Positions 1 to 64,000 of a stretch of DNA of 64,000 bases are shown piece after piece (position 1 is the stretch's first letter; each line of letters starts with the position of its first letter). Source of the DNA: Parabacteroides faecis (GTDB lineage Bacteria; Bacteroidota; Bacteroidia; Bacteroidales; Tannerellaceae); NCBI RefSeq assembly GCF_014647375.1, contig NZ_BMPB01000005.1, positions 366,418 through 430,417 on the forward strand, in the 5' to 3' direction. Position numbers and translations under genes: made by a program. Under the pieces are notes generated by a model that was not told the origin of the DNA, did not search any database, and saw nothing but the letters and a program-made list of their open reading frames with translations.

Positions 1-530
1 GTTTCGTCAAAATAGATAAAGATGAAACGGGTACGTATATGAAGCGTGAATATCTCGGTCTGGATGCGCAGTTGAGTTTTCTGAGTTCATGGGGAACAAC
101 AACATTACGCGCTGAAGGCCTGTTGGGTACGCAGCCTGGGATTGCTTCCAGCAGTAAAAGCCCGAATACCGGTACGCGCCCTGAAAACCTGCCGGAGAAT
201 GCCTTGTTCAAACGTCCGTTCATCGGCTATTTTTTCTATTTGGTACAGGATATCGGAACTTCCCCGTTCTCAGCCGTATTTAAGTATGATGTATATGATC
301 CGAATACCAAGTTGAAAGGGAATGAGATCGGTTTGGACGGTTCCAATACCTCTAAAACTGACCTGGCACAAAGTACGTTCGGTGTCGGTGCTCTCTATCG
401 TTTTAATAAACATATCCGTGTACAGGCTTACTATGAATTCAATTTCAATGAAAAGAGCGACTTCGTAAAAGGATACGAAAAAGACCGCAAGGACAATGTC
501 CTGACCGTCCGTTTACAGTATAAATTCTAA
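1..530 (+). CDS. Outer-membrane porin, C-terminal part (phosphate-selective porin type)
   Basis: The reading frame is open from the left edge (first full codon at 3), so only the end of the gene is visible; the Met at 39 is internal. The protein has alternating hydrophobic beta-strands and ends in a short aromatic-terminated strand (VRLQYKF), typical of outer-membrane barrels. The end resembles the OprO/OprP family of anion-selective porins used for phosphate uptake. The next gene on the same strand encodes a PstS-like binding protein, which supports a role in moving phosphate across the outer membrane. The substrate is inferred from this neighbour. The N-terminal signal peptide and most of the barrel lie outside the window. 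Confidence 0.65.
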   Translation, partial: FVKIDKDETGTYMKREYLGLDAQLSFLSSWGTTTLRAEGLLGTQPGIASSSKSPNTGTRPENLPENALFKRPFIGYFFYLVQDIGTSPFSAVFKYDVYDPNTKLKGNEIGLDGSNTSKTDLAQSTFGVGALYRFNKHIRVQAYYEFNFNEKSDFVKGYEKDRKDNVLTVRLQYKF

Positions 531-690
531 AACAAGTCGGAATGGGAGCCTGTCCGGGCATAAGCTTCAGTTACAAATAAGGCATGCCTGATTACAGGTT
601 TATTCTTCATAGAAATGTAACACCTGTTTCATGCCGTTGAAATACGCCTGTACTTACTTTGCAGTAAGAAAATTAATTCAATAAAGAGTA

Positions 691-1509
691 ATGAAAAAGA
701 CGATTCTTTTGGCCGCTATGGCCATCGGTTTATTTACAACAAACGTATTTGCACAGAAGATCAAAGGTAGCGATACCTGTTTACCGGTCAGCCAGACGGA
801 AGCCGAGAACTTTATGAATAAGAATAAAGGAACGAAAGTAACGGTTACAGGTGGCGGTTCGGGTGTCGGTATTTCTGCCCTGATGGAAGGTACGACTGAT
901 ATCGCCATGTCTTCCCGTAAGATGAAATTCGATGAAAAGGTCCGTCTGCAGGAAGCAAAGAAGAACGCAAAGGAAGTGGTGATTGCCTATGATGCCCTGG
1001 CAGTGGTTGTCCATCCGTCCAATAAAGTAGATAACCTGACCCGCGAACAACTGGAAGGTATCTTTACCGGGAAGATCAAGAACTGGAAAGAAGTAGGCGG
1101 AGCCGATATGAAGATCGTGGCTTATTCACGTGAAACATCTTCCGGTACCTATGAGTTTTTCAAGGAAAGTGTATTGAAGAACAAGAACTATATGAACGGT
1201 ATCCTGAGTATGCCCGCTACCGGAGCTATTATCCAGTCGGTGAGCCAGACAAAAGGTGCTATCGGTTACGTCGGACTGGCGTATGTCAATAAGGACGTAA
1301 AACCGCTTCATGTCTCTTACGATGCCGGGAAGAATTATGTAGAACCTTCTTTTGCGAATGCAAAGAACAAGACCTATCCGATCGTTCGTCCGTTGTTCTA
1401 CTATTACGAAGTGAAAAGTGAAGGCCGCGTAAAGCCTTTCATCGATTATGTGTTGTCTGCTGAGGGACAAGAAATTGTGAAGAAAGTGGGTTATATCCCG
1501 GTTAAATAG
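691..1509 (+). CDS. pstS: Phosphate ABC transporter periplasmic binding protein, PstS family
   Basis: This 272-residue protein has a clean signal peptide (MKKTILLAAMAIGLFTTNVFA, cut before QK). It then shows the PstS/PBP-like fold landmarks: KGSDT near the mature N terminus, a GGGSGVGISAL phosphate loop, TDIAMSSR, and the SSGTYEFF segment. It binds phosphate in the periplasm and would deliver it to PstCA. The start follows a 160-bp gap and a possible -7 box TTACTTTG at 654-661, one mismatch from consensus. No pstC, pstA or pstB follows: a strong terminator ends the unit about 40 bp downstream, so the permease must be elsewhere. The family is well supported; ligand identity is inferred. Confidence 0.85.
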   Translation: MKKTILLAAMAIGLFTTNVFAQKIKGSDTCLPVSQTEAENFMNKNKGTKVTVTGGGSGVGISALMEGTTDIAMSSRKMKFDEKVRLQEAKKNAKEVVIAYDALAVVVHPSNKVDNLTREQLEGIFTGKIKNWKEVGGADMKIVAYSRETSSGTYEFFKESVLKNKNYMNGILSMPATGAIIQSVSQTKGAIGYVGLAYVNKDVKPLHVSYDAGKNYVEPSFANAKNKTYPIVRPLFYYYEVKSEGRVKPFIDYVLSAEGQEIVKKVGYIPVK

Positions 1510-1545
1510 TTTAGTCTTTAAAGGTTTTGCTTTAGTTTTAATCTG

Positions 1546-1603
1546 AAGGGCCGATGTTATTGCACAAAAAAGATATACCTGTGCAATAATATTGGTCCTT
1601 TTT
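1546..1603 (+). terminator. Rho-independent terminator of pstS
   Basis: A 21-bp stem pairs 1546-1566 with 1580-1600, with only three G-U wobbles, around a 13-nt A-rich loop. A T-run (1599-1603) follows. The T-run also forms part of the TTTG that serves as -33 element of the next promoter, so terminator and promoter are fused. Confidence 0.85.
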
Positions 1604-1634
1604 GCACATCATTTGGTTTATTGTGCTACCTTTG
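1601..1634 (+). promoter_or_regulatory. Bacteroidetes-type promoter of the nitronate monooxygenase gene
   Basis: A perfect -7 box TACCTTTG lies at 1627-1634, with TTTG at 1601-1604 as -33 element (22-bp spacer). The predicted start lies about 25 nt before the ATG at 1664. Confidence 0.7.
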
Positions 1635-1663
1635 CTGCGTATTTATAAACTATATAAACTTAC

Positions 1664-2731
1664 ATGAAGACATTAACAATCGGAGATCTCAAACCCCGTT
1701 TCCCAATTATCCAGGGTGGGATGGGCGTAGGTATATCTCTATCCGGCTTAGCCTCGGCCGTAGCAAATGAAGGTGGGATTGGCGTTATCTCCGCCGCCGG
1801 TCTCGGACTTTTATATAAGAAATTATCTCCCAATTACACTGAAGCTGGCAATTTAGGCCTGGCTGAAGAGATACGTAAAGCCCGTGAAAAGGCCAAAGGT
1901 ATCATCGGTGTAAACGTGATGGTCGCATTGTCTGACTTCGCTGAACTGGTGAAGACAAGTATCGCTGAAAAGGTCGATATTATCTTCAGTGGTGCAGGTC
2001 TGCCTCTCGACTTACCGTCTTTCCTGAAGAAAGACAGCGTAACGAAGCTGGTGCCTATCGTATCGAGTGCACGTGCCGTACGCATCATCTGCGAGAAATG
2101 GAAAAACAACTACGACTATCTTCCCGATGCTGTCGTGTTGGAAGGCCCGAAAGCAGGCGGTCACCTTGGTTACAAGGAAAACCAGCTTGAAGACGAACAT
2201 TTCTCACTGGAAGAGTTACTGCCGCAGGTAGTACACGAAGTTTCTCTCTTTGAAGAGAAATATCACAAGAGTATCCCGGTAATTGCAGCAGGAGGCATTT
2301 ATACGGGTGAAGATATCAAACGCATGATGGACCTTGGAGCATCAGGCGTTCAATTAGGAACCCGTTTTGTCACCACCACCGAGTGCGACGCTTCTGATGC
2401 TTTCAAAGAGAGCTACATCAAAGCGGAAGAGAAAGACATCGAGATCATCAAGAGCCCTGTCGGAATGCCGGGGCGTGCGATCCATTGTAACTTCCTCGAG
2501 AAGGTGAAGGCAGGCATCAAGCAACCGAAGGCATGTCCTTTCAACTGCATCAAGACGTGCGATATCTCGAAGAGTCCTTATTGCATCGTTACGGCGTTGT
2601 ATAATGCTTTCAAAGGAAACTTTGAAAACGGTTATGCTTTTGCCGGAAGTAATGCTTGGAAGACCAGCCGTATCATGTCGGTGAAGGAAACGATCAATGA
2701 ACTGATCAGCGAGTGGAAGTCGAAAGAATGA
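1664..2731 (+). CDS. Nitronate monooxygenase (2-nitropropane dioxygenase family, FMN)
   Basis: This 355-residue cytoplasmic TIM-barrel flavoenzyme begins with the family N-terminal motif (FPIIQGGMGVGIS, residues about 13-25). It continues with GVNVMVA, GAGLP, LEGPKAGGHLG and the phosphate-binding IAAGGIYTGEDI ... GASGVQLGTRF segments. Family members oxidise alkyl nitronates with FMN and oxygen; a related branch is FabK enoyl-ACP reductase, which is shorter. A Cys-rich stretch near residue 285-305 (CPFNCIKTCDISKSPYC) is a feature of the Bacteroidetes/Firmicutes branch and could bind metal. It is a single-gene unit with its own promoter and a convergent terminator. The true substrate is unknown. 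Confidence 0.82.
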   Translation: MKTLTIGDLKPRFPIIQGGMGVGISLSGLASAVANEGGIGVISAAGLGLLYKKLSPNYTEAGNLGLAEEIRKAREKAKGIIGVNVMVALSDFAELVKTSIAEKVDIIFSGAGLPLDLPSFLKKDSVTKLVPIVSSARAVRIICEKWKNNYDYLPDAVVLEGPKAGGHLGYKENQLEDEHFSLEELLPQVVHEVSLFEEKYHKSIPVIAAGGIYTGEDIKRMMDLGASGVQLGTRFVTTTECDASDAFKESYIKAEEKDIEIIKSPVGMPGRAIHCNFLEKVKAGIKQPKACPFNCIKTCDISKSPYCIVTALYNAFKGNFENGYAFAGSNAWKTSRIMSVKETINELISEWKSKE

Positions 2732-2754
2732 TTTTTATCTACTTATATGAATAC

Positions 2755-2789
2755 AAAACCCCGGTAGGCATAATGCTTATCGGGGTTTT
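2755..2789. terminator. Bidirectional terminator between convergent genes
   Basis: A stem pairs CCCCGGTAGGCAT (2759-2771) with ATGCTTATCGGGG (2773-2785), two G-U wobbles included, flanked by AAAA on the left and TTTTA on the right. It can stop transcription from both sides. Confidence 0.85.
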
Positions 2790-2818
2790 ATTATTATTAT
2801 TCAGGATGTTGCCCTGTC

Positions 2819-2935
2819 TTAGTAGTGTTACCGTATGTAGCATGCTAGTGCTGCTGTATGTAGGTAAGTAGTGTTACTATGTGTACGTTAATAGTGCTAC
2901 TAAGCATGACTTACCTATCCTGTCGGCAAGCAGTG
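2819..2935. repeat. Degenerate tandem repeat, unit about 20-26 bp
   Basis: Four imperfect units begin with A(G/T)AGTG-type cores: AGTAGTGTTACCGTATGTAG, then AGTGCTGCTGTATGTAG, AGTAGTGTTACTATGTGTA and ATAGTGCTACTAAG. The stretch fills the gap between two convergent genes and has no reading frame. Function unknown. Confidence 0.5.
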
Positions 2936-2936
2936 A

Positions 2937-4385
2937 TTATTGCTCATCCAACCATTTGCTTAATCCTTCCTTATTCTGTACTGCGGCTGCAACACCAGCA
3001 TTAGCTGCTTTGCTGAAATACTCGAGCGCTTTCTGATACTCTTTCTTTTTTGCATAGGCAACACCGAGGTTGTTCCATGCTTCCGGCGTGTTGATCTTCT
3101 GCAGACGTTCGATGCCGGCGTCGGTAGCTCCGCGTTCTATTTCGAGAGCAGCCGTGTTCTGTTGTGCAACCGGATCGGTCGGGTAGAGACGTACGGCAAT
3201 ATCGAATACTTCTTTGAATTCAGCACTTTCCTTCGGATAGGTGTTGGCTACCACGAACATTTCGTTCAGGCTCAGATACTGAGGTTTCGTTTTGATTACC
3301 TGTTTGGCTTCGTTTACATCGAACGGGCGGGCAATATAAGCCAGTGTATAGTCGATACGACGCAGGGCAGGATAATAATCGTCCAGCAACATGCGATATG
3401 TCTTACCACCGTTCAGCGCTTTTAGTTGTGCTTTACGTTTGTTGATATCGGAGATTTCCAGCACTTTGAGGATTTCATCGCGATTGGACAGGTTGGATGC
3501 TTTGACTGCGTTGCGCAGGCCGATCCAGTCTTCACCTTCCCAATTGACTTTCATCAGTGAAGCAGCCATATCTTCCTTATCCTTCATATAAGTGGCAAAA
3601 GCTTTGGCACGGCTTTCCGACAATTTCATATTATACTCGTAACCACCTTCAGGAGATGCATAACCGGTGATGTTGAACTCGGTGAACTTCAGGTTCTTGT
3701 CATTACGTACTTCATTCACGATCTTGTTGACGTCTTTCAGTTCGGCAGCGTTATTCTTGAAGTCATGTAACAGGACAGACTTGCCTACTTCGAAGTTCAG
3801 ATAAGCCGAATGGGTTTCGCTACGTTGTTTTACCGGTTCTGCCGGAGGAGTTACATAGCTTAGTTCGTAAGTCGGTGCAACCACGGGCGGCAATATACGT
3901 GACGACAGCGGAGTGATGTTGCTGGCTACATCACATGAGGCACATCCGGTCGTATTCGCCTGCATCACCAGTGAGGCGTTACGCATCCAGCTCTCGTACG
4001 GCACGGAGAGGGTCATCGGAATAGACTCTGCCTGGTTTTTCTTGTGACGGAAGATGACGGTCGGTGTCTGTGCGAACGGTTCGGCACCGAAGCCCATTTC
4101 GCGGTCGAGCGCTTTCATACGTTTCTTGCCGGTTACGACGAACGGATCGAACTTGATCGTATTTGCCTTGTCGGCCGATTGAAGAACCGGAGTGATGATA
4201 ACCATGTTCTGCGATTTCAGGTTCATGTTGGTGAGGTTGGCGGTTGTCGATAATACAACCTGGCTACCCTCTTTTTTTACTTGTAGGTCGCTGTATGCTA
4301 TACCGTCGGGGCTAACAGTCTGTGCCTGCATGCTCCCATAGGCGGAGCATAATAAAACGGTTGCTATATAGAATAACTTCTTCAT
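2937..4385 (-). CDS. OmpA-like protein with DUF3868-type N terminus and TPR-like C terminus
   Basis: This 482-residue exported protein (signal peptide MKKLFYIATVLLCSAYGSMQAQ) has three parts. Residues about 25-165 are beta-rich and resemble DUF3868. Residues about 195-310 contain an OmpA-like peptidoglycan-associated region (LNFEVGKSVLLHDFKNN ... FNITGYASPEGGYEYNMKLSESRAKA). The C terminus has TPR-like helices (APEAWNNLGVAYAKKKEYQKALEYFSKAA-like repeat). Such proteins sit with DUF3575 proteins at Bacteroidales fimbrial (Mfa/FimA-type) loci, where they help anchor or assemble the pilus. The DUF3575 gene is directly upstream (15-bp gap), but no fimbrillin gene is present. The family call is good; the role in pilus assembly is inferred. 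Confidence 0.7.
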   Translation of the reverse strand: MKKLFYIATVLLCSAYGSMQAQTVSPDGIAYSDLQVKKEGSQVVLSTTANLTNMNLKSQNMVIITPVLQSADKANTIKFDPFVVTGKKRMKALDREMGFGAEPFAQTPTVIFRHKKNQAESIPMTLSVPYESWMRNASLVMQANTTGCASCDVASNITPLSSRILPPVVAPTYELSYVTPPAEPVKQRSETHSAYLNFEVGKSVLLHDFKNNAAELKDVNKIVNEVRNDKNLKFTEFNITGYASPEGGYEYNMKLSESRAKAFATYMKDKEDMAASLMKVNWEGEDWIGLRNAVKASNLSNRDEILKVLEISDINKRKAQLKALNGGKTYRMLLDDYYPALRRIDYTLAYIARPFDVNEAKQVIKTKPQYLSLNEMFVVANTYPKESAEFKEVFDIAVRLYPTDPVAQQNTAALEIERGATDAGIERLQKINTPEAWNNLGVAYAKKKEYQKALEYFSKAANAGVAAAVQNKEGLSKWLDEQ

Positions 4386-4400
4386 TTTGCTTGCTTGATT

Positions 4401-4967
4401 TTAGTGGATAAAATAGATAAAAGAGATAGACGCTTTCGTCACACCCCAGTAGTTGTGGTTGCCTGTACGAAGTTTCGGCATATCTTTGCCTTTGGCGTAT
4501 TCGTCGTAATGCATACGGGCGTAGCCTGCACCGATCTCGGCTTCGAGTCCCCAGCGTTTGCTCAATATCCATTGATGACCGATACTGACGCCTCCACCAT
4601 ACATATAACCATCGTAGCGATGGTTTTCCAGTTTCTTAAACATATCGAACGGCAACTTGAATCCGGCTACATCGTACTGCCCGCCCAGGGCATGGACTCC
4701 GATGAACGTACCGTTGAACTTCTCGCAAGTCCAGAAACGAACGCCGGCATGGGCAAGCCAATGCTTGAACTGTTTGTCGTTGTTAAACTCGAATGGGTTA
4801 TAACCCGCAGAAAGGTCCATCGTAACCTTCTTCCCCAATCCTACTTCCAGACCTAAGTTGGGAGTGGCGGTGGCATCGTAGACGATATTGTTCTTTAACG
4901 CAACATGCTGTGCACTTGCATACAATGAGAATAATAACGTTGCTCCTATTAAAAAGAATCTCTTCAT
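4401..4967 (-). CDS. DUF3575-family outer-membrane protein
   Basis: I chose Met10 of the longest frame as start because it opens a clear signal peptide (MKRFFLIGATLLFSLYASAQ), giving 188 residues. The mature part is a small beta-barrel with Gly/aromatic-rich strands (NNIVYDATATPNLGLEVGLGKK, DLSAGYNPFEF, GGGVSIGHQWILSKRWGLEAEIGAGYA). This matches DUF3575, a conserved partner of OmpA/DUF3868 proteins in Bacteroidales pilus loci. It is followed after 15 bp by the OmpA-like gene, so the two are co-transcribed. The function is structural and unproven. Confidence 0.72.
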   Translation of the reverse strand: MKRFFLIGATLLFSLYASAQHVALKNNIVYDATATPNLGLEVGLGKKVTMDLSAGYNPFEFNNDKQFKHWLAHAGVRFWTCEKFNGTFIGVHALGGQYDVAGFKLPFDMFKKLENHRYDGYMYGGGVSIGHQWILSKRWGLEAEIGAGYARMHYDEYAKGKDMPKLRTGNHNYWGVTKASISFIYFIH

Positions 4968-5094
4968 ATGATATTCATTATTAGTGATACTCATGAATGT
5001 AACATAAGTAGAGACGTGAATGTTCGTGGTTGTTATAAAAAAAGGGTGAAATGTTAGCGTTAATTATTAAGGGGCACGCCGAAGCCTCTCCAAG

Positions 5095-5700
5095 TCAGGC
5101 CTTTTTGATGTCACTAAGTTCTACCAGCTTGTTCACTATGGCATAGACCGTAAGGGCACTGGCACTGTGTACCTGTAGTTTGCGGGCGATGTTCCTCCGG
5201 TGTGTGATGACGGTGTGGGTGGAGAGAAACAGGCGGTCGGCTATCTCGCGGTTGGTCATACCTTTGACTACACAGACGACGATCTCTTTCTCGCGCGTAC
5301 TCAAAGTTTGTTGTTCGTCTGCGTCATTACCTTCTTCTTTCTTTGCGTGCAGGCGCTCCAGTTTATGCTTCAACTCGTCGGCACTGTCGAAGATGCTGAT
5401 CTGATCGTCGTAATAACGGGTGAGGGAATGGTCCGTGAGTGTATAAAGCAGGGCGAAACACTTCATATCCGGGCATCCGGTCATCTCTTTTAAGTGAGGG
5501 ATCGTGAAATAACCCGGGATAGAAGGGTTGATGATAAGGATATCCGGTTGGTGTGTCCGGAGATCTTCTGTAAGCGATTCGATGGTTGCTATTTCTGAGA
5601 TCTGGATGCGGAGACCTGGCAGGTGCTTCAACATTGTTTCCAACCCGCTGCGGATAATAGCGGAAGGTTCAGCAATAACGATCTTCAAATAAGCACTCAT
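5095..5700 (-). CDS. LuxR-family regulator with degenerate receiver domain (cassette copy 1)
   Basis: The protein has 201 residues. Residues 5-115 follow the response-regulator fold, but the acidic pair is replaced (AEPS instead of a DD motif). The phospho-acceptor Asp is Asn58 (LIINPSIPG), so normal phosphorylation is unlikely. Residues about 132-185 form a LuxR/NarL helix-turn-helix (LSTREKEIVVCVVKGMTNREIA ... HTVITHRRNIARKL). It lies 6 bp after the hemerythrin-like gene. It is a close paralogue of the protein at 8173-8781, nearly identical through the DNA-binding helix. It probably binds DNA in response to a partner or ligand rather than a kinase; the target is unknown. Confidence 0.85.
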   Translation of the reverse strand: MSAYLKIVIAEPSAIIRSGLETMLKHLPGLRIQISEIATIESLTEDLRTHQPDILIINPSIPGYFTIPHLKEMTGCPDMKCFALLYTLTDHSLTRYYDDQISIFDSADELKHKLERLHAKKEEGNDADEQQTLSTREKEIVVCVVKGMTNREIADRLFLSTHTVITHRRNIARKLQVHSASALTVYAIVNKLVELSDIKKA

Positions 5701-5706
5701 AGGTTG

Positions 5707-6399
5707 TTATTTAATTGTTTTTTCTAATGCAAGTATTGCAGGCATGAAGAGGTAGTCTTCCACATGGTTGTGGGAAGCCAGGTCTTGTTCCGTGGCGAAG
5801 ATATCGAAGAGGACACTGTTCAGCAGGTTACTTCCGGGACCGGGGTAATATTTGATCAGGATGTTCTTCAGTTCGACAATCTTCATTTCTATCTGGTCAT
5901 GCCGTTTGCGGAAAATAGAAATATTATATTTCGGATCTTTTACTCCTTTCAACAGATCGCGGACATACGGGAAAACGACTTTCTCTTCGTATGACATATG
6001 TTTATTTACCTCTTCGGCATATTCATCGAAGAAACGCTGGATGACAAAGGCTACGTCCTGCGGACATTCGCCGATCGATTCCAGCAGCTTTCTGCGCAGA
6101 TGCGGCAGCCGGAAATTGAGGAAGTAATCGTGTGCATTATGGAGATAAGTGATCAGAGCCTCGATGGACAGGCATTTGTCCACGTTCATAACCGGAGCGG
6201 ATACATCTTGTGTCAGGAAGTTGACGACTGTGAGAAAAGTACAGGCATCGACACCATTCTGACGGCATACTTCTCCGATGTTCTTTTCACCGAAGCCCAG
6301 GGCAATGCCAAAACGACTCATCACGAGCACCATCGGATAGTTCTCGCATATAAGATCACTCATTTTGTCGGTTTCCCGGTATTTCCCATTTTTATACAT
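5707..6399 (-). CDS. Hemerythrin-like di-iron protein with ScdA_N-like N terminus (cassette copy 1)
   Basis: The protein has 230 residues. Residues about 18-60 resemble the ScdA N-terminal domain (YPMVLVMSRFGIALGFGEKNIGEVC) but lack its Cys pair. The rest is a four-helix hemerythrin/HHE domain with candidate iron ligands His87 and His90 (HNAH), His134 with Glu138 (HMSYEEK), His167 (HDQIEMK) and His210/His212 (HNHVED). Relatives (YtfE/RIC, ScdA) handle NO- or oxygen-damaged iron centres or sense oxygen. An adjacent LuxR-type regulator suggests a sensory role here. Met13 is an alternative start. It is a paralogue of the gene at 8792-9484. Confidence 0.8.
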   Translation of the reverse strand: MYKNGKYRETDKMSDLICENYPMVLVMSRFGIALGFGEKNIGEVCRQNGVDACTFLTVVNFLTQDVSAPVMNVDKCLSIEALITYLHNAHDYFLNFRLPHLRRKLLESIGECPQDVAFVIQRFFDEYAEEVNKHMSYEEKVVFPYVRDLLKGVKDPKYNISIFRKRHDQIEMKIVELKNILIKYYPGPGSNLLNSVLFDIFATEQDLASHNHVEDYLFMPAILALEKTIK

Positions 6400-6443
6400 A
6401 AGCTATAATCGTCCTTTCTTTTTTGTTTTGGTGTTTGACTGCT

Positions 6444-6451
6444 CAAAGATA
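6444..6451 (-). promoter_or_regulatory. -7 box upstream of hemerythrin copy 1
   Basis: TATCTTTG on the minus strand matches TAnnTTTG perfectly, 45 bp before the start at 6399. No good -33 element was seen. It would let the hemerythrin-regulator pair be transcribed independently of the toxin-antitoxin remnant upstream. Confidence 0.5.
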
Positions 6452-6482
6452 CTTCTTTTTTAGGGAACCTCTTGGCTTGTTA

Positions 6483-6638
6483 TTAATCTTTCACGTTTGT
6501 TGGGTCTGTTTGTTCTCCATCCTTCAAAAAGTTGCTGTATCGGGGACTGCCATTACGTTCATAGTAGAACTCCATAATACATTTAACTTCTGCTTTGGAG
6601 TTCTGTGTCCAACTTATTCTTCTTCTTTTCCTAGCCAT
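6483..6638 (-). pseudogene. Truncated RelE/ParE-family toxin
   Basis: A 51-codon frame starts with ATG at 6638, inside the last codons of the antitoxin gene (25-bp overlap, a usual arrangement for type II pairs). The first 36 residues match the N terminus of RelE/ParE toxins (ISWTQNSKAEVKCIMEFYYE then RNGSPRYSN). A complete toxin is about 95-105 residues. After RYSN the sequence no longer resembles the family and stops within 15 codons, and I found no continuation in the other frames before the hemerythrin gene. It therefore looks like a 3'-deleted, inactive toxin. Confidence 0.7.
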
Positions 6639-6883
6639 TCGTCAAAGAATTGATCCATTTCCTCTTCCGTATAAGTCTGCCCGCTCCGCATCTGTTCTAA
6701 TGCCAAGTCAATTCTTCCTTTCAGTTCGGGGGAGAAATGGAGAACACCGTCTTCAACATAGGGACTTTCTGCTTTAACGCCATCCTGTTCGTTGAAGATT
6801 TTTTCAATCCTGTCGAGGATATCCTCGTCGAAGGTCTCTTCCAGGCGGTCTATCAGTTTCTGTTTGCGTTGTAAGAATGTCAT
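6614..6883 (-). CDS. Antitoxin of a decayed type II toxin-antitoxin pair
   Basis: This small acidic protein (89 residues) is helical at the N terminus (FLQRKQKLIDRLEETFDEDILDRIEKIF). Its Asp/Glu-rich C terminus (TEEEMDQFFDEWLGKEEE) is the usual toxin-wrapping tail. I recognise the general pattern of Bacteroidetes antitoxins paired with RelE/ParE toxins, and a truncated toxin overlaps its 3' end. It sits between the RidA-like gene and the hemerythrin gene of cassette copy 1, a position with no counterpart in copy 2, so it was probably inserted there or was lost from copy 2. It has its own -7 box and a palindrome suitable for autoregulation. Confidence 0.65.
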   Translation of the reverse strand: MTFLQRKQKLIDRLEETFDEDILDRIEKIFNEQDGVKAESPYVEDGVLHFSPELKGRIDLALEQMRSGQTYTEEEMDQFFDEWLGKEEE

Positions 6884-6909
6884 AAGGCTTTTGTTTTAAA
6901 GTGTTGCTA

Positions 6910-6935
6910 CAAATGTAAGCATAATAATCGATTAT
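6910..6935 (-). promoter_or_regulatory. Antitoxin promoter with a 12-bp palindromic operator candidate
   Basis: On the minus strand the -7 box is TACATTTG (6910-6917). The perfect palindrome ATAATCGATTAT (6924-6935) lies just upstream of it, where a repressor would block the promoter. It overlaps the stop codon of the RidA-like gene. Autoregulation by the antitoxin is an inference. Confidence 0.5.
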
Positions 6936-8077
6936 AACGGAGCATATTCCGGTTCATCTACGGCTATGACGGCAATACATTCGATTTCGACCAACCAACC
7001 CGGGCGGCATACCGGAGCCCGGACGATGAGGTAAGGCATATTCGGATGTTGGGTTTCCATATACTGTTGCACACGGGCGAAGTCGCCGGTATCGCGTATA
7101 TAGACGATGGCTTGCATGATATCGTTCAGGTCGGCACCGGCTTCGTTGAGGAGGGCGGTGATATTTTCGATCATACGCTCCGATTGCCTGATCACATCGC
7201 CCGGATGAACGATCTCGCCATATCTGTCGATACTCGCCGTACCGGATACGAAAACATGACGGCGGTCACCGTATGTGATGGCAACACCTCTTTCAAAGGT
7301 TACTCCGTATTCATAAGTCCGGCTCAGATGGTCGGGAGCATACAGATATTGGATCTGTTCCCGTCCGATACCCGAAACAGCGTACGTATCCATGGTAACG
7401 AACACATTTGTATCCTGATAACGGCCTTCGATACCGGTACTGGCTATGAAATGGGTGTTTTCTGTCAGGTTCTGCGTGGCGAAAACCTCCTTGCGGGCTT
7501 TGACTACCCCCGGATAGTTCACGTCGACATTCTGTACGAATATCCAGGTGCGTATACAGTTATTGGCCAGTGTGCAGTTGGCAGCTGTCAGTTGCATGAT
7601 ATAATCGCGGAAGATAAGCCGTGTCTGATATTCCGAATTGGCAGCACGGTTGCAGAGGTTGGCACCGAACAATTGGCGGTAATTGCCGTGACGTGCTTCG
7701 AACAGATTGCTGGGGAGTACTTGTGTCTGAACTCCGGTCTGGAGCCACACCCAGAGAGCTATCTTTGTCCCGTTCATGGGAGCCTGCTGTACGATGGATA
7801 AAGCACAATACGGGTTGGAACGGTCCTTTTCCATTAACAAAGCAGTCTGGTTGGTTACGTCACTCAGGAAGTAGCGGCGGAATACGGCAGTCGGATTTCC
7901 CGGAAGTTCTTCGACACATTGTTTATATGCCTGCTGTAGGTTCTGTAACTGGGTGGGATAATCTTCCATATAATCTGTTTGCTGGAAGATGACATGATAT
8001 TCCGTAATTCCCTTTTTGGTTTCGAATGAAGTGATCTGTACCTCTGTTTTATCGTATTGTTTTGTTGTTAACTCCAT
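6932..8077 (-). CDS. RidA-fold protein resembling FkbO/Hyg5-type chorismate enzymes (cassette copy 1)
   Basis: This 381-residue cytoplasmic protein has no signal peptide. The C-terminal third (about 255-375) is a clear YjgF/RidA domain (FVSGTASIDRYGEIVHPGD, ENITALLNEAGADLNDIMQAIVY, RAPVCRPGW then LVEIECIAV). The long N-terminal region (VFRRYFLSDVTNQ, CALSIVQQAP) recalls the two-domain FkbO/Hyg5/XanB2 chorismatases, which cut chorismate to hydroxybenzoates or dihydroxycyclohexadiene acids. That similarity is from memory and weaker than the RidA call; the alternative is an enamine/imine deaminase-like protein. A near full-length paralogue is at 9509-10660. Here it has its own promoter. Confidence 0.7.
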   Translation of the reverse strand: MELTTKQYDKTEVQITSFETKKGITEYHVIFQQTDYMEDYPTQLQNLQQAYKQCVEELPGNPTAVFRRYFLSDVTNQTALLMEKDRSNPYCALSIVQQAPMNGTKIALWVWLQTGVQTQVLPSNLFEARHGNYRQLFGANLCNRAANSEYQTRLIFRDYIMQLTAANCTLANNCIRTWIFVQNVDVNYPGVVKARKEVFATQNLTENTHFIASTGIEGRYQDTNVFVTMDTYAVSGIGREQIQYLYAPDHLSRTYEYGVTFERGVAITYGDRRHVFVSGTASIDRYGEIVHPGDVIRQSERMIENITALLNEAGADLNDIMQAIVYIRDTGDFARVQQYMETQHPNMPYLIVRAPVCRPGWLVEIECIAVIAVDEPEYAPL

Positions 8078-8105
8078 GGTAGCTGATATCTATTATTGTT
8101 TCTTT

Positions 8106-8136
8106 CCCAAAGATACAGTATATCAGTCTGAAGCCA
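8106..8136 (-). promoter_or_regulatory. Consensus promoter of RidA-like copy 1
   Basis: On the minus strand TTTG (8133-8136) and TATCTTTG (8106-8113) are separated by exactly 19 bp, a textbook Bacteroidetes promoter. It gives a leader of about 25 nt. This makes cassette copy 1 an independent unit from copy 2. Confidence 0.8.
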
Positions 8137-8149
8137 AATTTTGGAATGT

Positions 8150-8180
8150 GAAAAGAAAATAAAACTGACTTGTCAGGTCT
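8150..8180 (-). terminator. Weak terminator after LuxR regulator copy 2
   Basis: On the minus strand an AAAA run, a short stem CTGAC-AA-GTCAG and a TTTTATTTT tract follow the stop codon of the regulator. The stem is short, so termination may be partial and read through into copy 1. Confidence 0.4.
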
Positions 8181-8781
8181 TTTTGATATCATTCAGTTCG
8201 ACCAGTTTGTTTACGATGGCATATACGGTCAGACCGCTGGCACTATGCACCTGTAGCTTTCTGGCGATGTTCCGGCGGTGGGTGATCACGGTATGGGTGG
8301 AAAGGTACAAACGGTCGGCTATTTCCCGGTTGGTCATACCCTTTACGACACAGACGACGATCTCTTTTTCCCGGGCGCTGAGAGTCTGTTGTTCTTCCTC
8401 TTCGGGTTCGGGAGTGACTTCTTCCGCATTCAGCCGCTCCAGCTTATGTTTCAGTTCATCGGGGCTGTCATAAATATTGATCAGGTCGTCATAAGGGCGA
8501 AACATGGCGTGGTCGGTAGCCATGCAGGCAATCGCGATACATTTCATTTCGGGGCAGCCACATTCTTCTTTCAGGTGCTGTATTCCGAAATAGCCGGGAA
8601 GTGAAGGGTTAATGATCAGTACTTCCGGCCGGTGCATGCGTAGACTTTCCACCAGACATTCTGCGGTAGCGATTTCCGTCAACTGGATATGCAGTCCGGG
8701 CAGCCGTTTCAGGATGGTGATCAGCCCGCAGCGAATAATGGAAGATGGCTCTGCAACAGCTATTTTAAAGTTAGTGCTCAT
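8173..8781 (-). CDS. LuxR-family regulator with degenerate receiver domain (cassette copy 2)
   Basis: I start at Met11 of the longest frame because it aligns with the start of its paralogue and removes a 20-bp overlap with the hemerythrin gene. This gives 202 residues. The receiver-like part has AEPS in place of the acidic pair and Asn58 (LIINPSLPG) in place of the phospho-acceptor Asp. A Glu/Pro-rich linker (about 121-131) leads to the LuxR helix-turn-helix (LSAREKEIVVCVVKGMTNREIADRL). The DNA-binding helix is the same as in copy 1, so both may bind the same sites while sensing different things. It lies 10 bp after the hemerythrin gene. Confidence 0.85.
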   Translation of the reverse strand: MSTNFKIAVAEPSSIIRCGLITILKRLPGLHIQLTEIATAECLVESLRMHRPEVLIINPSLPGYFGIQHLKEECGCPEMKCIAIACMATDHAMFRPYDDLINIYDSPDELKHKLERLNAEEVTPEPEEEEQQTLSAREKEIVVCVVKGMTNREIADRLYLSTHTVITHRRNIARKLQVHSASGLTVYAIVNKLVELNDIKKT

Positions 8782-8791
8782 AAAGCAACGG

Positions 8792-9484
8792 TCATTTGAT
8801 TGTTTTTTCAATTGCTAGTACAGCGGGAACGAAGAGGAAATCTTCTACCCGGTTATGAGAAGCCAGATCCTGTTCGGTGGCAAAGATATCGAACAGGACA
8901 CTGTTCAGCAGATAATTGTCGGGTCCGGGATAGTATTTGAGCAGGATATTCTTGAGTTCGACGATCTTCATCTCTATCTGGTCGTGCCGCTTGCGAAAGA
9001 TACTGATATTGTATTTGGAATCTTTCACTCCGTCCTGCAGGTTGCGTACATAAGGGAAGACGATCTTTTCTTCATACGACATATGTTTATGGACCTCGTA
9101 GACATAGTCGTCGAAAAATTTAGTGATGGCGAAGGCGATATCTCCCGGGCATCCGGTGATCGCTTCCGTCAGTTTACGGCGGATGTGCGGCAACCGAAAG
9201 TTCAGGAAATAATCGTGCGCATTATGCAGATAAGTGATCAGCGACCGTAGGGAAAGGCAATTGTTGATCTCGTTGATCGTACCTGAATTTTCTTCCGAAA
9301 GGAAATTAACAACGGTAAGGAACGTGCAGCAATCCACTTCGTTTTGCCGACATACATCCCCGATGTTTTTCTCCCCGAATCCCAGGTCGATACCGAAGCG
9401 GCTCATTACGAGAACCATGGGATAGTTCTCGCAAATCAAGTCGCTCATTTTATCTGTCTCTTTGTATTTTCCTTGTTTATACAT
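8792..9484 (-). CDS. Hemerythrin-like di-iron protein with ScdA_N-like N terminus (cassette copy 2)
   Basis: At 230 residues it has the same length and architecture as the protein at 5707-6399. The ScdA_N-like start (YPMVLVMSRFGIDLGFGEKNIGDVC) is followed by the HHE bundle with HNAHDYF, HKHMSYEEK, RHDQIEMK and SHNRVEDFLF. The second His of the last motif (HNH in copy 1) is Arg here, so one ligand position differs. A di-iron centre that senses or handles oxygen or NO is the family expectation. It lies between the RidA-like gene (24-bp gap) and the regulator (10-bp gap), probably at the 3' end of the long haem/porin operon. Confidence 0.8.
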   Translation of the reverse strand: MYKQGKYKETDKMSDLICENYPMVLVMSRFGIDLGFGEKNIGDVCRQNEVDCCTFLTVVNFLSEENSGTINEINNCLSLRSLITYLHNAHDYFLNFRLPHIRRKLTEAITGCPGDIAFAITKFFDDYVYEVHKHMSYEEKIVFPYVRNLQDGVKDSKYNISIFRKRHDQIEMKIVELKNILLKYYPGPDNYLLNSVLFDIFATEQDLASHNRVEDFLFVPAVLAIEKTIK

Positions 9485-9508
9485 GTTGTTGTATTTATGG
9501 TGTTTTAT

Positions 9509-10660
9509 TTATAAACAGGGGTATTGTGGAAAGTCTGCCGGAATAACGGCAATACATTCCGTTTCGATCAGCCATCCCGGGCGGCATACTGGTGCCAGTA
9601 CGATCAGGTGGGGCATATCCGGGTGATGGGTGCGGATATAGAGGTTCACTTCCTCGTAATCTGCCGGGTCGCGAAGATAGACGATAGCCTGCATGATATC
9701 GGCAACGGAAGCTCCGGCCTCCTGCAGCAGGACGCTGATATTCTCCATCATCCGTTCAGTCTGTTTCAAAATATCTCCGGGATGGACGATCTCCCCTCGG
9801 TTATCGATACTGGCTGTTCCCGACAAGAATATCTGTTTCCTGTCACCGTACGAAACGGCTGTGCCCCGTTCAAAGGTGACACCGTATTCATACGTCGGGT
9901 TCAAATGGGTAGGGGCGTAGAGGAACTGTATCTGTTCCGGTTGCAGGCCGTCTACCGTATAGGCATCCATTTGTACCAATACCTCCGGATCGGCATGGCG
10001 TCCTTCTATCCCGGTACTGGTTATGTAGTGCGTTTTCTCCGTCAGATTCTGTGTGATGAAAACCTCTTTGCGGGCTTTTACGACACCGGCGTAGTTTACA
10101 TCTACATTTTGTACGAAAAACCAGGTCCGGATACAGTCGGCTGCCAGCGTACAATGTTGTTCGGTCAGTTGCAGTACATAATCGTTCAGTAACAGACGTG
10201 TCTGATATTCGGATGTGGCAGCTTTGTTGTATGCACCGCCGGTCCACAGATGGCGATACTTATTATGAGAAGCCTCAAACATACCGGAATTGTAAGTCTC
10301 CGTAGTCATATCGGTTTGTAAATAACCCCATAAGGCTATTTTAGTACCGTTTAGCGGAGCTTGTTGTACGATCGATAATGCACAGAACGGGTTTTCACAT
10401 TCCCGTTCCATCAGCAGTTCCGTTTGATTTGCCGCATCGCTCAGGAAATACCGCCGGAATACGGCTACGGCTTTACCGGCTTCTTCTTTTGTTACTGTTT
10501 CGTATGCTTTTTCTAATTTATCCAATTGTTTGGTAAAAGGCAGCGAAGGGTTGGTAACGGAAAATAGTATATGATATTCCGTCACCCCTCCCTTGCCTTC
10601 AAAAGAACAAATTTGAGCGTGAATGAAGTCTTGTTCGTATATTTTTGTTTTGAATGCCAT
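9509..10660 (-). CDS. RidA-fold protein resembling FkbO/Hyg5-type chorismate enzymes (cassette copy 2)
   Basis: The 383-residue paralogue of the protein at 6932-8077 shares VFRRYFLSDAANQTELLMER, CALSIVQQAPLNGTKIALWGYLQT, QNVDVNYAGVVKARKEVF and the RidA segment (FLSGTASIDNRGEIVHPGD ... APVCRPGW then LIETECIAV). The differences are spread along the whole length, so the duplication is old. It begins 10 bp after the haem c lipoprotein gene with no promoter in between, so it is read as part of the upstream operon. A chorismate-derived aromatic product that acts in redox or iron handling would fit the context, but this is inference. Confidence 0.7.
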   Translation of the reverse strand: MAFKTKIYEQDFIHAQICSFEGKGGVTEYHILFSVTNPSLPFTKQLDKLEKAYETVTKEEAGKAVAVFRRYFLSDAANQTELLMERECENPFCALSIVQQAPLNGTKIALWGYLQTDMTTETYNSGMFEASHNKYRHLWTGGAYNKAATSEYQTRLLLNDYVLQLTEQHCTLAADCIRTWFFVQNVDVNYAGVVKARKEVFITQNLTEKTHYITSTGIEGRHADPEVLVQMDAYTVDGLQPEQIQFLYAPTHLNPTYEYGVTFERGTAVSYGDRKQIFLSGTASIDNRGEIVHPGDILKQTERMMENISVLLQEAGASVADIMQAIVYLRDPADYEEVNLYIRTHHPDMPHLIVLAPVCRPGWLIETECIAVIPADFPQYPCL

Positions 10661-10670
10661 AATTATAAAT

Positions 10671-11384
10671 TTATTCTTGGGCTCCCCCTTCGATCCAACT
10701 CTTCAAAAGAGAAATCTTTTCGGGTGAACCGGATAACAAATCATTATGATAATGGTTGCTCGCCCCTTCTGTCAGTACATCCATGATGAAGCTGTTATCT
10801 GCATCACCAGGCTTTACAAGCATTTTCCCTTCATTCGAAGAGTTCGCTTTTACATTGACCAAAGCACTGTAACTTTTTCCTTCAGTCAGATATAGACCAT
10901 CTGCAGCACTGGCCCCGGCCCCATGACAGCCGGTACAGCTAGCATCAAAAATGCTTTTTTGTATACCATTGAATAAACTCGCATTGACCGTACCTATATC
11001 CAGCTTTAGCGTATCGGATGAATCCGTAAAATCCGTTTGATAGAAACTGACAATACGCTTTCTCAGTTTATTGATAACACAAACTTCTATCTGGCTGACC
11101 TCATTTGAAATACCTTTTAAAATAAGGTCCATCGAGCCATCGTCTGCGGTTGTCACTGTTTTGGCAACCGCTGCATATTCATCATCCTTTTTAAATCCGG
11201 CGACAACAATCGTATAATCGCTGGGCCAGGTTTGAACGCCCTGGATAGTAGCTGTAACCCTGGCTATGCCTCCCTCTATCTCTACGTGTCTGCCCTCGTC
11301 GTAAATTTTGCCGTCATCGCAGGAAGCGAAAAGACAAGAGAATAGTAGCGCATTGATTATGAATGAAAAAAACTTTCTATTCAT
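10671..11384 (-). CDS. Haem c-binding lipoprotein
   Basis: The protein has 237 residues with a lipoprotein signal (LFSCLFASC, lipobox Cys at about 21). Residues about 30-140 look like a beta-sandwich of unknown type. One haem c attachment motif, CTGCHG, lies at about 153, with a Met/His-rich C terminus that could supply the sixth ligand. It probably acts as a periplasm-facing electron carrier. It stands between a porin gene (10-bp gap upstream) and the RidA-like gene (10-bp gap downstream), in one operon with a di-haem enzyme, so electron transfer between the two is likely. Confidence 0.7.
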   Translation of the reverse strand: MNRKFFSFIINALLFSCLFASCDDGKIYDEGRHVEIEGGIARVTATIQGVQTWPSDYTIVVAGFKKDDEYAAVAKTVTTADDGSMDLILKGISNEVSQIEVCVINKLRKRIVSFYQTDFTDSSDTLKLDIGTVNASLFNGIQKSIFDASCTGCHGAGASAADGLYLTEGKSYSALVNVKANSSNEGKMLVKPGDADNSFIMDVLTEGASNHYHNDLLSGSPEKISLLKSWIEGGAQE

Positions 11385-11394
11385 GGTGTGACAA

Positions 11395-12609
11395 TTAGAA
11401 TGTATATTGAAGCAAAACTGTTCCTGAATGCATAGCTAACCCTAGATCATCGTTATCACGATCAAGCTGTGTGTCATGTCCCGTACGTCCGATGAACTGA
11501 TACATTGCCTGCAATTTCAGATTACATCCAGTAAAGAAATAGTTGAATCCGACTGCGGGCATATTCAGGAAACCGTTTGTGTCTACTCCGTTGCGGTTAA
11601 AGAAATCGTAGCGGGCCGTCGCTTGCAGGCGATTGGTTACAAAATAACCGCCTTGTACATATCCGCCCAGATAGTTATAACTTTCATCTATTTTCTGTCG
11701 TTTGGTGAAACCAACGTTCATATAATAGAGCTCCGCTCCCAGATAAAGACGGTTTTTCAACATGGCAAATTCAGCACCGGCACGGTAATCGTTTGTACTT
11801 TCATTTTCGCTTTCTACATTTAAAGACGTTGATAGGCCGAATAATATTTTATCTTCTTTCAGACGATTGGGATTTCCTTGATTGGACGGCATAACACCTT
11901 TTGGCATGTAAGTAATACGTCCGGCATATAATAAAGAAGGGATATGCCAATCATCGCTGAATGTTTTTGAAGCCACGTTTACGGAGCTACCTGTACCATT
12001 AAATATACCCACTTCATAGCCGAATTTTTCTTTGATTAATCCGTGAACTTCTACACCCAGGTCAAAGCCTGTGCCGATATTGGGAGTTACGGCATTCAGT
12101 GAATAGGGCAGAATGACAGGTGCTGTCAGTGAAACAGGAAGAGTAGGCATCAGTGTCTCTCCTAATGTTGTCAGATAAGCATGCGCGAACGGTGTTTTGA
12201 ACTTACCTACGCGTATGGCAAAACTTTCTTTGAGTTTTACGTCAAACCAAGCCTGTTGCAGAATACCACCTCCGCTTGAGGCTGCATTGATAGACAGGTT
12301 GAATGTAACCATATTGAACGCTTTTCCTGTAAAACCGAGAATGGCGTATGGGATGGAAAAACCGGAATTTGCAATATTGTCTTGATTATAAGCAGGATCC
12401 AAACCTTCATCATCGTAATAATTGATATTTGCACTGGTTTGAACGAGCATATAAGGTTTAAAAACAAAATCGCCTTTTTTAGTGCCGATAGTGAAGCCTT
12501 CTTTGCCGGACAAAGATACCACCCCGTTTTCCGTATCTTCTTCGTGCTGGGCCAGTACTGTTAATGGTAAGAACAGTAATGCAATGATTGTAGTTATTAG
12601 TTGTTTCAT
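11395..12609 (-). CDS. Outer-membrane porin (phosphate-selective O/P-like barrel)
   Basis: The protein has 404 residues with a signal peptide (MKQLITTIIALLFLPLTVLAQ), a regular series of amphipathic strands and a C-terminal ...TVLLQYTF strand ending in Phe. The KLKESFAIRVGKFKTPFA segment is typical of the OprO/OprP-like porin family of Bacteroidetes. It is flanked by two haem proteins, so it may admit a metal chelate, a haem precursor or an anion used by them. The substrate cannot be read from sequence. Confidence 0.7.
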   Translation of the reverse strand: MKQLITTIIALLFLPLTVLAQHEEDTENGVVSLSGKEGFTIGTKKGDFVFKPYMLVQTSANINYYDDEGLDPAYNQDNIANSGFSIPYAILGFTGKAFNMVTFNLSINAASSGGGILQQAWFDVKLKESFAIRVGKFKTPFAHAYLTTLGETLMPTLPVSLTAPVILPYSLNAVTPNIGTGFDLGVEVHGLIKEKFGYEVGIFNGTGSSVNVASKTFSDDWHIPSLLYAGRITYMPKGVMPSNQGNPNRLKEDKILFGLSTSLNVESENESTNDYRAGAEFAMLKNRLYLGAELYYMNVGFTKRQKIDESYNYLGGYVQGGYFVTNRLQATARYDFFNRNGVDTNGFLNMPAVGFNYFFTGCNLKLQAMYQFIGRTGHDTQLDRDNDDLGLAMHSGTVLLQYTF

Positions 12610-12626
12610 CTTTGTTGTCTTGCTAA

Positions 12627-14054
12627 TTATAATGAATTGATAAATGTGATTAACGCATCGCGATCTTCTTTGCTCATTTTCTTGAATAAATTCTTGGAAG
12701 CCTCTCCTTCACCTCCGTGCCACATGATGGCTTCAACCAGATTGCGGGCACGTCCGTCATGCAGATAGTAGGTATGTCCGTTGACTGTCTCTTGAAGGCC
12801 GATTCCCCATAAAGGAGTGGTACGCCATTCATTGCCGCGTGCCAGACCGCTGACATAGTTGTCGTTCAAGCCAACTCCCATAATTTCAGACCCCATATCG
12901 TGTAATAGGAAGTCTGAATATGGATGGATGGTTTGTCCTCCCAGCCAAGGTAATTGTGTCCCATTCAGTAAAGTAGCACCACGTGTCTTGGTGTGCAGAG
13001 TCGTTACGTGGCATAGGTGACATTTGGCTTCGTAGAATTTTTGTTCTCCTTTGATTACCTGCGGATTGTTGACATTTCTTCGGGCCGGTACGCCCAGGGC
13101 ATGCAGATAAAGGTCTACATTTTCCATCTCTTCCGTTGAAACGTCTAACTGGTCATACGAAAGGCCCATCATGCTGCCCTGATCCATTTGTATCTGTCCT
13201 TCGCAGATTTCTTCCGGATAACGGCTGTTGGTTACACCCATATCGCTGGAGAAACCCAATTCGATGGTCAAGTCGGCATGTTGCGCCTTATTGCCGGACA
13301 GACCCAGACGCATGACACCTCGTTCGGAAATGTAGTTGCAACGACCGCTGATGCCATATTCAGGATAATTACTTTTGGCGGCAAGGGCTTCGATCTCTGT
13401 CGGGTCGAGTGCCATCATCTGCCCCATGCCGACATGGCGTAAAGGAATACGTACAGTACAGAACAAATCTTTCGGAGCGATACTGTCGGCATACCATTCT
13501 GAAATCGAATATTCAGGTTTGCATAACTCGTATGTTTCGCCATCAGGAAACGAGAACGTTTCGTAAGTATATTGAACGGAAAGTTTTCCTTCCGGCTTTA
13601 CACCATATATGGCCTGGTCGTGCAATACTCGGCCGTAGTTTCTGAATTGTGCCCCGTTTCTTTTGGCGATATAAACTAGCATAGAGGAAAATCCGTAGCT
13701 TCCGGAGCCTCCTTCGCTCCATAATGTAGGTTTGGTTCGTCCGGCATTACGATGGCAGCTACCGCAGGAATAGCCTGCATACACGGGGCCGAGGCCGCCG
13801 CCTGTGCCATTACTACTAGTACGTACGTCGTCATACAATCTATCTCCGTTGTTAAACCGGGTTGAATATTTGCCGGAAACCCAGTCTGCTTCTGTGTCGT
13901 ACGCTACGGATGAGTTGAGGAAGATGGTCGAAGTCCCGGCAGAGAGTGCATAATTGTTAGGAACTTCCACATCATCCATATCTATTCCTTCTTTGTCGCA
14001 GGAACAGAGTGGAACGAGGAACAACAGAGGAAAAAACAGATATCGAAATTTCAT
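12627..14054 (-). CDS. Di-haem oxidoreductase (DUF1111 family), lipoprotein
   Basis: The protein has 475 residues with lipobox ...LVPLCSC at about 19. Two haem c motifs are present: CGSCHRNAGRT (about 97-107) and CHLCHVTTLHT (about 346-356). The C-terminal region has HDMGSEIMGVGL, EWRTTPLWGIGL and LHDGRARNLVEAIMWHGGE, all characteristic of DUF1111 (DHOR, a peroxidase-like family). Members are often encoded beside imelysin-type iron proteins, as here. It is probably a periplasm- or surface-exposed redox enzyme; the electron donor and substrate are unknown. Confidence 0.82.
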   Translation of the reverse strand: MKFRYLFFPLLFLVPLCSCDKEGIDMDDVEVPNNYALSAGTSTIFLNSSVAYDTEADWVSGKYSTRFNNGDRLYDDVRTSSNGTGGGLGPVYAGYSCGSCHRNAGRTKPTLWSEGGSGSYGFSSMLVYIAKRNGAQFRNYGRVLHDQAIYGVKPEGKLSVQYTYETFSFPDGETYELCKPEYSISEWYADSIAPKDLFCTVRIPLRHVGMGQMMALDPTEIEALAAKSNYPEYGISGRCNYISERGVMRLGLSGNKAQHADLTIELGFSSDMGVTNSRYPEEICEGQIQMDQGSMMGLSYDQLDVSTEEMENVDLYLHALGVPARRNVNNPQVIKGEQKFYEAKCHLCHVTTLHTKTRGATLLNGTQLPWLGGQTIHPYSDFLLHDMGSEIMGVGLNDNYVSGLARGNEWRTTPLWGIGLQETVNGHTYYLHDGRARNLVEAIMWHGGEGEASKNLFKKMSKEDRDALITFINSL

Positions 14055-14118
14055 ATTGATTTTTCTTTATTTTTGATCAGATCTTATTGTTTTGAAATCC
14101 ATCATCAAACATTCCAAA

Positions 14119-14188
14119 GCCTTGGAGTAGCCTGGTCGCATAACCAGGCTACTTCAAGGCATTATAGCAATGGTGAAAAAGTTTCACC
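14119..14188 (-). other. Two intercistronic stem-loops between imelysin and DUF1111 genes
   Basis: The larger stem pairs 14119-14136 with 14143-14160 (18 bp, one G-U) around a 6-nt loop. A smaller one pairs GGTGAAA (14172-14178) with TTTCACC (14182-14188). Neither is followed by a long T-run on the minus strand. They look like mRNA processing, stability or partial-termination elements that set different levels for the genes on either side. Confidence 0.6.
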
Positions 14189-14198
14189 TGGCTCTTTA

Positions 14199-15386
14199 TT
14201 AGTTGTTTACTTTACGCGGTTTTCCGTCTTTGAACAACAGGTATTCCAGCGTGTGATAACCACGTACATTTTGTGCGGCTTCTACATCTGCGCTGTCATC
14301 GTCTTCGTCCCATTCGATTTGGTCGAAGTTTCCGGATTGCAGGACACTTACAATCATGTTCTGGTCCAAAGGCCAGCTGTCCATATTCGGGTCAAGATTT
14401 TCTGTGTCAACCGGACCAAACAGGAATCCCTCGCTCTTTTCCCACGGTTCGCGGGCCACAAGCCATGCTTCGCTGGCTGCCTCGAAATTGCTGTCGCTCG
14501 GGCTATTTCTGAACTGTTTAACTGCTTCAAACAGAGCTGCGTTCTTTTCCATCAATGATTTGTAGGTAGGCAATACAACATAGTCGGTATATTGAACCAG
14601 GATGGCTTCCAACTTGCTGTCGTTCGGTGTGTTTTCATAGGCGGCACGTACGGCTGCTTTTACTTCTTTCAGCGTGTTTTCCAATGAAAGACAAGCCTCT
14701 TGAGCGGCTAACGCTTCATCGCTGTTGATGTTGTTACGGAAAGGCTGTGGGATATTTTGGATAGCGTCGGCTGCTGCATGGATAGCATCGTCCAATTGCT
14801 TGTTCATATCGGCATCCATTGCTTCAACCAATTTGTAGATGGAGCTTGTCTGAATGTCGTTCTGGTCGTTGGTGTCGTTGCTTGAAACTGTTCCGTAGTA
14901 AGAGTTACGGATTGACCAGATGTTGTTGGTATAGTCGTCGCGTGAGTGCCAGCTATACCACGATTCTACGGCATAAAGTGCACCTTCTTTGTCTCCTGAA
15001 TTGTATTTGTCGAGCGGGTCACCGATTTTGGCACTACCTACTTCGTTGGCGATTTCGGCACATTTGTCGAAGATTTGTTCGATACCGTTCAGTGCCGTCT
15101 TGATGCTTGTTTCGCCTCCGATGTTATGTTTCTTGAAAGCTTCAGCATAAGGGCCTGTACCTTTGTAGTCTTCATTCCAATATTTGTATAAGTTGGCAGC
15201 GTCGTTTTTCAACAGGCTGGCAACGTTATACATGTAGTTACCCCATGCACCTGCATTCTCTGCAGAATAGTCAAGGTCTGCCGGAGTTTCTGTATCCGGT
15301 CCGTTGTTGTCATCGTCAGAACAAGCACTGAAAGTCAATGCTATCCCTAACATAAGTGTTGCAAATGATAAAAATTTCTTTTTCAT
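14199..15386 (-). CDS. Imelysin-family (IrpA/M75) lipoprotein
   Basis: The protein has 395 residues with lipobox LTFSACSDDDN (Cys at about 22) followed by an Asp/Asn/Thr-rich linker. The helical body ends with the family signature GxHxxE (GYHTLEYLLF, about 378-387). Imelysin-like proteins (IrpA, EfeO/EfeM relatives) are periplasmic or surface proteins involved in iron acquisition; they are not active peptidases. An Asp/Glu-rich stretch just before the motif (WDEDDDSADVEAAQN) might bind metal. It sits between the first porin and the di-haem enzyme, an arrangement typical of iron-regulated imelysin clusters. Confidence 0.85.
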   Translation of the reverse strand: MKKKFLSFATLMLGIALTFSACSDDDNNGPDTETPADLDYSAENAGAWGNYMYNVASLLKNDAANLYKYWNEDYKGTGPYAEAFKKHNIGGETSIKTALNGIEQIFDKCAEIANEVGSAKIGDPLDKYNSGDKEGALYAVESWYSWHSRDDYTNNIWSIRNSYYGTVSSNDTNDQNDIQTSSIYKLVEAMDADMNKQLDDAIHAAADAIQNIPQPFRNNINSDEALAAQEACLSLENTLKEVKAAVRAAYENTPNDSKLEAILVQYTDYVVLPTYKSLMEKNAALFEAVKQFRNSPSDSNFEAASEAWLVAREPWEKSEGFLFGPVDTENLDPNMDSWPLDQNMIVSVLQSGNFDQIEWDEDDDSADVEAAQNVRGYHTLEYLLFKDGKPRKVNN

Positions 15387-15423
15387 TTTCTTTTGTTATT
15401 AAATAGGTTTATATTCTTTCTTC

Positions 15424-16752
15424 TTATTTACTCAGAAACCAGCCTACGTAGGCAACGGCCAGGCTGAACTCGTTTTCACTGTTATATTTTCCTCCGCCGA
15501 TTTTGCGTGTCGAATAATCTGCTTTGACAACCAGGTTAGGAAGTGCATACCAGTTTAAACCGGCTGTCCACATGCTGACTTTGGTGCGCGGGTCCATGGT
15601 CTGTCTGCCTTCACCCTTTTCTTGCGGATTGTAATATTCGAAACGTGCAAACGGATAGATTACAGGTACTTTCTTGTTGTCTTTGAAGACGGAACGAAGG
15701 TTGACACCTACTTCGCCACCATAGCTGACTGCGTTTTTGGCAACCGGAGTAAGGCGGCTGTAAGGAGACGTATTACTTTGTGAACCGATTTTGCCGGAAA
15801 GGGCTTCGGCATTGCTTAAACTGCCGTAAATCATGTTTCCGCGGGCGGTTACATATTTGTTTTTATATTGAAGGTCTGCCGTATAAATGCGTAGCGGACT
15901 TTTTCCGATGCTGGCGAATGTCTGGGGTTTGTCGGAGTTCGCACCCACATTATTACAATAATAGAAGGAAGCGCCTACTCTTAATCCGGGAACACCTTCA
16001 TAATTTAAACGGCCTACATAAGCAGGAGAGGTGAAATTGTCTGTTTCGAAAATACCCTGTTTGCCTCCAGCAACCCATTCGTCGCGCGAGAATCCGCAGG
16101 CGTTTAATCCGGCAACAACCAACGCTTCATAACTGAAGCGAGTATAATCCCTACCAAATGTACCGAACACTTCGATACCGTTTTCATGCCATGTGGAGGG
16201 GATAAGCATTGTTTCCCCTTCCGGACGTGATGTGCCGAAGAAATTGATAGGTTCATGATGGGCGTTAGTCAAACCAACCGGAACGATAATATGTCCTACC
16301 CGGACATTAAATGCGGGATGGATTAACCGTGTGATATGAAACTGTTCCAGTGCAACTTCGCCACCTTTTTCGACTTCTGTTTCGTATTCTCCGTTTTCTG
16401 TATTTTCAAGTTCATAGGCAGTACCTGTACCACCTGCTTCGAATTCAATTTCTGCTCCTAATATCCATTTAGGATTAAATTTATAGTCGAAAGCTACAAC
16501 GAAACGAGGGATGGATATTGAGTTTCTGTTTGTTTTTGCATTTCCATTATTCCCCCCGTAAAAGCGGTTGATACCATAATCCATAAAATTCGCAAGGATT
16601 TCCCCATAACCGCCAAATCTAAATTTATCATAACCGTTGGCATAAATTTCTGCCGACTTTTCTACAGCTGTTGGCTCTTCGTTGCTTTGTGCATAGGCTG
16701 TTGCATAAGAACTAAGTAGAGTGATAGCCAACAGGTTTGTTAATTTTCTCAT
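15424..16752 (-). CDS. Outer-membrane porin, first gene of the redox/metal operon
   Basis: The protein has 442 residues with a signal peptide (MRKLTNLLAITLLSSYATAYAQ). The mature protein is a barrel with FGGYGEILANFMDYG near the start and LEQFHITRLIHPAFNVRVGHIIVPVGLTN in the middle, as in OprP-like porins of Bacteroidetes. It ends in ...AVAYVGWFLSK, less aromatic at the last position than usual. It precedes imelysin by 37 bp and is the promoter-proximal gene of the minus-strand operon, so its regulation by the -7 box at 16772-16779 and the dyad at 16834-16849 should apply to the whole unit. Confidence 0.7.
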   Translation of the reverse strand: MRKLTNLLAITLLSSYATAYAQSNEEPTAVEKSAEIYANGYDKFRFGGYGEILANFMDYGINRFYGGNNGNAKTNRNSISIPRFVVAFDYKFNPKWILGAEIEFEAGGTGTAYELENTENGEYETEVEKGGEVALEQFHITRLIHPAFNVRVGHIIVPVGLTNAHHEPINFFGTSRPEGETMLIPSTWHENGIEVFGTFGRDYTRFSYEALVVAGLNACGFSRDEWVAGGKQGIFETDNFTSPAYVGRLNYEGVPGLRVGASFYYCNNVGANSDKPQTFASIGKSPLRIYTADLQYKNKYVTARGNMIYGSLSNAEALSGKIGSQSNTSPYSRLTPVAKNAVSYGGEVGVNLRSVFKDNKKVPVIYPFARFEYYNPQEKGEGRQTMDPRTKVSMWTAGLNWYALPNLVVKADYSTRKIGGGKYNSENEFSLAVAYVGWFLSK

Positions 16753-16771
16753 TGCCTTTTTAAATTTTTGG

Positions 16772-16802
16772 CAAAATTAGAGTGGTTGGGAAGTATGCGC
16801 AA
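16772..16802 (-). promoter_or_regulatory. Promoter of the porin-imelysin-haem operon
   Basis: On the minus strand the -7 box is TAATTTTG (16772-16779), a perfect TAnnTTTG. A TTG at 16800-16802 lies 20 bp upstream as -33 element. The leader is about 15-20 nt. Confidence 0.7.
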
Positions 16803-16833
16803 TCGCATATAGTAGGTAAAAATTGACAGGGCT

Positions 16834-16849
16834 TACCTATTTGTAGGTA
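16834..16849. promoter_or_regulatory. Crp/Fnr-like dyad TACCT-N6-AGGTA (site 1)
   Basis: TACCTATTTGTAGGTA is a perfect 10/10 match to the dyad shared by several promoters here. It lies between divergent promoters. Its centre is about 73 bp upstream of the predicted porin-operon start (minus strand) and about 38 bp upstream of a plus-strand start given by TAACTTTG at 16868-16875. Confidence 0.6.
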
Positions 16850-16867
16850 TTTGTAGTGTTTATTCAC

Positions 16868-16968
16868 TAACTTTGTCATTTCTCCGTCGCCGAGGGGCGG
16901 GCAGGTCAGTGGTATATGTTACGGGAGAGAACCTGCTGGCAGAATAGCTGCGCTGGTGATTTTTTGTC
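16868..16968 (+). ncRNA. Possible structured transcript upstream of the twin small RNAs
   Basis: A perfect -7 box TAACTTTG (16868-16875) opens a GC-rich stretch with no reading frame. It contains nested pairing: TCTCCGT with ACGGGAGA, CGCC-GAGG-GGCG, and alternatively GCAGGT with ACCTGC. It ends in a weak stem (GCAG/CTGC) and TTTTTT. It shares no clear sequence with the two RNAs downstream. It could be a third small RNA or part of a regulatory region; support is limited to promoter plus foldability. Confidence 0.35.
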
Positions 16969-17005
16969 CTGTAATCCCTACTAATAGTTAGAAATGAGTC
17001 CATTT

Positions 17006-17052
17006 TACATATATATAGGTATTGTGGCCTTAGGGTAGTGCCCGTATATTTG
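17006..17052 (+). promoter_or_regulatory. Activator dyad and promoter of small RNA 1
   Basis: TACATATATATAGGTA (17006-17021) matches the dyad at 9 of 10 arm positions. After exactly 23 bp comes TATATTTG (17045-17052), a perfect -7 box. TTG at 17022-17024 is the -33 element. The dyad centre falls at roughly -40 to -44, where class II Crp/Fnr activators bind. Confidence 0.65.
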
Positions 17053-17055
17053 CAC

Positions 17056-17230
17056 CATCAATTAAGTTTTACTATTAGTATAATCGTCCTGACCAAAACC
17101 CCGATTTGTTGATTTTTATGTACACCTATTATTTAAGGTAAAATACCCAAGTGGAAGGGAGTTTTTTTATTGGTTGTCCCTTTCATATAAAAGATGAGCC
17201 ATCCTGTGAAGAATGGCTCTTTTTATTTTT
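17056..17230 (+). ncRNA. Twin small RNA 1
   Basis: The predicted transcript of about 175 nt has no credible reading frame. A 5' block ACTATTAGTATAATCG plus AAAACC about 8 nt later is shared with RNA 2. A hairpin pairs GGAAGGGA (17153-17160) with TCCCTTTC (17177-17184) around a loop containing TTTTTATTGGTTG. The terminator stem GAGCCAT (17196-17202)/ATGGCTC (17213-17219) has loop CCTGTGAAGA and a T-run. RNA 2 keeps both loops while its stems have different sequences that still pair, which is covariation in favour of a functional RNA. Confidence 0.7.
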
Positions 17231-17301
17231 TCGTTTTTTCTTTAGTACAGAAAGCAATTTGCTTAATATAACACAAAGTAGGTAACAGACACCTCCCTTT
17301 T

Positions 17302-17348
17302 TACTCTATTATAGGTATTGTGTACTTTCCTAGCCGCCTCTATCTTTG
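17302..17348 (+). promoter_or_regulatory. Activator dyad and promoter of small RNA 2
   Basis: TACTCTATTATAGGTA (17302-17317) matches 8 of 10 arm positions of TACCT-N6-AGGTA. Then 23 bp separate it from the perfect -7 box TATCTTTG (17341-17348). The spacing is identical to that of small RNA 1 and of the cation-efflux gene. Confidence 0.62.
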
Positions 17349-17352
17349 CAAA

Positions 17353-17515
17353 TGTAAAAAGTAACACTATTAGTATAATCGCTATATCAAAACCTTTTTG
17401 CTAATTATGTAAGCATATAAGATGATTAAACGTATGTCGGAAAGTTTTTATTGGTTGTTTCCGACATAAAAAAGGGGCTCCCCTGTGAAGGATGGTCCCT
17501 TTTTTATTTTTTTGT
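17353..17515 (+). ncRNA. Twin small RNA 2
   Basis: The predicted transcript of about 160 nt shares ACTATTAGTATAATCG, AAAACC and the loop TTTTTATTGGTTG with RNA 1. Its hairpin is a perfect 10-bp stem (ATGTCGGAAA at 17434-17443, TTTCCGACAT at 17458-17467), different in sequence from that of RNA 1. The terminator stem GGGGCT/GGTCCC keeps the loop core CCTGTGAAG and ends in a long T-run (to about 17515). It lies about 125 nt after RNA 1 and before pflB. The exposed, conserved loop is the likely target-binding site. Confidence 0.7.
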
Positions 17516-17584
17516 TATTATTTATAATCTATCCCCTGTGATACCTAAAAGAGGCTATATACTATTATTCTCAGTCCTTTTTTG

Positions 17585-17669
17585 TAACTATTTGTAGGCA
17601 TTTTGACCGTTTCCTGCATATCAAGTATATATGACCAGTTTCTTGTCCCATATAAAAGCTGTACCTTTG
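17585..17669 (+). promoter_or_regulatory. pflB promoter region with one weaker dyad
   Basis: The dyad-like TAACTATTTGTAGGCA (17585-17600, 8 of 10) is followed after 25 bp by TATATATG (17626-17633, one mismatch from TAnnTTTG). Further on is the perfect -7 box TACCTTTG (17662-17669) with a TTTC 19 bp before it. Two tandem starts are plausible; the second gives a 30-nt leader to the ATG at 17705. Confidence 0.5.
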
Positions 17670-17704
17670 TATCGAAATTAAAACCGAAGTAAACAAAGAT
17701 AGGT

Positions 17705-19945
17705 ATGAAGTTTGAAAACGAGAACTGGGCGCAGTTCAAAGGCGAAATTTGGAAAAGAGAGATTAATGTAAGGGATTTTATCCAGAACAATTATAAACCT
17801 TATGAAGGGGATGATTCTTTCCTGAAGGGTTCCTCGGATAAGACGAAAAAGGTTTGGGATAAACTGACCGAAATGTTTAAGGTAGAAAGGGAGAAAGGTG
17901 TTTACGATGCTGAAACTAAATTACCGCAGGGGATAGATACGTACGGTCCCGGGTATATCGACAAGGAAAATGAGGTCATTGTCGGTTTGCAGACAGACGC
18001 TCCGCTGAAACGCGGTATTTTCCCGAAATGCGGTGTCCGCATGGTAGAAAACAGCTTGACTGCTTATGGCTATGAGCTGGACCCGATGACAAAAGAAATC
18101 TTCACGAAATACAGAAAGACGCATAACGAAGGCGTATTCTCAGCTTATACGGATGAAATGATTGCAGCACGTCGCTCCGCTATCATCACCGGTCTGCCGG
18201 ATGCTTACGGACGCGGACGTATCATCGGTGACTACCGTCGTGTAGCATTGTATGGTACTGAAATCCTGATCACAGAGAAGAAGAACTATCTGAAACGACT
18301 CGATATTCAGGAACTGACGGAAGAGATTATCCAGAGCCGTGAGGAGATATCCGAACAGATCAAGGCCTTGAAGGCTTTCGAAAAGATGTGTGCAAGTTAC
18401 GGTTTCGATGTGACACAGCCGGCTAAGAATGCACGCGAAGCCGTTCAGTTTGTCTATCTGGCTTACCTGGCTGCTGTAAAAGACCAGGATGGTGCGGCTA
18501 TGTCGTTGGGACGTACTTCTACTTTCCTCGATATTTATCTTGAAAAAGATATCCGTGAGGGCAAATTGACGGAAGAAGAAGCACAGGAGTTGATCGACCA
18601 GTTCATCATCAAACTGCGTATTGTCCGCTTCCTGCGTACTCCGGAATATAACGATCTGTTCTCCGGCGATCCTGTGTGGGTGACTGAATCTTTAGGCGGA
18701 CAAGGTGTCGACGGCCGTTCTCTGGTGACAAAGACATCTTACCGTTATCTGCATACATTATATAACCTTGGCCCGGCTCCGGAACCTAACCTGACAGTGC
18801 TGTGGTTCAATAATGCTCCTGAAAACTGGAAACGTTTCTGTGCAAAGGTTTCTATCGATACTTCCGCTATCCAGTATGAGAACGACGATCTGATGCGTCC
18901 GGATTATGGCGACGATTATGGTATTGCCTGCTGTGTATCTCCGATGAAGATCGGTAAGCAGATGCAATATTTCGGTGCACGTGCCAACCTGGCTAAATGT
19001 TTGCTGTATGCGATCAATGGCGGACGTGACGAACGTTCAGGTGCGCAGGTAGCTCCGAAGTTCGAGCCGATCACCAGCGAATACCTCGATTATAACGAAG
19101 TAATGGAGAAATACGAACAGATGATGCGCTGGCTGGCAAAGGTATATGTCAATGCTCTGAAGATCATCCATTATATGCATGATAAGTATGCTTACGAAGC
19201 ATTCGAGATGGGCTTGCACGACGGTCATGTGGAACGTATCCGTGCGACAGGTATTGCCGGTCTTTCTATCGTGGCCGACTCATTGGCGGCTATCCGCGAT
19301 ACGAAGGTGAAGGTGATCCGTGATGAACGCGGACTGGCTGTCGGTTTTGAGCGCGAAGGCGATTATGTTCCTTTCGGAAACAACGATGACCGTACGGACA
19401 GTATTGCTGTGGATATTACTGAAATGTTCATGGAATATCTGCGTCAGCACCAGACATACCGTAACGCTACTCCGACACAGTCTATCCTGACCATTACTTC
19501 TAATGTCGTATATGGAAAGAAGACAGGTGCTACGCCTGACGGACGTGAAGGCGGTACGCCGTTTGCTCCGGGTGCCAATCCGATGAACGGACGCGATACC
19601 AAGGGGGCGATTGCCGCACTGGCTTCTGTTGCCAAGTTGCCGTTCCAGCATGCACATGACGGTATCTCTTATACATTTGCCGTTTCTCCGTCTACTTTAG
19701 GTAAAGAACGTGATATTCAGATAGCCAATATGGTAGGCTTGCTGGATGGTTACTTTACTCCTGATGGCGGTCAACATCTGAACGTGAACGTTTTCGATAA
19801 GGAATTACTGTTGGATGCTATGGACCATCCTGAAAAATATCCGCAGCTGACCATCCGTGTTTCCGGTTATGCCGTGAACTTCGTGAAACTGACACGCGAA
19901 CAGCAGTTGGATGTCATTTCAAGAACAATCAATCACTCACTTTAA
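17705..19945 (+). CDS. pflB: Pyruvate formate-lyase (formate C-acetyltransferase)
   Basis: This 746-residue cytoplasmic glycyl-radical enzyme converts pyruvate and CoA to acetyl-CoA and formate, the main anaerobic pyruvate route. The adjacent catalytic cysteines are Cys409-Cys410 ([14 protein letters not shown]) and the radical glycine is Gly721 (RVSGYAVNF). Length and the C-terminal ISRTINHSL end fit the PflB branch rather than the diol-dehydratase-like glycyl radical enzymes. Its activase gene follows 105 bp downstream. The radical is destroyed by oxygen, so the dyad-controlled promoter region and the nearby peroxide defence genes make biological sense. Confidence 0.95.
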
Positions 19946-20047
19946 AAGTTGACAGTTGACAAGTGATAGTTGACAGTTAGAGGATGCGTAAATGTGTCCT
20001 GGCTGTCATCTGTCATCTGTCATCTGTTGACTATCACTTGTCATCTG
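19946..20047. repeat. Dispersed TGACA/TGTCA inverted repeat, copy A
   Basis: The left arm (19946-19975) is built from GTTGACA/GTGATA units and the right arm (20003-20047) from TGTCATC units. The cores 19954-19975 and 20024-20045 pair at 19 of 22 positions. It fills the pflB-pflA gap, so the mRNA would carry a long hairpin. Related copies lie at 37312-37338 and 39646-39726. Confidence 0.75.
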
Positions 20048-20050
20048 CTT

Positions 20051-20773
20051 ATGGAGGGGAAAATTCATTCTTTAGAAAGTTTCGGTACAGTTGATGGACC
20101 CGGAATTCGCTTCGTCGTTTTTATGCAGGGATGTCCGCTTCGTTGTCTCTATTGCCATAATCCGGATACCTGGGACAGCCGGGGAGGTGCTAAATACCAA
20201 TTGTCACCGGAAGAACTTCTGGCGGAAGTCTTGCGCTACAAAAATTTTATAGCTAAAGGTGGTGTGACTGTCACCGGAGGAGAGCCTTTGTTGCAGGCTG
20301 AATTCCTTACCGCTTTTTTCCGTCTTTGCCGGGAAGCCGGTATTCATACGGCATTGGATACTTCCGGTTATATCTGTACACCGAAAGCTTTGGAAGTGTT
20401 GGATTATGTCGACCTGGTCCTGCTGGATATAAAAACGATCGATCCCGAATTACATCCCCGGTTAACGGCAGTGAAGCTGGATAATACGTTACGTTTCCTG
20501 GATGAACTGGAGAAACGCGGTGTTCCTGTATGGATCCGCCATGTCATCGTTCCCGGACTGACTGATAATGACGATGCGCTGAATAAACTGGCTGAATATA
20601 TCAGCCGCTATAAAATGGTGCAGAAAGCAGAGCTGTTGCCTTATCATACAATGGGTGCTTATAAATATGAAGCACAAGGAATCGAATACAAATTAAAAGA
20701 CGTGGAACCTCTGTCTGCCGAACGTCTGGCAAATGCCAAAGAGATATTTAAGAAACAGGGTATTACCGTGTGA
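20051..20773 (+). CDS. pflA: Pyruvate formate-lyase activating enzyme (radical SAM)
   Basis: I start at the ATG at 20051 (240 residues), where homology begins. The longer frame would run through the inverted repeat. The radical-SAM iron-sulfur motif is Cys28-x3-Cys32-x2-Cys35 (QGCPLRCLYCHNPDTW). GGVTVTGGEPLLQ (about 78-90) and ALDTSGY follow, as in PflA. It installs the glycyl radical on PflB using S-adenosylmethionine. The two genes are probably co-transcribed. Confidence 0.93.
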   Translation: MEGKIHSLESFGTVDGPGIRFVVFMQGCPLRCLYCHNPDTWDSRGGAKYQLSPEELLAEVLRYKNFIAKGGVTVTGGEPLLQAEFLTAFFRLCREAGIHTALDTSGYICTPKALEVLDYVDLVLLDIKTIDPELHPRLTAVKLDNTLRFLDELEKRGVPVWIRHVIVPGLTDNDDALNKLAEYISRYKMVQKAELLPYHTMGAYKYEAQGIEYKLKDVEPLSAERLANAKEIFKKQGITV

Positions 20774-20775
20774 CC

Positions 20776-21081
20776 CTATTCAATCCGTTCCCTGTGAATT
20801 TTTACCGGTTGTCTACGGATTTTGTTAACGATACGGATGCTGTCGTTCTCGATACTCGTTACGTCTCCCTGACAGTTGGTGAAATAGACGTAATTCCCCA
20901 TATCCATGAACCGGTATACTTTGCAACCATCATGTTCGAATAGATACTCGACTTTATAACTGGGGTTATTATCAGGAGCTGATTGAGCTATAGGTCTTCC
21001 TGCCAGGCCACATGCTGTCAAACCGGCCATATAGGTTAGTAGTGCACCTGCCGAAAAAATGAAAAAACTTATTCTTCTCAT
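20776..21081 (-). CDS. Small lipoprotein, DUF4884-like
   Basis: The protein has 101 residues with lipobox GLTACG (Cys at about 24). The mature part KVEYLFEHDGCKVYRFMDMGNYVYFTNC resembles DUF4884, a small beta domain found in Bacteroidales lipoproteins. The C terminus is basic (RIVNKIRRQPVKIHRERIE). It converges on pflA, with stops only 2 bp apart and no terminator visible between. Function unknown. Confidence 0.7.
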   Translation of the reverse strand: MRRISFFIFSAGALLTYMAGLTACGLAGRPIAQSAPDNNPSYKVEYLFEHDGCKVYRFMDMGNYVYFTNCQGDVTSIENDSIRIVNKIRRQPVKIHRERIE

Positions 21082-21110
21082 ATTCTTTTTCTTTTAGTTT
21101 GCTTTGTGTC

Positions 21111-21118
21111 CAAAGATA
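21111..21118 (-). promoter_or_regulatory. -7 box of the small lipoprotein gene
   Basis: TATCTTTG on the minus strand is a perfect TAnnTTTG about 30 bp before the start at 21081. The dyad at 21159-21174 lies 40 bp further upstream and could act on this promoter too. Confidence 0.5.
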
Positions 21119-21158
21119 ACGAAATCCAAAGACCGGAGGATAAAACTGTGTGACATTT

Positions 21159-21205
21159 TACCTACAATCAGGTAGATTTTTATTGCTAGGAAAAACATAG
21201 TTTTG
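21159..21205 (+). promoter_or_regulatory. Perfect activator dyad and promoter of the cation-efflux gene
   Basis: TACCTACAATCAGGTA (21159-21174) is a 10/10 match to TACCT-N6-AGGTA. A 23-bp spacer leads to the perfect -7 box TAGTTTTG (21198-21205). This is the same layout as at both small RNAs. Because transcription should start near 21210, the gene cannot start at the TTG at 21203. Confidence 0.68.
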
Positions 21206-21235
21206 TTTCATTTTGTTACTCAAATAAAAGTAAGA

Positions 21236-22141
21236 ATGAATATGGAACAACATCATCATGACCATCATCACGAAATAACCTCTTTGAATAAAGCTTTTAT
21301 CATCGGTATTACCCTGAACCTGGCATTTGTTGTAGCCGAGTTTGCTGCGGGCTTCTGGTATAATTCGCTCGGTTTGCTATCCGATGCCGGACATAACCTG
21401 GGGGATGTCGCCAGCCTGGTACTGGCTATGCTGGCTTTCCGGCTGGCAAAGGTACATCCGACGGCCAGTTATACCTATGGGTATAAAAAAAGCACGGTAT
21501 TGGTCTCCCTGCTAAATGCGGTCATTCTGTTGGTCGCTGTCGGCATTATTATAGCTGAGAGCATAACGAAACTGTTTCATCCCCGTCCGGTAGAAGGAGA
21601 TGCAATCGCCTGGGTTGCGGGGATTGGGGTTGTTATCAATGCAGTTACGGCATGGCTTTTTATGAAGGATAAGGATAAAGACCTGAATGTGAAAGGGGCT
21701 TATCTGCATATGGCGGCGGATGCGCTGGTGTCTGTCGGAGTCGTTATTTCCGGGATTGTCATTGCACATACAGGATGGTTTATTATCGACCCGGTTATCG
21801 GATTGATCATAGCTTTAGTCATCATCTATTCTACTTGGGGATTGTTGCGTGACAGCTTACGTCTTTCGCTCGACGGCGTTCCTGCCGGGACCGATATTGA
21901 AAAGGTGGAAAAGGCTATGCATGCCGTGGAAGGTGTACAGGGTGTCCGTCACTTGCATATCTGGGCGATCAGCACGACTGAAACAGCCTTGACCGCGCAT
22001 GTCTCGATCAACGATCTGTCTGATATGGAACGCATCAAACAGGAGATCAAACACGAGCTTCAACATGTTGGTATACATCATGCCACTCTGGAGTTCGAAA
22101 CCTCGAAAATCAAGGGTGAGAGCCTGTGCTGGCCGGATTGA
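21236..22141 (+). CDS. Cation diffusion facilitator (CzcD/ZitB-type zinc exporter)
   Basis: The start is ATG 21236 (302 residues; 21242 is also possible). The N terminus is His-rich (HHHDHHHE), a cytosolic metal-collecting tail. Six hydrophobic segments follow. The transport-site motifs are in TM2 (HNLGD, preceded by SDAG) and TM5 (HMAADALVSVG), the HD-HD pattern of zinc-type exporters. The cytoplasmic C-terminal domain has VRHLHIWAISTTETALTAHVSI. It exports Zn2+ or a similar divalent metal against protons. Metal choice within Zn/Cd/Co cannot be fixed. The same dyad and spacing as at the small RNAs control it. Confidence 0.88.
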   Translation: MNMEQHHHDHHHEITSLNKAFIIGITLNLAFVVAEFAAGFWYNSLGLLSDAGHNLGDVASLVLAMLAFRLAKVHPTASYTYGYKKSTVLVSLLNAVILLVAVGIIIAESITKLFHPRPVEGDAIAWVAGIGVVINAVTAWLFMKDKDKDLNVKGAYLHMAADALVSVGVVISGIVIAHTGWFIIDPVIGLIIALVIIYSTWGLLRDSLRLSLDGVPAGTDIEKVEKAMHAVEGVQGVRHLHIWAISTTETALTAHVSINDLSDMERIKQEIKHELQHVGIHHATLEFETSKIKGESLCWPD

Positions 22142-22219
22142 ATCCACTTGTTAATAACTCTGAAATACTGATACCCAAAGATTTTGTCTATGAGGGCATA
22201 AAACCTTTCGATTGGATTT

Positions 22220-22253
22220 TTTGTTCTTACCTCGAACCGGCAACTTATCTTTG
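22220..22253 (+). promoter_or_regulatory. ahpC promoter
   Basis: The -7 box TATCTTTG (22246-22253) is perfect and a TTTG at 22220-22223 lies 22 bp upstream. The leader is about 42 nt. I saw no obvious OxyR dyad. Confidence 0.65.
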
Positions 22254-22300
22254 CATCAGAAACAAAACAAAATAGTAATAACGATTAAAATAAAAATTCT

Positions 22301-22867
22301 ATGGAACCTATTATCAATTCACAAGCACCCGAGTTCAAAGTACAGGCATACCATAACGGTAAGTTCGAAACAGTAAGCAGCGACGATATCAAAGGTAAAT
22401 GGGCCATTTTCTTTTTCTATCCGGCTGACTTTACATTCGTTTGTCCGACCGAGTTGGTAGATATGGCTGACAAATATGACCAGTTCCAGGCTATGGGTGT
22501 AGAAGTTTATTCTGTAAGTACAGATTCACACTTCGTACACAAAGCATGGCACGATGCTTCTGAAACGATCCGTAAGATCAAATACCCGATGTTGGCTGAC
22601 CCGACAGGCGTATTGAGCCGTGCTTTCGGTGTCATGATCGAAGAAGACGGTATGGCTTACCGTGGTACATTCCTGGTAAATCCGGAAGGAAAGATCAAAT
22701 TGGCTGAAATCAACGATAACGGTATCGGTCGTAATGCAGACGAACTGCTTCGTAAGGTAGAAGCTGCTCAGTTCATCGCTGAACATCCGAGTGAAGTTTG
22801 TCCCGCTAAATGGAAAAAAGGCGGCGAAACATTGAAACCGAGCATCGATCTGGTCGGTAAGATCTAA
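22301..22867 (+). CDS. ahpC: Alkyl hydroperoxide reductase, peroxiredoxin subunit
   Basis: This 188-residue typical 2-Cys peroxiredoxin carries the peroxidatic Cys48 in FTFVCPTE and the resolving Cys167 in SEVCPAKW. Full length for the AhpC branch. It reduces hydrogen peroxide and organic hydroperoxides in the cytoplasm and is recycled by AhpF, whose gene follows after a terminator-like hairpin. The arrangement protects an anaerobe during oxygen exposure and lies near the oxygen-labile PflB. Confidence 0.95.
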   Translation: MEPIINSQAPEFKVQAYHNGKFETVSSDDIKGKWAIFFFYPADFTFVCPTELVDMADKYDQFQAMGVEVYSVSTDSHFVHKAWHDASETIRKIKYPMLADPTGVLSRAFGVMIEEDGMAYRGTFLVNPEGKIKLAEINDNGIGRNADELLRKVEAAQFIAEHPSEVCPAKWKKGGETLKPSIDLVGKI

Positions 22868-22879
22868 TAGTAAAACTGG

Positions 22880-22908
22880 AGGCCGGCAACATATTGTCGG
22901 CCTTTTTT
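22880..22908 (+). terminator. Terminator or attenuator between ahpC and ahpF
   Basis: AGGCCGGCAA (22880-22889) pairs with TTGTCGGCCT (22894-22903), one G-U, followed by TTTTT. It should make ahpC transcripts more abundant than the ahpC-ahpF read-through. Confidence 0.82.
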
Positions 22909-22938
22909 GTCTTTGAGGCAGACTTAGTTACAGGTTCA

Positions 22939-22994
22939 TTTGATAATAGGATAGCTCGAAGCTATCAAAGAATAAACAACTAATAATAAGGAGG
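22939..22994 (+). promoter_or_regulatory. ahpF leader: hairpin and unusual Shine-Dalgarno
   Basis: The dyad GATAGCT-CGA-AGCTATC (22950-22966) competes with an outer TTTGATA/TATCAAA pair (22939-22969). AAGGAGG (22988-22994) lies 9 bp before the ATG at 23004. A perfect Shine-Dalgarno is uncommon in this genome and fixes the ahpF start. Confidence 0.55.
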
Positions 22995-23003
22995 ATTTTA
23001 ATA

Positions 23004-24554
23004 ATGTTAGACTCTTCAATGAAAAATCAGTTATCCGGTATTTTTGCCGGACTGACGAACGAATATATGTTTGATGTTCAGGTATCCCCTGAACACGAAA
23101 ACCGCAAGGAACTATTGGAGCTGCTGAACGATGTGGCAGACTGTTCCGATAAGATTTCCGTACAGGTAACCGACGGAGAAGGACTGGAATTTTCTTTATT
23201 GAAAAATGGGGAAAAGACCGGTATTAAATTCCGTGGTGTTCCCAATGGACATGAATTTACCTCTCTGCTGTTGGCGCTTCTGAATAGTGACGGGAAAGGA
23301 AAGAATATTCCCGACGAAAGTATCTGCAACCGCGTGAAAGCTTTGAACGGTCCGGTCAAGCTGACAACTTATGTCTCTCTGACCTGTACCAACTGTCCTG
23401 ACGTAGTACAGGCTCTGAATGCTATGGCTACGCTGAACCCGGAAATCACACATGAGATGGTGGACGGAGCGATCAATCAGGAAGAAGTGGAAGCCATGAA
23501 AGTGCAGGGTGTTCCTTCTGTCTTTGCCGACGGCAAACTGATCCATGTGGGTAGGGGTGATTTCGGCGAACTGCTCGGTAAGTTGGAAGCTCAGTATGGC
23601 GTAAAAGAAACAGACCTGCCTGTAGTAGAAAAGAACTATGATGTGATCATTGTGGGCGGTGGCCCTGCCGGTAGTGCAGCTGCTATTTACACGGCGCGTA
23701 AAGGGTTGAATGTGGCAGTCGTGGCGGATCGTGTAGGCGGTCAGGTAAAGGAGACGGTGGGTATTGAGAATATGATTTCCGTTCCCCAGACGACCGGTCA
23801 GCAACTGGCACTCGACCTGATGTCGCATATGAAAGATTATCCGATCGATATCCTCGAACATCGCCGGGTAGAAAATGTGGTAGTGGAGGGCCGTGATAAA
23901 ATATTGACCACTTCGACCGGAGAGAAATTGATCGCACCCGCAGTGATCGTTGCGACCGGGGCAAGCTGGCGCCGTCTGAATGTTCCCGGCGAAGCAGAGT
24001 ATATCGGACGTGGTGTTGCTTTTTGCCCGCATTGCGACGGACCCTTTTATAAAGGAAAGCATGTGGCTGTAGTGGGTGGAGGTAACTCGGGAATCGAGGC
24101 GGCTATCGACCTGGCAGGTATCTGCTCGAAAGTGACTGTCCTGGAATTTGCCGATGCGCTGAAAGCCGATCAGGTATTGCAGGATAAACTGAGAAGTCTG
24201 CCGAATGTGGAGATATTCATGAACTCACAGACTATGGAAGTCGTGGGTAACGGTGAGAAAGTGACCGGTATCCGTGTAAAGGATCGTCAGACGGATGAAG
24301 TGCGTACGATCGGGCTGGATGGTATATTCGTTCAGATCGGTCTGGCTGCCAATAGCGGTGCTTTCCGTGAGGTGGTGGATACGAACCGGCCGGGCGAGAT
24401 CGTGATCGACAGCCATTGCCGGACAAGCGTTCCGGGTATTTATGCAGCGGGTGATGTTTCGACTGTTCCTTATAAACAGATCATCATTTCGATGGGCGAA
24501 GGAGCGAAGGCTGCGCTGACAGCTTTCGAAGACCGGATGCGTGGGATAGTGTAA
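23004..24554 (+). CDS. ahpF: Alkyl hydroperoxide reductase, flavoprotein subunit
   Basis: The protein has 516 residues. The N-terminal tandem thioredoxin-like domain carries Cys128-x2-Cys131 (TCTNCPD). The rest is a thioredoxin-reductase-like unit with FAD motif VIIVGGGPAGSAAAIYTARKG-type (about 213), a second CxxC (AFCPHCDGP, about 342), the NAD(P)H motif VVGGGNSGIEAA and the terminal FAD motif GIYAAGDVS. It passes electrons from NADH through both disulfides to AhpC. Full length; convergent with the next gene through a shared terminator. Confidence 0.95.
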   Translation: MLDSSMKNQLSGIFAGLTNEYMFDVQVSPEHENRKELLELLNDVADCSDKISVQVTDGEGLEFSLLKNGEKTGIKFRGVPNGHEFTSLLLALLNSDGKGKNIPDESICNRVKALNGPVKLTTYVSLTCTNCPDVVQALNAMATLNPEITHEMVDGAINQEEVEAMKVQGVPSVFADGKLIHVGRGDFGELLGKLEAQYGVKETDLPVVEKNYDVIIVGGGPAGSAAAIYTARKGLNVAVVADRVGGQVKETVGIENMISVPQTTGQQLALDLMSHMKDYPIDILEHRRVENVVVEGRDKILTTSTGEKLIAPAVIVATGASWRRLNVPGEAEYIGRGVAFCPHCDGPFYKGKHVAVVGGGNSGIEAAIDLAGICSKVTVLEFADALKADQVLQDKLRSLPNVEIFMNSQTMEVVGNGEKVTGIRVKDRQTDEVRTIGLDGIFVQIGLAANSGAFREVVDTNRPGEIVIDSHCRTSVPGIYAAGDVSTVPYKQIIISMGEGAKAALTAFEDRMRGIV

Positions 24555-24572
24555 CGTAACAATATATTTTAT

Positions 24573-24612
24573 AAAAAGAGCCCCTCAGACTGTGGCCTGA
24601 GGGGCTCTCTTT
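24573..24612. terminator. Bidirectional terminator between ahpF and the S9 peptidase
   Basis: GAGCCCCTCAG (24578-24588) pairs perfectly with CTGAGGGGCTC (24597-24607), with AAAAA on the left and CTTTTT on the right. The right edge abuts the stop codon of the minus-strand gene. Confidence 0.88.
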
Positions 24613-27093
24613 TTATAAGGATTTAGCAGGATATAACGCCTCCCACCATTCCGGCTGTTCTTTCAGCCATTTGGCGAACCAGGCGAAGATCGTGTTATTC
24701 CATTCGGCACGTTTCTTATAATCGAATATCTGATGATTCTGTCCTGTTACTTGTATAAAGGCTGTCTCTTTTCCTAATAACTTTAAGGCAGTGAACATCT
24801 GAATACTTTCTCCGATCGGTACATTCGTATCGATAGAACCGTGTAGGAACAGGAGCGGTGTATTGATTTTATCCGCATGAAACAACGGACTCTGCTCTAC
24901 ATAAATATCGCGGGCATTCCAGGGATAACTGTTAGCTGTTGCCAGCGAGCTATATGAATAGCCCCAGTACCCTTCTCCCCAATAACTTGTAATATCGCTG
25001 ATACCGGCATGCGAGATCGCTGCAGCGAACAGATCTGTTTTCGTTTGCAGATATTGTGTCATGAATCCTCCGTAGGAGGCTCCGATACAGCCGATCTTCT
25101 TGGCATCTACGAAATGATGCTCTGTACAGAACTTTTTTGTTCCTTCAATGATCTCGTCTCCCGTGCGTTTTCCCCATGCATTGACGTGGCGTGCCGAAAA
25201 TTCCTGTCCGAATCCTGTTGCTCCGCTGGGTTGGATGATATAAACCACATACCCTAATGCCGCATACACATGTGACGGATAACGGTTCTCCAGCGAGCGT
25301 TCTGTTGGGCTTGTTCCACCGTAATAGTTGACGATCAGCGGATATTTCTTATTCGGATCGAAATGAGGAGGTAGATAATAGCGTCCGTAAATCGTATCGC
25401 CTGCCGCTGCCTTAAAGTTCCAGTCATGTACTTCACCCAGCGTGATATCTTTGAGTATATCTTTGGAGAGGTCTTTCAGGCAGGCAGTCGTATTCTTCTT
25501 TAGGTCAACAGCGTAAAGACGTTGCGAGTTGGAAGCACTTTCTCCGAAATAAACCAGCTCCGGAGCCGATGTAGCTATCGTAAAATCCGAGAGAATATCT
25601 TCTTTTAACGGGACAGGTTTGATCTTGCCATTAGACGGATCGAGCACATAGAGGCGGACACAATCTTTATCCTCTCCCTGGAGATAGATCTGTTTATTAT
25701 GGTTGTTCCAGGTAAAAGACTGGATGGACGGGTTAAAATCCTTGCTTACGGGAGTCACTTGTTTGCTATCGGGATCATAGATAAATAGTTGCCCGTCAGC
25801 CGTATTGGAGGTTTGTCCCGGTGCGATATTCAATCCGATGCCGTCAAAAGCTTCGCCTGAACCTGCGATAGCCAATTGTTTACCATCGGGAGAGAAGCAG
25901 GCGTAATTGATAAACGGATCTTTCAGTAACGCTTCTGTTTGCATGGTTTGAAGGTCCATGCGGTAAAGCGTCGTGATGCTGAAAGGACGTTTGGTCAGTG
26001 TCCGTTCGTGGCTGGTGAATAACAGATAACGACCGTCTTGTGAGATGTCGTTGAGCGAAGTCGAATTATGTCCGTAAGTCAGGCGCTCGAAAACCCCTGT
26101 CGCCAGATCGTATTTGTGCAGGAAGGAACGGTTGCGCCATCCCGGCTGACGGTCGTCGGGAACCAGGATTTCTTCCATATCCTGATCCTTTTTCGGCCCT
26201 TCTTCAGATACACTGAAGAGCAGATAATCTTCGGTTGGGGAGAAGACGAACCATCCGTCGGGTAAGTTGACGGAAAGTATGTTCTCCGTTTTCGTAACAG
26301 GATCGAGGCTTACCAGTTCTTTCCCTTGCAAGCCGTTACGGGTATAATACAAACGGTTGCTTTGAGGCATCCAGTTATAATTAATGGAGTTACTTTCCAT
26401 CAGGACTTGTCCGCTGGCCCGGTCGGTAACCTGTTGGTATGATTCGGTTTTACCACCCGGGAAAGTGGTCTGGTAAGCTGTCAGCAGATATTTTCCGTTA
26501 GGGGAGAGATTGACGGAACGTATACGTGTTCCGTCGAACACATCGCTGATGGTATATCTTTTTTCCGGATCGGTTGTTGCTGTAACGACAGCTTCCGATT
26601 CCGTATCGAAAGAGACTTTCAGAGAGCCTGTTTTTTCTTTTTCCGACAGATATTTGATAATGACTTCATACCGGTGAGGTTCAAGTGTCAGTGCCACTTT
26701 TCCATCCGAAGGTGTCTGCTTTTCATTATTTATATAAACCTCATACGTTTCCGGTCCTTTTATCTGCAAAGAACCCTTTACATACCGGTCGCTGTTCAGA
26801 TAGAAAGAAGCCAGTCCGATATGACAGGCCTGGTTATTGTCCGGTAGCATACTTTCCCCGCTGGCATTTACCTCCAGGAATTGCATACTTTGGCGGACAT
26901 TGTTGAACGGAACGGATGTTTTCAGTAACTCTTTTTCAGTAAATTTCTTGCTGTTTACGTCGAGGCTGTCTTGCAGGAACGGCTTTTTAACTTCATAGGG
27001 GCCGGCGTATCTGAACTGTTTTACGATTACCTCTTCGGCAAACAGATTATAGCAGGAACAGATCGCCGCTAAAAGTAATATATTTCTTTTCAT
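24613..27093 (-). CDS. Secreted S9-family prolyl oligopeptidase / dipeptidyl aminopeptidase
   Basis: The protein has 826 residues with a signal peptide (MKRNILLLAAICSCYNLFAEE). A beta-propeller-like region (about 180-560) has repeated short strands such as LSPNGKYLLTAYQ, FSPTEDYLLFS and FSPDGKQLAIAGSG. The alpha/beta-hydrolase domain is at about 575-820: nucleophile Ser in GASYGGFMTQ, Asp in LFLHGSIDTNVP, His in GQNHQIF. It cleaves peptides in the periplasm or at the surface. The N-terminal 175 residues form an extra beta domain. It has its own -7 box at 27119-27126. Confidence 0.88.
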   Translation of the reverse strand: MKRNILLLAAICSCYNLFAEEVIVKQFRYAGPYEVKKPFLQDSLDVNSKKFTEKELLKTSVPFNNVRQSMQFLEVNASGESMLPDNNQACHIGLASFYLNSDRYVKGSLQIKGPETYEVYINNEKQTPSDGKVALTLEPHRYEVIIKYLSEKEKTGSLKVSFDTESEAVVTATTDPEKRYTISDVFDGTRIRSVNLSPNGKYLLTAYQTTFPGGKTESYQQVTDRASGQVLMESNSINYNWMPQSNRLYYTRNGLQGKELVSLDPVTKTENILSVNLPDGWFVFSPTEDYLLFSVSEEGPKKDQDMEEILVPDDRQPGWRNRSFLHKYDLATGVFERLTYGHNSTSLNDISQDGRYLLFTSHERTLTKRPFSITTLYRMDLQTMQTEALLKDPFINYACFSPDGKQLAIAGSGEAFDGIGLNIAPGQTSNTADGQLFIYDPDSKQVTPVSKDFNPSIQSFTWNNHNKQIYLQGEDKDCVRLYVLDPSNGKIKPVPLKEDILSDFTIATSAPELVYFGESASNSQRLYAVDLKKNTTACLKDLSKDILKDITLGEVHDWNFKAAAGDTIYGRYYLPPHFDPNKKYPLIVNYYGGTSPTERSLENRYPSHVYAALGYVVYIIQPSGATGFGQEFSARHVNAWGKRTGDEIIEGTKKFCTEHHFVDAKKIGCIGASYGGFMTQYLQTKTDLFAAAISHAGISDITSYWGEGYWGYSYSSLATANSYPWNARDIYVEQSPLFHADKINTPLLFLHGSIDTNVPIGESIQMFTALKLLGKETAFIQVTGQNHQIFDYKKRAEWNNTIFAWFAKWLKEQPEWWEALYPAKSL

Positions 27094-27118
27094 GGCGAAT
27101 AAAATTAGATATTTGACG

Positions 27119-27126
27119 CAAAGGTA
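27119..27126 (-). promoter_or_regulatory. -7 box of the S9 peptidase gene
   Basis: TACCTTTG on the minus strand, a perfect match, lies 26 bp before the start at 27093. No good -33 element was seen. Confidence 0.5.
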
Positions 27127-27157
27127 TCTAATTTATTTCACCGGATGGCTTTTGTCT

Positions 27158-29422
27158 TTATTCAACTTTCATTGTAAACCAGAATAAAGTACCTTCTCCT
27201 TCCGTCGACTCCACACCGATCTCTCCGCCGAGTTTTTCAACAATCGTTTTACAAATGGAAAGTCCGAGCCCGGTACCTTGCTGGAAATTATTCAGTTTAA
27301 CAAAGCGTCCGAATACCGAATCTATTTTATCGGCAGGAATGCCGCAGCCGGTATCTTCTACATAGAAACGCAGCATCTTACCTTCTTGCCGGTAACCGAA
27401 ACGGATATTTCCCCGGGTGGTGAACTTCATGGAGTTGTTCAATAAATTGGTGATGACCTGGGTCAGGCGGTTACGCTCCGTATGGATGATACACTGAGGT
27501 AAACGTTCCTCAAAAGAGATTTGAACTTCCGGATGCCGGTTACGGATATGGTAACTTTGCTCTATTTCCGTTAATAGACTGTTCAGGTCTACATCGGAAT
27601 AAGTAAATTCGAGTGTTCCCGCTTCTATTTTGGACAGGTCGAGTATGTCATTGATCAGCCGGAGCAATAGTTCATTATTATTCTCGATGATCCGGATGAA
27701 CTCTTCTCTTTCTTCCTGATTCTCTTCATAGGCGAGCAGATTGGAAAAACCGATGATTGCGTTTAGCGGAGTGCGGATTTCATGACTCATATTAGCCAGA
27801 AAGGCGGACTTGAGGCGGTTCGCTTCCTCCGCTTTTTCACGTTCGCGGATTTCCTGTTCTATCTTTTTGCGTAGGTTCAGGCTCTGCTGGGCTTCCGTCT
27901 TGTCGATGCAGAATATATCGACCACATTTTCTGTGTCCGGAAAAATCAATACATCGAAGAAAGAGGTTTTTCCTTCTTTGTCTTCTACTGGAAATAGGCC
28001 GCTGTGGTTGATTCCCATATTATCTATGAACTGGAGTTTAGGAAACTTCTGTTTTATCTGTGAAAAACGTTTACCTATCACTTCTTCGCGGGAACAGCCG
28101 AAAAACTTCTCATAAGCCCGGTTGATATTTACGAAAATAAAATCGTTGGGTTCCCTTTTTTCGTTAGAGATGATTCGCTGACGGATATAAATGACCGGCA
28201 TATTGTCTATCATACGTCTGAAACCGGCGAGCAGTTCATACTCGCGTATTTTTTGCTGGCGCTTTTGCCAGTAGAAACGAAGTCTCATGACGAGGATGAC
28301 GATCATGGCGCAGAAAAGAGCGGCGATGCTGATCATAGCCAGCTTGTTCCGTTCATAGAAATTGGGAGGACGCTGGTAATAGACTGCATCCCCGGGATAG
28401 AGGTTGCTGTCGGTATTGTGTGATTTCAGATGGGGATAGTTCAGGTAAGTTCGTGCTTTACCACCGGGATGCGGCTGAATATCGCGGGCAGGAATACCTT
28501 CGATTATTTTCTGTAACGTACGGGTCGTTTCGTGGCTGAAGTCGGATAACGAGATGTAATGTCCTCCGGCAAAGTAACCGGTTTCCACTTGCTGGTCTGC
28601 GATGGTGAAGACCGGATAATGGGAAAATCCGTAAACGACCCGTTGTATATTGTCGTTCAGGTAATTGTCTTTGTTTTGAAGATGTTTCGAAAACCAGGAA
28701 TAATATAAAATACCGGTTTCTTTGTTATAACGCGAGATCGTGTCGAGTAATTGTTCGGTGGAAAGCCGGGTAGTGGTAAGAAGGTGCAGTTTCAGAGAAG
28801 GAAAATGAGTCGACATAGTCTGTTCGACTTCTTTTTGTGCGCACAGGCTGATATAACGGTTGTCGGATATGAAAGCTATATTCCTGATATCCGGTTGTAT
28901 ATGTTGCATGAGTTCAAGAGTTTCCCGGATATAAAAGGGTTGGTATAAAGCCGTTATATTATAACCTTTCATAAGTTGGCCGGCAGGTACGAGTTGTCGG
29001 TCGGATAGGTTCCGCGAAAGGAGATTCTCCAGACTGGCGGGCATTGATTCACGTGAATAACAGATCAGGATAGGGATATCCTTCCACTCGTCATCGAATA
29101 ACGGACGGCATACCAGCCATCCGGGATCGCCTATGAAGACAACGACTTTGGGACACTGGGGGAATTTTTCCAGTAATGAATTTCTTTTGGCCGCAGCTTC
29201 TTCTGCGTTTGCAATGGTCGGGACCATCAACTCTTCCGCTTTGACTGCGTATGGCGACTCGTCGAATGATTTGCAGATAGACTGATAGATTCCGTTAGTC
29301 CAGGCTTCATCGAAATTGACGGAGTTCAGAACAAGAATATATTCCTGGTCATCTTGATTTTTGGAACTTGCCAGTGTGAAGAAGTATAAGAGGAAGCTTA
29401 GTGTGATGATTGTCCTTCGCAT
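27158..29422 (-). CDS. Membrane sensor histidine kinase with periplasmic binding-protein-like sensor and PAS domain
   Basis: I start at Met9 of the longest frame ([20 protein letters not shown]), because the longer start runs into the terminator of the upstream gene. This gives 754 residues. A periplasmic region (about 25-350) resembles ABC-type substrate-binding sensors ([29 protein letters not shown]). Then come one TM helix (about 362-384, [19 protein letters not shown]), a PAS domain (about 405-520), HisKA with phospho-His in [18 protein letters not shown], and the ATPase ([34 protein letters not shown]). There is no receiver domain and no adjacent response regulator, so its partner is elsewhere. 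Confidence 0.87.
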
Positions 29423-29444
29423 GAAACCAGTGTGGATTTTAAGC

Positions 29445-29494
29445 AAAAAAGCCGGTTAAAGCTTACGTCGGGAAGAGGTAAGTCTTTAACCGGC
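29445..29494 (-). terminator. Terminator of the GH20 gene
   Basis: GCCGGTTAAAG plus CTTAC (29451-29466) pairs with GTAAG plus CTTTAACCGGC (29478-29494), with one bulge. On the minus strand the stem is followed by TTTTTT (29445-29450). It lies just upstream of the sensor kinase start. Confidence 0.85.
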
Positions 29495-29511
29495 TCTGTG
29501 TTGATAGTACC

Positions 29512-31833
29512 CTATTGAATAATAATTTCGTCTACAAACAGGTAGGCTGGATTGCCTGCGCCACCGTGCCATGCCGGCAGCTTGTCACTCTTGATAATCA
29601 CTTCTACATAACGGGCTTTAACCGGTGCAAAAGTAACTTCCTGCGGATAGATGCCGTCTTTATCCGATTGCTTCAATGAAGGGATTGTCTTGGATACAAC
29701 CTCTTTGAAGTTCTTTCCGTCTTCGGAAACCTTAACGGTAACTCCTGCTGTTCCCATGATCCAGTCGCCTTTCACCACATTGGTATTGAAAGCCACCTGG
29801 CTGATTTCGACCGGTTGTTTCAGGTCGATAGCAGCATCCAGGTCTTTCCCCTGGAAGCCCAGCCAACGTCCGGTTTTATAGTTCGTATCACCTGTCAGGC
29901 CGTCTGTCATTTCAGGACCGCCTTTGAACTCATACCCTCTGCTCGGAGCAACCCGCAAGGTAACCGGCTTTGCTGTCGATTTGCTGAAGGTGATCTTTTC
30001 AGAGAATACGCGGCTGTTACCTGCAGGACGTACCACAACGGCTTTTATCGTTGCATTTTCTTTGATCCTTACCGGTGTATCGTATTTATTGCTTGCACTT
30101 GTCGGTTCGCTGCCGTCCAGTGTATAATAAATATCGCCGTCACCCATTGTAGACAGATCGACAACGACTTCGCCGTTTTCCGTATCAGTGGTGAATTCGG
30201 CATGGATATCGAAGATATTCTTGGCATAATTGTATCCCAGACGGTCGTACAGCTTGGTCATGCGAACCAGACGGGGCAGGAAGCTCTGATATTCTTTCTT
30301 ACTCGGATCGGTCCACTGCACTTCAGCCAAAGCAGCCATACGAGGCATAACCATGTATTCAACCTGTGAGAAGGTCGGGATATATTCGGTCCAGAGATTT
30401 GCCTGTACGCCGATCACGTATTTTTTATATTCATCCGGGATACCGGCAGTTGGTTCCAGTGAATAAACCCGTTCCAGAGGAAGATAACCACCGATAGCCA
30501 TCGGTTCGTTCTCCGTATCGGTAGACTGGTAATAGTCGAAATAAAGGTAAGTGTTCGGGGTCATGATCACATTGTGATGTTGTTTGGCCGCTTCGATGCC
30601 GCCATCCACTCCGCGCCAGCTCATAACGGTGGCATTCGGTGCCAGACCGCCTTCCAGAATCTCGTCCCAGCCGATAATATGGCGGCCTTTGCTTTCCACG
30701 AATTTCTCCATTTGCGAGATCACGGAGCTTTGCAGATATTCTTCTGCACTGTGTTTTTTATCTCCTTTAATGCCTTCCGCTTTAATCCTTGCCTGACATT
30801 TCGGACAAGTTTTCCAGCGTATTTTCGGGCATTCGTCACCGCCGATGTGGATGTATTCGGACGGGAACAGGTCGATCACTTCCGAGAGTACGTCTTCCAG
30901 GAACTGCATTGATTTCTCATTTCCTGCACAGATCACATCTTCTGAAACTCCCCATTGTTGCCATACGTCATACGGACCGCCTGTACAACCCAGTTCCGGG
31001 TAAGTAGCCAACGCAGCCTGCTGATGTCCCGGCAGGTCGATTTCAGGAATGATCGTGATAAAACGTTCTTTGGCATAAGCGATCACATCACGGATCTCGT
31101 CCTGGGTATAGAAACCACCGTAAGGTTTGCCGTCATATTCGCCGGAGTTATGTCCGATCACGGTTTGTTTGCGTTGAGAACCTATTTTTGTAAGTTCCGG
31201 ATATTTCTTGATCTCGATACGCCATCCCTGGTCGTCTGTCAGATGCCAGTGGAAAGTGTTCATATTATGTAAAGCCAGTATGTCGATGTACTTTTTGACA
31301 GAGTCAGCCGGGAAGAAATGACGGGAAACATCCAGGTGCATACCCCGATAGGCAAAACGGGGATAATCGTTGATCGTGACAGCCGGAAGTTCTATATTCA
31401 TGCCTTCGGCAACTGCGGGGATCGACTTGCGTAAAGTTTGTACGCCATAGAAAACACCGGCTTCGGTCGCTCCGGCCAGTTCAATGCCTTCGGGAGTAAC
31501 TGTCAGTCGGTAACCTTCCGGATTGGAGATGCTTTTATCAATCGAAAGATGGATCGGCTTTGAGCTTTTTGCCGTAGCCACTTTCGGGGCATAACCGGTT
31601 GCTTCTTTAATATAAGAAGCCAGAAATTCGCCAGCTTGTTTTAGCAGATCATTCCCTTCGGGGTAAATGATAGAAGTAGAAGGCGTTAATACGAAAGAGC
31701 CTCCATTGGTGATGGAAACTTCCTGGGGAAGTGGGATAATTCCGTAATCGCCTTTAGCGACTTTTCCGTCGGAACATGCCATCATTCCCGCAAAAGCTGC
31801 ACAAAGCAGCGTTAATTTGCTTAGTTTATTCAT
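29512..31833 (-). CDS. Beta-N-acetylhexosaminidase, GH20, lipoprotein
   Basis: The protein has 773 residues with lipobox FAGMMACSD (Cys at about 20). The GH20 N-terminal domain is at about 30-150, and the TIM barrel at about 155-510 has HLDVSRHFF, HWHLTDDQGWRIEIKKYPEL and the catalytic Asp-Glu pair in HIGGDECPK. A chitobiase-type C-terminal domain (GDIYYTLDGSEPTSAS, about 555-600) and a discoidin-like domain (about 640-773) follow. It removes terminal GlcNAc or GalNAc from host or dietary glycans at the cell surface. It is monocistronic, not linked to a SusC/D pair, and distinct from the shorter GH20 at 60021-61616. Confidence 0.93.
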   Translation of the reverse strand: MNKLSKLTLLCAAFAGMMACSDGKVAKGDYGIIPLPQEVSITNGGSFVLTPSTSIIYPEGNDLLKQAGEFLASYIKEATGYAPKVATAKSSKPIHLSIDKSISNPEGYRLTVTPEGIELAGATEAGVFYGVQTLRKSIPAVAEGMNIELPAVTINDYPRFAYRGMHLDVSRHFFPADSVKKYIDILALHNMNTFHWHLTDDQGWRIEIKKYPELTKIGSQRKQTVIGHNSGEYDGKPYGGFYTQDEIRDVIAYAKERFITIIPEIDLPGHQQAALATYPELGCTGGPYDVWQQWGVSEDVICAGNEKSMQFLEDVLSEVIDLFPSEYIHIGGDECPKIRWKTCPKCQARIKAEGIKGDKKHSAEEYLQSSVISQMEKFVESKGRHIIGWDEILEGGLAPNATVMSWRGVDGGIEAAKQHHNVIMTPNTYLYFDYYQSTDTENEPMAIGGYLPLERVYSLEPTAGIPDEYKKYVIGVQANLWTEYIPTFSQVEYMVMPRMAALAEVQWTDPSKKEYQSFLPRLVRMTKLYDRLGYNYAKNIFDIHAEFTTDTENGEVVVDLSTMGDGDIYYTLDGSEPTSASNKYDTPVRIKENATIKAVVVRPAGNSRVFSEKITFSKSTAKPVTLRVAPSRGYEFKGGPEMTDGLTGDTNYKTGRWLGFQGKDLDAAIDLKQPVEISQVAFNTNVVKGDWIMGTAGVTVKVSEDGKNFKEVVSKTIPSLKQSDKDGIYPQEVTFAPVKARYVEVIIKSDKLPAWHGGAGNPAYLFVDEIIIQ

Positions 31834-31901
31834 GCGTCGTAAAAAGTTATAAATGATACTGTTTTTTTCTTGTATTTATGATCTGTCTTAGAGATTGTTT
31901 C

Positions 31902-31909
31902 CAAAGATA
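31902..31909 (-). promoter_or_regulatory. -7 box of the GH20 gene
   Basis: TATCTTTG on the minus strand, a perfect TAnnTTTG, lies about 70 bp before the start at 31833. No clear -33 element. Confidence 0.5.
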
Positions 31910-31956
31910 GTGATTTATTTTATACCTGATATAATTCTCGTTCTTAATCGACGAAG

Positions 31957-32790
31957 TTACTGTGTTTCTATCGTTTTATCCTTTTTGAAAAAGTCTTTTA
32001 CTTTTTTTACTGTACTGCATTTGATGTACGCATCATGGCAATAAATGAGTGCTTGCCTTTCGAGGGCTGCTTCTTCCAGTAGGCGTATTTTTTCCTGATA
32101 AGAAGTGACCGGAAATGTGTCGTAAGCAGATATCCATTCCGGAGAAACGCTGGCAGCCAGCGGGATCACATCGCCGGCAAAGACAAAGGTCTGTTCGGGT
32201 GTCCGGATATAAGGAACGATCTGTCCTGGTGTGTGTCCGTCGAAAAGACGCAGGTCTATACCCGGACAAAGTTCCGTATCGGTATCGATAAGGCGTAACA
32301 ACCCCTTGTCTGCTATCGCCTGCATATTTTCAATAAAATAAGAATCCTTTTCCAATGCATTCGGGTGGAGGAAATTCTCCCATTGTCTGCGGCTGACCCA
32401 GTGGGTTGCATTGGGAAAAGCCGGATAGATTTCTCCGGTCTCTTCATTTTTCAGGGTCGAGTAGCCGCAATGATCAAAATGCAGATGGGTGAGAACGACA
32501 TCCGTTACCTGTTCCGGTGAAATGTCCCGTTTGTGTAATTCTTCCCCGAGGTCGACAAGATCGAAGAAGTTATAATATCCCAGTTGCTTGAGATGTTTTG
32601 TGCCTGCTCCGGTATCGATGAGGACCACTTTTTCGGGAACGTTTGATAGTAGCAGGCTTCTCATCGCCAGGACGCAGCCGTTCGTTTCATTACTCGGATA
32701 ACGCCGGCTCCATGCCGTTTTAGGAATAGCTCCGAACATGGCTCCGCCATCTGCATAAAAGTACCCGGTATCGATTATCTGTATATTCAT
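31957..32790 (-). CDS. Metallo-beta-lactamase-fold hydrolase (lactonase-like)
   Basis: This 277-residue protein has no signal peptide. The metal-binding motif is HLHFDHCG (about 111-118), with further ligands in ATHWVSRRQ, FDGHTPGQIVPYI, FAGDVIP and YCHDAYIKC near the C terminus. The layout matches the AiiA/N-acyl-homoserine-lactonase-like branch, but many members act on other lactones, esters or thioesters. The unrelated, divergent neighbour gives no clue to the substrate. Confidence 0.8.
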   Translation of the reverse strand: MNIQIIDTGYFYADGGAMFGAIPKTAWSRRYPSNETNGCVLAMRSLLLSNVPEKVVLIDTGAGTKHLKQLGYYNFFDLVDLGEELHKRDISPEQVTDVVLTHLHFDHCGYSTLKNEETGEIYPAFPNATHWVSRRQWENFLHPNALEKDSYFIENMQAIADKGLLRLIDTDTELCPGIDLRLFDGHTPGQIVPYIRTPEQTFVFAGDVIPLAASVSPEWISAYDTFPVTSYQEKIRLLEEAALERQALIYCHDAYIKCSTVKKVKDFFKKDKTIETQ

Positions 32791-32806
32791 TTCACTTTTT
32801 TTGTGT

Positions 32807-32869
32807 CAAATATAAGCATGTTTTTTCTATTACTGTTATGGTGAACCTTAATGAAAATGTGTACATTTG
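32807..32869. promoter_or_regulatory. Divergent promoters
   Basis: The minus strand has TATATTTG (32807-32814), 17 bp before the metallohydrolase start. The plus strand has TACATTTG (32862-32869), 17 bp before the Mur-ligase-like start. Both are perfect -7 boxes, giving very short leaders. Confidence 0.6.
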
Positions 32870-32885
32870 CGACAAAATCTAAGCG

Positions 32886-33806
32886 ATGCGAAAAGTTCAT
32901 TTAATCTCCGTGACCGAACCTCTTGTGCTTGATTTGGCTTTGGCTATTCATGAAAAGGGATATGACGTGAGTGTTTCAGGTGACGGTATAGCAGAGGAAG
33001 TGATAGCAAAGCTACACGCCGCAGGTTGTACATGTCATGGAGACGGTTGGTTTCCGGAGAGATTAACAAAGGATAATAATTTTGTCGTTTTGGGCGCTAC
33101 TGTCAAGCAGGATAACCCGGAACTGATAAAAGCTAAGGAATTGGGGTTATTAATTCTCTCTATACCTGAATTCATTTTTCAGCGAACCAAAGAGAAGACT
33201 CGGGTAGTTGTTGCGGGAAGCCGTGGAAAGAAAACAATTATCTCGATGATCATTTATGCCCTTCAGCGACAGAAACTGGCCTTCGATTATGCCCTGACCA
33301 GCGAAATCCCTTTGTTGCCGAATCGGGTACATATGAGCTATGAAGCACGTATAGCCCTGATCGAAGGGGATGAGCATGTTACATCCGCATTGGAAAAACG
33401 TTTTCAACTGGAATTTTACCGTCCTCATATTGCCATACTGACCAATCTGTCATGGACACCGGAAACAGACCATGACAGTCCGGATGCTTATTACGGTACG
33501 TTCAGGAACTTCATAACCCTGATCGAACGTTCCGGCAAGCTGATCTATTTTGAAGGCGATCCGGCTGTGAGACAGTTGGCGGAAGAGGTGCGTGAAGACA
33601 TTACCGCCATTTCTTACGGCCAGCATCCGGTGATCGAAAAAGACGGGGCTACTTTCCTGCAGACCCGTTACGGAGATTTCCCGATACGGATACCGGACAA
33701 CTATTTTCTGACGAATCTGAACGCAGCGCGCCTGGCATGCCGCCAGTTAGGTGTTAAAGATGCCGATTTTTATCGGGCGATATCTGAATATAGTGTATCT
33801 TTGTAG
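32886..33806 (+). CDS. Shortened Mur-ligase-like protein (Mpl/MurC-related)
   Basis: The protein has 306 residues. It follows the Mur ligase order: N-terminal Rossmann-like domain (MRKVHLISVTEPLVLDLALAI), SIPEFIFQRTKEKTRVVVAGSRGKKT (P-loop at 111-117) and the central ATPase region (ALIEGDEH, PHIAILTNLSWTPETDH). It stops at the entry to the third domain (LTNLNAARLACRQLG), so most of the C-terminal ligase domain is missing (full Mpl/MurC are about 450-470 residues). The P-loop is GSRGKKT rather than the usual GT(H/N)GKTT. No remnant of the third domain is seen downstream: the next gene starts 2 bp later. It may be a non-ligase regulator or a partial enzyme. Confidence 0.72.
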   Translation: MRKVHLISVTEPLVLDLALAIHEKGYDVSVSGDGIAEEVIAKLHAAGCTCHGDGWFPERLTKDNNFVVLGATVKQDNPELIKAKELGLLILSIPEFIFQRTKEKTRVVVAGSRGKKTIISMIIYALQRQKLAFDYALTSEIPLLPNRVHMSYEARIALIEGDEHVTSALEKRFQLEFYRPHIAILTNLSWTPETDHDSPDAYYGTFRNFITLIERSGKLIYFEGDPAVRQLAEEVREDITAISYGQHPVIEKDGATFLQTRYGDFPIRIPDNYFLTNLNAARLACRQLGVKDADFYRAISEYSVSL

Positions 33807-33808
33807 CT

Positions 33809-34357
33809 ATGATTATAGCGAGACAAAAAAGAAAAGAAAATATAGCCGAGTATTTATTATACATGTGGCAGGTGGAAGACCTGATACGTGCCAATCAGTT
33901 TGATCTCGATTCGATCCGCCGGACGGTGATCGCCCAATACGATCAACCGGACGAAGTGAAAGAGGAGATAGCCAAATGGTATGAAGAACTGATCGATATG
34001 ATGCGTAGCGAAGGAGTCATGGAAAAAGGACATATTCAGTTGAATAAGAATGTGATCATTGCCCTGACCGACCTGCACCTGCGATTGCTGAAATCCCCGA
34101 AAGAAATGGTTTACGGGGCGGCTTATTATAAAACGCTTCCTTATATAGTACAACTTAGGGCAAAGTCCGGGGGTGAAGATTTACCGGAACTGGAAACCTG
34201 TTTTAACGCAATCTATGGCTATCTGCTTCTTCGTATGCAGGGAAAAACCGTCAGTTCGGAAACACAGGAGGCGATCAAACAGATCAGTTCTTTCCTGGCT
34301 CTTTTGGCCGAGAAGTATCGTGAAGATATGAACGGTGATTTGAAATTAGAAGATTAA
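33809..34357 (+). CDS. DUF4924 family protein
   Basis: This 182-residue all-helical soluble protein (MIIARQKRKENIAEYLLYMWQVEDLIRA at the start, YGYLLLRMQGKTVS near the end) matches the Bacteroidetes-specific DUF4924. It starts 2 bp after the Mur-like gene, so the two are translationally linked. The next gene, rfbD, starts 4 bp after it. The function is unknown; conservation with cell-envelope genes is suggestive only. Confidence 0.8.
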   Translation: MIIARQKRKENIAEYLLYMWQVEDLIRANQFDLDSIRRTVIAQYDQPDEVKEEIAKWYEELIDMMRSEGVMEKGHIQLNKNVIIALTDLHLRLLKSPKEMVYGAAYYKTLPYIVQLRAKSGGEDLPELETCFNAIYGYLLLRMQGKTVSSETQEAIKQISSFLALLAEKYREDMNGDLKLED

Positions 34358-34361
34358 TGAA

Positions 34362-35222
34362 ATGAAAACATTATTAGTAACCGGTGCCAACGGGCAACTG
34401 GGCAATTCGATCCGCCTGCTGGCAAAGAACTATTCAGGATACAATTTCCTTTTTACGGATGTCGATACATTGGACATTACGGACCCTGCTGCCGTGCGGG
34501 CAATGATCAAGGACAACCGGGTTGATTATGTGTTGAACTGTGCCGCTTATACGGCTGTCGACAAGGCAGAGGAAGATGAAGCCCTGTGCCGCCGCATCAA
34601 TGCTTTTGCAGTCGGTGTACTGGGGGAAGCAGCGCACGAAGCCGGAGCTAAAATGATCCACGTCTCTACCGATTATGTATTTAACGGAACGGGTTACCGC
34701 CCTTATGTGGAAACAGATGCCACTCGTCCGGTTTCGGCTTATGGTCGTACCAAACTCGCCGGTGAAGAGATACTGCAGGAGGTTTGTCCCGATGCGGTTA
34801 TTATCCGTACGGCCTGGTTATATTCCGAGTTCGGTAATAATTTCGTGAAGACTGTGCTCCGTCTGGGTAAAGAACGCGATGAGTTAGGCTTTGTCTTCGA
34901 CCAGATCGGGACGCCGACTTATGCCGGTGACCTGGCAGCTGCCATGCTGGCGGTGGTGACATCCGATGAGCGGAACGCTTTCGTACCGGGTATTTATCAT
35001 TTCTCGAACGAGGGTGTTTGCAGTTGGTATGATTTTACAGTGAAGATCCTTCAGATCGCCGGGATCGATTGCCGTGTCTTGCCGATCGAAACGAAAGATT
35101 ATCCGACAAAGGCCGTACGTCCTCCCTATAGTGTATTGAATAAGAGAAAGATAAAAGAAACATACGGTGTCGCTATCCCGCATTGGGAAGAGAGCCTTCG
35201 CCTTTGCATGAATAAATTGTAG
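34362..35222 (+). CDS. rfbD: dTDP-4-dehydrorhamnose reductase
   Basis: The protein has 286 residues of the short-chain dehydrogenase superfamily. The NAD(P) motif is TGANGQLG (about 7-14), then NCAAYTAVDKAEEDE, the catalytic STDYVF and YGRTKLAGE (Tyr-x3-Lys), and GIYHFSNEGVCSWYDF, typical of RfbD/RmlD. It makes dTDP-L-rhamnose for surface polysaccharides. No rfbA, B or C gene is next to it, so the pathway is split. Confidence 0.9.
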   Translation: MKTLLVTGANGQLGNSIRLLAKNYSGYNFLFTDVDTLDITDPAAVRAMIKDNRVDYVLNCAAYTAVDKAEEDEALCRRINAFAVGVLGEAAHEAGAKMIHVSTDYVFNGTGYRPYVETDATRPVSAYGRTKLAGEEILQEVCPDAVIIRTAWLYSEFGNNFVKTVLRLGKERDELGFVFDQIGTPTYAGDLAAAMLAVVTSDERNAFVPGIYHFSNEGVCSWYDFTVKILQIAGIDCRVLPIETKDYPTKAVRPPYSVLNKRKIKETYGVAIPHWEESLRLCMNKL

Positions 35223-35224
35223 GG

Positions 35225-35286
35225 TGTTGATAACCCTGTTGATATGTTGATAAGTATGTTGATAACTCTGTTCATAACCCTGTTTG
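35225..35286. repeat. Short tandem repeat of TGTTGATAA-type units
   Basis: Six units start with TGTT: TGTTGATAACCC, TGTTGATA, TGTTGATAAGTA, TGTTGATAACTC, TGTTCATAACCC and TGTTTGAAAT. Spacing is 12 bp except for one 8-bp unit. It lies between rfbD and the prfC start and would be in the prfC leader. Confidence 0.7.
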
Positions 35287-35307
35287 AAATAAAATAAAGA
35301 TATAAAA

Positions 35308-36888
35308 ATGAGTCAGTATTCAGAAGAGATTAAAAGAAGAAGAACGTTTGCTATTGTCAGCCACCCGGATGCCGGTAAAACCACATTAACGGAAAAACTG
35401 CTGTTGTTCGGTGGTGCGATCCATGTGGCCGGTGCCGTAAAATCCAATAAGATCAAAAAGACGGCTACCTCCGACTGGATGGAAATAGAAAAACAACGTG
35501 GAATCTCCGTTGCAACCTCTGTGATGGCTTTCGACTATGACAATCATAAGGTAAATATCCTCGATACTCCCGGTCACCAGGATTTCGCCGAAGATACTTT
35601 CCGTACGTTAACTGCCGTAGACAGTGTAATTATCGTGATCGACATTGCCAAAGGTGTGGAAGCACAGACCCGTAAGTTGATGGAAGTTTGCCGTATGCGC
35701 AAAACGCCGGTGATCGTGTTTGTCAACAAGATGGACCGTGACGGTAAAGATCCTTTCGATCTTCTGGATGAGATTGAAGAAGAACTGCATATCAACGTAC
35801 GCCCTTTAAGCTGGCCGATCGATATGGGACAGCGTTTCAAAGGGGTATATAATATATATGAGCAGAAACTCGACCTTTACACGCCGAGTAAACAGTATGT
35901 GACGGAGAAGATCGAGTTCAACGATATAAACAACCCGGAACTGGAAAACCATATCGGCGATACGCTGGCCGAAAAGCTTCGTGCAGATATCGAACTGATT
36001 GAAGGCGTTTATCCGGAGTTCGATGTGGATACGTATCTGCGGGGAGACATCGCTCCTGTCTTTTTCGGTTCTGCCCTGAACAACTTCGGTGTGAAGGAAC
36101 TGCTGGATTGTTTTATCAAGATCGCACCGTCTCCCCGTCCTATCCAGGCGGTAGAACGTGTCGTTGAGCCGGAAGAGGATAACTTTACCGGTTTCATCTT
36201 CAAGATCCACGCGAATATGGACCCGAATCACCGCAGTTGTATTGCTTTCGTAAAGATCTGTTCCGGTCGTTTCGAACGTAATGCTCCTTATAAACATGTT
36301 CGCTTCGGTAAACAACTGCGTTTCAGCAGTCCGACTGCTTTTATGGCACAGAAGAAAGAAACGGTGGACGAAGCGTTTGCAGGCGACATCATCGGTTTGC
36401 CGGATACGGGTAATTTTAAGATCGGCGATACGCTGACTGCCGGTGAAGAGCTTCATTTCAAGGGGTTGCCCAGCTTCTCGCCGGAGATGTTCAAATACAT
36501 TGAAAATGCCGACCCGATGAAAGCCAAGCAGTTGAATAAGGGGATCGAACAGTTGATGGACGAAGGGGTTGCACAGCTCTTTACCAACCAGTTCAATGGC
36601 CGTAAGATTATCGGTACGGTCGGACAATTGCAGTTTGAAGTAATCCAGTACCGTTTGTTACATGAATATGGTGCCCAGTGTAAATGGGAACCAATCAGTC
36701 TTTATAAAGCTTGCTGGATTGAAAGTGACAATCAGGTCGCTTTGGATAATTTCAAGAAGCGTAAATCGCAGTATATGGCGCTTGACAAAGAAGGCCGTGA
36801 TGTTTATCTGGCCGATTCCGGTTATGTACTGACCATGGCACAACAGGATTTCCCGGATATCAAGTTCCATTTTACGTCGGAATTTTAA
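35308..36888 (+). CDS. prfC: Peptide chain release factor 3 (GTPase)
   Basis: This 526-residue translational GTPase has P-loop [13 protein letters not shown] (about 19-31), switch [10 protein letters not shown] (about 88-95) and NKMD (about 142-145). The RF3-specific features are the [11 protein letters not shown] segment after the P-loop and the C-terminal domain ([36 protein letters not shown]). It recycles RF1/RF2 from the ribosome after termination. Full length. Start supported by the conserved N terminus ([21 protein letters not shown]). Confidence 0.95.
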
Positions 36889-36971
36889 GGAGAGGGGATA
36901 ATATGCCAATAAGCTAATGTGCTAATGGTGATAGTTACTTACCTGCTACATACGAGAACTTATTATGTACA

Positions 36972-37105
36972 TTTCAGCCTTCAGTTGCTCACTCTCTTTG
37001 ATAATCATGGCTCAATCCTGAAGGGTGAAAATATGATGACGCGTTTTTTCTCCTTTCAGAATAATGCTTTGTAAATCAATCCGGAGAAGTGACTGAAGGC
37101 TGAAA
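36972..37105. mobile_element. Small element with 14-bp terminal inverted repeats (MITE-like)
   Basis: TTTCAGCCTTCAGT (36972-36985) and its exact complement ACTGAAGGCTGAAA (37092-37105) bound a 134-bp non-coding AT-rich stretch in the prfC/HAD gap. This is the size and form of a miniature inverted-repeat element. No target-site duplication was obvious and no transposase is present, so mobility is not shown. Confidence 0.4.
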
Positions 37106-37127
37106 CGTGACTTTATGGATCTCGCTT

Positions 37128-37254
37128 GTAGAAGTCATTTCGGGTAGCTGTTGCAGTCATTTCCAGTAGTTGCTGCAGTCATGAAAAATCGCTGCGGCAC
37201 TCATTTGAAATGGTTGCCTACCCGTTCCGGAATGGCTGCCTACCTGTTCTGAAA
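37128..37254. repeat. Degenerate tandem repeat, unit about 22 bp
   Basis: Five to six diverged units with cores GTAGCTGTTGCAGTCATTT, GTAGTTGCTGCAGTCATG, CGCTGCGGCACTCATTT, GGTTGCCTACCCGTTC and GGCTGCCTACCTGTTC repeat at a period of 22-24 bp. Like the one at 2819-2935 it lies between the 3' ends of convergent genes. Confidence 0.55.
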
Positions 37255-37311
37255 AAGACGTAAACTTTTTCTTTGGAGGTTTTACCTTTTTCTATATTCG
37301 ATTGTGAAGTC

Positions 37312-37338
37312 CAACTGTCACTTGTCATCTGTCATCTG
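37312..37338. repeat. Dispersed TGACA/TGTCA repeat, half copy B
   Basis: CAACTGTCACTTGTC followed by two ATCTG-type units is the right arm of the element seen in full at 19946-20047 and 39646-39726. The left arm is missing. It ends 8 bp before the stop of the HAD gene. Confidence 0.65.
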
Positions 37339-37346
37339 AAAAAGGT

Positions 37347-38039
37347 CTATAATATCCCTTTTATTTCCTCCAGACGTTTAACTGTATAGGTAGGGGTAAA
37401 CTCCTGAGGTGGCAGATCCTGCGGATTGAACCAAAGCTGGTCTATCCGTGATTGGTGGGCGCCGAATATGTCGGCCTCGAAACAGTCGCCGATCATCAGC
37501 GTTTCATTGCGTCGGGAATTGGTATTGATCAGGGCAAAATCGAAAATACCCTTATGAGGCTTCTGAATACCGGCATCTTCCGAGAGGATCATCCGGGTAA
37601 AGTAGGGAGCCAGTCCGGAGTTGCGCAGTTTCTTGTCCTGTACTTCACGGAAACCATTCGATAAGATATACATGCGGTAGGAGGGGCGAAGATATTCCAG
37701 CAACTCGATCGCTCCGGGGACCAGTCCGGTCTTGGTTGTCGTACGTTGCAGGAAATCATTATTGACAGCCAGCACCGATTGGGTATCCTCAATACCCAGC
37801 GGACGAAGCACGTAACGGAAGCGGTCGATGATAAGCGTTTGACGGTCGATCTCTCCTGCGCGATATTGCTTCCACAACAGTTCATTGTGCGGCCAATAGA
37901 TAGCGAAGAAAGCCTCGAAGGAGGCATAATACCGGTCAAAGTGGTGATCGGTATAAAGCTCTTCGAGGCATTTTTTATTGTTATGGTACGTATCCCAAAG
38001 GGTATCGTCCAGATCTATAAAGAGATTTTTGTATTTCAT
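37347..38039 (-). CDS. HAD-family hydrolase, YjjG-like (pyrimidine) nucleotidase
   Basis: The protein has 230 residues. The HAD nucleophile motif is FIDLDDTLWD (about 7-16), motif II is YILSNGF and motif III/IV is GIQKPHKGIFDFAL ... MIGDCFEADIFGAHQ. Size and cap match the YjjG branch, which dephosphorylates non-canonical nucleoside monophosphates. Its ATG overlaps the stop codon of the preceding gene by one base (TAATG), so translation is coupled. Confidence 0.8.
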   Translation of the reverse strand: MKYKNLFIDLDDTLWDTYHNNKKCLEELYTDHHFDRYYASFEAFFAIYWPHNELLWKQYRAGEIDRQTLIIDRFRYVLRPLGIEDTQSVLAVNNDFLQRTTTKTGLVPGAIELLEYLRPSYRMYILSNGFREVQDKKLRNSGLAPYFTRMILSEDAGIQKPHKGIFDFALINTNSRRNETLMIGDCFEADIFGAHQSRIDQLWFNPQDLPPQEFTPTYTVKRLEEIKGIL

Positions 38040-38911
38040 TATCCTACTTCAATAACCAGATATTTACCCAGGCTCCAGAATGTTTTCGGGTCTGTGATAT
38101 TCAATGTCAGATTACCGTCTTCGTCTTTTACGAATTCGTAAGAACCTTCCGGATGGTTGGATTTCAGTTTGGCTTTAGCTGCGAATAGAGGGATTTCCTT
38201 CACTTCGCGAATATCGACAGAGATAAAATAATCTTTGTTGAAGCCACTTTGTAATACTTTTGATTTAGAGAAGAGGCCACCGCCGGAAAGGATCTTTTGG
38301 TCTTTCAACTCTTTTCCCGTACCGAAGCAATAGTAGGCCGTGTTGAGTGCCTTATCCTGTTCGCCTAATTTTTCAGACTGGGCGGCAGCAGTTGTTGCCA
38401 GGCTTTCGACATCTTCATTCAGGGAAGATACCATTTCGTCCAGTTCCTGGATGCGGACATTCTTCTTTGCCAGGTCTTCCTGCAGGGCGACGATCATCGT
38501 TGCCTTCTGGTCCAGTTCGGAGGAAAGACGGTTGATCGTTTTCTTCAGGGCTGCCGATTGGATACCGCTTTTTTTCAGCTTGTCTTCCAGCTGGCTGATC
38601 GTTTCTTTATTCTTTTTCAGTGTCTCACTGATCAGCTGCATGTTCTGCTTGATTTGTTCGCGGTTACTTTTGCTGAACTCGCCACCTGTTTGTTGCTGTA
38701 GATTCAGATAGTTTTCAGCATCGCGGATAGACTGTATGTCTGCCTCTACATCATTCAATGTAGTCAGGATTTCATTCATCTCGCTGGTCGATTTCATATT
38801 CTCTATCTTCAGAGAATCGTTTTCTGCCTTCAGCTTTTTGTATTCGGCTGAATTTTGTCCGCAGGATACCAGTAATGTTGCGCAGGTGCAAGCTAATAAT
38901 AACTTCTTCAT
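38039..38911 (-). CDS. Coiled-coil lipoprotein of unknown function
   Basis: I start at the second Met (MKKLLLACTCATLLVSCGQ), which gives a proper lipobox (Cys at about 17) and removes the overlap with rsmI; 290 residues. Residues about 25-185 are a long heptad-rich coiled coil (KKLKAENDSLKIENMKS ... LDQKATMIVALQEDLAKKNVRIQELDEMV). The last 100 residues form a small beta domain (GLFSKSKVLQSGFNKDYFISVDIREVKEIPLF). It probably spans part of the periplasm. Conserved linkage with rsmI is seen here, but no function can be assigned. Confidence 0.72.
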   Translation of the reverse strand: MKKLLLACTCATLLVSCGQNSAEYKKLKAENDSLKIENMKSTSEMNEILTTLNDVEADIQSIRDAENYLNLQQQTGGEFSKSNREQIKQNMQLISETLKKNKETISQLEDKLKKSGIQSAALKKTINRLSSELDQKATMIVALQEDLAKKNVRIQELDEMVSSLNEDVESLATTAAAQSEKLGEQDKALNTAYYCFGTGKELKDQKILSGGGLFSKSKVLQSGFNKDYFISVDIREVKEIPLFAAKAKLKSNHPEGSYEFVKDEDGNLTLNITDPKTFWSLGKYLVIEVG

Positions 38912-38930
38912 GTTCTTTTTGTTTTTTGAG

Positions 38931-39635
38931 TTAAACATCTTTTTCTGTCTCTTTTTCCTTTTTATCTTTTAAGCCTGCTAATACTATAACAATCTCACCC
39001 CTCGGTTCGTTCACGGTAAAGTGTGCTATAACCTCTTCCAGGGTTCCGCGGACAGTCTCTTCGTGCAGCTTGGATATTTCGCGTGACACGGATACTTGTC
39101 GGTCGGTCCCGAAGAATTCGGCTAGTTGGGTAAGCGTCTTTAACAACCGGAAAGGGGATTCGTAAAAAATAAGGGTCCTGTATTCGACGGACAGTTCCTT
39201 TAAGCGGGTCTGACGACCTTTCTTCTGGGGAAGGAATCCTTCGAAACAGAATTTCTCGTTCGGTAACCCGGAGGCTACCAGTGCCGGAACAAATGCGGTT
39301 GCTCCCGGCAAACATTCCACGTCGACACCTTGTCGTACACATTCCCTGACCAGCATAAAGCCGGGATCGGAGATGGCGGGCGTTCCGGCATCCGACACAA
39401 GGGCTATGTTCTCACCTCCTTTGATACGGGAGGCGATCTGTTCCACCGTCTTGTGTTCGTTGAACTTATGGTGCGACTGCATTTTGTTCTGTATCTCAAA
39501 ATGTTTCAGCAGGATACCGGTAGTACGTGTGTCTTCGGCCAGGATCAGGTCGGCTTCCTTCAACACACGGATGGCCCGGAAGGTCATATCTTCCAGGTTT
39601 CCTACGGGAGTCGGTACAACTGTTAACTTTGCCAT
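38931..39635 (-). CDS. rsmI: 16S rRNA (cytidine-1402-2'-O)-methyltransferase
   Basis: I start at MAKLTVVPTPVGNLEDMTFRA (234 residues); the longer frame runs into the inverted repeat. Family motifs present: PTPVGNLED, ILAEDTRTTG, SDAGTPAISDPG, LPGATAFVPALVASGLP, FEGFLPQKKGRQ and YESPFRLL. It uses S-adenosylmethionine to methylate C1402 in the ribosomal decoding centre. The first gene of a three-gene run with the coiled-coil lipoprotein and HAD nucleotidase. Confidence 0.94.
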   Translation of the reverse strand: MAKLTVVPTPVGNLEDMTFRAIRVLKEADLILAEDTRTTGILLKHFEIQNKMQSHHKFNEHKTVEQIASRIKGGENIALVSDAGTPAISDPGFMLVRECVRQGVDVECLPGATAFVPALVASGLPNEKFCFEGFLPQKKGRQTRLKELSVEYRTLIFYESPFRLLKTLTQLAEFFGTDRQVSVSREISKLHEETVRGTLEEVIAHFTVNEPRGEIVIVLAGLKDKKEKETEKDV

Positions 39636-39645
39636 AATCTTTTTT

Positions 39646-39726
39646 AGTTGACAGTCGACAGTTGACAAGTGACAGTTAAAATACAGTCCTTCAAACTGTC
39701 AACTGTCACTTGTCAGCTGTCAACTG
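39646..39726. repeat. Dispersed TGACA/TGTCA inverted repeat, copy C
   Basis: The left arm (39646-39677) is made of GTTGACA/GTGACA units and the right arm (39694-39726) of their complements. The cores 39659-39677 and 39701-39719 pair at 18 of 19 positions. It fills the gap upstream of rsmI. Confidence 0.78.
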
Positions 39727-39727
39727 A

Positions 39728-40555
39728 TTAAAGGAATCGTTTCTCCAACAATTTGAGGAAATCGGCTACGGCTTCATCCTCAATATTCCATTTCAGTTCG
39801 TTATTCAGATAGGTTACCGACTCCTCGTACGAATGAATATCGTTGAGGTCGGTAATCGCTTTGTTCATTTTGTCTTCATTGCCACCGAACAGCTCGCGGC
39901 GGAAGCGGAAGCGGTCGTTCAGGCTGAAAGCCTTGCGGAAGTCAGACAGATTCTTTTTTTCCAGTATGTCGCTGAGGAAAACCCCTTGTTTGTCTGCCAC
40001 AACTGTTTTGTGAGGTGTCTCGAGCTGTATTTTGTGTTCGGTTGCCTGTGCCGGTTCAGATAACCTGGGGGCCGGTTGTACGGATTCAGGTTGTACCTGC
40101 TCCGGCTGTACGGTGGTAATCGGTTCCGGTGTCACTATTTCCGGTTGATGGACTTCCGCTTGTTCGATAACCACTTTTTCCTCTATCTTTTCTTCCGGAA
40201 TAATCTCTTGTTGCTCGATGATGACTTTCCTGGTTGGTGCAACTTCCGGTTCCGGAATGATTACAGTTTCTGTAACCGGTTCTTCTTTTATTTCCGTTTC
40301 GGGAACCGGGATCGTTGTCGCGGCCGGATTGGGCAGCGACTGGATCAATGCCTGATGGGCTTCCATTTGTTTACGTAACATTTCAATCTGTGCCGTTTCC
40401 AGCGAATGAAGGTCATTCAGTATTTTATGTGTCAGATTGAACGTCTGGCTAAAGAAGGACACCGGATATACCTCTGCATCGCGCATACCGGCAATCAACG
40501 TCTCAAGTTCCTTGATGTCAAGTAACAGATAATCTATTTTTTCTTTATTTGCCAT
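39728..40555 (-). CDS. Hypothetical protein with Pro/Glu-rich linker
   Basis: The start is taken at MANKEKIDYLLLDIKELE (275 residues). The N terminus (about 1-85) is helical and possibly coiled. Residues about 90-195 form a low-complexity linker rich in Pro, Glu, Val and Gln (EPVTETVIIPEPEV, EPEQVQPESVQPAPR-like repeats). The C terminus (about 205-275) is a compact helical domain (FLSDILEKKNLSDFRKAFSLNDRFRFRRELFGGNEDKMNKAI). The C-terminal domain recurs in Bacteroidetes proteins as I remember it, but I cannot name a function. No signal peptide or TM segment. Confidence 0.65.
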   Translation of the reverse strand: MANKEKIDYLLLDIKELETLIAGMRDAEVYPVSFFSQTFNLTHKILNDLHSLETAQIEMLRKQMEAHQALIQSLPNPAATTIPVPETEIKEEPVTETVIIPEPEVAPTRKVIIEQQEIIPEEKIEEKVVIEQAEVHQPEIVTPEPITTVQPEQVQPESVQPAPRLSEPAQATEHKIQLETPHKTVVADKQGVFLSDILEKKNLSDFRKAFSLNDRFRFRRELFGGNEDKMNKAITDLNDIHSYEESVTYLNNELKWNIEDEAVADFLKLLEKRFL

Positions 40556-40665
40556 TTCTGAATTTATGCTTAACGGGGAGTGTAATAACAACGCCCCGGT
40601 TTATATTGCAACAAAAATAACTATTTTATTTATGTAACGTACTTAATATGTAAAAAAGTGTGCTG

Positions 40666-42081
40666 TCACTCAACAAATTCATCCGGTAAATTAACTAAAT
40701 ACAGTCGGTGGGTGGCACGGGTGAAAGCGGTGTACAGCCATCGGTAGAAATCTTCTCCCAGCATTTCTTCCGTCATATAGCCGATATCGAGGAAGACGTT
40801 CATCCACTGTCCGCCCTGTGCCTTGTGGCAGGTGATGGCATAGGCATATTTTACCTGTACGACATTATAGTGCGGATCGGCTTTCATCTTTTTCATTTTA
40901 CCCGCCTTGGTTGGAATGTCGTCGTAGTCTTCGAGGATCGTATAGAACAACTTGTCGTTAAGCTCCTTAGGCAGGGCGGGCGAATCGGTCTGCAAGGTGT
41001 CGAGCAGGATTTTTATATCCAGTTCGAGGTCGTAATCCTGAAAACGGACGGTAACGTCGGCAAAGCGGAAACCATAGAGTTCGGTTGTCCGTTTTACACG
41101 GACAACCTGGATGATCTCGCCATTGGCAATAAAATCCATTTCTTTGCAATCGTTGGTCCAGAAATAGTTATTCTTGGCGACCATCAGCCGGTCGCCCGAT
41201 GATAATTCTTCTTCTCTGTATAGGATACGGTTGCGTATCCCGTTATTGTAGATCGTAGCTCGTTTGTTGGAGCGGGTGATGATCATTGTGTCTTCTATCC
41301 CGTCACGGCTATAGGCCGCTGATATTTCTTCGATCAGTTCATCCCCGTTGATCTTTCGGAAGTCTGTAAAATCTTTCAGGTGGAGCTTGGGATATATCTC
41401 GACTTCGTTGTTTCGCAGTGCATCCCGTAAACGGGTGGCATTGAGCAATATGCCTGAATCCCCGCTTTGTCTGACAACTTGTGTCAGGACGATTTCCTGC
41501 ACCTGCAGATTGTATCCCCTGAGTATTTCCGGGTTCAGAGCCGGGCTTTCCGTCTGCATGACCGGCGGTAGCTGTGCCACGTCGCCCATCAGGATCAACC
41601 GGCAGTTTTCTCCCGAGTAAACATATTGTATCAGGTCATCGAGTAACCGTCCCGTACCGAAAGAGATTGAGTCTAAACCGTCGTTCGATATCATGGACGC
41701 TTCATCAACAATAAATAACGTATCTTTATGTAAATTATCAGCCGGCATGAATCCGGTAGGCTCATTGGAGAAGGCCTTCTGGCGGTATATTTTTTTATGG
41801 ATCGTAAATGCTTTCTGGCCGGAATAGTTAGAAAATACTTTGGCTGCCCTACCGGTGGGGGCGAGCAAAAACGTTTTTTGCTTCAGTTCGGTCAGGGTTT
41901 TGACCAGGGCGCCGACCAACGATGTTTTTCCCGTTCCGGCGTACCCTTTCAGCAACAAAAGTGTGTCTGATTCCGTCGAAAGCAGAAAATCCGTGAGCGT
42001 TTTCAGGGCAGAAAACTGGTCTTCAGTAGGATTATGTGGAAAATTTTGTGTAATTTGGCGGCTTAAATAACTATTTATCAT
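40666..42081 (-). CDS. RecD-like ATP-dependent DNA helicase (superfamily 1)
   Basis: The protein has 471 residues. Walker A is KGYAGTGKTSLVGAL (about 44-58). Helicase motifs follow: LLAPTGRAAKVFS (Ia), FIVDEASMIS (II), LILMGDVAQLPPV (III), VRQSGDSGILLNATRLRD (IV) and the UvrD_C_2 end AYAITCHKAQGGQW ... LYTAFTRATHRLYLVN. It is shorter than RecD2 and lacks its N-terminal domain, as in the Bacteroidetes RecD-like branch. Probably a 5'-3' helicase in repair. Confidence 0.88.
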   Translation of the reverse strand: MINSYLSRQITQNFPHNPTEDQFSALKTLTDFLLSTESDTLLLLKGYAGTGKTSLVGALVKTLTELKQKTFLLAPTGRAAKVFSNYSGQKAFTIHKKIYRQKAFSNEPTGFMPADNLHKDTLFIVDEASMISNDGLDSISFGTGRLLDDLIQYVYSGENCRLILMGDVAQLPPVMQTESPALNPEILRGYNLQVQEIVLTQVVRQSGDSGILLNATRLRDALRNNEVEIYPKLHLKDFTDFRKINGDELIEEISAAYSRDGIEDTMIITRSNKRATIYNNGIRNRILYREEELSSGDRLMVAKNNYFWTNDCKEMDFIANGEIIQVVRVKRTTELYGFRFADVTVRFQDYDLELDIKILLDTLQTDSPALPKELNDKLFYTILEDYDDIPTKAGKMKKMKADPHYNVVQVKYAYAITCHKAQGGQWMNVFLDIGYMTEEMLGEDFYRWLYTAFTRATHRLYLVNLPDEFVE

Positions 42082-42104
42082 TTTGATTGCAATAATTTTG
42101 GTGA

Positions 42105-42140
42105 TAAAGGTAGTGTATTAAATATTCTTTTTTAAATTTG
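42105..42140. promoter_or_regulatory. Divergent promoters of helicase and 42176 gene
   Basis: The plus strand has TAAATTTG (42133-42140), a perfect -7 box. The minus strand has TACCTTTA (42105-42112), one base off TAnnTTTG, in the context ACTACCTTTATC. The same context occurs before the cardiolipin synthase gene (45639-45646). Confidence 0.45.
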
Positions 42141-42175
42141 CCGAACGAAATAAATTCAAAAAAACAATACAAACC

Positions 42176-42802
42176 ATGAAAGTTACATTAAAGATTTTAT
42201 TAGCTGCTGCAGTTCTCCTGCTAGTTTACATGTGCTATAGAAGCATTATGACGCCGATCGAATTCAATGCAGAAAAAGATACGCGTGAAAATGCTATCAA
42301 GGCTCGTCTGGTCGATATCCGTAAAGCTCAGATTGAGTATAAGAATGTGTACAAAACGCATGCAGGTAGTTTCAACGACTTGGTTAAGTTCCTGAAGGAT
42401 GACAAACTTCCGTTCTTGATCAAAGAAGGTGTTTTGACTGACGAGCAGTTGGAAAAAGGTATGACTGAGAAGGAAGCTGTGAAGAAAGGTTTGATCAGAC
42501 GTGATACTATTTGGGTTGTAGCAAAAGATACATTGTTCGGTAAAAATTACAATGTAGACGATTTGGCAAACGTTCCGGGAACAAGCGTGAAGTTCTCTAT
42601 GGATACAGCAACTCTGACTTCCGGTTCAGGTTATACTGTAAAAGTATTTGAAGCAGGCGTTAAGTATGACGATTATCTGGGTGACCTCGACAAACAGTTG
42701 GTTGTGAACCTGAAGGATAAGGCTGAAAAGCTGGAAAAATATCCGGGTTTGCGTGTCGGTTCACTGACTGAAATTAATAACAACGCAGGTAACTGGGAAT
42801 AA
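42176..42802 (+). CDS. Single-pass membrane protein of unknown function
   Basis: The protein has 208 residues with an N-terminal uncleaved helix (about 5-22, LKILLAAAVLLLVYMCYRS). A periplasmic part follows, with ENAIKARLVDIRKAQIEYKNVYKTHAGSF (about 40-68), which resembles the pilin-like/type IV pseudopilin N-terminal spine only superficially. The rest is Lys-rich. It is followed 10 bp later by a DUF3822 gene and then rsmD, an arrangement I remember from other Bacteroidetes genomes. No function can be given. Confidence 0.7.
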   Translation: MKVTLKILLAAAVLLLVYMCYRSIMTPIEFNAEKDTRENAIKARLVDIRKAQIEYKNVYKTHAGSFNDLVKFLKDDKLPFLIKEGVLTDEQLEKGMTEKEAVKKGLIRRDTIWVVAKDTLFGKNYNVDDLANVPGTSVKFSMDTATLTSGSGYTVKVFEAGVKYDDYLGDLDKQLVVNLKDKAEKLEKYPGLRVGSLTEINNNAGNWE

Positions 42803-42812
42803 TCGATTGCTT

Positions 42813-43640
42813 ATGGCTATCAGTATCCCCGATACGTTGACTGCTGATAATTCTGGAAAATACATAATGTCCATCCGGCTTAGGTCGGATGGACTTTCTT
42901 TTTCAGGATACTGCCCTTCGGAGAGCGAAAGTTTCTTTTACAGGAACATGGAGTTCGACCGGACGAAGCCTTATATCTCTTCGTTGAAAGAGTTTTTCTT
43001 CGGACATGAGTTTCTTACTTATTCATATAAGCGGACAAACCTGGTCTATGTGACATCGCAATATACGGTGGTGCCGGAAGAAGTCTTTACAGAAAAGCAG
43101 AAAAACGATCTGTTATCGTTTACTTTTTCTGCTCCGGAGAATAAATGCCTGCATAATCTGTTGGCACGTGAAGCCGCGGAAGTGGTGTTCGGAATGGATG
43201 AGGAGGTGTATGAGTTCTGTTCCCGTTCGCTGATCAATCCCTCTTTTGTCCATCATATTACGCCCCAGCTGGCTTTGTGGAAGCAACAAAGCCGGACGTT
43301 GATCCCCCGCCAAATGTATGTGGTGCTCCACCGGAAGATGATGGATGTGGTTTGTTTTGCCCAGGGGAGATTGCTTTTTGTGAACACTTTTGAGTATGAT
43401 AAGCCTGACGATATCCTGTACTATATATTATATGTATGGAAACAGGTCGGTATGGATCAGGAAAAGGATCAGCTTCATATCTATGGAGGTGTTTCCCTGC
43501 GTAACAGTATAACGACTACGTTACGCAATTATATACAATATATCAGTCCGGCAGAGATACCGTCGGATGCTTACTTGTTGGGAGCCGAAGTCGTTCAGGC
43601 CCCATTGGATTTAATAGCTTTATCTGTATGCGAATTATAA
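42813..43640 (+). CDS. DUF3822 family protein
   Basis: The ATG at 42813 is the start (275 residues); the frame extends only to an unlikely TTG two codons earlier. The protein looks like an actin-like-ATPase-fold relative (MSIRLRSDGLSFSGYC; LVYVTSQYTVVPEEVF; LLFVNTFEYDKPDDILYYILYVWKQ; LHIYGGVSLRNSI), as described for DUF3822. It overlaps rsmD by 13 bp, so translation is coupled. Role unknown. Confidence 0.78.
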   Translation: MAISIPDTLTADNSGKYIMSIRLRSDGLSFSGYCPSESESFFYRNMEFDRTKPYISSLKEFFFGHEFLTYSYKRTNLVYVTSQYTVVPEEVFTEKQKNDLLSFTFSAPENKCLHNLLAREAAEVVFGMDEEVYEFCSRSLINPSFVHHITPQLALWKQQSRTLIPRQMYVVLHRKMMDVVCFAQGRLLFVNTFEYDKPDDILYYILYVWKQVGMDQEKDQLHIYGGVSLRNSITTTLRNYIQYISPAEIPSDAYLLGAEVVQAPLDLIALSVCEL

Positions 43641-44176
43641 GCGGAATATATGGTCGTAGACGTTTTGACGTGCCGTCTTCTTTCAGTGCACGGCCGACTA
43701 CTGACTTTGCAAAAGAGAACCTCTTTAATGTGATCAATAACCTTACCGATCTGGAAGGGACTGATGCACTGGATTTATTTGCCGGAACAGGGAGTATCTC
43801 GTTTGAATTGCTTTCAAGAGAGTGTAAAAGTGTTACCGCTGTGGAGAAGAATAATGCACATGCTTCTTTCATTGCAAAGGTCGCAAAAGAACTGAAGACC
43901 GAATCTCTCCATCTGATCCGTGGCGATGTGTTCCGCTATCTGCATTCGGCTCCGAAGCAGAGTTTCGATTTTATTTTTGCCGATCCGCCTTATGCGTTGA
44001 AGGAACTGCCGGAAGTGCCTGAACTGGTCTTTGAACGCGACCTGCTGCGTGACGGGGGCATATTCGTAATGGAACATCCGAAAACGAATGATTTCTCCCA
44101 TCTTCCGTATTTCGATCAGCAACGTATCTATGGTTCAGTCAATTTCAGTATTTTTATCAAAGAAGAAAAGGCTTAA
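43628..44176 (+). CDS. rsmD: 16S rRNA (guanine-966-N2)-methyltransferase
   Basis: The protein has 182 residues. The SAM-binding motif is ALDLFAGTGSISFELLSRE (about 43-61), and the amino-methyltransferase motif is FIFADPPYAL (about 117-126). The N-terminal MRIISGIYGRRRFDVP ... RPTTDFAKENLFN segment is diagnostic for RsmD. It methylates G966 of 16S rRNA. Its stop overlaps the convergent cardiolipin synthase stop by 4 bp. Confidence 0.93.
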   Translation: MRIISGIYGRRRFDVPSSFSARPTTDFAKENLFNVINNLTDLEGTDALDLFAGTGSISFELLSRECKSVTAVEKNNAHASFIAKVAKELKTESLHLIRGDVFRYLHSAPKQSFDFIFADPPYALKELPEVPELVFERDLLRDGGIFVMEHPKTNDFSHLPYFDQQRIYGSVNFSIFIKEEKA

Positions 44177-45612
44177 AGGAGCGGGGAGAACAGGCGCATG
44201 AACGACTCGGTGAGTCGTTGTTTGACAGGACGTTTCAGCCAGCGCGAAGGGATCAGACGTTCGCAACTGTGCATGTCGTGCAGGAATACCCGTTTCATCT
44301 GTATGGCGAAAGAGGGCTGATATACGAATGCGTTTATTTCAAAATTATGCTCGAAACTGCGGAAATCCATGTTAGCCGATCCGATACAGGTTAGCGCATC
44401 GTCGGTGATCATTAGTTTGGAATGCAGGAAGCCCGGCTCATAAAAATATACTTTCACTCCTGCTTTTACCATTTCGTCTATAAAAGAATGTGTCGCCATG
44501 TTAGCCGTACGGGTATCTGAACGTTTGGGCAGCATAAGGCGTACGTCGATGCCTCCCAGTGCTGCGATTAGCAATGCTTGGTTCAAGCCCTCGGTCGGTA
44601 GGAAGTAAGGTGTTTGTATGTAGATGTATTTCTTGGCATTTGCTATGGCAAAGATATATGCCTGAAGCAGTGTACGCCATTGGCCGACCGGACCGCTGGT
44701 TACTATCTGCATAATGTTGTCCTCATTATAGATCTTTGCTGGCGGATAAAAAATCTTGTCATTCAGAAGATTTTTGCTGACAACATACCAGTCGATCAGG
44801 AAAGCGGACTGGAGGCCGTGTACACCTTTCCCGATTATCCTGAAATGGGTGTCGCGCCAGATACCCCATTCCGTTCCATTCTCATAGCGGTCGGCTATAT
44901 TCATGCCTCCCATATAACCGATCTCTCCGTCGATGACAACGATTTTCCGGTGGTTACGGTAATTGACTTTGCTGGTGAAGACTGGGAAAGCTACCTTCAG
45001 GAAGGCATGTACTTCGATACCTGCTTCCTGCATTTCATTAAAGAAACTGTTCTTTACATTCCAGCAGCCTACATCATCATATAATAACCGTACCTGGACA
45101 CCTTCTTTCGCCTTTGCGATCAAGGCTTTCTTGAAACGAGTCCCGACTTCATCGTCGCAAAAGATGTAATATTGGATATGGATATGGTGGGTTGCTCCCT
45201 GGATATCTTGTAGCAGATCCTTGAATTTGTCTGTCCCGTTCGTATAGATTTTAATCTCACTTCCGTAAAGCAGGGAAGACTGGTTGTTGTTATTCAGCAG
45301 GGTGACCAACGGTTGGTACGGCTCGGGGACTGTACAGGCATCCTGTGGAAGTTTACCTTCCTGCGGGCGTTTCATGATACGTTTGTAGGTTCGGCGTGAG
45401 ATGATACGCTGCTTCCTGTTGTCCTGTCCGAAGAAGAAATAAAAGAGTAATCCGATGCCGGGAGCCAGTAATAATACAATGACCCAGGGGATGGTTTTTA
45501 AAGGATTCCTGTTCTCTGCAATGATAACCAGAACCAACCCCAGTATGGTGATGGAGTACAATATGATGAATATTACCCCTGCAACCCATTGTATATGTAT
45601 GGCAGCCAGCAT
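44173..45612 (-). CDS. cls: Cardiolipin synthase (phospholipase D family)
   Basis: The protein has 479 residues. Two N-terminal membrane helices (about 8-30 and 39-60, with LVIIAENRNPLKTIPWVIVLLLAPGIGLLFYFFFG) are followed by two PLD catalytic motifs: NYRNHRKIVVIDGEIGYMGG (about 218-237) and LHSKLMITDDALTCIGSANMDFRS (about 397-420). It condenses two phosphatidylglycerol molecules, or PG and PE, to cardiolipin in the inner membrane. Full length. Confidence 0.93.
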   Translation of the reverse strand: MLAAIHIQWVAGVIFIILYSITILGLVLVIIAENRNPLKTIPWVIVLLLAPGIGLLFYFFFGQDNRKQRIISRRTYKRIMKRPQEGKLPQDACTVPEPYQPLVTLLNNNNQSSLLYGSEIKIYTNGTDKFKDLLQDIQGATHHIHIQYYIFCDDEVGTRFKKALIAKAKEGVQVRLLYDDVGCWNVKNSFFNEMQEAGIEVHAFLKVAFPVFTSKVNYRNHRKIVVIDGEIGYMGGMNIADRYENGTEWGIWRDTHFRIIGKGVHGLQSAFLIDWYVVSKNLLNDKIFYPPAKIYNEDNIMQIVTSGPVGQWRTLLQAYIFAIANAKKYIYIQTPYFLPTEGLNQALLIAALGGIDVRLMLPKRSDTRTANMATHSFIDEMVKAGVKVYFYEPGFLHSKLMITDDALTCIGSANMDFRSFEHNFEINAFVYQPSFAIQMKRVFLHDMHSCERLIPSRWLKRPVKQRLTESFMRLFSPLL

Positions 45613-45638
45613 GCTTTTTATACTTTGTTACAAGTTGA

Positions 45639-45685
45639 TAAAGGTAGTAAGGTAATTTGTAAATAACAAATCTTTACTACATTTG
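45639..45685. promoter_or_regulatory. Divergent promoters of cls and rhomboid genes
   Basis: The plus strand has TTTG (45656-45659), an 18-bp spacer and TACATTTG (45678-45685). The minus strand has the -7-like TACCTTTA (45639-45646), 27 bp before the cls start. Confidence 0.55.
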
Positions 45686-45708
45686 CCGGATATATCAAAA
45701 GAAAGAAG

Positions 45709-46302
45709 ATGATTACATATATTATTATCGGTATAACCGTATTAGTTTCTTATCTCTGTTTCAATAATGCTGAATTATTTCGTAAACTGGCATTGATCCC
45801 CTATCGTACGGTGAAGAATAATGAATGGTACCGGTTGATTACTCACGGTTTCGTTCATGCAGACATGACGCATCTGCTGGTCAATATGTTTACATTCTGG
45901 TCGTTCGGTACTTATATAGAAAAAGTATTCGGTTACCTTGGTTTCGGAACATGGGGATTCCTCGGACTTTATTTCGGTGGAATGATTTTTGCCTCCCTTT
46001 ATGACCTGATCAAGCATCATAACGATCCTTATTATGTGTCTATCGGAGCATCGGGTGCGGTGTCGGCAGTGTTGTTCTCCTACATATTATTTGATCCCTG
46101 GAGCAAAATTTTGTTGTTTGCGATCATTCCTGTGCCGGGAATTATCTTTGGAGTGGTTTATCTGGCTTATTGTCAATATATGGCTAAACGTGCAGGGGAC
46201 AATATCAACCACAATGCCCATTTTTACGGGGCAGTCTATGGTTTCCTGTATCCGGCTTTACTTAATCCTTCGTTGATAAAAGCCTTTCTGTCGCATTTCT
46301 GA
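45709..46302 (+). CDS. Rhomboid-family intramembrane serine protease
   Basis: The protein has 197 residues and about six TM helices. The family features are HGFVHADMTHLLVNMFTFWSFG in TM2, the nucleophile Ser in GASGAVSAVLFSYI (about 110-123) and the catalytic His in HFYGAVYGFLYP (about 174). It has the short bacterial form without extra domains. It cleaves TM segments of membrane proteins; the substrate is unknown. The promoter is just upstream. Confidence 0.88.
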   Translation: MITYIIIGITVLVSYLCFNNAELFRKLALIPYRTVKNNEWYRLITHGFVHADMTHLLVNMFTFWSFGTYIEKVFGYLGFGTWGFLGLYFGGMIFASLYDLIKHHNDPYYVSIGASGAVSAVLFSYILFDPWSKILLFAIIPVPGIIFGVVYLAYCQYMAKRAGDNINHNAHFYGAVYGFLYPALLNPSLIKAFLSHF

Positions 46303-46337
46303 TCGAAATATTTTCTGTATATAATCGTGTTCAAGTG

Positions 46338-46368
46338 TTTGTTTTGTAGGGTATTATTTATAGATTTG
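46338..46368 (+). promoter_or_regulatory. Promoter of the Gfo/Idh oxidoreductase gene
   Basis: TTTG (46338-46341), a 19-bp spacer and TAGATTTG (46361-46368) form a consensus pair, 41 bp before the ATG. Confidence 0.7.
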
Positions 46369-46409
46369 TAGAAATATCTCAATTTCTCTAATACCATAAG
46401 ACAGACATA

Positions 46410-47696
46410 ATGAAAAGACGAAACTTCATCAGAAGTGGAGCATTGGCAATTGCAGGCTTCACTATTTTACCCCGTCACATTTTAGGAGGAACGAATTTCG
46501 TTGCTCCCAGCGACCAGATCAATCTCGGGATTATCGGTTGCGGGGCACAAGGACGTTGGACACTTGCTCCGGAATTTGCCCGTAGAGCTAACCTGATCGC
46601 AGCATCCGATTGTGAATCCCGTCAGCTGAATGCCATGCAGGCGATTGTAGAAAAAGAGACCGAAAAGGCAAAAGGGCAGGCATATAAAGGTTTTAAACTG
46701 TATGCCGACTACCATGAATTGCTGAATCGTAGCGACATAGACGGAGTGATCATTGCCACTCCGGATCATTGGCATGCTGTTCAGACTATCGAAGCTTGCC
46801 GTGCCGGTAAAGACGTGTATGTGGAAAAGCCGATGTCTCATAGTATCGAAGAAGGACGTGCTATGGCGGATGCAGTTGCGAAATATAACCGCGTACTGCA
46901 GGTCGGTAACATGCAACGTTCATGGCGTAACTTCCGCCATGCCTGCGAATTGGTTCGTAATGGCTATATAGGTGAGATCAAAGAGGTCAAAGTCTCTATC
47001 GGGCCTCCTCCTGTAAAATATGATCTTCCGGCACAACCGGTCCCCAAGACGCTGAACTGGGATATGTGGATCGGTCCGGCTCCGATGAATGTGTATAATG
47101 AGGAACTGGCTCCCCCTATGGAACGGAATACGTTCCCGAACTGGCGTAATTACCGGGAATATGGCGGTGGTATGATTTGCGACTGGGGTGCTCACATGTT
47201 TGATATTGCACAATGGGCTTTGGGTATGGACGATTCCGGTCCGATCGAATTTACTCCTCCCGAGGAAGGTGAACTGAGACCGCTCAGCATGCGTTATGCA
47301 AATGGAACCATTATGACACATGAACCTTTCCGGAAAGCCGATGGGAATGCAGTCCGCTTTATCGGTTCGGACGGAGTGATCGACATCAGCCGTAGTTTCC
47401 TGGATACGATCCCGGCAAAACTTCAGGATGAAGTGATCGGTGATGATAAGATCAAACTGTATAAGAGTGACGATCATTATAATGATTTCCTTACAGCAAT
47501 GAAGACCCGTAAGCAACCGTTAAGCACGGTGGAGATAGGACATCGTACGGCTTCCCTTTGTCATATAGTCAATCTTTGTTATGAGTTTGACCGTAAACTG
47601 GTATGGAATCCGGAAAAAGAAGAGTTCTTCTTTGATGACGAAGCCAATAAACGGAGGGGAAATCCGATACGTGAACCGTATAGCCTGAAAGTATAG
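46410..47696 (+). CDS. Gfo/Idh/MocA-family oxidoreductase, exported by the Tat pathway
   Basis: The protein has 428 residues. The N terminus is a twin-arginine signal (KRRNFIRSGALAIAGFTILP). The NAD(P) Rossmann motif is LGIIGCGAQGRW (about 39-50), the family EKP motif is in YVEKPMSHSIEEG, and WGAHMFDIAQWALGM gives the catalytic His region. Such exported proteins oxidise or epimerise sugars with a bound cofactor; many Bacteroidetes members act on glycosides with DUF1080 partners. A DUF1080 gene occurs 15 kb away at 62155. Substrate unknown. Confidence 0.85.
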   Translation: MKRRNFIRSGALAIAGFTILPRHILGGTNFVAPSDQINLGIIGCGAQGRWTLAPEFARRANLIAASDCESRQLNAMQAIVEKETEKAKGQAYKGFKLYADYHELLNRSDIDGVIIATPDHWHAVQTIEACRAGKDVYVEKPMSHSIEEGRAMADAVAKYNRVLQVGNMQRSWRNFRHACELVRNGYIGEIKEVKVSIGPPPVKYDLPAQPVPKTLNWDMWIGPAPMNVYNEELAPPMERNTFPNWRNYREYGGGMICDWGAHMFDIAQWALGMDDSGPIEFTPPEEGELRPLSMRYANGTIMTHEPFRKADGNAVRFIGSDGVIDISRSFLDTIPAKLQDEVIGDDKIKLYKSDDHYNDFLTAMKTRKQPLSTVEIGHRTASLCHIVNLCYEFDRKLVWNPEKEEFFFDDEANKRRGNPIREPYSLKV

Positions 47697-47723
47697 TATA
47701 TATATTAATGTATAGGAAAATAG

Positions 47724-47763
47724 GAGCGGCGGTAAAAGTTTGTAAAGACTTTTGCCGCCGCTC
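47724..47763. terminator. Bidirectional terminator
   Basis: GAGCGGCGG plus TAAAAGT pairs with ACTTTTG plus CCGCCGCTC, one G-U, around a TTGTAAAG-type loop, flanked by A-rich and T-rich sides. It serves the plus-strand oxidoreductase and the minus-strand barrel gene. Confidence 0.85.
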
Positions 47764-47786
47764 TTTGTTATGCTCTTACCGTTTGT

Positions 47787-50594
47787 TTAGAAATGTGGGG
47801 GAGGTCCTCCGGGACCGCCATGCCCTCTACCGCCCGGTCCGCGCATATCGTTGGCGGAAGCTCCGCCTTTAAAGATGCTGAATCTATAGATAAAGTGGAC
47901 CATGAAATAACTGCTTAGCGTGTTGTATTCCGAATATTGGGTGTAGTTGGCTGTTACACTTTGGGAAATATTACTACGTTGTTGCAGGATATCATATATT
48001 TTGAAACGCAGGGTTGCCTGATTGCCTTTCAGGAAGGATTTAGAGGCCGATGCATTCCACAGAACTTCTTTCTGTTGGTATCCGGCGGCATAACCGGAGT
48101 TACTCGACCAGGTAATATCACTTTCAATTTTAAAATCAAGCGGAAGGTAAATAGTGGTTGTCCCGCCGACTCCATAGTTGAAAGTGTTTTGATCATTCTG
48201 ATTTTGTAAAGAGTTATTCGTACTTCTGTAGCGTACGTTCCCGTTTAACCCCAGGTCGAGGTAGTCGGAACGAAAATCAATACCGGCACGCTCCATGGCT
48301 GTGAAATCCTTGTTTACGTTCTTTTCATCGTTGATGAAACCGTTAGAGTTGGCGAATGAAGCCATTGTCATGGAGTTGATAGAAAACTTCTTGTTTTTCA
48401 AAGGAGTGTTGAACATGACACGTGCGTTGCCATTGTAGTTTCCATTCACATTCTCGTAAGTCGTCATCTTTTTACCTGTTTCACCGACATAGATGGATTT
48501 GGTAACAATATCGTTGACCACATAATTTGCATTCAACATGACCATGAAAGCGGTCTGTTTATCCGGAATGAACTTCTGGTAACGGGCAGACAGGTTATTT
48601 GAATAAGTCGGCTTCAGATCCGGATTACCGGTAACGGTATTCAACGGATCGGATATATCGGCTACCGGCTGTAATTGAGTCATACTCGGCTGGCTGGTGC
48701 GACCGCGATAATTGATACGCAGATTGGTACGTTTGTCAAACCGATAGTTGAAACGGACCATCGGGGAGACATTAACTACATTACGTGTCAGCTTGGAAAG
48801 GGTAGAGTCGCCGACGAAGTTTTCACTTACGCTATGCGAAGGCTCCAGATTCATACCGATCGTATAATCATAGTTCTCGCGGACAGCTTTGAATGCCAGA
48901 CTGGCTTGCTGGTTTATAAAGTTATTACGGTAACTTTTGCTGTATGCCGTATCCAGTACATTGTACTCTTCGCTTCCTTCTTCTTTGGTATATGAGTTTT
49001 TCAATGATTCCTGTTTGTTCTGGCTGATACTGTAGGTCGCCTGGATGAAATTATTACGACCGATCGGTTCTACCCATGACAAATAAACGCGGTAATTGAA
49101 TCCTTTATTATCGTATCTGAATTGTTGGTCGATCAACTCGTTTTGTTCGTTCCCAAGGAAATACTCCGTATTGGAGTAGTTCAAACCTTTGTTATAAGAG
49201 TCGCTTATCCCTCCGTTTAATGAACCACTGAATACACGTCCTTCGTTATTCAGCTTTCGGCTGAATTCCAAACGGGCATTGATATTGTAGCCCTCTCCGT
49301 CGGATAGGTAATCGGATTCGCCGAGATTGACCGTGTCTCCCCGGTTGGTCAGCGTGTTGAATGAACCGGACTCCCGGTTATGGCTGTTACTATAGCTGAA
49401 ACTCGGCTGGAAAATGATTTGTGTGGCGGTATCCGGTTTCCATTCCATACGGAAGTCGGCACCGACATTATCACTTTTTGTATTGTTATTGTTTATCTCA
49501 TTATAAATAGTCGAACTGTCGTTCGGTAGAATATTTGTCCGGGTTGTCTTACTTTCCGCCTCATTGTCGGAATGCGAATAGCGTACGTTACCTCCCAATG
49601 TCAGTTTTTTGCTAAACTCTTTGCTGAAGTTCATGCCGACGTTTCCGGAAGTCATGATACCGTTTCCGGCTCCTCCACCTCCCATACGTCCGCCCCGTCG
49701 TCCTCCCATTCCGGAGAACATGTTGGAGGCAATATCCGAGAATCCCATATTATTCGTATTGTTCAAACCTCCCATCAACGTGAACTGATCGTTGTTAATG
49801 AAACGATTGACCATAAAGTTCCCTTCATATCTGTCCTCACTGCCATATCCGGCAAAAGCATTTCCGAACCATCCCTGTTTCATTCCAGGCTTGACGGTCA
49901 GGTTGATAACGGTTTCTTCCTCTCCGTCGTCAAATCCGGTCATCCGTGCCATGTCGCTCAAACGGTCCAATACCTGCACTTTCTCAACCATTTTAGAGGG
50001 AAGATTTTTAGAAGCGACTTTCGGGTCATCAGAGAAGAACTCTTTCCCGTCGATCAGGACTTTCTTGATCTCTTTCCCGTTGACGGTAATCTTTCCTTCA
50101 CTGTCCACTTCCACACCTGGCATCTTTTTCAATAAGTCTTCCAGTACGGCTCCTTCGGTCGTTTTATAAGAATCCGCATTATATTCGACGGTGTCGTTTC
50201 GTACCACTACTTCGGGTGCTTTACCGATCACGACAGCTTCTCCCAACTGGATAGCTCCGTCGCTCAGTGCCAGTTTCCCTAACTTAACCGGGTCTGTCTT
50301 TCCTGTGATACGTATCGGCTGGTATAAAGGATCGAAACCGACGAAGCTGACGTGCAGTAAATAACTACCGGCTTTGATTCCTTTTAAAGTGAAGTTCCCG
50401 TTGCGTGAACTGGCCACACCTCCGATCATTGTACTGTCTTTTACATTCAATAAGCGGACTGTGGCCTGTTCGATCGGCTCGTTGTTCCCCTCTTCTACCA
50501 CTGTTCCAGTGACATCAACTCCTCCCCGCTGTGCAACTGCCGGCAACGAAAAAAGAATAAAAAATAACCATAATAAGTATCTTCCCGATTTCAT
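47787..50594 (-). CDS. TonB-dependent receptor-like outer-membrane barrel with regulatory-like N domain
   Basis: I start at Met10 (MKSGRYLLWLFFILFSLPAVAQ, signal peptide), giving 935 residues. A carboxypeptidase-regulatory-like domain lies at about 25-110 (VDVTGTVVEEGNNEPIEQATVRLLNV) and a plug at about 120-225 (EAVVIGKAPEVVVRNDTVEYNADSYK ... LLKKMPGVEVDSEGKITVNGKEIKKVLIDGKEFF). The C-terminal part is an OMP_b-brl_3-type barrel. It ends in a Gly/Pro-rich tail (RGPGGRGHGGPGGPPPHF) with aromatic end. This is the CirA/OMP-beta-barrel class, not SusC. It has no partner lipoprotein. Confidence 0.85.
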   Translation of the reverse strand: MKSGRYLLWLFFILFSLPAVAQRGGVDVTGTVVEEGNNEPIEQATVRLLNVKDSTMIGGVASSRNGNFTLKGIKAGSYLLHVSFVGFDPLYQPIRITGKTDPVKLGKLALSDGAIQLGEAVVIGKAPEVVVRNDTVEYNADSYKTTEGAVLEDLLKKMPGVEVDSEGKITVNGKEIKKVLIDGKEFFSDDPKVASKNLPSKMVEKVQVLDRLSDMARMTGFDDGEEETVINLTVKPGMKQGWFGNAFAGYGSEDRYEGNFMVNRFINNDQFTLMGGLNNTNNMGFSDIASNMFSGMGGRRGGRMGGGGAGNGIMTSGNVGMNFSKEFSKKLTLGGNVRYSHSDNEAESKTTRTNILPNDSSTIYNEINNNNTKSDNVGADFRMEWKPDTATQIIFQPSFSYSNSHNRESGSFNTLTNRGDTVNLGESDYLSDGEGYNINARLEFSRKLNNEGRVFSGSLNGGISDSYNKGLNYSNTEYFLGNEQNELIDQQFRYDNKGFNYRVYLSWVEPIGRNNFIQATYSISQNKQESLKNSYTKEEGSEEYNVLDTAYSKSYRNNFINQQASLAFKAVRENYDYTIGMNLEPSHSVSENFVGDSTLSKLTRNVVNVSPMVRFNYRFDKRTNLRINYRGRTSQPSMTQLQPVADISDPLNTVTGNPDLKPTYSNNLSARYQKFIPDKQTAFMVMLNANYVVNDIVTKSIYVGETGKKMTTYENVNGNYNGNARVMFNTPLKNKKFSINSMTMASFANSNGFINDEKNVNKDFTAMERAGIDFRSDYLDLGLNGNVRYRSTNNSLQNQNDQNTFNYGVGGTTTIYLPLDFKIESDITWSSNSGYAAGYQQKEVLWNASASKSFLKGNQATLRFKIYDILQQRSNISQSVTANYTQYSEYNTLSSYFMVHFIYRFSIFKGGASANDMRGPGGRGHGGPGGPPPHF

Positions 50595-50626
50595 AACTAA
50601 TATATTATCTGTATAAAACAAATAGT

Positions 50627-50648
50627 GTACCGGACTGGTTTCCGGTAC
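50627..50648. other. 22-bp dyad upstream of the barrel gene
   Basis: GTACCGG (50627-50633) and CCGGTAC (50642-50648) are perfect inverted arms around 8 bp, 33 bp before the start of the barrel gene. It may be an operator or 5'-leader hairpin. No clear TAnnTTTG is seen close by. Confidence 0.4.
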
Positions 50649-50792
50649 GAGAAGATAGACTTCGGGAATATGATTAAGTTTAAAAAACTATGTGTTGATT
50701 TTGTTTTTATTAACAAAGACTTCGTTGAATACTGCCGTATATTTGTTCGTAATTATCCTTATGTATATTGATTTAGTTGCCGGGGTTATCTG

Positions 50793-50876
50793 TTGCCGAC
50801 GTCCTCGACAGCTTTGCCGACGCTGTCGACAATTTTGCTGACATCGTCGACAATATTGCCGACACTGTCGGCAACA
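50793..50876. repeat. Four exact 21-bp tandem palindromic units
   Basis: Units start at 50793, 50814, 50835 and 50856. Each is a variant of the dyad TTGCCGACA-N-TGTCGGCAA; the fourth unit is a perfect palindrome. The array is GC-rich in an AT-rich gap (50595-50914) and lies between the barrel gene and the sigma factor gene, both on the minus strand. Confidence 0.8.
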
Positions 50877-50914
50877 GTTTTCCTGCGGAAGAGAACAAAT
50901 TCCTTAGGGATCTA

Positions 50915-51478
50915 TCAGGAAGGAAATCCAAATAAAAAAGAAAGAAGAGGGAGATAATCTTTCAGTTTGACACGGAGGATTTTCAAGGATTGGGAGATAC
51001 GGTATTCAACCGTTTTGACGGATACGCCAAGTTTATTGGCTATTTGGTTATTGGTAAGTTCTCCGAAACGGCTTAAGGCGAAAGTTTCCCGATAATTTTC
51101 TGGTAACTCCTGGATCGCTTTTTTTATATTGCTTGTCAGGTCGTTCACAAAATAGTAGTCGGGGTCTTCAAACTGATCTTTAATTTTTTCGTATATATGG
51201 TTGTGTATCCGTTCATGATACAATTGTTTTTTTATTGCATTCAGGCATCGATGTTTGGTGGAGATGAAAAGGTATGATTTCAGCGATGTTCCGATGATGA
51301 GCATTTTCCTGGTTTCCCAGATGAATAGCATCAGATCCTGCACCAACTCTTCAGAATCTTCATCGGAAATATAATGAGAAGCATATTCGCATAAAGGTGA
51401 ATAGTATTTCAGAAACAATTGTTTATAAGCGTCTCTATCGCCATCATGTAGCAAATTGAGAATTTGATCGTCGTTCAT
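50915..51478 (-). CDS. ECF-type RNA polymerase sigma factor
   Basis: The protein has 187 residues. Sigma region 2 is at about 15-80 (LFLKYYSPLCEYASHYISDEDSEELVQDLMLFIWETRKML) and region 4 at about 120-175 (IQELPENYRETFALSRFGELTNNQIANKLGVSVKTVEYRISQSLKILRVKL). It belongs to the Bacteroidetes ECF sigma/FecR switches that turn on SusC/D operons. Its FecR partner is encoded divergently 350 bp away. The sigma should be released when SusC with its STN domain detects its glycan. Confidence 0.92.
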   Translation of the reverse strand: MNDDQILNLLHDGDRDAYKQLFLKYYSPLCEYASHYISDEDSEELVQDLMLFIWETRKMLIIGTSLKSYLFISTKHRCLNAIKKQLYHERIHNHIYEKIKDQFEDPDYYFVNDLTSNIKKAIQELPENYRETFALSRFGELTNNQIANKLGVSVKTVEYRISQSLKILRVKLKDYLPLLSFLFGFPS

Positions 51479-51570
51479 AAGCCCTGTTTTTTTGCTGTTG
51501 TGGTAATTTTCAAGAAAAAGCGTGGAACTGCCTACCTATCTCCTTGGGTGCTTCTGGTAAAGCTATATGG

Positions 51571-51625
51571 AAAATAAGCAACAGTCCACGCCTATGAGGA
51601 CGTGAACGTTTTTGCTTATTATTTT
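51571..51625. other. Stem-loop between divergent sigma and anti-sigma genes
   Basis: AAAATAAGCAA (51571-51581) pairs with TTGCTTATT (51612-51620) around 30 bp that contain a second short pairing (CACG/CGTG). It may be a terminator for upstream antisense transcription or a regulatory site. The rest of the 353-bp gap (51479-51831) is AT-rich without a reading frame. Confidence 0.45.
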
Positions 51626-51787
51626 TCTATATTTGAATTTACCAGATTCCCGAGGAACAATAATAATAAACGCTTCTACGTTGTTTCTGAATTTGAATAA
51701 CAAATATAGAGGGTTTCTTTTATGTATGAAAGAGTTTATTTACTTTTTTATACAAGATTCTTTTCACTTTTTTGAAAAAAGTTGTGG

Positions 51788-51818
51788 TTGGCTTTAGGGT
51801 GATCTGTATATACTTTTG
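51788..51818 (+). promoter_or_regulatory. Promoter of the FecR anti-sigma gene
   Basis: TTG (51788-51790), a 20-bp spacer and TACTTTTG (51811-51818), a perfect -7 box. It leaves a leader of only about 10 nt and supports the start at 51832 over 51772. Confidence 0.7.
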
Positions 51819-51831
51819 TCATATATATAGA

Positions 51832-52887
51832 ATGGAAGAAGAAAATATACATATCACCGATAGTGGGCCTGAAGAAGTGGTTCTTTTGAAATACATCCAT
51901 GATGAGGTTTCAGAAAAAGAGCGGAGGTGGGTTGAATGTTGGTTGAAAGAGGATGAAACCAGGAATGATATCCTATTACAATTGGCAAGTATAGATTATG
52001 CTCTTTATACAAAACAACGAATTGAATCTCGCAATTCATTGGAGGCTTATTCTAAAGTAGAGAAACATATCAGATTACGACAAACCAAAAAATGGATCCG
52101 CTGTGCATGTTTTGTGGCTGCATGTTTTTTGGGTGTTTTGATCTTCTCTACCGCTATCTCTTATTGGAAATGGGAGCCGTCTAAAATTGAAAAACAGATA
52201 ATAACTGTTCGGGCTAATGCTGGAATGCGTACATCTTTAAACTTGCCTGATGGAACTGTAGCTTATTTGAATTCAGGAACTATACTTTCATATCCTTTAT
52301 CTTATGATAAGAAAGAAAGGCGGGTGACACTTACAGGTGAAGCCTATTTTAAGGTGGCGCATAATCTGGAACAACCCTTTATTGTGAGTGTTGCTAATGA
52401 CCGGATGAGGGTGAAAGTGCTTGGAACAGAATTTAATTTGCAGTCTTATGAAGATGAAAAAATAGTGCAGACCACACTGGTTTTAGGTTCTGTTAATATC
52501 GAAATGATAGAAAAAGGGAATGTTGTATCTGAAGTGGATCTTAAACCTTCTGAAAAGGCTGTTTATGATGTTACTTCCGGTATTGTGTCTGTTGCTAAAG
52601 TAAATACCGAATACGATACAGCTTGGATAGATGGTCGTCTAATGTTCAAGGATATGCCTTTGCCAGAAGTCTTGAAGAAGCTGGCTTATTTTTATAATGT
52701 TAGGTTTGAAGTGAAGGATTCTGTGATAAATAGCTATCGTTTTACTGGTACATTTGATAATAAACAACTGTCACAAGTGTTAGATTATTTGAGGATATCA
52801 TCCCGGATACAATATACAATTGATCATATAAAGTTGGATGATAGTTTGAAAGTTCAGCATACGACAGTCGTATTGCGAGCCGAATAA
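51832..52887 (+). CDS. FecR-family anti-sigma factor
   Basis: The protein has 351 residues from Met at 51832. A cytoplasmic N-terminal sigma-binding region (about 1-85) is followed by one TM helix (about 88-110, CACFVAACFLGVLIFSTAISYW). The periplasmic FecR domain (about 130-240, TSLNLPDGTVAYLNSGTILSYPLSYDKKERRVTLTGEAYFKV) follows, then DUF4974-like C terminus (MPLPEVLKKLAYFYNVRFEVKDSVI). It holds the ECF sigma at the membrane and receives the signal from the STN domain of SusC. Placed directly before susC. Confidence 0.92.
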   Translation: MEEENIHITDSGPEEVVLLKYIHDEVSEKERRWVECWLKEDETRNDILLQLASIDYALYTKQRIESRNSLEAYSKVEKHIRLRQTKKWIRCACFVAACFLGVLIFSTAISYWKWEPSKIEKQIITVRANAGMRTSLNLPDGTVAYLNSGTILSYPLSYDKKERRVTLTGEAYFKVAHNLEQPFIVSVANDRMRVKVLGTEFNLQSYEDEKIVQTTLVLGSVNIEMIEKGNVVSEVDLKPSEKAVYDVTSGIVSVAKVNTEYDTAWIDGRLMFKDMPLPEVLKKLAYFYNVRFEVKDSVINSYRFTGTFDNKQLSQVLDYLRISSRIQYTIDHIKLDDSLKVQHTTVVLRAE

Positions 52888-52967
52888 ATAGCGAATACAA
52901 GTATAATGTTAAACTTAAAAGGTGTGCCTATGGATAAACGAAAAAAGTAATAGACTCTATTGAAAAA

Positions 52968-53002
52968 CATACGGAAACATGTTACCAGCATATTTCCGCA
53001 TG
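52968..53002 (+). other. Stem-loop in the susC leader
   Basis: CATACGGAAA (52968-52977) and TTTCCGCATG (52993-53002) pair except for one A-C. No T-run follows. The susC gene starts 72 bp downstream, so it is a leader structure that could tune expression. The 187-bp gap otherwise shows no TAnnTTTG box, as expected if the ECF sigma drives susC. Confidence 0.4.
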
Positions 53003-53074
53003 AAATAATCGATAGCCGGTCTTTAAACGAGACTAAACGAAATCATTTTTTAATCTTAAATCAGCTACAAAAGT

Positions 53075-56000
53075 ATGGTAAAGAATTATTATATCCAACA
53101 GAACGAATATTTTTATCGTTCTGCGTTATACCTTAAAGTCGAAAGAGTTATGAAATTAGCTTGTTTATTACTCTGTTTGTCTATAAATGTAGTCTTTGCA
53201 TCTTATTCTAATGCTCAAAAAAGTTCATTATCGGTGAATGTGCAACAGAAAACGATCGCAGAAGTCTTGGATTTGATTGAGGAACAGTCTGATTTTCACT
53301 TTTTTTATAACAGTAAACTAGTGAATGTGAATCAGAAAGTTTCGCTATTTGTAAAAGATAAAGATGCAATATCTATATTGTCGATGATTCTTGAAAATAC
53401 AAACATCCAATTTAAAGTTGTTGGCAATGATGTTATTCTTACTACAGACTATTCTTCACATGTAACTCAACAGCAGGATTCCCGAATTATAATAGGGACA
53501 ATAAAGGATGAGGTGAATGACAGTCCTGTAATTGGTGCTAATATCGTAATCAAAGGAACAGCGAAAGGAACAACGACAGATATTGATGGTAAATTTTCAT
53601 TAGAGGTTACCGATACGGATGTTCTTTTGATATCTTATATTGGATATACTCCCCGGGAAGTTTCGGTGAAAGGGAAAAAGACTTTGGAGGTAAAGCTTCT
53701 GGAAGATACTGAAACTTTGGAAGAAGTTGTAGTAGTAGGTTATGGTACTCAAAAGAAAGTGAATTTAACTGGCGCGGTAAATGTTATATCCGATAAAGAT
53801 TTTAAAGATCGTCAGGGAGCGACTGTTTCTCAGTTGTTACAAGGAGCTTCTTCCGGATTTAATTTTGATATATCTAATCAGGATGGCTTTCAACCCGGAG
53901 CAACGATGAATATTTCTATTCGTGGTATGGGATCTTTGAATGGAGGTTCTCCTTATGTTTTAATAGATGGTTTTCCTGGTGATCTGAATAATCTGAATCC
54001 GGAAGATATTGAGTCTGTTTCGGTATTGAAAGATGCAGCAGCTTCTGCTATTTATGGTGCTCGTGCTCCTTATGGTGTAATTTTGATTACAACGAAGAAA
54101 GGAAAGAAGAATGAAAAAGTTAGTGTTTCCTATACGGGCAATTTGATTATAAAAACAGCTCAAAAATTACCTCAAAGTCTGGACTCTTATACGTGGGCTC
54201 GCATTCAAAATGAGGCTGGTGATAATATGGGGGGGCATCCCATTAGTAACGAAACGATTGACAGAATTATTGCTTATCAAAAAGGTGATTTTGAATACAT
54301 CAAGAATTCTATTCCGGATTGGCCAACTGGAGCTACTATCTTTGGTGCTATGCCCGAAGGTAACGTATGGAATAATGCAAATCTGAATTATGCAAATACT
54401 GATTGGTGGGATATTTATTTCGGAAATAGTGTAAATCAGAAACATGATCTGTCAATACATGGAGGTTCTGATAAAGTATCTTACTATTTTTCTGCCGGGT
54501 ATATGGACGATAATAGTGTCTTGAATTTTGGTACTGACTATTTTAAACGAATCAATACTTTAGGAAAAATAAATGTCGCTATTACCAATTGGTGGGACTT
54601 CGGTTATGAAACTCGTTTTGCCAAGAAGATCAGGGAAAAACCCAATATGACCAAAGAGGGAGATTATTCTTTTATGTATCGTCATATATCTAGAAATTAT
54701 CCGATCACTCCATTGTATGATGGTTATGGAAATTATATGTTTGAATCTCATATTCCTTCAATTGAATCAGGTACGGATAGATTGGATGAAACTGATATGT
54801 GGAATAATTTTCGAATGGAGATTCGTCCGTTAAAAGGTTGGAAAATAAATGCAGACTTTGCATATAATGTGTATAATTCTGAATCCTCGGATGTTGAAAA
54901 ATATATCTACATATATGATATAAATAATGAGCCTTATGCACATGGTGTGAGTATTCCTAATAATTTAAATAGACAGAAATATATAAAAAAGTATTGGACG
55001 TCCAATATATATTCTTCATATGATTTTGATATAAATCGAGAGCATAATTTTACCATCTTGGCCGGTATGCAATTTGAACATGGAGATGAATCTTGGTTGC
55101 AAGGCTATAAAACTGACCTTATATCAGAAAATGTGCCAGCTTTTCCTACAGCAACAGGAGATGGCATTTTATCAGAAGCGTTAGCCCATAATGCTACAGA
55201 AAGTTTTTTTGCCCGCTTAAATTACAATTATAAGGAGAGGTACTTATTTGAATCAAACATTCGTTATGATGGTTCTTATGTTTTTCGTAATGGGAAACGC
55301 TGGGGGGTATTTCCTTCTTTCTCTGCCGGATGGAATGTTTATAATGAACCTTTCTGGGAAGGTCTTTCTTCTTATATCAATACAATGAAGTTTCGTGTGT
55401 CGTGGGGAGAATTAGGTAATCAGAATATTTCGCCTTACAGTGATTTGGAATTGGTGCCGATTCAAACAGATAAGTTAAACTGGGTATTTAATTATGGTTC
55501 ATCACGTCCGGTTGGATATACATCCGGCCCGAATTTGGTAAATAGAAATCTGACATGGGAAACGGCTACAACAACTAATTTGGGATTGGATATGTCGTTT
55601 TTTAATAATCGTTTAAGTGCGACGGCCGACTGGTTTGAAAGACGTACAACTGACATGATTGGTCCGTCTCAAGCAAAACCAGGAGTCTTGGGTGCTAATG
55701 TTCCTCAGGATAATAATTCTACTTTAAGGACACGAGGATGGGAAATCGCATTGGAATGGAAGCAAGCATTACAAAATGGTTGGGCTTATAATGTCGCTGT
55801 AAGTTTATATGATTACAGATCTGTTGTCACTAAATATTTTAATCCTACAGGAACTCTTTCTACTTGGTATGAAGGACGTGAAGTCGGAGATATTTGGGGA
55901 TATACTGTAAATGATTTGTTCCGTTCAAAAGATGAACTGGATTCTTATTTGTCAAAGGTTGATTTATCTCATATTGCAACCAATTGGAATACAGGAGATT

Positions 56001-56683
56001 TGAAATACGAAGATATAAATAATGACGGAAAAGTTGATAATGGAAAAAATACGTTAGATGATCATGGGGATTTGTCTGTAATCGGAAATGATCAGCCTCA
56101 CTATCAGTATAATATAAATGCAGGTGTGTCATATAAAGGCTTTGATTTTTCTATGCTATGGAGGGGTGTTGCTAAAAAGGATATGTATTTTTATCGAATG
56201 TCTAATATTTTTTGGGGCTTTACTAATGGATGGTGGGAATCGTGCTTGACACCTGACCATTTGGATTATTTTAGAGATCAACCGGGTACAAAATATAGTG
56301 GTTTATATGAAGGGGATGCCAATATTAATACGAATGCTTATTGGCCGAGACCTTATTTGAACGATACGGAAGAAGCGAAAAATAAGAATAATCCAAATAC
56401 TCGTTACTTGCAGAATGCAGCCTATTTGCGTTTGCAGAATGTCCAAATAGGATATAGTTTTCCTCAAAGTATAATTTCTAAAATGCACTTGGAAAAGTTG
56501 AGAATCTATTTTTCCGGAGAGAATTTATTGACATTTTCTAAATTACCGAATGGCATTGATCCGGTTGCACCGGTTGGTTTTCCGGAAGGTGGTTCTGGCA
56601 ATTATTTTGGAACAGCAGGTACTGGACGTCTGACATATGGAGCGGATCGAATCTATTCTATTGGCTTAACAGTAACGTATTGA
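53075..56683 (+). CDS. SusC/RagA-family TonB-dependent transporter with STN domain
   Basis: The protein has 1202 residues with a long N-terminal extension before the signal helix (MKLACLLLCLSINVVFASYSNA at about 26-47). The STN signalling domain (about 50-125) is followed by the carboxypeptidase-regulatory-like domain (about 135-220, IIGTIKDEVNDSPVIGANIVIKGTAKGTTTDIDG). Next come the TonB plug with EEVVVVGYGTQKKVNLTGAVNVI (about 225) and GGSPYVLIDGFPGDLNNLNPEDIESVSVLKDAAASAIYGARAPYGV, then the barrel with a SusC-type end. It imports oligosaccharides with SusD (next gene, 24-bp gap) and signals through STN to FecR. Markedly AT-rich codons (many AAT, ATT, TTA). Confidence 0.94.
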   Translation: MVKNYYIQQNEYFYRSALYLKVERVMKLACLLLCLSINVVFASYSNAQKSSLSVNVQQKTIAEVLDLIEEQSDFHFFYNSKLVNVNQKVSLFVKDKDAISILSMILENTNIQFKVVGNDVILTTDYSSHVTQQQDSRIIIGTIKDEVNDSPVIGANIVIKGTAKGTTTDIDGKFSLEVTDTDVLLISYIGYTPREVSVKGKKTLEVKLLEDTETLEEVVVVGYGTQKKVNLTGAVNVISDKDFKDRQGATVSQLLQGASSGFNFDISNQDGFQPGATMNISIRGMGSLNGGSPYVLIDGFPGDLNNLNPEDIESVSVLKDAAASAIYGARAPYGVILITTKKGKKNEKVSVSYTGNLIIKTAQKLPQSLDSYTWARIQNEAGDNMGGHPISNETIDRIIAYQKGDFEYIKNSIPDWPTGATIFGAMPEGNVWNNANLNYANTDWWDIYFGNSVNQKHDLSIHGGSDKVSYYFSAGYMDDNSVLNFGTDYFKRINTLGKINVAITNWWDFGYETRFAKKIREKPNMTKEGDYSFMYRHISRNYPITPLYDGYGNYMFESHIPSIESGTDRLDETDMWNNFRMEIRPLKGWKINADFAYNVYNSESSDVEKYIYIYDINNEPYAHGVSIPNNLNRQKYIKKYWTSNIYSSYDFDINREHNFTILAGMQFEHGDESWLQGYKTDLISENVPAFPTATGDGILSEALAHNATESFFARLNYNYKERYLFESNIRYDGSYVFRNGKRWGVFPSFSAGWNVYNEPFWEGLSSYINTMKFRVSWGELGNQNISPYSDLELVPIQTDKLNWVFNYGSSRPVGYTSGPNLVNRNLTWETATTTNLGLDMSFFNNRLSATADWFERRTTDMIGPSQAKPGVLGANVPQDNNSTLRTRGWEIALEWKQALQNGWAYNVAVSLYDYRSVVTKYFNPTGTLSTWYEGREVGDIWGYTVNDLFRSKDELDSYLSKVDLSHIATNWNTGDLKYEDINNDGKVDNGKNTLDDHGDLSVIGNDQPHYQYNINAGVSYKGFDFSMLWRGVAKKDMYFYRMSNIFWGFTNGWWESCLTPDHLDYFRDQPGTKYSGLYEGDANINTNAYWPRPYLNDTEEAKNKNNPNTRYLQNAAYLRLQNVQIGYSFPQSIISKMHLEKLRIYFSGENLLTFSKLPNGIDPVAPVGFPEGGSGNYFGTAGTGRLTYGADRIYSIGLTVTY

Positions 56684-56707
56684 GTTTTAATTTAAAGAAA
56701 GAAGATC

Positions 56708-58417
56708 ATGAAACGATTTATATTTGTAGTTATTTCATTGACGGCTCTATTTAGCTCATGTGAAAGTTTTATAGATTTACAACCTTTGGATAAAATAACC
56801 ATGGATGATTATTGGAAGACATCTACGGAACTTGAAAATTATACGCGACAATTTTACCCTTCTTTTTGTCCGTGGACACAAATGGTTGCAGATATGGGTA
56901 TGGATAATGACGACGTAATTGCTGGTAGTCCTAGTGTTATTATGAATGGTTCACGCTCTAAAAGTACGGGAAACTGGACAGGCGAGTGGACAAATATCCG
57001 TAATGTTAATATCTTTTTTGCGAATTATTCGAAATGCCAAAGTGGCTATGATTCTTATAAACAATATTTGGGTGAGGCCTATTTCTTCCGGGCCTGGTTC
57101 TATTTTAGTTTATTGAAAAAATATGGAGATGTCCCTTGGTATTCAAAGGTCATTGAACTAGACGACGAGGAGGATTTAATGCGTCCTCGCGACTCACGGA
57201 TCGTTATAGCAGATTCTATATTGGCCGACTTGGATAATGCTATTACTTGTCTTGAGTTGAGAAAAGATGTAGGTAATAATCGTATTAATAAGGAAGCTGC
57301 ATTAGCGTTCAAAACTCGTGTGGCTTTGTTTGAAGGTTCCTGGCAGAAATATCATGCAAATACGGATTTTGGGACCGTCGGCTCAGATCCTGATAAATAT
57401 TTTAGAATTTGTACGGAAGCTGCAGAAGAGTTGATGAATGGTAATTACAAGGTGGGGATATATAGTACAGGTAATCCGGATGAGGACTATTTTAATTTGT
57501 TCGGTTTCGATAATATGTCGGAAATAAATGAGGTGTTATTGTATCGTGCTTTTAATGCTGCCGAAGGTGCAGGAAACTCAACTCAAGGTTTTGTTACTTA
57601 CAATAGCGACTCTAAAGGAATAACTTGGGAATTAGTTTCTTCTTATCTGGATAAGGAAGGAAAACCATATGATTATTTAAATGTGGCAAAAACGACAAAG
57701 GGAAACGCTTTTTTATTAAAAATAGCAGAAGACTGCGATAGTCGATTGAGTTCTACTATCTGGATTCCTGGTGATTTGATGTCTGTTGGGGAGAATGCAT
57801 ATTTTGTAAAACCCTCTATTGATGGTGGTGCACTTCAATTGTGCCCGACTGGCTTTCAAATAAAAAAGACAGCAAATCCTAAATCACCGGCAGCTGGTAG
57901 GTCTTGGGAAACTCAAGCGGAAACAGGACTTATTCTACTGCGGTATGGTGAAGTTTTATTGAATTATGCAGAAGCAAGATATGAGTTGGATCATACAATT
58001 GCTTATGAGGCTTTGAATCAGTTAAGGCAAAGGGTAGGTATGCCGGAGTTTGTGGTTAATGAGCAGGCACAAGACAAGAATAGAGTGAATTATGGATATT
58101 CAATTTCTGACGAGTTATATGAAATTCGCCGAGAACGAAGAGTTGAGATGACTTTGGAAGGTCAGCGTGATGAAGATTATATGAGGTGGGCTGCATCTCC
58201 TTTATTTATGGGAAAAAGACCGAAAGGTTATCCTGTTGATTTATCAGAATATCCCGATTTTGCATTTAAAGTTGATGAAAATGGCTTGATTGATTATTAT
58301 AAGAGTATGATGCCTGAGGGTTATCAGTTTAGAAATAAGCAAGATTATTTGTATTCTATACCTCAGGATGAATTAACTTTAAATCCTAATCTAAAACAAA
58401 ATCTAGGGTGGAATTAA
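56708..58417 (+). CDS. SusD/RagB-family surface glycan-binding lipoprotein
   Basis: The protein has 569 residues with lipobox LFSSCES (Cys at about 19). SusD features: LQPLDKITMDDYWKT near the N terminus, YLGEAYFFRAWFYFSLLKKYGDVP (TPR-like core), LLRYGEVLLNYAEARYEL, and the C-terminal YEIRRERRVEMTLEGQRDEDYMRW signature. It forms the lid of the SusC transporter and binds the target glycan. The glycan cannot be predicted from this protein alone. Confidence 0.94.
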   Translation: MKRFIFVVISLTALFSSCESFIDLQPLDKITMDDYWKTSTELENYTRQFYPSFCPWTQMVADMGMDNDDVIAGSPSVIMNGSRSKSTGNWTGEWTNIRNVNIFFANYSKCQSGYDSYKQYLGEAYFFRAWFYFSLLKKYGDVPWYSKVIELDDEEDLMRPRDSRIVIADSILADLDNAITCLELRKDVGNNRINKEAALAFKTRVALFEGSWQKYHANTDFGTVGSDPDKYFRICTEAAEELMNGNYKVGIYSTGNPDEDYFNLFGFDNMSEINEVLLYRAFNAAEGAGNSTQGFVTYNSDSKGITWELVSSYLDKEGKPYDYLNVAKTTKGNAFLLKIAEDCDSRLSSTIWIPGDLMSVGENAYFVKPSIDGGALQLCPTGFQIKKTANPKSPAAGRSWETQAETGLILLRYGEVLLNYAEARYELDHTIAYEALNQLRQRVGMPEFVVNEQAQDKNRVNYGYSISDELYEIRRERRVEMTLEGQRDEDYMRWAASPLFMGKRPKGYPVDLSEYPDFAFKVDENGLIDYYKSMMPEGYQFRNKQDYLYSIPQDELTLNPNLKQNLGWN

Positions 58418-58430
58418 AAAAGTAGAGAGT

Positions 58431-59648
58431 ATGAAAAATAATTTGAATTGGTTGTTGTGTGGTGCATTGAGTTTTGTATCTCTATGCGGGTTCTTTTGTA
58501 TGAGAGCTGAAAAAGTAGGAAATAGTTCTTTGGGTGGTTATGAAGATAAACCGGAGTATTATGTTGCAGCCTATATTTGGCCTTCCTGTCATGATGATCC
58601 GATGGGAAATGAAGTGTTATGGCCTGAGGGAACCGGCGAATGGGAGATTATTAAAAAAGGGAATCCACGCTTTGATGGTCATTATCAACCTAAAGTGCCT
58701 TTATGGGGATATGAACTTGACAATGATCCTAAAGTTATGGAAAGATGGATTAATGCGGCGACAGATCATGGGATAAATACTTTTATCTTTGATTGGTATT
58801 GGTTCAATAATGGTCCGTTTTTGGAAAGTTGCCTGAATGATGGTTTTCTGAAAGCGAATAATAATAGAAAAATGAATTTCTATATTATGTGGGCTGATCA
58901 TGATGTTGCACGAAATTATTGGAATGTACACCGTTATAAGGAGGATGACTCCCGTTTGTGGAATGGTGCGATTGATTGGGAAAACTTCAAGATTGTTGTG
59001 AAGCGTGTGATAGACCAATATTTCAAGCAGCCCAATTATTTGAAGTTGGATGGTATGCCAGTGTTTTCAGTGTTCAGTTTAGATAATCTGATAAATACAT
59101 TCGGAAGTTTGGAGGAAACTCGTAAAGGACTGGATTATTTCAGAGAAGAAGTAAAAAATAATGGTTTCCGTGGATTACATATCCAGTTAATGACGGGAGG
59201 AAATCCTAATGAGGATTTTCAAAAGAAGATTGAAGCATTAGGAATTAACAGTTTGACTCTGTATAACTGGGGAGGTCCCCATCGGGAGGATTATATTCAA
59301 TGGGGAACAGAATCTATGGAACGTCTTCAAGAGTGGAGTGATGCAGTCTCGATTCCATATTTTCCAAATGCTTCGATTGGATGGGATGACACCCCTCGTT
59401 TCCCTCATAAGACAAAGAAGGATGTAGTTCATTATAATCAGTCACCACAGAGTTTTGCTACTTTTCTGCAGAAAGCAAAAGAGTATTGTGACAAACATCC
59501 TGAACAGCCTAAATTAATAACAGTTTATGCTTGGAATGAGTGGGTAGAAGGTGCTTATTTGTTGCCTGATATGAAGTATGGTTTTGATTATTTGAATGCT
59601 GTAAAAGATGTGATAATAGAAGGAAAATATGAGAGATATAAAAAGTAA
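58431..59648 (+). CDS. GH99-like (WbsX-type) glycan-active enzyme
   Basis: The protein has 405 residues with an N-terminal hydrophobic export segment (about 6-22). The body matches the WbsX/GH99-like fold: VAAYIWPSCHDDPMGNEVLWPEGTGEWE, GYELDNDPKVMERWINAATDHGINTFIFDWYWFNNGPFLE, YIMWADHDV, RGLHIQLMTG, IPYFPNASIGWDDTPR and ITVYAWNEWVEGAYLLPD. GH99 members are endo-alpha-mannosidases or mannanases, and WbsX domains occur with rhamnan/glycan-processing genes. The exact bond cut is uncertain. The gene follows SusD by 13 bp, in the same operon. Confidence 0.8.
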   Translation: MKNNLNWLLCGALSFVSLCGFFCMRAEKVGNSSLGGYEDKPEYYVAAYIWPSCHDDPMGNEVLWPEGTGEWEIIKKGNPRFDGHYQPKVPLWGYELDNDPKVMERWINAATDHGINTFIFDWYWFNNGPFLESCLNDGFLKANNNRKMNFYIMWADHDVARNYWNVHRYKEDDSRLWNGAIDWENFKIVVKRVIDQYFKQPNYLKLDGMPVFSVFSLDNLINTFGSLEETRKGLDYFREEVKNNGFRGLHIQLMTGGNPNEDFQKKIEALGINSLTLYNWGGPHREDYIQWGTESMERLQEWSDAVSIPYFPNASIGWDDTPRFPHKTKKDVVHYNQSPQSFATFLQKAKEYCDKHPEQPKLITVYAWNEWVEGAYLLPDMKYGFDYLNAVKDVIIEGKYERYKK

Positions 59649-59713
59649 GATTAAATGATTGGTGGCTAAATATGGAATCATCTTAAAATCGAATTTTAGA
59701 GATTGAATCTTCT

Positions 59714-59773
59714 AAAAAGTCTCTTGTTTTGCTAAATCTTATAAATAAAGAGGGAGTAAATAAGGGACTTTTT
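59714..59773 (+). terminator. Probable terminator of the SusC-SusD-GH99 operon
   Basis: AAAAAGTCTC (59714-59723) pairs with GGGACTTTTT (59764-59773) except for one position, around a 40-nt loop. The long loop makes it a weaker call. The gap 59649-60020 is otherwise AT-rich without a gene. Confidence 0.45.
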
Positions 59774-60020
59774 GTATGGATAATAATAAATTTAGATATT
59801 ATGAGATGTAACTGACGGAATTTTATTAAATCAATGCTGCGTTGTATAGGAGTTTGTTGTTTCCTGCTTGTGGGATTTTGATGAAAATTCCCGGAATCAG
59901 TTATCCGAAAGGATATATAACAATAAGATGATACATTGGCATTTGAAGAATAGTCATGGGCTTGTATATTTTAGATTTATGATGTTTCTTTGTGATTTCA
60001 AACTTATAAATCTAAAATAT

Positions 60021-61616
60021 ATGAAAACAATGATTACTATTTTTTTGTGTTTAGTGTTCCTTTGTGCCTGCCAGGCTCCACCCGTTGAAGAGTATGCGAT
60101 TATTCCGCAACCTCAGGAGATCAGTTATACACCGGGTTTTTTTAAGATGAGTGCTCATCCGGCTATTTCTTATTCCGGTGATTTAAACAATGAAGCTCAA
60201 TTGTTACAAGCAGCTCTTTCTTCTGACTTTTCGGTGGATGCAACCCTTAAAGATACAGGAAAAGGGGATATTAACCTGATGCTTGATCCGACAGTTTTAC
60301 CGGATAAACCGGAAGGATATCAGTTGGAAGTTACTTCCGGCAAGGTAAATATCAAGGCTAATTCTGCAACCGGTATTTTAAATGGTGTGCAGACACTGCG
60401 TCAAATAATCAAAGAGAAAGACGGTAAATATCTGGTTCAGAGAGCAATTGTATCTGACTATCCTGCTTTTTCCTGGCGCGCTTTTATGTTGGATGAAGGA
60501 CGTTATTTTAAAGGGAAAGAAGTGGTGAAAGACCTGTTGGATGAAATGGCCGGGTTGAAAATGAATGTTTTCCACTGGCATCTTACCAACGATCAGGGAT
60601 GGAGAATTGAAATCAAGAAATATCCGAAGTTGACAGAGATAGGTGCTTTCCGCGATTCTTCGGAAATCAATCATTTTGGAAGCGATGTGTACGATGGAAA
60701 ACGACATGGAGGTTTCTATACACAGGAAGATATAAAGGAAATCGTTGATTATGCATCCAAACGACATATTACTATTGTTCCGGAAGTCAGTATGCCGGGA
60801 CATGCCAGTGCTGCTATTGCTTCTTACCCTTGGTTGGGAACAAGTGGAAAGCAGATCAAAGTACCAGGAAAGTTTGGTGTTCATTATGAGGTTTTGAATG
60901 TCTCCGATCCTCGTGTGATGGAATTTCTTGATGATGTAACGAACGAAGTTATTGCTTTATTCCCTAGCCCTGTGTTTCATATAGGTGGTGATGAAGTAAA
61001 ATATAACCAGTGGAAAGAATCTCCAGCCATACGTAGCTATATGGCTAAGAAAGGTTTGAAAACACCTGCAGAACTACAGATCTATTTTACAAATGAGGTG
61101 TCCAATATGCTTGCGGCCAAAGGAAAGAGAATGATGGGCTGGAATGAAATTACTGGTGATAAATTGCATGAATACCAGTCTGCAGAAGATACAAAAGATG
61201 TTGAGCAGCAGTTGGCAAAAGGTACTATCGTTCATTTCTGGAAAGGAGATTCTGCCTTGATCAAAAAAACGATCGACAAAGGATATGATGTTGTAAATTC
61301 ATATCATATATATACTTATATCGATTATGATTATAAATCGATCCCGTTATCAAAAGCCTATTCATTCAATCCGGTACCGGAAGGATTATCTCCGGAAGAA
61401 CAAAGTAGAGTGTTGGGGCTGGGTTGCCAGATGTGGGGTGAATTTATTCCGACTGTTGAAAGTATGAATCAGAAAATTTATCCGCGTATTGCGGCCTATG
61501 CCGAAACGGGATGGACCGGCGCAGAGAAGAAAGATTTCAACCGCTTCCTGAATTCTCTCAGCCATTTTATCAATAAATGGACGGCTGAAGGATTAGTGAT
61601 CGGGCCGGTTGAGTAA
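60021..61616 (+). CDS. Beta-N-acetylhexosaminidase, GH20, lipoprotein
   Basis: The start is the ATG at 60021 (531 residues), where a lipoprotein signal begins (MKTMITIFLCLVFLCACQ, Cys at about 17). The longer frame from 59868 reads through non-coding sequence. GH20 N-terminal domain at about 25-135, barrel at about 140-525 with HWHLTNDQGWRIEIKKYPKLTEIG and the catalytic Asp-Glu in FHIGGDEVKYNQW. It lacks the C-terminal domains of the 773-residue GH20 at 29512. It probably trims GlcNAc or GalNAc from the glycan taken up by the preceding SusC/D pair, which points to host N-glycans or mucin-type substrates. Confidence 0.92.
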   Translation: MKTMITIFLCLVFLCACQAPPVEEYAIIPQPQEISYTPGFFKMSAHPAISYSGDLNNEAQLLQAALSSDFSVDATLKDTGKGDINLMLDPTVLPDKPEGYQLEVTSGKVNIKANSATGILNGVQTLRQIIKEKDGKYLVQRAIVSDYPAFSWRAFMLDEGRYFKGKEVVKDLLDEMAGLKMNVFHWHLTNDQGWRIEIKKYPKLTEIGAFRDSSEINHFGSDVYDGKRHGGFYTQEDIKEIVDYASKRHITIVPEVSMPGHASAAIASYPWLGTSGKQIKVPGKFGVHYEVLNVSDPRVMEFLDDVTNEVIALFPSPVFHIGGDEVKYNQWKESPAIRSYMAKKGLKTPAELQIYFTNEVSNMLAAKGKRMMGWNEITGDKLHEYQSAEDTKDVEQQLAKGTIVHFWKGDSALIKKTIDKGYDVVNSYHIYTYIDYDYKSIPLSKAYSFNPVPEGLSPEEQSRVLGLGCQMWGEFIPTVESMNQKIYPRIAAYAETGWTGAEKKDFNRFLNSLSHFINKWTAEGLVIGPVE

Positions 61617-61720
61617 AAAATATTTTTCAAAGTGATTAAACTATTTCCATGTAACAAAGTCTATTATATCGAAGCGCTTCACAAACAGTTAAATATTAAT
61701 TTAAGTAATAAGTATAGTTT

Positions 61721-62092
61721 ATGAAGAAGGTAATAGGATTGTTTTTGGTTATCCTGATTAGTACAGCAACAGTTTTTGCACAGGGCGGTAATCGCCAGGG
61801 AAAGGAGGGAGATCCTTCCAAACGTAGTGAAAAAATGATTGAGGATCTGAAACTCGATGATAAACAGGCTGCAGAATTCCGTAAGGTGGAAGCTGATTTT
61901 AGAGAGCAGATGAAGAAGGAACGTGAGTCTGTCAAGGAAGACCGTGAAAAGATGCGGGAAAAAATGATAGCTATGCGTACTGAAAAAGACGCTCAGATAA
62001 AGAAAATCCTGACGGACGAACAGTACAAACAATATCAGGAGAAACAGAAAAAAGCGGATAGCTCTCGTAAAAAAGGACATGGACGTAAATGA
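61721..62092 (+). CDS. Small periplasmic Spy/CpxP-like (DUF4890) protein
   Basis: The protein has 123 residues with signal peptide MKKVIGLFLVILISTATVFAQ. The mature part is a charged helical hairpin: DLKLDDKQAAEFRKVEADFREQMKKERESVKEDREKMREKMIAM and ILTDEQYKQYQEKQKK, matching LTxxQ/DUF4890 proteins. The tail is basic (RKKGHGRK). These proteins act as periplasmic chaperones or metal-responsive proteins. It is followed by a bidirectional terminator. Confidence 0.8.
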   Translation: MKKVIGLFLVILISTATVFAQGGNRQGKEGDPSKRSEKMIEDLKLDDKQAAEFRKVEADFREQMKKERESVKEDREKMREKMIAMRTEKDAQIKKILTDEQYKQYQEKQKKADSSRKKGHGRK

Positions 62093-62100
62093 TAAAAGTA

Positions 62101-62136
62101 AAAAATCCCCGGCAGAACATTCTACCGGGGATTTTT
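62101..62136. terminator. Bidirectional terminator
   Basis: AAAAATCCCCGG (62101-62112) pairs perfectly with CCGGGGATTTTT (62125-62136) around a 12-nt loop. Serves the plus-strand small protein and the minus-strand DUF1080 gene. Confidence 0.9.
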
Positions 62137-62154
62137 TTGTTTGTTATTACGGGA

Positions 62155-63444
62155 TTATAACGTTTTCAATTTCAGGTTACGCCATAATACTTTGATACCG
62201 CCACCATCGTGGATCTGTAAAGCGATGCGGCCTTGTCCGGCACCGATTTTCTCATCGTTGATGTTAACCATTTCTTCGCCGTTCAACCAGGTTTGTACAT
62301 TATCACCCTGAACTTTGATACGCATGGTGTTCCAGTCGCCTTCTTTCAGGATCGTTTCTTTTTCATCCGGAATCTGAATCAACCATCCGCGACCGTATGA
62401 TTCGTAGATACCACCGGTGTCATGACCTTTAGGAGCTACTTCAACCTGCCATCCGTTCACTTTTACATCTTCTTCAATGAAAGAACGGATAAATACGCCA
62501 GAGTTTCCGTCTGCTTCCTGTTTGAATTCAACTGTCAGGTCGAAATCATCATAATAGTCACGTGTAGCCAGGTAACCATATTTTTTATCCGGACCGCTTT
62601 CACAAATCAGCAAACCGTCTTTTACATACCATAATTCAGTACCGTATGCTTCCCAACCTTTTAGGTCGACTCCGTTGAACAGATTCACTTCTTTGCTTTT
62701 GCGGGGAAGTTCTTTGATCTTTATATTACGGAAAGATGCAGGATAACCATGATCCTGTAAGCAAAGGACGCCTTTTTTAGCTAAACCATATTCGGGAGCA
62801 TTCGCCCACTTTCCACTGTTTTTCTTTTCATACCAATCGTCGGTCCATGCTTCGAATTCCAGAATTTTCTGGCCATTCAGCCAATGTTCTACATGACCAT
62901 TATCAAATACGATTTTAGAATTGTTCCATTCACCTTGCGGGTTAACCTTCATTTTGGATTTGTCAGGCAGATGCATTGCGTAGTCTACGCCCAGTTTTTG
63001 CCATTCTTCCAGAGGTTCCGGGAAGTTCGGTTCATCGATCAGCTGATATTCCGGACCTGTAACATAAGGTACGGCGAACTGAGGACGTTCGACAACATGG
63101 TAAAGCATACCGCTGTTGCCACCCTTCGACAGTTTCCAGTCCCATGACAATTCGAAATTTTCATACTGTTTATCGGTTACAATATAACCGCTGGCATCAC
63201 TGCCGTCACCTTTAGCCTGGATACATCCGTCGACAACATGCCATGGCTGTGTGAGGGTTGTTCCGTTGTAATCTTTCCAACCGTTGAGTGTTTTTCCGTC
63301 GAAAAGAAGTTGCCATCCATCGGCTACCTCTTCGGGAGTAAGCGTGTTTTGTTCTGCACCTGCGCAAGAGGTAAACAGTGCTAATGATACTGCACAAGAG
63401 GCTAACAAACTTGTTGCAGCTACTCTTTTCACTACTGATTCCAT
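62155..63444 (-). CDS. Double DUF1080 (3-keto-disaccharide hydrolase-like) lipoprotein
   Basis: I start at Met14 (MESVVKRVAATSLLASCAVSLALFTSC), consistent with a start of transcription near 63476; 429 residues. Lipobox Cys is at about 27. Two tandem concanavalin-like DUF1080 domains lie at about 38-225 (GWQLLFDGKTLNGWKDY) and about 240-428 (VNLFNGVDLKGWEAYG), each with the GNSG motif (KGGNSGMLYHV; ADGNSGVFIRS). DUF1080 proteins have been linked to cleavage of 3-keto-glycosides made by Gfo/Idh oxidoreductases; one such enzyme is at 46410-47696. Substrate unknown. Confidence 0.85.
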   Translation of the reverse strand: MESVVKRVAATSLLASCAVSLALFTSCAGAEQNTLTPEEVADGWQLLFDGKTLNGWKDYNGTTLTQPWHVVDGCIQAKGDGSDASGYIVTDKQYENFELSWDWKLSKGGNSGMLYHVVERPQFAVPYVTGPEYQLIDEPNFPEPLEEWQKLGVDYAMHLPDKSKMKVNPQGEWNNSKIVFDNGHVEHWLNGQKILEFEAWTDDWYEKKNSGKWANAPEYGLAKKGVLCLQDHGYPASFRNIKIKELPRKSKEVNLFNGVDLKGWEAYGTELWYVKDGLLICESGPDKKYGYLATRDYYDDFDLTVEFKQEADGNSGVFIRSFIEEDVKVNGWQVEVAPKGHDTGGIYESYGRGWLIQIPDEKETILKEGDWNTMRIKVQGDNVQTWLNGEEMVNINDEKIGAGQGRIALQIHDGGGIKVLWRNLKLKTL

Positions 63445-63480
63445 TTTAGAATTAAGTTTTAATTGATAATGATATAGCGA

Positions 63481-63488
63481 CAAAGATA
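63481..63488 (-). promoter_or_regulatory. -7 box of the DUF1080 gene
   Basis: TATCTTTG on the minus strand is perfect and lies 37 bp before the start at 63444. A TTTTGC (63503-63508) sits upstream at shorter than usual spacing. Confidence 0.6.
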
Positions 63489-63550
63489 GGAAAACTTCCT
63501 ATGCAAAATCTTTAAAAAATGTATTGAAATCTCATTAACTTACTGTAGAC

Positions 63551-63638
63551 TTATTCGTTTGATATATATCAAATGAATAAATGACATATGTGTTCCTTTC
63601 GTTTGATGATTGTGCTTTATTCGTTTGATAATTGTCAA
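63551..63638. promoter_or_regulatory. Cluster of Fnr/Crp-like dyads
   Basis: TTGATATATATCAA (63559-63572) is a perfect TTGAT-N4-ATCAA dyad inside a 30-bp imperfect palindrome (63551-63580). TTGATAATTGTCAA (63625-63638) matches 9 of 10 arm positions. A half site TTGAT lies at 63603-63607. All three share the upstream TTCGT. Centre of the first is about 90 bp upstream of the DUF1080 start of transcription. Confidence 0.5.
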
Positions 63639-63772
63639 AAGAAAGGAAGTAAGGGAGGTGTTTGTGTAATTGTTCCGTCGTTTTTCCTTTTTGTCCGTAT
63701 TCCTTTTTGCGCACGTACATTATATAACAATGCCTTTGGCGGAAAAATAATTGAAAAATAAAGGGTAAAATA

Positions 63773-63976
63773 TTTGGAGCGTATGTTGTAAAGCACTACT
63801 TTTGCACCCGCATTCGAGAGAGAACGGCGCATGAGAAATGATGAAAGAGGTAACCTGTGGAAAGGGGATGAGGTTAGAGATTCTAAGCAAGATTCCAACC
63901 GTCGCAGTGACTCAAAAAAAAACTTTGAATTTTTCTTCTGAAAAATTTGGCAGTTAAAATAAAGTCCTTACCTTTG
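63773..63976 (+). promoter_or_regulatory. Two tandem strong promoters of stable-RNA type
   Basis: P1: TTTG (63773-63776), 20 bp, TACTTTTG (63797-63804), then CACCCGC. P2: TTTG (63946-63949), 19 bp, TACCTTTG (63969-63976), then CAGCCGC. Both are perfect, are preceded by A-rich tracts, and carry the TTTGCA(C/G)CCGC context that I associate with Bacteroidales rRNA operons. No coding frame follows before the edge at 64000. An rRNA (or tRNA) operon probably begins just to the right; this is not visible. Confidence 0.6.
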
Positions 63977-64000
63977 CAGCCGCAATCGAAAGATAGGCAA

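Follow-up and report, generated by a model that had tools for sequence, protein, structure and literature searches.

A widely shared palindrome at iron-related promoters of Parabacteroides faecis and its relatives: predicted operator of a CdhR-type regulator

A 64 kb stretch of the Parabacteroides faecis genome (contig NZ_BMPB01000005.1, positions 366,418–430,417; referred to as the window) carries the dyad TACCT-N6-AGGTA at five places around two small RNAs, pflB and a cation-efflux gene, which raises the question of which protein binds there and to which signal it responds. A sequence-only reading had tentatively assigned the dyads to a regulator of the Crp/Fnr family. All five dyads that it listed were recovered, with match scores of 10/10 (16834), 9/10 (17006), 8/10 (17302), 8/10 (17585) and 10/10 (21159), and at the promoters of small RNA 1 (17006 to 17045), small RNA 2 (17302 to 17341) and the cation-efflux gene (21159 to 21198) the dyad is followed, after a gap of exactly 23 bp, by a perfect TAnnTTTG, as had been claimed. 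The nearest plus-strand TAnnTTTG lies 18 bp from the dyad at 16834, and the −7 box of pflB lies 61 bp from the dyad at 17585. The features are collected in Table 1.

Table 1. Features of the window (positions counted from its first nucleotide)
Feature	Position	Strand	Remarks
CdhR-type regulator 1 (proposed regulator)	5095..5700	-	LuxR/NarL HTH; receiver Asn58 at phospho-Asp position
Hemerythrin-domain partner 1	5707..6399	-	PF01814; weak RIC similarity
CdhR-type regulator 2	8173..8784	-	LuxR/NarL HTH (PF00196)
Hemerythrin-domain partner 2	8792..9484	-	PF01814
Porin, imelysin (weak EfeO similarity) and di-haem oxidoreductase genes	12627..16752	-	head of minus-strand gene run
Half-degenerate dyad TACCTACTATATGCGA	16803..16818	-	23 bp before TAATTTTG (16779-16772), porin operon
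Perfect dyad TACCTATTTGTAGGTA	16834..16849	.	between porin operon and sRNAs; PWM 19.0; kept in relative L198
Upstream tandem dyad TCCCTACTAATAGTTA	16975..16990	+	31 bp before sRNA 1 dyad; kept in L198
sRNA 1 dyad TACATATATATAGGTA	17006..17021	+	-7 box TATATTTG 17045-17052, spacing 23; orthologous sRNA promoters
Small RNA 1 (divergent paralog)	17053..17234	+	intrinsic terminator; ends predicted by promoter and terminator
sRNA 2 dyad TACTCTATTATAGGTA	17302..17317	+	-7 box TATCTTTG 17341-17348, spacing 23; orthologs L052, L198
Small RNA 2	17349..17512	+	conserved core, intrinsic terminator; ends inferred
pflB upstream dyad TAACTATTTGTAGGCA	17585..17600	+	-7 box 17662-17669
pflB, pyruvate formate-lyase	17705..19945	+	TIGR01255
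pflA, pyruvate formate-lyase activating enzyme (radical SAM)	20051..20773	+	name from context
Perfect dyad TACCTACAATCAGGTA	21159..21174	+	23 bp before TAGTTTTG (21198-21205), cation-efflux promoter
Cation diffusion facilitator (CDF)	21236..22141	+	TIGR01297

Dyads with at most two mismatches were found 35 times in the window, compared with 19.9 ± 4.2 times in shuffled sequence. A position weight matrix (PWM) was built from 34 feoAB sites, and the maxima of five shuffled windows (4.6–10.7, one strand) were taken as background. Only the dyads at 17006 (20.2) and 16834 (19.0) scored clear of these maxima; those at 17302 (9.8), 21159 (5.6) and 17585 (5.5) did not, so that the support for these three comes from orthologs and spacing. 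The centre of the dyad at 16834 lies 31 bp (about three helical turns) upstream of a weaker dyad at the porin promoter, whose composite with the −7 element (C5:383189-383235, minus strand) has three mismatches and has the counterpart TACCTACAATATGCGA in L198, the corresponding locus of the close relative G041. The GC-rich segment 16885–16960 was not found in G041.

Counted in the genome of the window alone, the motif showed no excess over control: the exact dyad occurred at 11 places against 12, and the composite of dyad and TAnnTTTG with up to three mismatches 52 + 47 times against 57 + 74. The genome-wide scan that had been proposed as a check thus counts against the finding when it is confined to one genome, and the motif stood out when the scan was extended to 124 genomes of the family. 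There the composite with at most one mismatch gave 213 matches and the reversed control 27, in 101 and 23 genomes respectively; several of the pattern matches represent a separate, sulfur-gene motif. Comparison among genomes rescues a motif that the single-genome test would reject. Of the 83 distinct dyads without mismatch, 58 are followed at 22–24 bp by TAnnTTTG (about 8 expected), which agrees with the activator-like dyad centre near −41 proposed earlier. The refined predicted operator reads AATACCTA-N4-TAGGTATTG-N20-TAnnTTTG, and a logo of the 20 bp palindrome was built on 123 sites. Among 125 sites, in which two divergent promoter pairs (L162 and L218) are counted from both sides, 27 have a second, weak dyad (at most 4 of 12 positions mismatched) 31–32 bp further upstream; every other distance accounted for at most four. 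The palindrome is a genuine switch site with a wide distribution. It is a different element from the PM2 promoter motif of B. thetaiotaomicron, which has elements at −10 and −30.

The targets comprise feoAB, cation efflux, pflB, hemerythrin-regulator operons and a family-specific small RNA, and at feoAB, cation efflux, the small RNA and pflB the dyad recurs at orthologous promoters. This bears out the assignment of the small RNA and cation-efflux genes to one regulon. Behind 95 sites, a feoAB-like gene was found 35 times and the small RNA 18 times; Pfam confirmed FeoA/FeoB, flavodoxin, HmuY, DUF2249, DUF1858 and TetR among the target examples. Close likenesses of the cation-efflux composite were present in G041, G044, G045, G047 and G070, with a CDF-type gene after the site in L198. 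For pflB, 73 of 80 loci were scored (six with short upstream sequence and L086 were set aside); 23 had an upstream site at p<0.05 and 11 a composite with 22–23 bp spacing. The porin-like gene of L212 (G060) also has a site with 23 bp spacing, and in the window the minus-strand gene run that starts with the porin genes leads to the hemerythrin-regulator pairs. A cluster of dyads at C5:205-260 kb was discarded for the most part, many being coding or terminator-like, which left HmuY, flavodoxin and AraC-type genes; the HmuY gene (PF14064, C5:244 kb) carries an exact dyad as well as a weak 23 bp composite with three mismatches. The metal signal suggested by the sequence-only reading is supported, and iron would be that metal.

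The small RNAs matched the model R1 at 17064–17136 (small RNA 1, 43 bits; included in alignment A2) and 17359–17427 (small RNA 2, 72 bits), and the terminator of small RNA 2 showed seven covarying pairs over the alignment. Clear matches were confined to the window's own family; an order-wide search with stricter filters, in which 12 candidates were scored per genome, gave matches in no more than 4 of 393 genomes, all of them marginal (E 3e-4 to 9e-4). An Rfam search gave five matches at E ≤ 1, all of them below the gathering score. BTnc231, an overlapping Bacteroides model, was rejected as a homolog (19.8 bits against a gathering score of 80.4), and SnoA RNA is a different element. RyhB and FnrS of E. 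coli are small RNAs under iron- or anaerobiosis-responsive regulators, a control resembling that proposed here; we know of no sequence relationship between them and the window RNAs. The two small RNAs would probably adjust iron-using genes.

As to the binding protein, a Crp/Fnr-family dimer (HcpR, PgRsp-like or Cur/CrpPg-like) at −41 would fit the 16 bp dyad geometry and the position, both of which resemble Crp sites; three PF13545 proteins scored above cut-off in G000, and in Bacteroides pflBA has been predicted as a target of Crp/BT4338 (extracts of PMC3878776). A position near −41 is, however, common to other activator families and not diagnostic of Crp/Fnr, and neither type of protein examined follows the distribution of the sites. 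The HcpR/PgRsp-like proteins are patchy: an L037-type query had matches in 44 of the 124 genomes, while those at ≥60% identity, among the matches listed, came from 10 genomes. G046, G048, G059, G060 and G066 keep sites and have neither HcpR nor the PgRsp-like type, and in G063 (84% complete), which has three sites, the one PF00027 protein seen belongs to the universal type. This universal Crp-type protein, related to 2GAU, was present in all 18 genomes examined (in a few by frame length only), but it has a different dyad at its own gene. In 20 of 20 genes read (21 fetched, L289 left out) a dyad one to three mismatches from TATGTT-N4-AACATA stood near the start codon, and TACCT-N6-AGGTA (two mismatches) near 3 of the 20. 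TATGTT-N4-AACATA is the published Cur/BT4338 consensus (extracts of PMC6989115 and PMC3878776). Like the proposed activator, Cur/BT4338 is a Bacteroidales dyad activator with pflBA as a predicted target; it differs in its motif wwwTATGTTnTAnAACATAwww and its response to carbon limitation. The rejection covers the HcpR/PgRsp-like and universal types; other short cNMP-binding proteins (∼190–210 aa), in most of the 18 genomes, lie outside it. A Crp/Fnr-family regulator, as originally suggested, is thus not supported and appears improbable.

The window itself encodes another candidate. In both of its pairs a hemerythrin-domain gene directly precedes a LuxR-HTH response-regulator-like gene, with PF01814 and PF00196 above cut-offs; the receiver domain PF00072 (16.8 bits) falls below its cut-off of 30.2. 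An Asn of the regulator aligns with the phospho-accepting Asp of VraR, and among 46 paired regulators this position held Asn in 39 (two in a degenerate class), Asp in two and other residues in five, so the regulator does not qualify as an orthodox two-component response regulator. In 12 of 20 analyst-chosen genomes, a hemerythrin-paired type of PF00196 protein is encoded no more than 17 kb from a site, in five of them about 1.2 kb away; in L162, L218, L305 and L332 the pair stands directly behind the site. With the PWM built from feoAB sites only, sites at p<0.05 were found before 18 of the 38 hemerythrin-regulator operons (L162 among them having been picked for its site), compared with 4 of 76 control genes from loci fetched for Crp/Fnr proteins; at scores of at least 10 the counts were 14 of 38 and 1 of 76. 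The best dyad was that of a divergent small RNA in three of the 18 (L162, L340 and L344). An earlier control gave 4 of 23 at p<0.05, with one AraC-gene site accounting for two; it was biased, because 34 of its 41 source loci had been fetched for the pattern. No significant site was found by this PWM before 20 of the 38 operons, including both window pairs, of which pair 2 lies within a tight gene run and pair 1 follows a 532 bp gap without a site. Across the order, the regulator profile, which at E 1e-20 also takes in HTH-only matches, was found in 43 of 50 site-bearing genomes, compared with 95 of the 148 remaining genomes (p=0.002); it was absent from seven of the 50, and the strict site was absent from 95 of 138 regulator-bearing genomes.

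The dyads are probably the operators of a CdhR-type iron-starvation activator of the LuxR/NarL family encoded beside a hemerythrin protein, a reading of the motif, its fixed spacing and conservation, its targets and its linkage to the regulator pair. Binding by another LuxR/NarL-type protein, for example one from the second class of hemerythrin-regulator paralogs or a phosphorylated response regulator of the orthodox type, seems rather unlikely: there are many PF00196 matches (59 in G000) and the second class, with degenerate hemerythrin, occurs in several of the same genomes, yet the pairs directly behind sites belong to the class marked by Asn-Pro in the receiver site. Sets of iron-starvation targets are classically repressor-controlled, and the targets here form such a set, as would suit a different iron regulator (Fur, DtxR or Rrf2 family) repressing from a site overlapping −33; the fixed 22–24 bp spacing and the helically phased second dyads suit an activator instead, and the predicted site is to our knowledge unlike Fur boxes, which leaves such a repressor with little probability.

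NarL/NarP and VraR share the PF00196 HTH with the CdhR-type regulator, VraR being its best PDB profile match. NarL heptamers read TACYYMT, which the 7-2-7 inverted repeats of the predicted site presumably resemble. The regulator differs in the Asn that replaces the phospho-aspartate, and no histidine kinase gene was noticed adjoining the pairs at the loci looked at. SsoR of Shewanella is likewise an atypical response regulator in iron homeostasis, from another lineage and described as acting with Fur (extracts of PMC12442407). The closest known system is the two-gene hemerythrin/response-regulator-like operon formed by CdhR/PG1237 with PG1236 in P. gingivalis and by BT0519-0520 in B. thetaiotaomicron (PMC10434189), which the window pairs match by their genes; the presumed orthology to PG1237/BT0520 rests on this gene order and on domain content. 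According to the extracts of that article, iron depletion raises the expression of CdhR-type operons, flavodoxin and hmu, as well as of feoB in P. gingivalis and pflAB in B. thetaiotaomicron; B. thetaiotaomicron feoB rises 5.9-fold (P 0.25), and CdhR regulates hmuYR by an unclear mechanism, knowledge of the regulators being scarce. CdhR is also described as repressing mfa1 and luxS (extracts of PMC4082711) and is therefore not solely an activator. The extracts of PMC10434189 contain no operator consensus; a predicted operator, spacing and tandem sites are given here, with pflB, cation-efflux and small RNA genes as additional targets. The candidate regulator is known, and we found no description in the literature of the operator, its tandem arrangement, its spread or the small RNA.

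In the proposed mechanism, the activator would be a LuxR/NarL-family DNA-binding protein having a receiver-like domain without phospho-aspartate and encoded next to a hemerythrin-domain (di-iron) protein. Its dimer would bind AATACCTA-N4-TAGGTATT with the centre near −41, contact the −33 region and recruit RNA polymerase (class II), and at some promoters, above all those of the small RNAs, a second dimer would sit 31–32 bp further upstream on the same helix face. Low iron, probably sensed via the hemerythrin partner, would switch on feoAB, the porin/imelysin operon, cation efflux, the iron-sparing pflBA and the two small RNAs.

A wider extension is tentative. Throughout the Bacteroidales, a hemerythrin (di-iron) sensor may read iron starvation via a phosphorylation-independent response-regulator-like protein, a blend of one- and two-component logic with a Fur-like role as an activator and tandem operators phased by three helical turns; in the family of the window, a dedicated iron-response small RNA family may help to replace iron-rich pyruvate metabolism by pyruvate formate-lyase. 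The predicted operator, the fixed spacing, the short target list and the candidate pair make iron sensing directly testable in gut commensals. The analysis exposes a compact small RNA family under the same proposed control, and the proposed regulon offers a possible reason for the rise of pyruvate formate-lyase and flavodoxin at low iron.

All five TACCT-N6-AGGTA dyads claimed by the sequence-only reading were found in place with the same scores, and the fixed 23 bp gap to TAnnTTTG (the -7 box) was present at sRNA 1, sRNA 2 and the cation-efflux gene. Dyads with at most two mismatches numbered 35 in the window versus 19.9 ± 4.2 in shuffles. A scan of the whole genome (6.66 Mb) gave no excess over the control, either for the exact dyad (11 versus 12) or for the composite of dyad, 22–24 bp and TAnnTTTG with up to three mismatches (52 and 47 versus 57 and 74); a single genome therefore cannot settle the question. 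The genome-wide enrichment expected from that reading was at control level here and clear across 124 family genomes, in which 213 composite matches with no more than one mismatch were counted (101 genomes) versus 27 for the reversed pattern (23 genomes). When the distance was left free over 8–38 bp, the spacing was 22–24 bp for 58 of the 83 distinct perfect dyads (chance ∼8), with minor groups at 33 bp (five) and 36–38 bp (12). The logo from 123 sites was AATACCTA-N4-TAGGTATTG-N20-TAnnTTTG. The motif and its spacing are real and, to judge from their conservation, under selection. Of 125 sites, 27 were accompanied by a second, weaker dyad (≤4/12 mismatches) located 31 or 32 bp further upstream, two divergent promoter pairs being entered from both sides; any other distance occurred at most four times.

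In 90 fetched loci, a feoAB-like gene lay downstream of 35/95 sites and an sRNA downstream of 18/95. Together with 30 order-level loci, these also yielded CDF transporters, hemerythrin-domain genes, flavodoxin, the porin of an imelysin operon, TetR, DUF2249 and DUF1858 genes and, assigned by eye, TonB-type receptors. For FeoA/FeoB, flavodoxin, HmuY, DUF2249, DUF1858 and TetR, a single example apiece was confirmed with Pfam. The composites at the flavodoxin and HmuY genes of the window's genome are weaker (three mismatches in either case), and HmuY additionally has an exact dyad upstream. Upstream regions of pflB contained a significant site in 23/73 cases (three to four expected) and a composite with 22–23 bp spacing in 11/73, including Paraprevotella and other Bacteroidales. 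A second motif, approximately TACC-N8-GGTA with equal 23 bp spacing, was seen at eight loci (L009, L145, L146, L168, L171, L176, L182 and L194) before cysteine-synthase-like (PF00291), Cys/Met-metabolism (PF01053) and ABC-transporter (PF00005, MetN-like by eye) genes; it probably marks a separate, sulfur-related regulon.

Across the 26 aligned sRNAs a core of ∼70 nt is conserved, which the consensus fold leaves unpaired; they also share a terminator in which seven pairs covary. Their sequence model clearly matched only four of 393 order genomes, all of the window's family, and no Rfam family reached its gathering score; we only infer a RyhB-like role. Between the perfect dyad and sRNA 1 lies a GC-rich, hairpin-forming stretch for which no counterpart was found in the close relative G041.

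The Crp/Fnr-family regulator originally proposed was not borne out. HcpR/PgRsp-like types are patchy and missing in genomes that retain sites, and the one Crp-type protein present in 18/18 genomes, which resembles 2GAU, has a different dyad at its gene start, 1–3 mismatches from TATGTT-N4-AACATA (20 genes read). Passages of two papers describe a dyad of this type for BT4338 (PMC6989115, PMC3878776). Such TATGTTATATAACA-like dyads, 1–3 mismatches from the BT4338 consensus, were seen at the Crp-type genes of L046 and L281–L300; at L046 the dyad lies downstream of a TAnnTTTG-like box, so the gene is possibly autorepressed. At L037 an inverted repeat, GTATCGGAAATG...CATTTCCGATAC, surrounds the -7 box of an HcpR/PgRsp-like gene and is a possible operator or hairpin.

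TACCTAT-N2-ATAGGTA resembles NarL heptamers, and LuxR/NarL-type (PF00196) proteins of ∼200 aa were encoded near sites in 12 of 20 hand-picked genomes, as second gene of an operon behind a hemerythrin-domain gene; in several genomes a site directly precedes this operon. A PWM built from feoAB sites only found a significant site before 18/38 such operons versus 4/76 control genes (from loci fetched for other reasons), and a score of at least 10 before 14/38 versus 1/76. Across 198 order genomes sites and regulator co-occurred (43/50 versus 95/148, p = 0.002), an association that is modest because the site test was strict and the regulator profile loose. Two such pairs occur in the window, neither of them directly preceded by a significant site; pair 2 lies within a tight gene run and pair 1 follows a 532 bp gap. 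The likeliest regulator is a CdhR-type protein, not a Crp/Fnr one.

The receiver-like domain of the window regulators scores below the Pfam cut-off, with Asn at the VraR phospho-Asp position, as in 39/46 paired regulators (two of the 39 in a degenerate class). All seven pairs of this class carry other residues in place of hemerythrin histidines 90 and 134, and the receiver is divergent too, which suggests that partner and regulator co-evolve. Two RidA-like (PF01042) proteins of ∼380 aa are encoded upstream, 24 bp before pair 2 and 532 bp before pair 1. Single longer frames containing the regulator HTH (G148; similar frames of 316–350 aa in G202, G261, G264 and G305) are possibly fused hemerythrin-regulators, a form described for P. 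intermedia.

Positions of sites and associated features (window coordinates unless a contig or locus is named)
Feature	Position	Remark
Perfect dyad	16834	
sRNA 1 dyad	17006	
sRNA 2 dyad	17302	
pflB upstream dyad	17585	
Cation-efflux dyad	21159	
Tandem dyad pair	16975/17006	31–32 bp type
Tandem dyad pair	16834 + minus-strand dyad 16803	centres 31 bp apart
GC-rich segment	16885–16960	
Hemerythrin-regulator pair 1	5095–6399 (-)	
Hemerythrin-regulator pair 2	8173–9484 (-)	
RidA-like genes	6932–8077, 9509–10660 (-)	
feoAB site, window's genome	C11:24055	one mismatch
Inverted repeat	L037, ∼985–1035	
Regulator HTH in longer frame	G148:C31:6187–6432	
Degenerate paralogous pairs	L337, L339, L341, L348, L355, L356, L358	di-iron ligands and receiver site

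A literature search limited to CC-licensed PMC papers found no operator for CdhR. In passages of Lewis and Gui (2023; PMC10434189) the CdhR operon (PG1236-37; BT0519-0520) is induced ∼7- and 16–20-fold by iron depletion, as are flavodoxin, hmu and P. gingivalis feoB; B. thetaiotaomicron pflAB (BT4735-38 group) rises 2.6–8.3-fold, PFOR and ferredoxin decrease, B. thetaiotaomicron feoB is listed with a 5.9-fold rise (P 0.25), and hmuYR is regulated by CdhR through a mechanism called unclear. For the candidate CdhR-type protein, binding, activation and an iron signal through hemerythrin are proposed; the targets of the sites agree with the iron-depletion gene set in those passages.
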